Position numbers and translations under genes: made by a program. 22,657 nucleotides of DNA, from IMG/VR virus record IMGVR_UViG_3300036944_001614, positions 1 to 22,657 of that record; one strand, written 5' to 3'. The notes beneath the pieces were generated by a model. The model made no database searches and was not told the origin of the DNA. It was given only the letters and a program-made list of their open reading frames with translations. This document shows positions 1 to 22,657 of this stretch, in pieces; the first letter of the stretch is position 1, and each line of letters starts with the position of its first letter. This stretch comes from a virus.

Positions 1-267
1 CGAGAAAGCCCCACCCATGAAAACCCAAGGCGCCAAGGTCGGCAGTGTCTTCCTCGAAGTCACCGCCAATTCGGACAACTTCAAGCGGGTGATGGCGGAG
101 ACCGATGCGCAGACGAAGCGCACCGCCGCCAGCATGCGTGAGGCGATGGCCAAGTCGACGGCCGAGACCAAGCGCTTCGGCGAACAGATGCGCACGACCA
201 TGAACCGCAGCGCGGTCGAGACGCGGGGCCTGACCGGGTCGCTTCACGGCCTGCATGGCGTCCTCGC
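1..267 (+). repeat. Direct repeat, left copy (5' end of tape-measure gene)
   Basis: This segment is nearly identical to 19217-19483, with only scattered substitutions. It covers the 16 bases before the start codon and about the first 83 codons of the tape-measure gene. Identity drops sharply after the shared codons for GVLA. The match begins at the first base of the window, so the homology probably continues to the left. Confidence 0.95.
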
Positions 268-2659
268 TACGGTCGGCTTCCTCGCCGCCGGCCACCAACT
301 GAAGGACATGGCGGACACCTTCAGCCTGATGCGCTCACGGATCCGCCTGGTCACCCAAGCCGGTGAAGACATGTACAAGATCGAGGAGCAACTGACCCAG
401 CAGGCGATGACCAACCGCGCCAGCCTTCAGGAGACCATCACGCTGTACACCCGCCTCCGCCAGGCGCGGGCAGACCTCGGCGATGCGCAGGTCCAGAACC
501 TCGTCGACAAGTGGTCCAAGACCCTCATCATCTCGGCTGCCAGCTCACAGGAGGCCGCCTCCTCCACGCAACAGTTTGCGCAGGCCATGTCGGCGGGTGT
601 GCTGTCAGGTCAGGAACTGCGGTCGGTCATCCAAGGCAACAGCGCTTTCGCCGTGTCGCTGGCCAAGGGTCTCGGCGTCACCACCGGGGCCCTCAAGCAG
701 ATGGGCGAGGAAGGGAAGCTCACCACCGAAGCGATCTTTGCGGCGATCGACAAGGCGGGTGGCAGCATCGAACACGACTTCGCCAAGAAAGCCCTCACGG
801 TTCACCAGGCCCTTACCAACGTCGAAACAGCGACCATCCGGTTGGTCGGCGTGACCGATCAGGCGTTCGGGATCTCCGGCGGCCTCGCCACTTGGGTCAA
901 CGCGCTCTCCGGCGCCTTGGGCGACCTGACGCTGATGATGCAGGGACCGATCGAGCAGGCCGAGGATGCGCTGGCGAAGATGCGCAAGGCTAACCAGGCC
1001 GTCGCCGACGATATCCCCCACCTTCTGACGCTTCACGAGAACCTTGAGGCTGCGATCCGGTCGCAGGGCACCGCCGCCGAAGAGACGGCGCGCCTCGAAC
1101 TGAATGCGCTCACCACGCGCATCGCCAAGAACAAGGAACTCGCGGCGACCTACCGGCTGATCATGCAGGCCAAGCTGGCCGAAGCCGAGAAGCAGGTGCG
1201 CGAGCGGGACCAGTACCTTGACGGCGCGTTCACGAATGACGTCACGCGCAGGCAGCAGCTTGACATGCTGATGAAGCGCATCGCCACCAAGCAGGCCGGC
1301 GATATCCCGCTCAATGGCGGGGAGATCCGAACGCTGCAGGACGAGGCCCGGTTTGCGCAGCTGCGCGCTGACGTCATCGCGTTGCGCAAGACGATCGGCG
1401 ACATCGACAAGGGCGTCGGCACGCTGCCGGCACCGGTGGATACGGGGGGGAGCGGAACGTCCAAGCCGGGCATTCTGGAGGACCTCGCGAACAAGCAGTT
1501 GCAGCTTGAACTCGCGCGGGCGCGCAACCAGACCGATCGGGTCGCGAAGCTGGAGGATGAAATCGCCATCCTGCAACTGACCGCAACGCTGACTGAGAAG
1601 GGGCTGAACGCGGAGCAGGCAAAAGCCCGGGCGGCCGGCCATGTCGCCGCCCTTCGCAAGGCCACCAACGCAGCGAGCGAGCGCGAGGTGCAACTCGCCG
1701 AGCAGGAAGCCAGTCTCCGCTACCAGATGGCCATCGCAGAGGCGGACGGCGACAAGAAGAAGGTCGCTGAACTGGAAACCCAGCTCGAGATCAACCGCCG
1801 CTCAACTGAACTGGAGGAACAGGGCGTCGACGCAACCCTTGCGCGGGCACGCGCGACCGAAGAGGTGACCCGCCTGCGGGAGGCCCTGAACGCGGCCGGC
1901 GAGAAAGACCTCGCCAACGCCCGCGACCTGCGGGATCTCGAATATCAGGCTGCGCTCGCTGCGTCTCAGGGAGACCAGCAGAAGGAGAAGGCGCTTCAGC
2001 GTGAACTGGATATCCGGCGCCGCACGAAAGATCTCCTCGACCTCGGTTATGACGCCGGCCAGGCCCGCACGATTGCCACGCATCAGGTCGACAGCCTGAC
2101 CGTGAAGGAAGGCGCGTGGTCGACGTTCGAAGAAGGCGTCGCCGAAGCGACAAAGCGCGGGTTGATGGACGCCATCGAGACCGGCGACTGGGGCAAGGCG
2201 CTGGGAGACATCCTCACCGAAACACTGCGCGACGCGCTCTCGCGAGCAATCGATGTCTTGTGGGAGGCGTTGGCGGCGATCGACTGGAACGGCGCCGGCG
2301 ATAAAGGCACGGGCTGGGGTGGCTTCTTCGACATGGTCGGCAGTTCGTGGACCGGCAGGTCTGGCGGCGGATCAGTGTCGCGCGGTAAACCCTATCGTGT
2401 CGGCGAGCTCGGTTCTGAGTGGTTCGTCCCCAACACGGATGGCTTCATCGTACCCAACATGTCTCACGGCGGAATGTCTGGTAAGTCGCTCGGCGCCGTT
2501 ACGCCCGTTAGCGTTGGCGGGCTTGCGGTCAACATTTACGGCAACGCCGACAACGCAGCCATCAGCCAGATCGGCGAGAAGCTGGAGGCGTTCGGGCGCC
2601 GGCTGCCGCAGATCATCGATGCACGGGTTCAAGACAGGCAGAAGCGGGGGGCCTACTGA
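17..2659 (+). CDS. Phage tail tape-measure protein, copy 1
   Basis: This is an 880-residue tail tape-measure protein, the family that sets tail length in siphophages and myophages and lies inside the tail tube. Residues about 80-290 match the conserved tape-measure N-terminal domain, including GQELRSVIQGNSAFAVSLAK and GALKQMGEEGKL. Residues 495 to about 705 form three tandem repeats of 72-74 residues that look like charged coiled coil. The C-terminus has the typical PYRVGELGSEWFVPN motif near residue 790. No portal, capsid, tail-tube or tail-fibre gene follows, so it is an orphan. The start is set by the MKTQGAKVG N-terminus shared with copy 2 at 19233; neither copy has an obvious Shine-Dalgarno. 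The 5' 250 bases are almost identical to copy 2, while the centre is unrelated in sequence. Family assignment is secure; its role outside a full phage is inference. Confidence 0.93.
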   Translation: MKTQGAKVGSVFLEVTANSDNFKRVMAETDAQTKRTAASMREAMAKSTAETKRFGEQMRTTMNRSAVETRGLTGSLHGLHGVLATVGFLAAGHQLKDMADTFSLMRSRIRLVTQAGEDMYKIEEQLTQQAMTNRASLQETITLYTRLRQARADLGDAQVQNLVDKWSKTLIISAASSQEAASSTQQFAQAMSAGVLSGQELRSVIQGNSAFAVSLAKGLGVTTGALKQMGEEGKLTTEAIFAAIDKAGGSIEHDFAKKALTVHQALTNVETATIRLVGVTDQAFGISGGLATWVNALSGALGDLTLMMQGPIEQAEDALAKMRKANQAVADDIPHLLTLHENLEAAIRSQGTAAEETARLELNALTTRIAKNKELAATYRLIMQAKLAEAEKQVRERDQYLDGAFTNDVTRRQQLDMLMKRIATKQAGDIPLNGGEIRTLQDEARFAQLRADVIALRKTIGDIDKGVGTLPAPVDTGGSGTSKPGILEDLANKQLQLELARARNQTDRVAKLEDEIAILQLTATLTEKGLNAEQAKARAAGHVAALRKATNAASEREVQLAEQEASLRYQMAIAEADGDKKKVAELETQLEINRRSTELEEQGVDATLARARATEEVTRLREALNAAGEKDLANARDLRDLEYQAALAASQGDQQKEKALQRELDIRRRTKDLLDLGYDAGQARTIATHQVDSLTVKEGAWSTFEEGVAEATKRGLMDAIETGDWGKALGDILTETLRDALSRAIDVLWEALAAIDWNGAGDKGTGWGGFFDMVGSSWTGRSGGGSVSRGKPYRVGELGSEWFVPNTDGFIVPNMSHGGMSGKSLGAVTPVSVGGLAVNIYGNADNAAISQIGEKLEAFGRRLPQIIDARVQDRQKRGAY

Positions 2660-2702
2660 CCGCCTCGACAGCTCGCGACAAGGGGCCGAGTAGGCGCGGC
2701 TG

Positions 2703-3023
2703 CTACGGCTTTTTGCAGGAGATCGCCATTTGATAGTTCTGAACCATGCTGCTGGAAGCGCCATACTGGTTGGCCACCGCAACTGGGGTGGCTTGTGAAT
2801 TCGCGTTGATAAGGTCGAACCCACCCGGGCAAATGTTTCTGGCGCGGCCAGTGCATGCGGACATGGCGTTCGAGCACGTGATGAACCACTGTCCGCCGCC
2901 CATATCCGCTGCGTTGACGAACGAGTTGGCGCCCCAGTCGGTGGTAGTTCCTTCACCCCCGGGCGAGGCACACGCGCCTAAAGCCAAGACCAGCGCTGCT
3001 GCGGCGAGAATAGACTTTTTCAT
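2703..3023 (-). CDS. Small predicted lipoprotein, cysteine-rich
   Basis: This is a 106-residue protein with a signal peptide beginning MKKSILAAAALVLALGAC; the lipobox LGAC predicts lipidation at residue 18 and attachment to the envelope. The mature part has four further cysteines (in FITCSNAMSAC, NICPGGF and ISCKK), spaced as in small secreted proteins held by two disulfides. The ATG at 3023 was chosen because it starts the signal peptide; a longer open frame runs to 3137 but would put non-hydrophobic residues before it. It is convergent with the tape-measure gene, ending 43 bases away, and lies downstream of repeat A in its own reading direction. No function is recognised. Confidence 0.7.
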   Translation of the reverse strand: MKKSILAAAALVLALGACASPGGEGTTTDWGANSFVNAADMGGGQWFITCSNAMSACTGRARNICPGGFDLINANSQATPVAVANQYGASSSMVQNYQMAISCKKP

Positions 3024-3140
3024 TGGAGGGCCCCTGTTGCTGCCACAATCTAGCGAAGCTGCGAGGCCACCGCAAACGCGTCGTCGAGTTGGCAGCTGAT
3101 TTTGCGACCTGCGCAGAGCAAGAGGCCTGCGGCGCACGGT

Positions 3141-3250
3141 GGAGGGGCTATCGGCGGGGTGGCGAAGCCGCGCAAAGCCGGCACGCCAACAAAATCAACG
3201 CCGTGCGGGCCTATGCCGGCGGACGCCGGGTCCGCCGCAGCACCGATCGG
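3141..3250 (+). repeat. Structured 100-bp repeat, copy A (candidate attachment site)
   Basis: The copy starts with two 12-base units (GGAGGGGCTATC, GGCGGGGTGGCG). The core CCAACAAAATCA is at 3186-3197, enclosed by the 5-bp inverted repeat GCACG/CGTGC. A 7-bp hairpin GGCGGAC/GTCCGCC lies at 3218-3236. From unit start to core is 45 bases and from core to hairpin 32, exactly as in copies B (22221) and C (12236). Copies A and B are identical over 33 bases across the hairpin. It may be an att site, a dispersed repeat or a structured RNA. Confidence 0.85.
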
Positions 3251-3276
3251 TGGATATCGAGCGCTAGAAATCCAGC

Positions 3277-3867
3277 TTATTCGATCCTCTCCCAACCATC
3301 CTCTTCGCTGGGCGGCTCTTCCCATCCAGCGACATCCCCAGCAGGTGTCTCCCAAATGCGCTCTTCGTCAGAGGTTGGGCGGATCGCGCCCAGATCTTGC
3401 TTAGGGAACGGGCGCGTGCCCGTGCAGCTCGGGTAGCGCACGCATCCTTGGACGTAATTGGTCGGTCGGCTGCGCTCGGCCTTCCTGCTGCGCATGGGAC
3501 AGCCGCAGATCGGACAGGCGACGCCTTCCGCCTTCGCTTGTGCTCGCAGCGCATCCAGTTTGGCTTGCTCTTCAGCCTCTCGCAGCTTTTGTAGCCGCTG
3601 ACGCTCAGCGCTCTCACGCTTCTCCCTGACCCCATACAGGCCGCCGCCCACCGCAAGTCCGCCCGCACCGGAAAGAAGGAACACAAACACCGCCGACCAG
3701 TTGGTGCCTACGCCACCATGCCATGAACACGCACCCTGCCGCCCGATAGACGGCGAGCGCCAGCCATCGCTGCAGGTGGTCGGCTGCACCAGAGGGCGCA
3801 GCAAAATCATTAGAAGCACGAAGACGAGCAAGCCCCACTTGATCGGATGCTTGAGAAACAGACCCAT
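3277..3867 (-). CDS. Membrane protein with topoisomerase-type zinc ribbon
   Basis: This is a 196-residue protein. It has a hydrophobic segment at about 10-24, then a CSDGW...GACSWHGGV motif like DUF3761, a second membrane segment at about 58-78, and a charged coiled coil at about 82-115. A C-terminal C4 zinc ribbon of the topoisomerase type follows (CPICGCPMRSRK, then GCVRYPSCTGTRP). In known proteins this ribbon binds single-stranded or damaged nucleic acid. Here it would face the cytoplasm if the coil does. The ATG at 3867 was chosen because a GGGGG tract lies about 6 bases upstream and the membrane segment follows; ATG at 3882 and GTG at 3930 are alternatives. The gene is divergent from the lipoprotein gene at 3994. 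Domain calls are good; the function is unknown. Confidence 0.75.
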   Translation of the reverse strand: MGLFLKHPIKWGLLVFVLLMILLRPLVQPTTCSDGWRSPSIGRQGACSWHGGVGTNWSAVFVFLLSGAGGLAVGGGLYGVREKRESAERQRLQKLREAEEQAKLDALRAQAKAEGVACPICGCPMRSRKAERSRPTNYVQGCVRYPSCTGTRPFPKQDLGAIRPTSDEERIWETPAGDVAGWEEPPSEEDGWERIE

Positions 3868-3993
3868 AGCGACCCCCACCATCGCCTTTCGCGAGAGCCG
3901 CCAGCATACGCCCCGGCGCGCGGCAGTCACTCCTCCGCAGTTGCAGCCTGCGGGATTGTTGGCGACACTGCGTCGTCACGATAGGGGGAGCGC

Positions 3994-4611
3994 ATGGCGT
4001 CGAAATGGTTTCTCGCTGTCGCGTTGTTGCTCGCCGCATGCGGCAACGCAGACCCTGCAAACCCCGTGGCAGCCGCCGCCGAAGTCGCGCGACCATCACC
4101 CGCCGCACCGATCTCCGACAATCCGCATCCCGCCGAGATGGCGACACACTGCCTGCGCGTGGTCGGCGCCATGATCACCGGCCCGCAGGCGGAGCGCTGC
4201 CAGGCTGAACACCTCTGGGCGACGGCGACGGACGGCAGCGGCGCTCTCTCCGACAGCTGCCTGCTTGTCCGCTTGGTCTACGCAGCAGACAAGGTCGCCA
4301 AAGAGGCCGTGATCATTCCACAAGGAAGCCGCGGAATGTACCAGACCATGCTCGAGCTCGACCGCTGCATCGTCGCAAAGGAATTCATTCGCCTCGCGCC
4401 TGCGCCGCTCACCGAGACCTCGACGATGGCCGAGAACCAGGCCGCTTTCATCAGCTTTGCACTCCAAGCGATCGGCGAAGACCGCAAGTGGTCGGACAGC
4501 CCAACCATAGGCAGCACGGACATCGCCGGCATGTGCCAGGCCTTCGAGGTCGCGACTGACGAGACGATCAAGCGGCAGGCGAAGGAAGCGCTTGGCTGCT
4601 ATCTTTGGTAG
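3994..4611 (+). CDS. Predicted lipoprotein of unknown function
   Basis: This is a 205-residue protein with signal peptide MASKWFLAVALLLAAC; the LAAC lipobox predicts lipidation at residue 16. An Ala/Pro-rich linker (about 20-45) leads to a mostly helical domain with several cysteines (CLRVVG, AERCQAE, DSCLLV, DRCIV, MCQAF, GCYLW). A purine-rich AGGGGGAG lies about 3 bases before the ATG and supports the start. It is transcribed divergently from the zinc-ribbon membrane protein and ends convergent with the gene at 4785. I do not recognise the family. The paired cysteines suggest a disulfide-stabilised periplasmic domain. Confidence 0.75.
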   Translation: MASKWFLAVALLLAACGNADPANPVAAAAEVARPSPAAPISDNPHPAEMATHCLRVVGAMITGPQAERCQAEHLWATATDGSGALSDSCLLVRLVYAADKVAKEAVIIPQGSRGMYQTMLELDRCIVAKEFIRLAPAPLTETSTMAENQAAFISFALQAIGEDRKWSDSPTIGSTDIAGMCQAFEVATDETIKRQAKEALGCYLW

Positions 4612-4678
4612 GCGCGTAGTGCGGCTGGCGTGCACCGTGTGGAAGGTGGGCGGAAGGCGGCGGCCGCGCTCGTTCGCG

Positions 4679-4700
4679 TTCAGGCATCGGAACGCCTGAA
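4679..4700. terminator. Hairpin between convergent genes, possible weak terminator
   Basis: A perfect 7-bp inverted repeat TTCAGGC/GCCTGAA with an 8-base loop lies in the 173-base gap between the stop codons of two converging genes. There is no U-tract on either strand, so a rho-independent terminator is not shown. The rest of the gap (4612-4784) holds nothing else I can support. Confidence 0.25.
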
Positions 4701-4784
4701 AACAGGCGCGAAATCGCTCGACGGCGGCGACTTGCCCACAGATACAAGATCAGAGGGTGTCACTGAGGGGGCTCGCTCCTCCAC

Positions 4785-5384
4785 TCAATCAGCTGGCAGC
4801 GCCAGCCGAAGAGGAGTGGCCACCTTTTTGATTACCACGTGCGGTTGCGACACTTCGCAGCTGTATTCGACCATGAACGGGGTGAAGTGTCGCCGATTGT
4901 CCCCCGCAGTCCAATAAGAGACCCAGCCTTGCAGAAATGCTCGTTTCGTTCCGAGAGACAGCGCAGTCCCGTCATATCGCCATGTCGCGGGATAGCGGTT
5001 CGACTGCCCGGGGAATAGCGTCATGCCCACTGGCGGCGGCTCCAACCGAGCGCGCTCCATAGCATCTGCCAGGCCCTTCTCGTCCGGCGACGGCGTCCAA
5101 CTCAGTTTGAAAAAATCAACGCGTTGAGCGGGTGTCTGGCCTACGTTCTTGACGACGATCTGAGCGAGCCCCTCCACAAAATCGCCAGCTACATCGATGT
5201 TGGGCCCCTGCACCTCAACAGAGCACCACGCGCGCCGCTCAGCGGCAAACTGCTCGCGTGTTTGCTTGTTTGTAGCCTCAGCTTCTTTCCATGCCTTCCG
5301 TGCGTAAAAGACGGTAGCAATCACAAAGACCAGACCGAGCCCGCTAATCCAGACCTGCCATGTGGCAGCTTCAGCCTCCGTCAT
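4785..5384 (-). CDS. Single-pass membrane protein, unknown function
   Basis: This is a 199-residue protein with one N-terminal membrane segment (about 10-27: VWISGLGLVFVIATVFYAR), a short charged helix (KAWKEAEATNKQTREQFAAE), and a soluble domain of mainly beta character (SVEVQGPNI, AQIVVKNVGQTPA, YWTAGDNRRHF). This layout is common in small inner-membrane proteins of mobile DNA. The domain after the helix resembles proteins with an immunoglobulin-like fold, but that is only an impression. Its start codon overlaps the stop of the upstream small regulator gene by 4 bases (ATGA), so the two are likely co-translated and work together or are co-regulated. No named function. Confidence 0.75.
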   Translation of the reverse strand: MTEAEAATWQVWISGLGLVFVIATVFYARKAWKEAEATNKQTREQFAAERRAWCSVEVQGPNIDVAGDFVEGLAQIVVKNVGQTPAQRVDFFKLSWTPSPDEKGLADAMERARLEPPPVGMTLFPGQSNRYPATWRYDGTALSLGTKRAFLQGWVSYWTAGDNRRHFTPFMVEYSCEVSQPHVVIKKVATPLRLALPAD

Positions 5385-5575
5385 CTCCGCCGCAACCTCT
5401 TCGCGATCAGCGCCAGCAACTCATCGTCCGACACCTGCGCGCGGCCCTTAAGCGCCTGCAGGCCAGCGACCATCGCAGCCTTCTTGCTCCCGTACTCGCG
5501 CCCCAACTGCTCTAGCAGCTGGAGCTCTTCCTCCGAAAACCTGAAGCTCTGCTGTGTGCCGATGTGCTTTCCCAT
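5381..5575 (-). CDS. Small ribbon-helix-helix-like DNA-binding protein
   Basis: This is a 64-residue protein. A short N-terminal strand (TQQSFRFSEEE) is followed by two helices (LQLLEQLGREYG and SKKAAMVAGLQALKG), the size and order of a CopG/Arc-type ribbon-helix-helix regulator. A C-terminal helix follows (DDELLALIAKRLRRR). The ATG at 5575 has an AGGGTG about 7 bases upstream; a GTG three codons earlier is an alternative. The gene overlaps the membrane-protein gene downstream by 4 bases. Its promoter side carries a phased array of four GGCTACAC-like octamers (5591-5632), a likely autoregulatory operator. It is divergent from 5665. The fold is inferred from the helix pattern, not from a strong family signature. 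Confidence 0.65.
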   Translation of the reverse strand: MGKHIGTQQSFRFSEEELQLLEQLGREYGSKKAAMVAGLQALKGRAQVSDDELLALIAKRLRRR

Positions 5576-5590
5576 GCTGCGCACCCTAGC

Positions 5591-5632
5591 GGCTACACAG
5601 GGGCTTTACTAGTGGCTACACAGCGGCTACAC
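5591..5632. promoter_or_regulatory. Helically phased operator-like octamer array
   Basis: Four direct octamers start at 5591 (GGCTACAC), 5602 (GGCTTTAC), 5614 (GGCTACAC) and 5625 (GGCTACAC). Their spacing is 11, 12 and 11 bases, about one helical turn. A weaker match (AGCCACAC) is at 5640. The array lies 16 bases before the start of the ribbon-helix-helix-like gene and 32 bases before the divergent gene at 5665. Regulators of that class bind such tandem sites cooperatively. That the neighbour binds here is inference. Confidence 0.6.
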
Positions 5633-5664
5633 CTTGCATAGCCACACCGGCACCGGAGGACCAC

Positions 5665-6186
5665 ATGACCGCCACCAAACGCACCAAACCCGCCGCCGAT
5701 GAAGCGGCTTGCCCCGTCGCCCCGTTGGCACGGGAATACGCCCAACTCATCCGCGCGCGGCGCAAACTGGACAACGAAGCAGAGGCGAAGGCGCTGCTTG
5801 CGTGCACGGAGATCAACGACGAGGTCGGCCCCTTGAGCGCCAGTTATGCAGATGGCCTTCTGCTCAAGCGGAAGGACGTCGTCGAGAGCCGCGCGCGAGT
5901 GCTTTGCGCTACATCGCGGATGGGTGTCGCCTTTCAACTCCTGCTCTCCCATTGCGACCACCTGAAGTCCCTGCTGCCTGGTGCTCAGTGGCTGGCGATC
6001 CCGAAGGCGGTGCGCGATATCTCGCAGCGCATCGACGATGAGCGGGGCGACATGCTCTGGAGCGTCTACAAGATGCTGACAGCCGGCTGGAGCGATCCAG
6101 ACCTAGTCGCCCTTGAGAGCATTTATGGGCGCGAAGGCCTGACCGATGCCGAGTGCATCGAGCGCGTCCTCAAAGCCGTCGCCTAA
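5665..6186 (+). CDS. Helical protein of unknown function, paralogue of next gene
   Basis: This is a 173-residue, mostly helical, cytoplasmic-looking protein with no signal or membrane segment. GGAGGA lies 4 bases before the ATG. The segment ATSRMGVAFQLLLSH (about 82-96) matches ARSDVGAAFQIILAI in the next gene. Both proteins also have a C-terminal helix with a TDA..RE/ER pattern (LTDAECIERVLKAVA here; MTDADLREAERSL there). They look like divergent paralogues arranged in tandem, 24 bases apart. Divergent from the regulator gene at 5381, so it may be controlled by the octamer array between them. I do not recognise the family. Confidence 0.7.
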   Translation: MTATKRTKPAADEAACPVAPLAREYAQLIRARRKLDNEAEAKALLACTEINDEVGPLSASYADGLLLKRKDVVESRARVLCATSRMGVAFQLLLSHCDHLKSLLPGAQWLAIPKAVRDISQRIDDERGDMLWSVYKMLTAGWSDPDLVALESIYGREGLTDAECIERVLKAVA

Positions 6187-6210
6187 GCCCACACAGATCA
6201 GGAGCCACAC

Positions 6211-6666
6211 ATGACCATCAAACCCAACTGCCCCGCCGAGGCCTGCCTGCGCGAGTGGGTCGCCAACATCAACCAACCGGCGGAGACCAACGAGGCGTGC
6301 GATGAACGCAGCGCGGCGCGCAGGGCCATCGAGGATCGCGCCTCGCAGGTGATCGCGCGAAGCGATGTCGGCGCCGCCTTCCAGATCATCCTCGCCATCA
6401 CGTCATGGCCGTGGAGCCTGTCCGACGTTAACGACCGCGAAGACGAAATCTCGGAGGAGGCATCTGCCTCGCTCTCCGACGGCACGGACTACAAGCGCCG
6501 CCTGTTGATCAGCGCATACTTCCACCTGACCAGGTCAATGACCGATGCCGACCTGCGCGAAGCTGAGCGCAGTCTGACGGCGCAGGACACCGACGCGGCC
6601 GGCCTGTTCGGCTGGCTCCTTGATGCTCAATCTACAGTGGATATCCGGCAGCTTCTGGCCGCGTGA
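6211..6666 (+). CDS. Helical protein of unknown function, paralogue of 5665 gene
   Basis: This is a 151-residue helical protein with an AGGAG 6 bases before the ATG. It shares the VGAAFQIIL segment and the overall helix order with the product of 5665-6186, suggesting a tandem duplication followed by divergence. The central part (VNDREDEISEEASASLSDG) is acidic. A strong terminator at 6764-6793 would end the two-gene unit. The 97 bases between the stop and the terminator hold no gene. Function unknown. Confidence 0.65.
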   Translation: MTIKPNCPAEACLREWVANINQPAETNEACDERSAARRAIEDRASQVIARSDVGAAFQIILAITSWPWSLSDVNDREDEISEEASASLSDGTDYKRRLLISAYFHLTRSMTDADLREAERSLTAQDTDAAGLFGWLLDAQSTVDIRQLLAA

Positions 6667-6763
6667 TGCACGCTCCGGGGAGAACCCGCGTTGACCTGAC
6701 CAGAGAGCCGAAGCGATAACGCCGACAGTCGGTCCCGTCCCCCAAACCCGGGATTGATGCGAA

Positions 6764-6793
6764 GGGCGCCCCGTTCACTCGGGGCGCTCTTTT
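6764..6793 (+). terminator. Rho-independent terminator
   Basis: The 8-bp stem GCGCCCCG/CGGGGCGC (6766-6773 with 6780-6787) has a 6-base loop and is followed by TCTTTT. It lies after the paralogue pair 5665-6666 and before the start of the next small gene. Confidence 0.85.
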
Positions 6794-6822
6794 GCTATGG
6801 TGGGCCATCGCCGGGGGTTCGC

Positions 6823-7029
6823 GTGGTTCAGATCATCGAGCAGTGCAAGTCATGCGGCGGCCACCAGCTGGAGTGGCAGAAGGATAGCGGCTGGCTGACC
6901 GGCTCTGTCCGCTACCTGCGCTGTACCATGTGCAGCGATTGCGTCCGGGTCAGCGTCGGCGCATCGACGTGGATCATGCTGCTGATCGCCGCCGGCGCCG
7001 CTATCTGGGGATGGTTCGCGGTGATGTAG
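6823..7029 (+). CDS. Small zinc-ribbon membrane protein
   Basis: This is a 68-residue protein from GTG at 6823. Cysteine pairs CKSC (8-11) and CTMCSDC (34-40) flank a short beta-rich stretch, as in a zinc ribbon. A single C-terminal membrane helix follows (WIMLLIAAGAAIWGWF). An upstream ATG at 6754 keeps the frame open but lies inside the terminator stem region, so it was rejected; GGGGG about 6 bases before the GTG supports the later start. The protein is likely tail-anchored with its ribbon in the cytoplasm. No function is known. Confidence 0.55.
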   Translation: MVQIIEQCKSCGGHQLEWQKDSGWLTGSVRYLRCTMCSDCVRVSVGASTWIMLLIAAGAAIWGWFAVM

Positions 7030-7084
7030 GCGACGGGCCGGGCTTGCGCTTGACGCCGCCATCCCGATCCGCTTCACGCCCGCC

Positions 7085-7279
7085 ATGTCCAAGTTCAAAA
7101 TCAGCGACCGCGTCCGTCTCAAAGGTCATCCGCGCATCTTCGTCGTGGTGGAGGTGGACCCGCCGGGCTGCCAGCCTCTCGCGCCCTCGACCTACACCGT
7201 GCGCCTGGCCCTGCCGCCTGACATGAAGCCGGATCACTGGCTCTATGGAGATGCGGTGCTCGAACCTGCGGGCGACTGA
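7085..7279 (+). CDS. Small beta-rich hypothetical protein
   Basis: This is a 64-residue protein. The opening FKISDRVRLKGHPRIFVVVEVD reads like the small beta-barrel proteins of the DUF2158/YodC type, which start F.vGD.V.lk.g...mtV. The second half (YTVRLALPPDMKPDHWLYGDAVLEPA) fits the remaining strands. There is no clear Shine-Dalgarno. It lies between the zinc-ribbon gene and the nuclease gene, all on the plus strand. Family assignment is tentative. Confidence 0.5.
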   Translation: MSKFKISDRVRLKGHPRIFVVVEVDPPGCQPLAPSTYTVRLALPPDMKPDHWLYGDAVLEPAGD

Positions 7280-7330
7280 CGCTGCTCACCTGCGGTTGAC
7301 GCGAGACACCCGCCGCGCTTCGCTGCGGAC

Positions 7331-7762
7331 ATGACCCGCACAAGCCTGTTTGCCGCCCTGCTCATCGCCGCCGCATGCACCACGGCGCCGGCAGGCCACG
7401 CCGATCCCGTGAAGTCGATCTACTGGAGTGATGGCGACAGCGGCCGGGCTGATGGCGTCGCGTTCCGCCTTGCTGACGTAGACGCTCCCGAGACCGGCGG
7501 CATCGGATCGCGCGGCGGCGCGAGGTGCGAAGCCGAACGCGTCAGGGGCTTCACCGCGAAGGCCTTCATCCTCGACGCAACGAAGGGCGCTGATCTCGCC
7601 ATCACGTACAACGGCGAGGTCGATGACTTCGGGCGCAAGGTCGCAACCGTGACCGTCGGCGGCAAGGATCTCGGCGCCATGGGCGTCGCTGCCGGCCACC
7701 TCCGCCCCTACGTGTTCAACGGCAAGCGCGCGACCATGCCGAAGCCGAACTGGTGCCCGTGA
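7331..7762 (+). CDS. Secreted staphylococcal-nuclease-like (thermonuclease) protein
   Basis: This is a 143-residue member of the SNase family, which cleaves DNA and RNA using calcium. It has a signal peptide (MTRTSLFAALLIAAACTTAPAG; the cysteine could be a lipobox residue). DGDS (34-37) matches the calcium-binding aspartate loop. FRLADVDAPET holds the equivalents of catalytic Arg35 (R46), Asp40 (D51) and Glu43 (E54), and DDFGRKVA holds the equivalent of Arg87 (R102). The C-terminus GHLRPY matches the usual end of the fold. All catalytic positions appear to be kept, so activity is plausible in the periplasm or outside. The protein is short for the family, missing part of the C-terminal helix. 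No strong ribosome site is seen. Confidence 0.8.
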   Translation: MTRTSLFAALLIAAACTTAPAGHADPVKSIYWSDGDSGRADGVAFRLADVDAPETGGIGSRGGARCEAERVRGFTAKAFILDATKGADLAITYNGEVDDFGRKVATVTVGGKDLGAMGVAAGHLRPYVFNGKRATMPKPNWCP

Positions 7763-7848
7763 GGGGCGCGAGGCGCGCTTGCTCGAGGCGCGCATCTTCT
7801 GGGCGACTGGCGCGTTCTGTGTGAGCACTTCCTTCCGAGGTAGCCACC

Positions 7849-8085
7849 ATGACCAGAGCGGAAACCATCGCTGAAAGCCTGACCGACGGCACCGATATGG
7901 CCGCCGCGGCTGTGCTTGTCGCTCTCGATGCTGATCGCTCTGTCATCATAGGCAACGAGGATGCCTACCTCGCCGACGAGCTGGAGGGCCTTCGTTGCAT
8001 CGACAACGGATACCTGACCACGCTCGGCCGCGACGTGGCGAAGGAACTGCGCCGCAAGGGTATCCTCGCTGGCACGGAAGACTGA
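7849..8085 (+). CDS. Small hypothetical protein
   Basis: This is a 78-residue, acidic, soluble protein with GAGG 8 bases upstream of the ATG. It is predicted helical; its C-terminal half (NGYLTTLGRDVAKELRRKGIL) resembles the wing end of a winged-helix fold, where LT.LG..v...L resembles a helix and turn in small DNA-binding proteins. That resemblance is weak. The 86-base gap from the nuclease gene carries a GAGGCGCGC direct repeat. No family is recognised. Confidence 0.5.
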   Translation: MTRAETIAESLTDGTDMAAAAVLVALDADRSVIIGNEDAYLADELEGLRCIDNGYLTTLGRDVAKELRRKGILAGTED

Positions 8086-8091
8086 CCGCGC

Positions 8092-8220
8092 ATGAGCGGG
8101 CACACGGCCCTGCGCTGGCTCCAACACCACTTGCGACGCATTCCGATATTCTGCCCAAGGTGGTCAAGGATTGAGGGCCTCATCCTGTTGGGAGAGTTCG
8201 CGTGCGGCGGGTCGAAATGA
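8092..8220 (+). CDS. Possible 42-residue ORF
   Basis: This short open frame follows the gene at 7849 after 6 bases. The product would be basic at its N-terminus with a hydrophobic middle (IEGLILLGEFAC). There is no good ribosome site. It may be spurious; it is recorded because it fills the space before the terminator at 8267. Confidence 0.2.
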   Translation: MSGHTALRWLQHHLRRIPIFCPRWSRIEGLILLGEFACGGSK

Positions 8221-8266
8221 CCACTAGAATTCAGTTGCTCGAATTCCGTATCGGTATCCGGGTTGG

Positions 8267-8299
8267 AGGGAGCGTGGCTGGTGGGGCGCGCTCCCTTTT
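8267..8299 (+). terminator. Rho-independent terminator
   Basis: The 8-bp stem AGGGAGCG/CGCTCCCT (8267-8274 with 8289-8296) has a 14-base loop and is followed by TTTT. It lies downstream of the plus-strand genes 6823-8085 and just past the stop of the converging gene 8343-8792, so it separates the two convergent units. Confidence 0.7.
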
Positions 8300-8342
8300 C
8301 CCGTTCAGACGCCCCCGGCGTTCATCCGTTTCCCGCAGTCCT

Positions 8343-8792
8343 TCACGCACCCACGCGCCGCCTGCGCAGCGTCACGCGCATCAGGGTAAGCGTCTCGCAG
8401 ATCTTCTCCGTCATGCCGGCGCGCGCTGAGTTCGCCGCCGCTCGATCGCTTGAGCCCACCTGCTCGCGCCACGTCCGCGCCGACATCTCGATGCCGAACC
8501 TGATGTGATCCTCAAGGGTCAGGCGTCGCTGCGCCTCGGAGGCGCCAGGCGGACAGTCGCGCGCTGACGCGAGATAGAAGCCTGCGTGCGCGAGTTCGTT
8601 GACGATCCGCCGCGCCAGCTCGGAGACCCCCTCAGCCTGGCGCGTGCCTCCGAGCGCGTCGAAGATCCGCTGGTCCGCATCGAACAGCGCCCGCGCGAGC
8701 GCATCGCGGATGATCTCACGAGGCCCTTCCCTGCCTGCCAACGCTTCCCTCCGGGGCAAGGCAGGCATACGCAAGGAACAATGAGCGAACAT
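8343..8792 (-). CDS. Hypothetical helical protein
   Basis: This is a 149-residue protein from ATG at 8792. It is rich in Arg, Glu and Ala and predicted all-helical (REIIRDALARALFDADQRIF, ELARRIVNELAHAGFYLA, RAGMTEKICETLTLMRVTL). The start is uncertain: ATG at 8831, GTG at 8843 and ATG at 8768 are also in frame; 8792 has an AAGG about 5 bases upstream. Its upstream region contains a 16-base palindrome (8847-8862), a candidate operator. It is convergent with 7849-8085 and divergent from 9062. No family is recognised. Confidence 0.55.
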   Translation of the reverse strand: MFAHCSLRMPALPRREALAGREGPREIIRDALARALFDADQRIFDALGGTRQAEGVSELARRIVNELAHAGFYLASARDCPPGASEAQRRLTLEDHIRFGIEMSARTWREQVGSSDRAAANSARAGMTEKICETLTLMRVTLRRRRVGA

Positions 8793-8846
8793 CAAGCCTT
8801 GACTTGGCGTCCTGCACGCGAGCGCAAACATCAGCGCAGCCACTTA

Positions 8847-8953
8847 CTCACAGCATTGTGAGCCGGATTGGCGTGTAACCTACCGTTTCACGTCTGCATT
8901 TCACGTATTTCCCCACGAACGCGAATTGACGACCCCGTATATTGGACGGGTCG
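8847..8953. promoter_or_regulatory. Divergent control region with palindromes and direct repeats
   Basis: Between the divergent genes at 8792 and 9062 there are a palindrome CTCACA-GCAT-TGTGAG (8847-8862), two direct octamers TTTCACGT (8886-8893 and 8899-8906), and an inverted repeat CGACCC/GGGTCG (8930-8953) framing the AT-rich GTATATTGGA. These look like regulator sites and promoter elements, but no protein or promoter can be assigned with confidence. The rest of 8793-9061 holds no gene. Confidence 0.4.
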
Positions 8954-9061
8954 CAGGCGATTACTTCGCTCGACTTCTACGATGTTTGAAAATCAATCAG
9001 GCCGCCCCGGGGTCCTTTGCACAGCCCCCGAGACGGCCCTAGCCGAGAGGATACCTCGACT

Positions 9062-9604
9062 ATGGAACTGTTTAGCACTGAGCGCGCCCGCTTTGCAGCC
9101 AACACACTCCTCGCTGTAGAGATTTGCTTCGGGACGCTGTCCTTCTGGTCTCACGCCTTCGAGCAAGGCCAGCTGGTCCACTTCGTTGTCGCATTCCTTC
9201 TGACCCTCACCTTCGGGTCGATCTCCATCCTCGCCGCTGGCGTCATCGTTCGCGCTGTCGCCGCGCACCAGGCCGAGCAGAAGATCACCGGCGCCCTCGT
9301 CGCCTTCTGCGGCGCCGTGGTGGCGATGATCGGCGGGTTCATGACCTGGCACGGCCTCACATGGGCCGATGCTCAGGCCAACCTCATCCCCGGCGAGCAG
9401 CTAGACTGGCTGCTCATCCCCGCCGCGGCGATGCTCTCCGGCCTCAACCTCGTGGCGATCTACGTGTTCTGCCGCGAACTGAAGCCGGCGGCGGCCCGCC
9501 AGCCGCAACTCGTCCATTTCCCTGTTGATGGCGAGCCGGCGAAAAACGCGGCGGCGCAACAGCTGGCCCGCGATGGCTGGAAGAAGCGCCGCGCCAACGG
9601 CTGA
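9062..9604 (+). CDS. Four-helix integral membrane protein
   Basis: This is a 180-residue protein with about four membrane segments (near 12-30, 38-63, 74-95 and 118-138) and a basic cytoplasmic tail (QQLARDGWKKRRANG). The start was placed at ATG 9062, which begins MELFSTERARF before the first helix; an open frame extends to 9017. The GAGG ribosome site at 9046 can pair with CCTC just before the start, a short 4-bp stem that might damp translation. A strong terminator follows 16 bases after the stop, so it is probably a single-gene unit. No family is recognised. Confidence 0.7.
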   Translation: MELFSTERARFAANTLLAVEICFGTLSFWSHAFEQGQLVHFVVAFLLTLTFGSISILAAGVIVRAVAAHQAEQKITGALVAFCGAVVAMIGGFMTWHGLTWADAQANLIPGEQLDWLLIPAAAMLSGLNLVAIYVFCRELKPAAARQPQLVHFPVDGEPAKNAAAQQLARDGWKKRRANG

Positions 9605-9620
9605 CGATCTGGAACCGACC

Positions 9621-9650
9621 AAGCCCCGCCCTCACCCGGCGGGGCTTTTT
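9621..9650 (+). terminator. Strong rho-independent terminator
   Basis: The 10-bp perfect stem AAGCCCCGCC/GGCGGGGCTT (9621-9630 with 9638-9647) has a 7-base loop and a T-tract to 9650. It ends the membrane-protein gene and insulates the nuclease/ParA operon that follows. Confidence 0.93.
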
Positions 9651-9727
9651 CGTTGTGGGTGGCGCGCGCGAACGGGGTGGACGAATACGGACAGCTTGCG
9701 CATGGTGCGAATTCTGGAGGGGGCGGG

Positions 9728-10315
9728 TTGGAAATCACCGTTGAGCGCGAACTGTATCTGCCGCTGCGGCGCTTTCTCGATATGCGCTTTCGGCTCATGC
9801 TCGGCAGGCGGTTGCACGCATCCCCGCCACAGATCTTTGCTGAGGAAGTGGCTGACGTCGCCGGCAATGATGACGGCGTCTGGACGCGTCCCGATGTGGC
9901 CGCGCTTGCAATCCGAAGGGGGCGCTATCTGCCTTCTTGGGCCGCCGACCTGCATTCCTTCGAGGTGAAGACAGCGGCCAACCTCGATGTCCGTGGCGCA
10001 CACGAGGCAAAGTCACAGAGCCGTTTTGCGCATTACCCGTGGCTTGTTTTTCAAGCGGTCGGACGCGCGGCCGTAGACGCTCCGTTGCATGAAAACGTGT
10101 CGCTGACGGCCGATGCGCTAGGGGTTGGCATCATCACCACAACTCATCCCAACGACGTTGATAGCTGGCGCGTGCAGAGTTGGCCGCAACGCTCAGATAC
10201 TCATGACCTGACGGCCGATGCATTTGTGCAAGAACGCTTCCGGCGTAGCACCAGAGACCTGATCGTGCAGCACCTTCAGCATTTGGGATGGCCCGTAGAC
10301 GAGAGTGAGTGCTGA
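9728..10315 (+). CDS. PD-(D/E)XK-like nuclease, first gene of three-gene cassette
   Basis: This is a 195-residue protein from TTG at 9728, preceded by GGAGGGGG 5-7 bases upstream, a very good ribosome site. The frame stays open to 9653 but that upstream part is low complexity and overlaps the terminator. The segment WTRPDVAAL, then HSFEVKT about 26 residues later, fits the PD...ExK active site of the restriction-endonuclease-like fold. RGAHEAKSQSRFAHYPWLVF after it resembles the helix that follows the site in HrgA-like nucleases. No target-recognition or helicase domain is present. It overlaps the ParA gene by one base (TGATG), so the two are translationally coupled. The nuclease call rests on the motif alone. 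Confidence 0.65.
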   Translation: MEITVERELYLPLRRFLDMRFRLMLGRRLHASPPQIFAEEVADVAGNDDGVWTRPDVAALAIRRGRYLPSWAADLHSFEVKTAANLDVRGAHEAKSQSRFAHYPWLVFQAVGRAAVDAPLHENVSLTADALGVGIITTTHPNDVDSWRVQSWPQRSDTHDLTADAFVQERFRRSTRDLIVQHLQHLGWPVDESEC

Positions 10316-11241
10316 TGTCTGCTCTATGGGAAGGCCAGCGCGTTCTGTCGATCGCCAACCTCAAAGGGGGGGTTGGCAAATCCACGACTGCGATGATGTT
10401 GGCGGACACGCTCTCCCTGCACCATAGATTGCGGGTGCTGCTGCTTGATCTCGACGCTCAAGGCAATGTTAGCCGGATGTTTCTGGGGAACAAGGCGCTG
10501 GAAGAGCAACGGACCGCCGGCCACACCCTGACCCGCTGGGTCAGCAGCATTGCGAAGCGCGGGCCTAACGAGCTTTTTCCGTGTCTAATCTCGGGCGCCT
10601 CGGGCCTGGTCGAGCTTCGAGGGCCGCAAGCGCCGGGCATCCGTCGCGGAAGTGTCGATCTGCTGGCGGCCAGCCCTGAGCTTCGTTTTGCGGAGCTTGA
10701 ATTCGACCATAAGCGGCACGACGGGAAGAATGAGCACGCGCCGCGCATCGCGATGGCGGCGGAGTTGCGGGACGGTATCCGAACACTCGGCGCCGGCATC
10801 GATCTGGTAATCTTCGACTGCCCGCCGGGGTTCACAACTCTCGCGCAGGCGGCGCTCAGCATCTCAGACGCGATCATCTCGCCGATGCATGTTGAATTGC
10901 TGTCGCTGTGGAGCGTGCAGGCCTTTCGCAAGTACGGGCTGGTCGAAACTCTGAAGTGTTGGCGCCCCGAGGCGCATCGCATCCTCTACACCCGCGTCAA
11001 GCGCCAAGGCGCAACGGAGGAGAAGGCTCAGATCCGCAAGCGCGCTCGGGAGGACGGCTTCCAGCCATTCGCGACGGACATCAAAGACGTCTCGCACGCA
11101 CACAAGTGGACCCATAGGCCCGCGTTCGACAGTTTTGAAACCTTCTCGCGTAAGTACGGGCCGGTCGCCGGCGACGTCAAAAAACTCGGGGCAGAGGCCG
11201 CCCAATTCATCGTTTCAGCCACAGCTTCAGCGGAGGCCTAA
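10315..11241 (+). CDS. ParA/MinD-type Walker ATPase
   Basis: This is a 308-residue SIMIBI-class ATPase. The deviant Walker A motif is KGGVGKST (17-24) with the signature lysine K17. Walker A' is DLDAQGN (45-51), and Walker B lies in DLVIFDCPPG (about 163-172). Family members dimerise on ATP and often move DNA or protein cargo on the nucleoid. Here there is no ParB gene and no obvious parS, so plasmid-type partition is unlikely; the partners are a nuclease-like protein and a small protein. ATG 10315 overlaps the upstream stop by one base; the downstream gene starts 2 bases after the stop. The insert at about 125-150 (FDHKRHDGKNEHAPRIAM) is charged and may be a partner-binding loop. Confidence 0.92.
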   Translation: MSALWEGQRVLSIANLKGGVGKSTTAMMLADTLSLHHRLRVLLLDLDAQGNVSRMFLGNKALEEQRTAGHTLTRWVSSIAKRGPNELFPCLISGASGLVELRGPQAPGIRRGSVDLLAASPELRFAELEFDHKRHDGKNEHAPRIAMAAELRDGIRTLGAGIDLVIFDCPPGFTTLAQAALSISDAIISPMHVELLSLWSVQAFRKYGLVETLKCWRPEAHRILYTRVKRQGATEEKAQIRKRAREDGFQPFATDIKDVSHAHKWTHRPAFDSFETFSRKYGPVAGDVKKLGAEAAQFIVSATASAEA

Positions 11242-11243
11242 CC

Positions 11244-11585
11244 ATGTCCGAAGATCGCACGATCTCCCCAGATCAGGCACTGCGGCGGTTACTCGATGTG
11301 ATCGCCGACGAGGCCTCAGAGAACGCTGCTTTTCGCAATCGCCTCTTGCTGGCCTTGGGCACTCCGATCCGCTTCGAGGGCGAGGAGGATATCGCGACCA
11401 TGCGCCCGCAAGACATGGTGAGGCTCTACGATGCGGAGAAGTTCAAGCGGATCTACGGACAGCTAAACGCTGCCGGGCTGAAGCGTCTGATCACCTCGAA
11501 TAATCTGGGCAGCACGTCCGACCTGCGTGGTTTGCGAGCTCCAGCGCTGCTCGATCTTCTCTGGGACCGCGCTTCTCAGGAGTGA
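11244..11585 (+). CDS. Third gene of nuclease/ParA cassette, unknown
   Basis: This is a 113-residue soluble protein. The N-terminal half is helical (PDQALRRLLDVIADEASENA). The C-terminal third (LKRLITSNNLG, then DLRGLRAPALLDLLWDRA) reads like a SAP- or Rho-N-like helix-extended-helix nucleic-acid-binding motif; this is an impression, not a domain hit. It begins two bases after the ParA stop, so it belongs to the same operon. It could be the DNA-binding or ATPase-activating partner that ParA-type proteins normally need. No family is recognised. Confidence 0.75.
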   Translation: MSEDRTISPDQALRRLLDVIADEASENAAFRNRLLLALGTPIRFEGEEDIATMRPQDMVRLYDAEKFKRIYGQLNAAGLKRLITSNNLGSTSDLRGLRAPALLDLLWDRASQE

Positions 11586-11594
11586 CTTGCGCCC

Positions 11595-11618
11595 GGAGAG
11601 GTTAGCGGCGGGGCCGGC
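11595..11618 (+). repeat. Tandem 12-base unit pair (E)
   Basis: GGAGAGGTTAGC at 11595-11606 and GGCGGGGCCGGC at 11607-11618 resemble the paired units at 12456 and at the start of repeats A, B and C. The rest of the 100-bp repeat is absent. It lies between convergent genes ending at 11585 and 11636. Confidence 0.5.
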
Positions 11619-11635
11619 TCGATGCCGGGCTCGCG

Positions 11636-11845
11636 CTAGGACAAGTCGTAGTGCAACCGACGATACTTTTCGAGTTCGGCCAAAACGACCCGCTCGACGG
11701 TCATCGCCGCTATTAACTCGACAAGCGCCTTGTCGGTGTCCGCGCTTCGGCAGGTGGAGCCGTTGGTATCGGCGATGGTGCGCTCGGCCAGCCTGATCGC
11801 GGTACGGCGTCTGTGGATCTCGCGATCGATCTCAATGGAGGTCAT
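11636..11845 (-). CDS. Small helical hypothetical protein
   Basis: This is a 69-residue protein from ATG at 11845. It is predicted to be a helical hairpin (SIEIDREIHRRRTAIRLAE and DKALVELIAAMTVERVVLAE), a shape common in small phage and plasmid proteins. The frame stays open to 12007 but the upstream part is arginine-rich and lacks a coding look; ATG at 11923 is an alternative. It converges with the nuclease/ParA cassette, 50 bases away. No family is recognised. Confidence 0.5.
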   Translation of the reverse strand: MTSIEIDREIHRRRTAIRLAERTIADTNGSTCRSADTDKALVELIAAMTVERVVLAELEKYRRLHYDLS

Positions 11846-11946
11846 CTCTGCTCGCCTTCGGGGCAGTGATAGCGCAACAACCTGAAGGCCTGATGTATTG
11901 ATGCCTGCTATTTCGATCGGCATCTCGCTGCGACCGCGGCGCGCCG

Positions 11947-12063
11947 TTAGAGCACGCCTGCCATGCGGGCGACCCCGAACAACACGAACGTCGCCACTGC
12001 GGCGCACGCTGCAAGCAGCCAGCGATCGAAGGTCGGCGGAGGATTGAGGTTGGAGTGCGGCAT
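11947..12063 (-). CDS. Tiny single-pass membrane protein
   Basis: This is a 38-residue frame starting MPHSNLNPPPTFDR, followed by one membrane helix (WLLAACAAVATFVLFGVA) and a short end. A GGTGATGG lies about 2 bases upstream of the ATG, which is close. The longer 144-residue frame in the same phase runs through repeat C and is not believed. Small one-helix proteins are frequent in mobile-element cargo, but this could be chance. The 172 bases from 12064 to 12235 hold nothing else I can support. Confidence 0.4.
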   Translation of the reverse strand: MPHSNLNPPPTFDRWLLAACAAVATFVLFGVARMAGVL

Positions 12064-12235
12064 GCCATCACCACGAAGAAGACCTGGCGACCACGATAGG
12101 TCGGCGCAACGCGTCCTCGCCCCGGCCCAACGTAAGCCCCCAGAAGAGTCCCGCCCATCTCTCACTACCCAAAGTAGGTAGCAGGCGCCGTCGGCCTCGC
12201 GGCGAGACCCAGCCATCCAGCCAAGCGCGACAGCC

Positions 12236-12335
12236 GGAGGGGTTAGCGGCGGGGTCAACCGCTGCCTCGCACATAGAAGACCAACAAAATCAGGGCAGTG
12301 TGACCGATGGCTGGCGGTGAAGGTGTCCGCCGCAG
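12236..12335 (+). repeat. Structured 100-bp repeat, copy C (candidate left attachment site)
   Basis: The units GGAGGGGTTAGC and GGCGGGGTCAAC are followed by the core CCAACAAAATCA at 12281-12292 inside a short CACA/TGTG inverted repeat, then a hairpin GGCGG/CCGCC at 12313-12331. Offsets are 45 and 32 bases, as in copies A and B. It is more diverged than A and B are from each other. It lies 170 bases before the integrase gene. Confidence 0.75.
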
Positions 12336-12387
12336 TATCTATTGACCGCCTTCGCTCACCTGCGCCCACCTTCGGCCCCATCTCTGT

Positions 12388-12426
12388 AAAATATGGGATA
12401 TTTTCGATCTGAACGCGTACGCGTTC
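12388..12426. promoter_or_regulatory. Two palindromes upstream of the integrase
   Basis: AAAATAT-GGG-ATATTTT at 12388-12404 is a perfect 7-bp inverted repeat in an AT-rich patch unusual for this region. GAACGCGTACGCGTTC at 12411-12426 is a perfect 16-base palindrome. Both lie 80-120 bases before the integrase start. They may be promoter, operator or recombination sites. Confidence 0.5.
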
Positions 12427-12455
12427 TGGTGCCTTCTCCCCAAATCAGCTAATCT

Positions 12456-12479
12456 GGAGGGGTTCGCGGAGGGGTCAGC
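12456..12479 (+). repeat. Tandem 12-base unit pair (D), possible integrase arm sites
   Basis: GGAGGGGTTCGC and GGAGGGGTCAGC lie head to tail, 25 bases before the integrase start. They match the paired units that open repeats A, B and C. Tyrosine integrases of this class bind direct arm-type repeats near their gene, so these are candidates. Confidence 0.5.
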
Positions 12480-12504
12480 CAGCCGCGCGGGGCGCGAGGA
12501 CGGC

Positions 12505-13713
12505 ATGGCGGCGACGATCAATCGGTTGACGGCGAAAGAGGTGAAGGACGCCATCCAAGCGGGGTGGACGCCGGACGGCGGCGGGCTCTTCCTCGTGGTC
12601 GGCCCCAACGGGTCGAAGTCGTGGCGGTTCATCTTTCGCTGGGACGGCAAACGCCCCGAGCTCGGCCTTGGGGCCTACCCGCAAATCAGCCTGGCCGACG
12701 CCCGGCGGCGCGCCGAGGAAGCCCGCAGCCTGCTGGCCGAGCGGCCGAAGCGCGACCCCCGGGTCGTGTGGGCAGAAGCCGCGGCCGCCGGCCGGCGGAT
12801 GAAGTTCGGCGACTTCGTCGACGACTGGCTGCCTGCGCAGGTCCAGGCCTTCCGCAATCCGAAACACCGACAGCAGTGGGAGAACTCGCTCAAGACCTAT
12901 GCGGGCAAGCTTCGGCCGTTCTGGCTAGATGAGATCGACACAGAAGCGGTCCTCGACGTACTGCAACCAATCTGGGCGACCAAGCGCGAGACGGCCCAGC
13001 GCGTGCGCGGTCGCGTTGAGCGCATTCTGGACGCGGCCCGCGCTCGTGGCCTGCGATCGGGAGAGAACCCTGCCCGCTGGCGTGGCCACCTGAGCGTTTT
13101 GCTCCCTGCGCAGCGGCCGCCGCGAGAGCACTTCGCGGCGATGCCTTACGGCGACGTACCGGCCTTCATGGAGCAGCTGAAAGAGCGGCAGGCCACAACC
13201 GCCCTGTGCCTGCGGTTCATCATCCTGACCGCCGCCCGATCGTTGGAGGCGCGCGGCGCCCGCTGGGACGAGATCGACATGGCGGCGAAGCTCTGGACCA
13301 TCCCGGGCGACCGCATGAAGGCGGGTAAGCCGCACCGCGTCCCGCTGTCGGACGAAGCCATGGCGATCCTGAAGCCGCTGCATGAAGTCCGCCGCGGTGA
13401 GCTGGTCTTCCCGGGGCTCACGCCGAAGAAGCCTCTATCGGAAACGGCCTTCCGCGCACTCTTCGCGCGAGCCAACACCGCAGGCGTCACGGTGCACGGC
13501 TTCAGGTCGGCCTTCCGCGACTGGTGCGGCGAGGCGACCACGTTCCCGCGCGAGGTCGCCGAGCAGGCCCTTGCGCACAGCGTCGGCAATGCCGTTGAGC
13601 AGGCTTACCGACGCGGCGACGCGCTCGAGAAGCGCCGCAAGCTGATGGATGCGTGGTGCACCTACTGCACGACGCCGAAGCGCAGCGCGAAGGTGGTAGC
13701 GCTGCATGGCTAG
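12505..13713 (+). CDS. Tyrosine recombinase / site-specific integrase
   Basis: This is a 402-residue integrase of the P4/DUF4102 class, which inserts and excises mobile DNA at attachment sites. The N-terminal arm-binding domain is seen in RLTAKEVKDAIQAGWTPDGG and LGLGAYPQISLADAR (residues about 7-75). The core-binding domain spans about 100-200 and the catalytic domain about 215-385. The catalytic set is complete: R245 (TAARSLEARGARW), K272 (RMKAGK), H331 and R334 (HGFRSAFRDW), H358 (LAHS) and the nucleophile Y368 (AYRRGD). It is full length and looks active. The next gene overlaps its stop by 8 bases. The direct 12-base units at 12456 and the core in repeat C at 12281 are candidate binding sites. 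Confidence 0.95.
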   Translation: MAATINRLTAKEVKDAIQAGWTPDGGGLFLVVGPNGSKSWRFIFRWDGKRPELGLGAYPQISLADARRRAEEARSLLAERPKRDPRVVWAEAAAAGRRMKFGDFVDDWLPAQVQAFRNPKHRQQWENSLKTYAGKLRPFWLDEIDTEAVLDVLQPIWATKRETAQRVRGRVERILDAARARGLRSGENPARWRGHLSVLLPAQRPPREHFAAMPYGDVPAFMEQLKERQATTALCLRFIILTAARSLEARGARWDEIDMAAKLWTIPGDRMKAGKPHRVPLSDEAMAILKPLHEVRRGELVFPGLTPKKPLSETAFRALFARANTAGVTVHGFRSAFRDWCGEATTFPREVAEQALAHSVGNAVEQAYRRGDALEKRRKLMDAWCTYCTTPKRSAKVVALHG

Positions 13714-14761
13714 GAAAAAACACCAGCCAGCACCGGAGCCAGGCGTGAGGCGTGAGCTTCAGGCGCACACGCCGAAGGACACACCCGCCAAAAGTCGCCG
13801 GGAAGGCGCCGCGCTCACAGAGACTTGGCAGGAGGGGCTGAATACCCGCTCCCGGGTTCGGTACTACTCCAAATCAGATGCAGCTCTAGGCATCGCAAAG
13901 CTGGTGGATCCGTTCTCCGAACCGTCCATCTCGACGAAGATGCGGAAAACGGCGGCACCGCGGCGCAGAATTAGCGCCGATGCACAGACGAACTCGAAGG
14001 GCGAGGTCGTCGATACCAGCTATCTTCCGGAGTTCATGTGGGAAGCCCACCTCGTTGAGGGTGGAAAGGGCGGCGCCCTTCGGCGGCTGATCGAAAATGA
14101 ATGGGTACCGATGGTCTGGTCTCACTACAAGAGGGCCGGGCTGCCCCATGGCGATCTGGTCTTCCGTCAGGACCGGAGTGATGGGCGGCTCGTGGGCGAA
14201 GGCGGCGAACAGCAGCCAGCGGATTTTGATGAATTCCCAGCTTGGCGTCTGCCGGCGCTCTACCGTTCCGAAGAGGGAGCGGTCGAGAGCGTGGCAGGAG
14301 AACTGCTCTATGTTGCATGTGCATTGCGCGAAATCATCGATCCCGATGCACCGATGCTGCGCGCGCGCTTCGCAGCCGATGCCGACGACCTAGAGACATT
14401 GAGCGCGGGGGTACTCGCGGCGCGGGGCGCGGAACTATACGCAGCCCTTCAGGTGCTCAGCCCTTGGGACGGTCACCCCACGGGGAAGACTATCGTTGAA
14501 GCCGCGATCGTGGGTGCACGGCGCGACCAGAGTGTTCTGGACGAAAAGCTAGGCAAAGAGTGGCCGGCTATCACCGCGAAGTTGAAAGCCGCATACGACG
14601 CGGGCCGCATCGGCTCACTCGCGGATTACGCACGCATTGTCCAAGACGAGCTAGACCTGACCGACCTAAGGGCCGCAAAGAAGCGGGTCGAAAGTTACGA
14701 GCGCTTGGGCCTGATCGTACCGGTTAAGGGCATCCCCGGCCGCCGACCTAAACCACTTTGA
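13706..14761 (+). CDS. Integrase-linked protein of unknown function
   Basis: This is a 351-residue soluble protein. Its basic, proline-rich N-terminus (MARKKHQPAPEPG) is likely disordered. An alpha-helical centre follows (EGAVESVAGELLYVACALRE, FAADADDLETLSAGVLAARG). The C-terminus (RAAKKRVESYERLGLIVPV) is like the last helix and strand of a winged helix. The start overlaps the integrase by 8 bases, so it is translated with it. A terminator at 14764-14789 ends this two-gene unit. Integrase-coupled genes often act as directionality or control factors, but nothing in this sequence shows that. Confidence 0.75.
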   Translation: MARKKHQPAPEPGVRRELQAHTPKDTPAKSRREGAALTETWQEGLNTRSRVRYYSKSDAALGIAKLVDPFSEPSISTKMRKTAAPRRRISADAQTNSKGEVVDTSYLPEFMWEAHLVEGGKGGALRRLIENEWVPMVWSHYKRAGLPHGDLVFRQDRSDGRLVGEGGEQQPADFDEFPAWRLPALYRSEEGAVESVAGELLYVACALREIIDPDAPMLRARFAADADDLETLSAGVLAARGAELYAALQVLSPWDGHPTGKTIVEAAIVGARRDQSVLDEKLGKEWPAITAKLKAAYDAGRIGSLADYARIVQDELDLTDLRAAKKRVESYERLGLIVPVKGIPGRRPKPL

Positions 14762-14763
14762 AT

Positions 14764-14789
14764 TAGGCCCGCATGATGCGGGCCTATTT
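14764..14789 (+). terminator. Rho-independent terminator
   Basis: The 10-bp perfect stem TAGGCCCGCA/TGCGGGCCTA has a 3-base loop and is followed by TTT. It starts two bases after the stop of 13706-14761 and separates the integrase unit from the excisionase-like operon. Confidence 0.8.
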
Positions 14790-14857
14790 GCGTCGCCACC
14801 ACTCGCTCAAAGCTCCTCCCACGCAAACACTCACGTTGGCGTTCAATGGAGACAAGC

Positions 14858-15100
14858 ATGGAGACGATGACTGCCACTCGCGCCCATTCCGTGAAGGAGG
14901 CCGCGGAAATCATCGGCTGCGGCGCCACATCCGTCTACGCTGCAATCAAGGCCGGTGATCTCAAGGCCCGCAAGTACGGGCAGCGGACCTTGATCCTCGC
15001 CGATGACCTGCGCGCGTTTCTGAACAATCTCCCGGTCATGGGCGGCGACGACATTCCGCCCGTCCGCACGCCCGATCGCCGCCGCAAGCAGGCGGCCTGA
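14858..15100 (+). CDS. Excisionase/AlpA-like helix-turn-helix protein
   Basis: This is an 80-residue protein from ATG 14858 (GGAG 6 bases upstream; ATG 14846 and 14867 are alternatives). The segment SVKEAAEIIGCGATSVYAAI (about residues 11-30), then GDLKARKYGQR and ILADDLRAFLNNLP, is the MerR-like HTH_17 pattern used by excisionases and AlpA-type regulators. These bind near attachment sites or turn on satellite genes. It opens an operon of closely packed genes to 18094, and the next gene starts after 3 bases. Its position after the integrase unit matches alpA/xis in satellites. Whether it acts as excisionase or activator cannot be told. Confidence 0.85.
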   Translation: METMTATRAHSVKEAAEIIGCGATSVYAAIKAGDLKARKYGQRTLILADDLRAFLNNLPVMGGDDIPPVRTPDRRRKQAA

Positions 15101-15103
15101 CGC

Positions 15104-15544
15104 ATGACAGACAAAGAAAAACCCGAAGAGGCTGGCGGGCCTCAACGGGTTCATGATCTGCCAGCGCGAACCGGCCTAGATGACTTTGAAGATAGAGCAA
15201 TCGCCGACTGCCGCAAGGCTGCTCTACTGAAACTGGAAGCGAAGATCGCCCCTCTCCTGTCCAGTCTCGGCCTTCCCGAGTATGACGACCCGGACCGGCG
15301 CGACTGGCGCGAATTCCTCGTCCGCATCCTCACGGAAAGCGTCGTGATGGTGGTTCACGTCTCCCCCGCGGCGGGGTCGGAAGTCTACTCTCTCGCATTT
15401 CAGTTTCGCGGCGAGACTGTCCTCGACCAGCAAGCGATCACCGGGACGTTCTTCGAAATCTGCATGTTCGCCGCTGACGTCCGCATGGCGAAGGCCTGCG
15501 AGGTCAACTTCTTCGTTCCTGCCACTCCGGAGGCAGGCGCATGA
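15104..15544 (+). CDS. Small unknown protein, satellite operon
   Basis: This is a 146-residue soluble protein. It is acidic at the N-terminus, helical in the middle (DCRKAALLKLEAKIAPLLSS), then beta-rich (ESVVMVVHVSPAAGSEVYSL, AFQFRGETV). It starts 3 bases after the excisionase-like gene and overlaps the next gene by 4 bases (ATGA). No family is recognised. Its place in the early operon suggests a role in replication or control of the element, but no motif shows this. Confidence 0.65.
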   Translation: MTDKEKPEEAGGPQRVHDLPARTGLDDFEDRAIADCRKAALLKLEAKIAPLLSSLGLPEYDDPDRRDWREFLVRILTESVVMVVHVSPAAGSEVYSLAFQFRGETVLDQQAITGTFFEICMFAADVRMAKACEVNFFVPATPEAGA

Positions 15545-15903
15545 CGCAAGCCTCATACCTTTCACCCTTGCGCCTCGTTGCCGATGTGCTCGTCGCTCCC
15601 TCGGCTTTTGCCGCTTTCAAGGTCGACGACCGCTTCGCCTGCTTTGATCACATCATTCAGATCTTCCGGCGAGGGAATGGCGATTGGCACGTGGGCATCG
15701 ACCCCATTGTCGCCACCGTCGAAGACTTCCCCGAGAATGGCGCCTGTCTGATCGAATGCCACACGCTGTGGGGCGCCTGTGACAGCGCCAGTGCAATCGC
15801 TGATGCGGCGCGGAAAGGCGGCAGGTCGGCCGCTGTCATCGGATACGTGCCGGACCACGGCGCCATCGAACGTGACCAGGCGATGGCGCGGGGTCTCACA
15901 TGA
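15541..15903 (+). CDS. Small unknown protein, satellite operon
   Basis: This is a 120-residue protein with alternating strand and helix segments (HIIQIFRRGNGDWHVGIDPI, AACDSASAIADAARKGG-like helix near 82-97). It overlaps both neighbours by 4 bases (ATGA), which implies coupled translation. I recognise no domain. Two regions rich in Asp and Cys could bind metal but no pattern is convincing. Confidence 0.65.
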   Translation: MTQASYLSPLRLVADVLVAPSAFAAFKVDDRFACFDHIIQIFRRGNGDWHVGIDPIVATVEDFPENGACLIECHTLWGACDSASAIADAARKGGRSAAVIGYVPDHGAIERDQAMARGLT

Positions 15904-16184
15904 TCGAGCAAATCATCGTGCCCACCAGCCAGCACCCGACGCGCGAGGATTGCGGCTATCACTTCATGATCGACGCCTTCAGTGACGGGACCGCCGATCT
16001 TCTCGCGGTAAAGCACACAGGCAGCGGATGGGGCGAAAGCGGCGCGGCGGCAGAAATCATCCGCTCTGCCCGGCGCCTCGCTTGGGAGCTCTCTGACGCA
16101 GGGTATCGCGTGGTGATTTCCTACTTCCTGCAGACCGGCGCTGACTTCCCCCGTGGGCGCGCGAAGCTGCGGAGGGTCAAGTGA
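15900..16184 (+). CDS. Small unknown protein, satellite operon
   Basis: This is a 94-residue protein predicted as mixed alpha/beta, with strands FMIDAFSDGTADLLAV and YRVVISYFLQ flanking the helix AAEIIRSARRLAWELSDAG. The sequence before the C-terminus is basic (PRGRAKLRRVK). It overlaps the upstream gene by 4 bases (ATGA) and the downstream GTG frame by 4 (GTGA). No family is recognised. Confidence 0.65.
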   Translation: MIEQIIVPTSQHPTREDCGYHFMIDAFSDGTADLLAVKHTGSGWGESGAAAEIIRSARRLAWELSDAGYRVVISYFLQTGADFPRGRAKLRRVK

Positions 16185-16360
16185 GAGAGGACCCTTATCT
16201 TCCACGCTATCGCGCACTCATAGAGGAGCATCTCGCTTCCGATATCGAAGCAGCGCGCTGGGACGGAGCCAGAAGACAGCGCACCTGCCCCGCACCTGCC
16301 GCTGCCGCGCGACCCGCGCAAGCGACACCGGCCTCGGGAGGAACCCATGAGCGCCGCTAG
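16181..16360 (+). CDS. 59-residue protein in the overlapping chain
   Basis: GTG at 16181 overlaps the upstream stop by 4 bases (GTGA), and the frame ends 14 bases inside the next gene. The product starts MREDPYLPRYRALIEEHLAS, a helical region, then becomes Ala/Pro/Arg rich. It fits the chain of coupled small genes exactly, which is the main support. It is short and could be missed by standard length cut-offs. Confidence 0.5.
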   Translation: MREDPYLPRYRALIEEHLASDIEAARWDGARRQRTCPAPAAAARPAQATPASGGTHERR

Positions 16361-16778
16361 AAGCACATGCCCACGCTGCCGCGCCCAGCGGGCAGCACTC
16401 CCCATCGAAGCGCAGATCCGCATCCTCACCACCGAAGACTGGGACATTGAGCAGATGGCCTTCGTCCCCCGCCCGATGAGCCAGGAACAGGCGGTCTCGG
16501 CGGAACTGCTCACCGCTGCAATCGGCCGCTACTGGCACGCCTTCGGCGTCGAGTGCACCGGCGCCCGGCTCAAGAGCCTGCTTCTGATCCTTCGGGATCG
16601 CGCCAAGCGGATGCGCATCACCCAGCGCATCCTCGAGGCTCGCTCCGAAATCAATGCACGCGCGCGGGAGTGCTACGACCGGGGCGACCACGAAGCTGCG
16701 CACGCGATCGAGGCTGAACCGACGCCTCCCTACGAATGGCAAGACCGGGACACTGCCTGGCTGGAGGCGACCCGATGA
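16347..16778 (+). CDS. Small protein with N-terminal CxxC, satellite operon
   Basis: This is a 143-residue protein with GGGAGGA 5 bases before the ATG. An N-terminal CPRC could be half of a zinc knuckle, but no second pair is seen. The rest is mostly helical (EQAVSAELLTAAIGRYWHAF, RITQRILEARSEINARAREC). Its stop overlaps the RepA-like gene start (ATGA), as expected for a replication partner such as a helicase loader or primase cofactor. That role is inference; the family is unknown. Confidence 0.65.
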   Translation: MSAARSTCPRCRAQRAALPIEAQIRILTTEDWDIEQMAFVPRPMSQEQAVSAELLTAAIGRYWHAFGVECTGARLKSLLLILRDRAKRMRITQRILEARSEINARARECYDRGDHEAAHAIEAEPTPPYEWQDRDTAWLEATR

Positions 16779-18094
16779 CCGCTGCACACATCAACGGCTC
16801 CGCCGGACTGAATGGAAAGCGCGGGCCCGGATCGCACCGCTATCGCGACGAGACGGAGCACAACGACGCCGAGTACGAGGCGCGCGGCGCCCCGCCTCCG
16901 CCGCCCCATGGCGAGCGTCGCGACCCTCTACCGGTCGCCGCGCCTTGGGCTGGAGTTGATCCGGCAGCCATCCCCCGCCGCCGCTGGCTTTATGGCCACT
17001 ACCTGTGTCGCGGCATCGTCTCAGTGCTTGTGTCGCCGGGCGGGGTCGGCAAGTCCTCGCTGGCAATGGTCGAGGCTCTCCAGCTAGCGACTGGCTTCAA
17101 GCTGCACGACCATGCCCTTCCCCGCGGCGCAGTCCGCGCCTGGTACATCAACCTAGAGGATCCGCAGGAGGAGCTGGATCGCCGCCTTGCCGGCGCCTGC
17201 AAGCACTTCGACATCGGATACTCGGATTTGAAGGGGCGTCTGTTCATCAACTCCGGCATCGACACGCCGCTTAAGCTGGCTGCTCTGACCGCCAAGGGTC
17301 AAGGTGAAGTCGACGCGGACGCCTTCGAACACCTTGAGCAGCAGATCCGGAAGAACAAGATCGACGTCATTATTGTTGATCCGTTCGTCTCCAGCCACAG
17401 CCTGCCCGAGAACGACAACACCATGATCGACCGCTACATAAAGCGATGGGCTCAAGCGGCCTTTCGCTGTGATATCGCGGTTCAGCTTGTTCACCACACC
17501 AAGAAAGGCCCGCCAGGTCAGGAGCACGACGCGGAGAGCGCACGCGGCGCCAAGGCGTTGATCGATGCCTCCCGCTCGGTTCGGGTGCTCAACCCGATGA
17601 GCAAGGACGAAGCCGCCCAGTTGAACGTCCGTGAGGATGCGCGGCGCCTCTTTTTCCGCGCCGCAGTCGACAAGCAGAACCTCGCCCCACCAGCAGCGGA
17701 AAAGCACTGGTATCGTCTCGCCAGCGTCAACCTCGGCAACGGAACGCCGCCGCTCCACATGGACGCCGATCTTGTTGGCGTGCCGGAACGGTGGACGCCG
17801 CCGGAGCCAGAGGATCTCGTCAAAGCGGGTGACCTGGCGAGGGTGCAGGACGCCATCGACGCCGGAGAGTATGGCGCCGCCACGCAGGCAGCGGACTGGG
17901 TGGGGCACGTGATCGCGCAGGTTCTCGGCATGCCCATGGGCGACAAAGTCAGTCGGGCGCAGATCAAGCGCTTGATCGCCATGTGGGAGGGCAGCGGCGC
18001 CCTCCGCCGCGAGGAAGTCTACAGCGAAAAGAGCCGCCGGAACCGCCCCGTGATGAGGGTCGGTCGCAGGGAGGATTGCACAGTTGCGCAGTAG
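16775..18094 (+). CDS. RepA/AAA_25-type hexameric helicase ATPase
   Basis: This is a 439-residue RecA-fold ATPase of the RepA (RSF1010)/AAA_25 family, which forms ring helicases for plasmid, phage and island replication. Walker A is SPGGVGKSS (87-95), Walker B is IDVIIVDP (196-203), and VQLVHHTKKG (about 236-245) matches the H4/sensor loop of the family. The C-terminal segment (about 365-430) looks like the winged-helix extension common in these proteins. ATG 16775 overlaps the upstream stop (ATGA); a frame start at 16736 lies inside the previous gene and was rejected. Its 3' end and the following 200 bases carry an iteron-like TGCGCA array. No primase domain is present, so host or helper primase would be needed. 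Confidence 0.88.
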   Translation: MTAAHINGSAGLNGKRGPGSHRYRDETEHNDAEYEARGAPPPPPHGERRDPLPVAAPWAGVDPAAIPRRRWLYGHYLCRGIVSVLVSPGGVGKSSLAMVEALQLATGFKLHDHALPRGAVRAWYINLEDPQEELDRRLAGACKHFDIGYSDLKGRLFINSGIDTPLKLAALTAKGQGEVDADAFEHLEQQIRKNKIDVIIVDPFVSSHSLPENDNTMIDRYIKRWAQAAFRCDIAVQLVHHTKKGPPGQEHDAESARGAKALIDASRSVRVLNPMSKDEAAQLNVREDARRLFFRAAVDKQNLAPPAAEKHWYRLASVNLGNGTPPLHMDADLVGVPERWTPPEPEDLVKAGDLARVQDAIDAGEYGAATQAADWVGHVIAQVLGMPMGDKVSRAQIKRLIAMWEGSGALRREEVYSEKSRRNRPVMRVGRREDCTVAQ

Positions 18095-18287
18095 TCAGAA
18101 AACGAACTGCGAAGGAGTGCGCAACTGCGCAAAAGCCTCCTCAGCTGCACAGTCGCGCAGTTGCGCACCCCCCTTTAGGGTGCGCCAACTGCGCACTGCG
18201 CGCAGAGAGGCGATTTACAAGGGTTTTCGCAGTCCCGTGCTCGATGGGGTAAAACCCGACTGCGCAGTGCGCGAAGTGCGCGCAGTT
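18077..18287. repeat. TGCGCA iteron-like array, candidate replication origin
   Basis: The region carries at least five clusters of the hexamer TGCGCA and variants, often paired as TGCGCAACTGCGCA: 18077-18092, 18118-18131, 18146-18167, 18181-18204 and 18261-18287. The first cluster overlaps the last codons of the RepA-type gene. The gap 18095-18330 has no gene. Position and repetition fit a replication origin with iterons; binding by the RepA-type protein is inferred. Confidence 0.6.
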
Positions 18288-18330
18288 CTCAGGTCGCAAT
18301 GCCCCGGCTCTACGCCCGTGGGGGCATCCC

Positions 18331-18771
18331 ATGACTGACGGAAACAGCGGCGGGAAATCGGGTCGTGGGACACGCGGCCGGTTCGCGAAGGGAAACCCCG
18401 GCAAGCCCTACGGATCGCGCCACAGGGCGACGCAGGCCGTTCAGGCGCTGCTGGATGGCGAGGCCGAGGCCCTGACGCGCAAAGCGGTCGAGATGGCCAT
18501 GGAGGGCGACCCCACGGCCCTGCGGCTGTGCATCGAGCGGCTGTCACCGCCGCCAAAGGATGCGCCCGTCACCTTCCCCCTTCCCCGCATGGATCGATCA
18601 GCAGACGCCGCCGGCGCGGTCGCCGCAGTGGTGGCGGCGGTCGCCTGCGGAGACCTCACCCCAACGCAGGGCGAGCGCATCGCAGGGATCATCGAAGCCT
18701 GGCGGCGGGCCGTGGAGACAACCGAACTGGCGGCGCGGGTGGAAGCCCTCGAAGCCGCAGCGCAGCGATAG
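18331..18771 (+). CDS. DUF5681 protein, terminase-small-subunit-like
   Basis: This is a 146-residue protein. The N-terminal TRGRFAKGNPGKPYGSRH is the hallmark of DUF5681, found in alphaproteobacterial prophages next to terminase genes. The helical region after it (AVQALLDGEAEALTRKAVEM, then DPTALRLCIERLSPP) fits a small-terminase-like or DNA-binding helical fold. No large terminase follows. In satellites a TerS-like protein redirects the helper's packaging machinery to the satellite genome; that is a plausible role here. The ribosome site is weak (GGGGG at about 7 bases). Confidence 0.8.
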   Translation: MTDGNSGGKSGRGTRGRFAKGNPGKPYGSRHRATQAVQALLDGEAEALTRKAVEMAMEGDPTALRLCIERLSPPPKDAPVTFPLPRMDRSADAAGAVAAVVAAVACGDLTPTQGERIAGIIEAWRRAVETTELAARVEALEAAAQR

Positions 18772-18780
18772 GAGGCCTGC

Positions 18781-18978
18781 ATGCTTGAGAAGCGCATCAC
18801 ACGGCTGGAGGAGGCGGCGCCGCCGCCTCCGCGAAAGCCGGGCCCATCGGCAGCCGCGATCATGCTGGACCGCGTCGCTGCCCTCAAATGGCTCAGCGGA
18901 ACCCGGGACCTGACGCCCAATGAACGGCGCGAGCAGGACGACTTGTGGGCAACCTTGAAGGGCGCTCCACGATGCTGA
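18781..18978 (+). CDS. Tiny coiled-coil protein, paralogue of next gene
   Basis: This is a 65-residue protein with a perfect AGGAGG 6 bases upstream. It opens MLEKRITRLEEAAPPPPRKP, a short coiled coil followed by proline-rich linker, then a helical end (TPNERREQDDLWATLKG). The start matches the pattern MLxxRIxRLE of the next gene, so the two may be paralogues. It lies between the TerS-like gene and the tape-measure gene, the place where tail-assembly chaperones sit in phages, but it has no similarity I can see to those. Confidence 0.65.
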   Translation: MLEKRITRLEEAAPPPPRKPGPSAAAIMLDRVAALKWLSGTRDLTPNERREQDDLWATLKGAPRC

Positions 18979-19187
18979 AATCCCGGATCCTTCGGCTCGA
19001 AGTCAGCGCACCGCGCGCCCCCCGGCCTATGTGGTCGATGATGACCGGCGAAACCGCCGATCCGTTCGCCGCCCGCGATGCGCTGCTCCTGCGCGCACAG
19101 GCGGAGCCGCTTGGCCCTGAAGACGCCGCCGAACTCGCCCGCCTCGAGCGGGCAATCGACCTCTACGACATGGCGATGGCGATCTGA
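18972..19187 (+). CDS. Tiny coiled-coil protein, paralogue of previous gene
   Basis: This is a 71-residue protein from ATG 18972, which overlaps the upstream stop by 7 bases; a GTG at 18945 is less likely. It opens MLKSRILRLEVSAPRAPRP, the same plan as the previous gene, and ends with a helical part (PEDAAELARLERAIDLYDMA). The tape-measure start is 45 bases after the stop. Possible roles include a tape-measure partner or chaperone, but no motif supports one. Confidence 0.6.
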   Translation: MLKSRILRLEVSAPRAPRPMWSMMTGETADPFAARDALLLRAQAEPLGPEDAAELARLERAIDLYDMAMAI

Positions 19188-19216
19188 GCCCGCCGCCCTC
19201 CCCACCCCTCCTCAAC

Positions 19217-19483
19217 CGAGAAAGCCCCACCCATGAAAACCCAAGGCGCCAAGGTCGGCAGTGTCTTCCTCGAAGTCACCGCCAATTCGGACAACTTCAA
19301 GCGGGTGATGGCGGAGACCGATGCGCAGACCAAGCGCACCGCCGCCAGCATGCGGGAGGCGATGGCCAAGTCGACGGCCGAGACCAAACGGTTCGGCGAA
19401 CAGATGCGAACGACCATGAACCGCAGCGCGGTCGAGACGCGGGGCCTGACCGGATCGCTTCACGGGCTGCATGGCGTCCTCGC
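19217..19483 (+). repeat. Direct repeat, right copy (5' end of tape-measure gene)
   Basis: Nearly identical to 1-267, including the 16 bases before the start codon. The two copies are in the same orientation and 19,216 bases apart, so recombination between them would delete everything between. Confidence 0.95.
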
Positions 19484-21734
19484 CCTCCTCGGCGGCGGCG
19501 CGGCAATCGCCAAGTTCAACGAGCTGGCGGACACGTTCAGCCTGATGCGCTCCCGGATCCGCCTGGTGACGGCCGAGGGCGAGAACATGCTGGAGATCGA
19601 AGAGAAACTGGCCCGGCAGGCCTTCATCAACCGGGCCGACCTAAAGGAGACCGTGGGGCTATACACGCGCCTCCGGCAGTCGCGCTCCGATCTCAATGAC
19701 GAGACCACCCGGAACCTCGTCGACAAGTGGTCGAAGTCCCTCATCATCAGCGCATCCAGTGCGCAGGAGGCGGCCTCATCAACCCAGCAATTCGCGCAGG
19801 CGATGGCGGCCGGCATCCTGTCGGGTCAGGAACTGCGTTCGGTGATCCAAGGCAACAGCGCATTCGCGGTCTACCTCGCCAAGGGCCTCGGGGTGACAAC
19901 CGGGGCGCTCAAGCAGATGGGCGAGGAAGGAAAGCTTACCGTCGACACCATCATCGGCGCCCTGAAGGCCTCCGGCGGCGCCATCGAGCACGACTTCGCC
20001 AAGAAGGCCCTCACAGTTCACCAGGCGCTCACCAACGTGGAAACGGCGACCATCCGGGTGCTGGGATCGATCGACCAGGCCTTCGGCCTCTCCAGCGCCA
20101 ACGCCGAGTGGCTCAACAGCATGGCCGGCGCCCTGAACGACCTGACCATCGCCATGCAGGGGCCGATCAAGGAAGCCGAGGTCGCCGTCGAGAAGCTCTC
20201 CGCCGCGAACATGTCGATCAAGGCCGACACCGAAAGCCTCGTCCACCTGCATGAAAACCTGAGCAAGGCCATTGCCGACGGCGGCGAGGCGGCGAAGCTT
20301 GCGGCCACCGCCGAAATCGCCGCCGTGAACCAGCGCATCGCGAAGAACAAGGAACTCGCCGTCGTCTACCGGGCTCAGGCGCTGGCGAAGCGCATCGAAG
20401 CCGAGCAGCAGCTCAATGATCGCTTCACCCGCCGCAACCTCGGCTCGATGATGTCCGACTTCGACGTCCAGTCAGCCGACGCCCCACTGAATGCCCGCGG
20501 CGAGAGTGTCGCCTCAGTCTTCGGACGCTTCCCCGCGCAGCGTCTGGGCAAGGAAGCCGAGATCACACGCCGCTTCGGAAATCCGGAGCAGCGACTGCAG
20601 GCCATACTTGCGCAGATCGATCGCGACACGACGAACAACAAGCCGCTGAACAATGCGCAGAAGATGGTCCTGCAGTTCGCAAGCGACGTGGCGGACCTCA
20701 CGACGCGCATCAGTGCCGCGAAGGACATGCTCGATGCCCTGAAAGACGGCGGTACGCTGCCCGTGCCCGACGCCAGCGGCGGCACTGGCAACACGGACAA
20801 CCTGCCAGGCGGCGACCTGCCGAAGGCGATCCGCGAGCTGGCCGGCTACTACACGGCGGCCGAGCAGTACGAGCGAAGCCTTGCCGACATCCGCAAGGAA
20901 GCGGCCAGCGGCGCAGTCGGGGCCAACCGCGCCATTGTGCAGGCGATGATGGACTATCTCGACGCCGGCGGTGACGTGCGGCGCGTCCTAGAGGATATCA
21001 AGGCCCTGTCGGGCAGCCTGCTGGATCCGGCAAGCATCGACCTGATCAATGCCTTCGTAGCCGCGGCGACGGCCGTGTCGTCGGAAATGGACGGCGCCGG
21101 ACAGTCCTCTGGGGGGCGCCGCCGGACGAGTGCACTCGGCGGGGTCGCAACGGAGAAGACGCCCACCTTCGCGGAAGAGACCTGGTCGACCTACGAACAG
21201 CGGGTGGCGGACGCCACCAAGCGCGGCCTCATGAGCGCGATTGAAACAGGCGACTGGGGCGACGCATTCCAGCAGGTGCTCACTGACAGCCTGCGGGAAG
21301 CCCTCAGCAACGCGATAGACGTGCTGTTCAATGCGCTTGCCCAGATCGACTGGAACGGCGGCGGTGACAAAGGCACTGGCTGGGGTGGCTTCTTCGACAT
21401 GGTCGGCTCGTCACTGGCCGGATGGTCGCCCCGCGCAAGCGGCGGCCCGGTCAGCGCCGGCAGGCCCTATCGTGTCGGCGAACTCGGTTCGGAATGGTTC
21501 GTGCCCAACACCAGCGGCTTCATCGTCCCGAACATGTCTCACGGCGGCATGTCCGGCAGCGCGCTCAGCGCGAGGACGCCCGTCAGCATCGGCGGCCTGC
21601 ATGTCACCGTGAACGGCAACGCCGACAACGCAGCCATCAACCAAATTGGTGAGAAGCTCGAAGCCTTCGGGCGCCGGTTGCCTCAGATGATCGATGCAAG
21701 GGTTCAGGACAGGCAGAAGCGGGGGGCATACTAG
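19233..21734 (+). CDS. Phage tail tape-measure protein, copy 2
   Basis: This is an 833-residue tape-measure protein. Residues 1-83 are almost identical to copy 1. The conserved domain follows, with GQELRSVIQGNSAFAVYLAK and GALKQMGEEGKL. The centre (about 405-645) differs entirely from copy 1: it lacks the three 72-74-residue repeats and has instead helical segments such as NAQKMVLQFASDVADLTTRI and AAEQYERSLADIRKEAA. The C-terminal 190 residues again match copy 1, including PYRVGELGSEWFVPN near 744 and the end DARVQDRQKRGAY. No tail genes surround it. It follows the TerS-like gene and two small genes in the candidate satellite. It may replace the helper's tape measure or help build a tail; that is inference. 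Confidence 0.93.
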   Translation: MKTQGAKVGSVFLEVTANSDNFKRVMAETDAQTKRTAASMREAMAKSTAETKRFGEQMRTTMNRSAVETRGLTGSLHGLHGVLALLGGGAAIAKFNELADTFSLMRSRIRLVTAEGENMLEIEEKLARQAFINRADLKETVGLYTRLRQSRSDLNDETTRNLVDKWSKSLIISASSAQEAASSTQQFAQAMAAGILSGQELRSVIQGNSAFAVYLAKGLGVTTGALKQMGEEGKLTVDTIIGALKASGGAIEHDFAKKALTVHQALTNVETATIRVLGSIDQAFGLSSANAEWLNSMAGALNDLTIAMQGPIKEAEVAVEKLSAANMSIKADTESLVHLHENLSKAIADGGEAAKLAATAEIAAVNQRIAKNKELAVVYRAQALAKRIEAEQQLNDRFTRRNLGSMMSDFDVQSADAPLNARGESVASVFGRFPAQRLGKEAEITRRFGNPEQRLQAILAQIDRDTTNNKPLNNAQKMVLQFASDVADLTTRISAAKDMLDALKDGGTLPVPDASGGTGNTDNLPGGDLPKAIRELAGYYTAAEQYERSLADIRKEAASGAVGANRAIVQAMMDYLDAGGDVRRVLEDIKALSGSLLDPASIDLINAFVAAATAVSSEMDGAGQSSGGRRRTSALGGVATEKTPTFAEETWSTYEQRVADATKRGLMSAIETGDWGDAFQQVLTDSLREALSNAIDVLFNALAQIDWNGGGDKGTGWGGFFDMVGSSLAGWSPRASGGPVSAGRPYRVGELGSEWFVPNTSGFIVPNMSHGGMSGSALSARTPVSIGGLHVTVNGNADNAAINQIGEKLEAFGRRLPQMIDARVQDRQKRGAY

Positions 21735-21793
21735 GGCGACCGCCCGGCTATGCCGCGCACGTCGTCCCCATAGAGAGCGGCGCTGACGCTCAG

Positions 21794-21889
21794 ATGATGG
21801 TGGAGGGGCTGCGCGCAAACCTTGCCCGCATAGACAACGCCCTTGCAGATTGTGCTATGTTTAGTGGCAAGCAATGGGGGCTGAGATGA
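21794..21889 (+). CDS. Possible 31-residue ORF coupled to next gene
   Basis: The frame starts MMVEGLRANLARIDNALADC, an amphipathic helix, and its stop overlaps ATG 21886 by 4 bases (ATGA). The overlap is the main support. No clear ribosome site is seen. The 59 bases between the tape-measure stop and this frame hold nothing else. Confidence 0.3.
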   Translation: MMVEGLRANLARIDNALADCAMFSGKQWGLR

Positions 21890-22113
21890 CTGGTTTTGTT
21901 CGACTGCACCCCGTGGATAGTCACCCTCCAATCCTGTTGAACGTCTCCGAAATTCTCTTGGTCTGCCCCCGAGCTGACGACGGATCACTGGAGGGATCGC
22001 TTGTCTTCGTAAGACCTTCCCATATCGCTCCGGAAAATCTGGCGTTTGAGGTGACAGAGGGCTTGGGGGCCATAGCTCGAATGTTGGGCGCTGTTGATGC
22101 CAAAGGGACCTGA
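21886..22113 (+). CDS. Small beta-rich hypothetical protein
   Basis: This is a 75-residue protein from ATG 21886, with GGGGG 6-8 bases upstream and a 4-base overlap with the preceding frame; ATG 21874 is in the same frame. The order FVRLHPVDSHPPILLNVSEI, then LVFVRPSHI, then AFEVTEGLGAIARML resembles the small FlbD-like proteins (strand, 'lvN.d.I', strand, V.e....i) common in bacteria and phages. The fit is by pattern only. It is the last intact gene before repeat B. Confidence 0.6.
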   Translation: MTGFVRLHPVDSHPPILLNVSEILLVCPRADDGSLEGSLVFVRPSHIAPENLAFEVTEGLGAIARMLGAVDAKGT

Positions 22114-22363
22114 AGGACAGAAGCGCCCAGCTGACGTTCTCAGCAACGCGATCAACGTGGCTCGCGCTGGCGACAAGGGGTATTGGCCCTCGTCGTCACT
22201 GAGCCGCCGCTGCGCGCAGTGGAGGGGCTGTCGGCGGGGTTGCCAGGTCGCGCCTCGCCAGCACGCCAACAAAATCAGCACGGTGCTGATCTTTGCAGGC
22301 GGACGCCGGGTCCGCCGCAGCACCGATCGGCGGGCAGCCCGCTTCGCCGCACCCTTCCAATGA
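22097..22363 (+). pseudogene. Truncated KRPADV-family gene running into repeat B
   Basis: ATG 22097 opens MPKGPEGQKRPADVLSNAIN, a recognisable start of a small conserved alphaproteobacterial family (K.GP.G.KRPADVIGNAV..A.IATGE). Similarity stops at about residue 25 (VAR, then AGDKGY in place of IATGE). The frame then runs through repeat B to a stop at 22363, giving an implausible arginine-rich tail. It overlaps the upstream gene by 17 bases. The break lies about 45 bases before repeat B, as if element insertion or excision removed the 3' part. No matching 3' half is seen elsewhere in the window. Confidence 0.55.
22221..22330 (+). repeat. Structured 100-bp repeat, copy B (candidate right attachment site)
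   Basis: Units GGAGGGGCTGTC and GGCGGGGTTGCC are followed by the core CCAACAAAATCA at 22266-22277 inside a 6-bp inverted repeat CAGCAC/GTGCTG, and the hairpin GGCGGAC/GTCCGCC at 22298-22316. Spacing of 45 and 32 bases equals copies A and C. It begins 487 bases after the tape-measure 2 stop; copy A begins 482 bases after the tape-measure 1 stop. Confidence 0.85.
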
Positions 22364-22433
22364 TGTTACGAATGGCTGCTGCGCGTCGAAGGACGTTCGA
22401 AAGACGCGTCAACCTAGATAATCGGGGGAAAGC

Positions 22434-22657
22434 ATGACGGGTAAGTTCGTCTGGGCACGCTTCTGGGCGAAGCAGCTCGATGTCTTCATCTTCGGTTTCG
22501 TATGGGCCATCGTATCGATCACGCCCGCAATCTTCTGGGCCGGACTACTGATCTATCCGTTCTGGGAAGCAATGATGGTTTCAGCGTCAGGCACTTCATT
22601 CGGACGTGTTCCGTTCGGTCTACGCATTCGAGACGCCAAAACGGGGGTGAAGCCTTC
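22434..22657 (+). CDS. RDD-family membrane protein, 5' part only
   Basis: The reading frame starts at ATG 22434, with CGGGGGA about 5 bases upstream, and is cut by the window end after 74 codons. The visible part begins MTGKFVWARFWAKQLDVFIF, typical of RDD proteins (Arg...Asp in the first helix), then a hydrophobic stretch (VWAIVSITPAIFWAGLLIYP) and SGTSFGRVPFGLRIRDAKTG, the loop that normally ends in the family's G..lfGl.v.d..G.. motif. RDD proteins are integral inner-membrane proteins, some acting in ion transport. The gene may be the chromosomal flank of the element array or part of another element. Confidence 0.75.
   Translation, partial: MTGKFVWARFWAKQLDVFIFGFVWAIVSITPAIFWAGLLIYPFWEAMMVSASGTSFGRVPFGLRIRDAKTGVKP

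Follow-up and report, generated by a model that had tools for sequence, protein, structure and literature searches.

A satellite-like island with an orphan tape-measure gene in a probable tandem array of integrative elements

Satellites that alter the tails of their helpers

Satellites were long thought to hijack the tails of their helpers unchanged. Capsid-forming phage-inducible chromosomal islands (PICIs) build capsids of their own and rely on the helper solely for tails. In 2026, a single Vibrio system whose helper has a contractile tail broke the rule of unchanged tails: the V. cholerae PLE satellites PLE11, PLE1, and PLE4 carry their own copy of the tape-measure protein (TMP), which determines tail length in phages, and build chimeric tails (PMC12987554). 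Chimeric tails of PLE11 with the helper's tube were documented by TEM, western blot, and mass spectrometry; deletion of the PLE tmp gene lowers transduction by 96–99.9%, and a tail assembly chaperone gene that accompanies tmp is conserved across PLEs (PMC12987554). Gram-negative PICIs of the EcCICFT073 type combine a left integrase, an AlpA-like regulator, and a replication module with an origin, sometimes together with terS, in about 10–15 kb, and the criteria for PICI identification include the absence of phage structural genes, attachment sites that prophages do not use, and phage-dependent induction with packaging into helper particles (PMC6092414).

Here we describe element C, an integrative element of ~10 kb that spans about 12.24–22.33 kb of IMG/VR record IMGVR_UViG_3300036944_001614. 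The complete record, linear and 22,657 bp long, is the window analyzed throughout. Element C resembles PLEs in being integrative and in encoding an alternative TMP; PLEs additionally encode a chaperone for tail assembly and, in some cases, a baseplate hub. The PLE helper ICP1 has a contractile tail, whereas the helper inferred for element C is a siphophage, and the PLE11 TMP is 20% identical to that of its helper, whereas conserved regions of the TMP described here are 67–74% identical to a phage-type TMP. Element C shares with Gram-negative PICIs the left integrase, the AlpA-like regulator, and the replication module with an origin; unlike them, it encodes a RepA-like helicase without a recognized primase. 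The integrase, replication module, and regulator occur in the conserved order used to identify PICIs, the regulator being only an AlpA/excisionase-like helix-turn-helix (HTH) protein. Some capsid-forming PICIs likewise carry a putative tmp (PMC12987554), but element C lacks their portal, capsid, HNH, and terminase large subunit genes, none of the portal, capsid, or terminase genes being recognized anywhere in the window by Pfam or PHROG.

The initial annotation read the locus as a PICI-like satellite that might be undescribed. The satellite-like anatomy with an orphan TMP is backed by the sequence (gene content, intact orphan TMPs with conserved ends, attachment-like repeats) and by independent elements built alike. 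PICI membership is not supported, since a TMP is a structural protein and the absence of such genes is one published criterion for PICIs (PMC6092414). As a principle, a satellite with its own TMP is already known from PLEs and their chimeric tails, and from the putative tmp genes of capsid-forming PICIs (PMC12987554); what is new here is its occurrence in small islands not known to be PLE-related.

Organization of element C and its neighbors

An attachment-like repeat is present three times in the record, at 3.2, 12.3, and 22.3 kb, which makes a tandem array of elements the probable structure of the record. The left site of element C (12236–12345) contains an arm-like repeat at 12236–12254 and a core-like repeat at 12281–12300; the right site (22221–22330) has the same two repeats, and the third site (3141–3250) marks the right end of a sibling, element A, where 125 nt are 83% identical to 22209–22333. 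These sites, like all genes described below for elements A and C, are on the plus strand. The layout is the same at all three, with an arm-to-core offset of 45 bp (12236/12281, 3141/3186, and 22221/22266). The arm-like 19-mer GGAGGGGYTAGCGGCGGGG has five matches in the window, against 0.07 expected, including extra copies at 12456–12474 (plus strand), just upstream of the integrase gene, and at 11595–11613; the core-like repeat CCAACAAAATCANNNCNGTG has three, against 0.11 expected. In 3.17 Mb of other fetched DNA, we found one arm match and zero core matches, and the attachment-like pattern had no match in viral contigs and 385 genomes or around related integrases.

The left edge proposed at first, position 12236, coincides exactly with an arm-like repeat, and element C is real. 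A single island at 12236–22330 is nevertheless too simple a description, having missed the third attachment-like copy and a second TMP gene at 17–2659. Element C probably has one or more siblings beside it in the array; one of them is element A, whose TMP end alone falls within the record. The distance from core repeat to core repeat (12281 to 22266) is 9,985 bp, slightly smaller than a PICI size of ~12–15 kb. Segment B (3206–12235), the ~9 kb between attachment-like copies, contains a ParA-like ATPase (10309–11241) and a weak nuclease-like match (7331–7762); family searches found neither an integrase nor a tail gene in it. Outside the island on the right begins a gene for an RDD-family membrane protein (22434–22657, plus strand; PF06271, 25.8 bits versus a cut-off of 24.1).

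The integrase, HTH protein, small genes, RepA, repeat array, DUF5681 gene, and TMP gene are all present in the order first reported. A P4-type tyrosine integrase of 402 aa (12505–13713; three integrase Pfam domains, E 5e-22 to 2e-16) opens the element. Its best match is an integrase of Alphaproteobacterium G184 (57% identity), and it is 47.5% identical to the integrase of Caulobacter phage DMCA; the host is probably an alphaproteobacterium. The end of the integrase gene is overlapped by a gene for a 351-aa protein without a family in Pfam or PHROG (13706–14761), at whose position G184 has an ORF without detectable similarity. The AlpA/excisionase-like HTH protein that follows (84 aa, 14846–15100; HTH_17, 1.1e-11; PHROG 66) is 53% identical to its positional counterpart in G184. 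A run of small genes (15104–16778, with ORFs at 15104–15544, 15541–15903, 15900–16184, 16181–16360, and 16347–16778) has no significant Pfam or PHROG family.

The replication module consists of a RepA-like helicase (452 aa, 16736–18094; AAA_25, 7e-36), 42% identical to a 'helicase RepA family protein' of Methylobacterium indicum plasmid pVL1_6, and an origin-like array (18085–18297) of TGCGCAGT repeats in both orientations. The iteron-like array of the initial annotation exists, although it is compact. The window as a whole has five copies of the octamer TGCGCAGT/ACTGCGCA, all within 18085–18268, just downstream of rep, whereas Markov-simulated sequence gives a mean of 0.04 and a maximum of 2.

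Two intact tape-measure genes with conserved ends

Downstream of the array, a DUF5681 gene, two small genes, and the TMP gene form one operon, in which the intergenic gaps are 9 and 45 bp and one pair of genes overlaps. The DUF5681 protein (146 aa, 18331–18771; 33.1 bits versus a cut-off of 27.5) has a possible small-terminase-like (TerS) role, the sole pointer to packaging in the island; its single-sequence AlphaFold model is uninformative (pLDDT 50). The two overlapping small genes (18781–19187; 18781–18978 and 18972–19187) encode proteins of the M..RI.RLE type that match no family, including chaperone families, in Pfam or PHROG, and may represent a divergent tail assembly chaperone. By eye, similar small RLE proteins adjoin DUF5681 in contig L136 and TMP in contig L142. 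The TMP (833 aa, 19233–21734; TMP_3 4e-38, PHROG 3519 8e-48) is intact, with no internal stop, and is followed by a 79-aa ORF without a family (21874–22113). The second orphan TMP, at the end of element A, has 880 aa (17–2659; TMP_3 2e-41). The two proteins score 131 and 142 bits against TMP_3 (PF20155), above the curated cut-off of 41, and the distance from TMP stop to attachment-like site is 482 bp in element A and 487 bp in element C.

As first reported, the complete 833-residue TMP has no structural company: among the ORFs tested with PHROG and Pfam, no capsid, portal, packaging, lysis, or further tail gene was recognized in the island. This could be explained if the record were a piece of an ordinary prophage or phage-plasmid whose head and tail genes lie outside it, as the start of the linear record 16 bp before a TMP and its classification as a virus by IMG/VR would allow. 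We consider this very unlikely. In the phage contig L004 and in ordinary prophages, tail-tip genes come directly after the TMP, whereas here an attachment-like repeat and genes without a family or the RDD gene come after it. Specifically, after TMP 17–2659 come 16 kb that lack tail genes and then the next orphan TMP, and after TMP 19233–21734 the attachment-like repeat and the RDD-family gene. Family searches recognized no tail-tube or chaperone gene before the second TMP, and no head or tail genes are seen just outside on the readable sides, readable DNA beginning at position 1.

The two TMPs are 63% identical overall, with similar ends and a divergent middle. Identity is 98% over residues 1–86 (dN/dS about 0.11), 77% over residues 143–304 (about 0.22), 31% over residues 421–640 (about 0.70), and 76% over residues 641–833 (about 0.21). 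The near-identity of residues 1–86 is not pure conservation, because dS is 0.15 there and 0.6–1.25 elsewhere, which shows, at the sequence level, recent exchange between the copies over the first 258 nt. Purifying selection between the two proteins could be a legacy of earlier residence in phages. When genome and viral collections were scanned with the TMP alone, one relative emerged, that of L004, which is of the same type (74% identical to the 833-aa TMP over residues 143–304 and 67% over the C-terminus). There, the TMP continues directly into apparent tail-tip genes, judged by reading the ORFs without a family scan; its N-terminus is missing, and its length would be ~840 aa if the missing part were equally long. 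The initial annotation suggested control of helper tail length or assembly. With TMPs of 833, 880, and ~840 aa, tails would be only a few nm apart, and we set length control aside as the main purpose.

The exchange over the first 258 nt also fits a history in which TMP genes were picked up fortuitously from prophages and retained either as passengers or as homologous DNA for recombination with phages. Related TMP genes do occur in prophages, with matches in 7 of 385 alphaproteobacterial genomes and, within one order, in 5 of 220 genomes, mostly in ordinary-looking prophages; those of G258, G403, G493, G515, and G568 sit in apparently ordinary prophages and were rejected as islands. Two full-length ORFs have, however, remained intact in the same position relative to the attachment-like sites of two elements, the TMP fits an operon, and TMPs recur in unrelated islands (L142/L129, G136, and pVL1_6), which makes such a residue unlikely.

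Parallel elements and a possible replacement of the tail core

A search for the island as a whole, of the kind that the initial annotation had proposed, gave no close relative in 385 Alphaproteobacteria and 220 genomes of one order, in a genome scan of 85,000 species, or in the rest of IMG/VR, and a scan with the Rep protein alone found no close relative. Independent elements share its plan. L142 and L129 are 11-kb islands with an integrase 53% identical to that of the window, replication genes, Phage_TAC_4, a tail-completion protein, and TMP_3, in which terminase, portal, and capsid genes were sought and none recognized. The M. indicum plasmid pVL1_6 encodes, besides its RepA-like helicase, TMP_2, a tail-completion-like gene, and two chaperone-like genes; its PHROG table lists neither capsid nor portal nor terminase. 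Like element C, these are small integrase-bearing or plasmid elements that join replication genes to a TMP and lack capsid, portal, and large terminase; unlike it, they also carry chaperone and tail-completion genes, and the relationship of their TMPs and most remaining genes to those of the window is distant. G136 (integrase 51% identical) fits the capsid-forming PICI plan, with TMP, portal, capsid, and terminases, and no tail gene other than the TMP was found in it. Other leads were discarded: the Microvirga plasmid L043, with a similar helicase, encodes a DNA-ejection-family protein and a long protein without a PHROG match, and by PHROG does not count as a TMP carrier; a 54-kb Rhodoplanes plasmid is an ordinary phage-plasmid; and an Ntn-hydrolase-like gene after the TMP in G136, pVL1_6, and G381 is too weakly similar to use.

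No close TMP was found in G184 and 220 genomes of its order. G184 has the related integrase-excisionase backbone with other large genes as cargo and no TMP; the TMP of element C could thus be exchangeable cargo. Its 3' position is a usual one for cargo, tail-assembly interference is an established defense strategy (PMC11364771), and capsid and packaging genes are absent besides DUF5681. Element C might then be an unpackaged integrative element whose TMP serves as a decoy or a dominant-negative subunit and spoils tail assembly in an infecting L004-related phage. Known tail-targeting defenses such as Rta, however, are small dedicated proteins (PMC12987554), the TMP shares an operon with DUF5681, and the parallel elements pair it with chaperone and tail-completion partners, which suits tail building over blocking. 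An anti-phage role is accordingly rather unlikely.

We regard it as moderately probable that element C is satellite-like and exchanges the tail core of a helper siphophage for its own. Its need for a helper, its excision and packaging, and both the incorporation of its TMP and the advantage gained are the steps we infer. Element C would integrate by its own integrase and, after excision, probably replicate from the RepA-like helicase and repeat origin. Without a capsid and other tail genes of its own, it would take its particles from a siphophage helper with an L004-type TMP, for which the DUF5681–TMP operon, with its two small proteins, would supply an alternative tape measure. In phage 80alpha, the TMP N-terminus contacts the tail-completion protein and the C-terminus contacts Tal (PMC11661146). 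The N-terminal part of the island TMP, docking at the neck and tail-completion protein as in 80alpha, and the C-terminal part, docking with the tail tip, would stay helper-compatible while the central rod diverged. The resulting tails would be chimeric, with the satellite TMP inside the helper's tube and tip and a length shifted by only a few nm; the satellite would likely gain by having its particles assembled in preference, or by evading inhibitors that target tails.

Tentatively, replacement of the tail core (the TMP with or without chaperone and tail-completion partners) may be a general strategy that arose repeatedly in proteobacterial siphophage satellites. TMP-only islands would keep helper-compatible ends, and islands with chaperone and tail-completion genes may be freer to use unrelated TMPs. 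The idea established with PLEs now extends to small islands, several of them alphaproteobacterial, with the signature of siphophage tails. They fall into three structural grades, in which the TMP stands alone, comes with chaperone and tail-completion protein, or is joined by a capsid module. Why a parasite replaces the interior of a tail thereby becomes testable, whether for selective assembly, inhibitor resistance, or changed injection, and the two diverged TMPs in one array may reveal where a tape measure has to match the helper.

Gene content and boundaries of element C

The window is a single linear IMG/VR virus record of 22,657 bp. Element C, a ~10-kb integrative island (~12.24–22.33 kb), opens with an attachment-like repeat located by repeat search (from 12236), followed by the integrase, a 351-aa protein of no known function, an AlpA/excisionase-like HTH protein, five small genes without assigned function, and a RepA-like AAA_25 helicase. 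A repeat array separates the helicase from the gene for a DUF5681 protein, and two small coupled genes lead to the 833-aa tape-measure protein (TMP; 19233–21734), after which a 79-aa ORF precedes the right attachment-like repeat (22221). Beyond this repeat, only the first part of a gene for an RDD-family membrane protein falls within the window. When the genes of the island were scanned against PHROG and Pfam, none was recognised as encoding a capsid, portal, large terminase, tail-tube, tail-tip, or lysis protein. The initial annotation described a phage-satellite-like island encoding its own TMP, and every gene it named is present in the window, but it missed a second TMP gene of 880 aa (17–2659) in element A, at the left end of the window.

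The 110-bp attachment-like repeat is found in three copies (3141, 12236, and 22221) of identical inner geometry, with an arm-like 19-mer followed 45 bp on by the core CCAACAAAATCA. The window contains five matches to the arm pattern and three to the core pattern, versus 0.07 and 0.11 expected by chance; across 3.17 Mb of other fetched DNA, the arm pattern matched once and the core pattern nowhere. The TMP stop codon lies 482 bp upstream of the arm-like repeat in A and 487 bp upstream of it in C. We infer that the repeats are recombination sites and read the window as a tandem array of the right end of A, the 9-kb segment B, and the entire element C. Segment B (3206–12235) spans nine kb between two attachment-like repeats and contains many genes without assigned function, a ParA-like ATPase, and a weak nuclease-like gene. 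No integrase was found in it; segment B could be an element mobilized in trans or host DNA separating two islands.

Divergence of the two tape measures

Both TMP ORFs are unbroken, scoring 131 and 142 bits against TMP_3 (cut-off, 41 bits). No tail genes were found to the right of the element A copy across 16 kb, up to the next orphan TMP, and it is improbable that the window is an incomplete prophage. In the alignment, the two proteins are 98% identical over residues 1–86, 77% over 143–304, and 76% over 641–833, with 31% identity and large gaps over 421–640; the corresponding dN/dS values are ~0.11, 0.22, 0.21, and 0.70. At 0.15, dS in residues 1–86 is so low, versus 0.6–1.25 elsewhere, that it points to recent exchange between the copies, a sign that the first ~86 codons (17–274 and 19233–19490) recombined.

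Related elements

An IMG/VR scan by integrase alignment, followed by local searches, identified two ~11-kb islands, L142 (10.8 kb) and L129 (11.2 kb). L142 encodes an integrase, a CI-like repressor, a replication initiator, and DnaB, a tail set of Phage_TAC_4 chaperone (6e-20), tail-completion protein (PHROG 169, 2e-39), and TMP_3 (3e-59), and small proteins, with terminase, portal, and capsid all unrecognised in the record. L129 has counterparts to most of these genes, with identities of 100% for the chaperone, 99% for the tail-completion protein, and 96% for the TMP, and head genes were not recognised there either. Both records stop near the last gene, leaving the outer flanks out of view.

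The complete circular plasmid pVL1_6 of Methylobacterium indicum (31.5 kb) encodes a RepA-like helicase 42% identical to that of the window, TMP_2, two chaperone-like proteins, and one tail-completion-like protein. Capsid, portal, and terminase are absent among the families shown, and pVL1_6 is possibly a plasmid satellite. In genome G136, a ~16-kb element (contig L058, ~2700–18057) encodes an integrase sharing 51% identity with that of the window, adjoined by a TMP_3 gene, together with portal-like, protease-capsid, connector, and HNH genes and both terminases; besides TMP_3, no tail genes were found. Judged by its predicted genes, this element has the plan of a capsid-forming phage-inducible chromosomal island (PICI) plus a TMP. 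G381 and G023 hold additional candidates. The chromosomal G023 element (L235 with L234) combines genes for an integrase, a RepA-like helicase, and a TMP with others resembling portal and minor head genes; it could be a satellite or else a prophage in decay. Five other genomes (G258, G403, G493, G515, and G568) were rejected as parallels, their TMPs sitting in ordinary-looking prophages.

By eye, an Ntn-hydrolase-like gene lies directly 3′ of the orphan TMP in three elements (L058, 14048–14671; pVL1_6, L042, 1344–2120; L061, 11239–11808), with pairwise similarity too weak to relate them. Two ~40-kb Microvirga plasmids (L043 and L045) carry a RepA-like helicase, a toprim protein, and long proteins without assigned function, and L043 also encodes a protein of a DNA-ejection family; the two may represent a group of phage-plasmids not yet described.

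Of the integrases found, the nearest (57% identity) belongs to G184 (locus L250), where an ORF and an excisionase (53%) follow it in the same positions as in the window's island. The two loci then part ways: the replication genes differ, and in place of a TMP, G184 has very large genes of unassigned function (1403 and 1775 aa), possibly defence cargo. Since this backbone is shared without a TMP, the window TMP could itself be cargo, which keeps alive the alternative that it acts as a decoy, an unlikely one in our estimation. That the TMP is a captured passenger seems more doubtful.

Possible fit to a helper tail

L004, a phage contig, encodes a TMP of the same type (74% identity over residues 143–304 and 67% over the C-terminal part), followed by DUF2460-, DUF2163-, and NlpC/P60-like tail proteins in ORFs read by eye. 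This gene order is common in alphaproteobacterial siphophages. A tape measure contributes ~0.15 nm of tail per residue. The initial annotation proposed control of helper tail length; however, the three TMPs (833, 880, and ~840 aa, the last assuming equal length for the missing L004 start) differ by <50 residues, or a few nm, making tail length an unlikely purpose. The TMP of phage 80alpha binds partners at both ends, the tail-completion protein of the neck through its N-terminus and Tal of the tip through its C-terminus (PMC11661146). The conserved ends and variable rod seen here are the pattern expected of a TMP that must match the neck and tip of a helper.

Vibrio cholerae PLE satellites encode tmp and tac, and PLE11 virions contain the PLE TMP and have tails 10 nm shorter; tmp deletion lowers transduction by 96–99.9% in three PLEs, and putative tmp genes have also been noted in PLE-like elements and cf-PICIs (PMC12987554). 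No alphaproteobacterial satellite with a TMP was found in the literature searched, which covered few subscription journals. We leave the island outside the PICIs because the criteria for that class include the absence of structural genes (PMC6092414), whereas element C carries a TMP. On balance, sequence comparison favors element C as a satellite-like integrative element, whose alternative TMP would most likely build chimeric tails on a siphophage helper.
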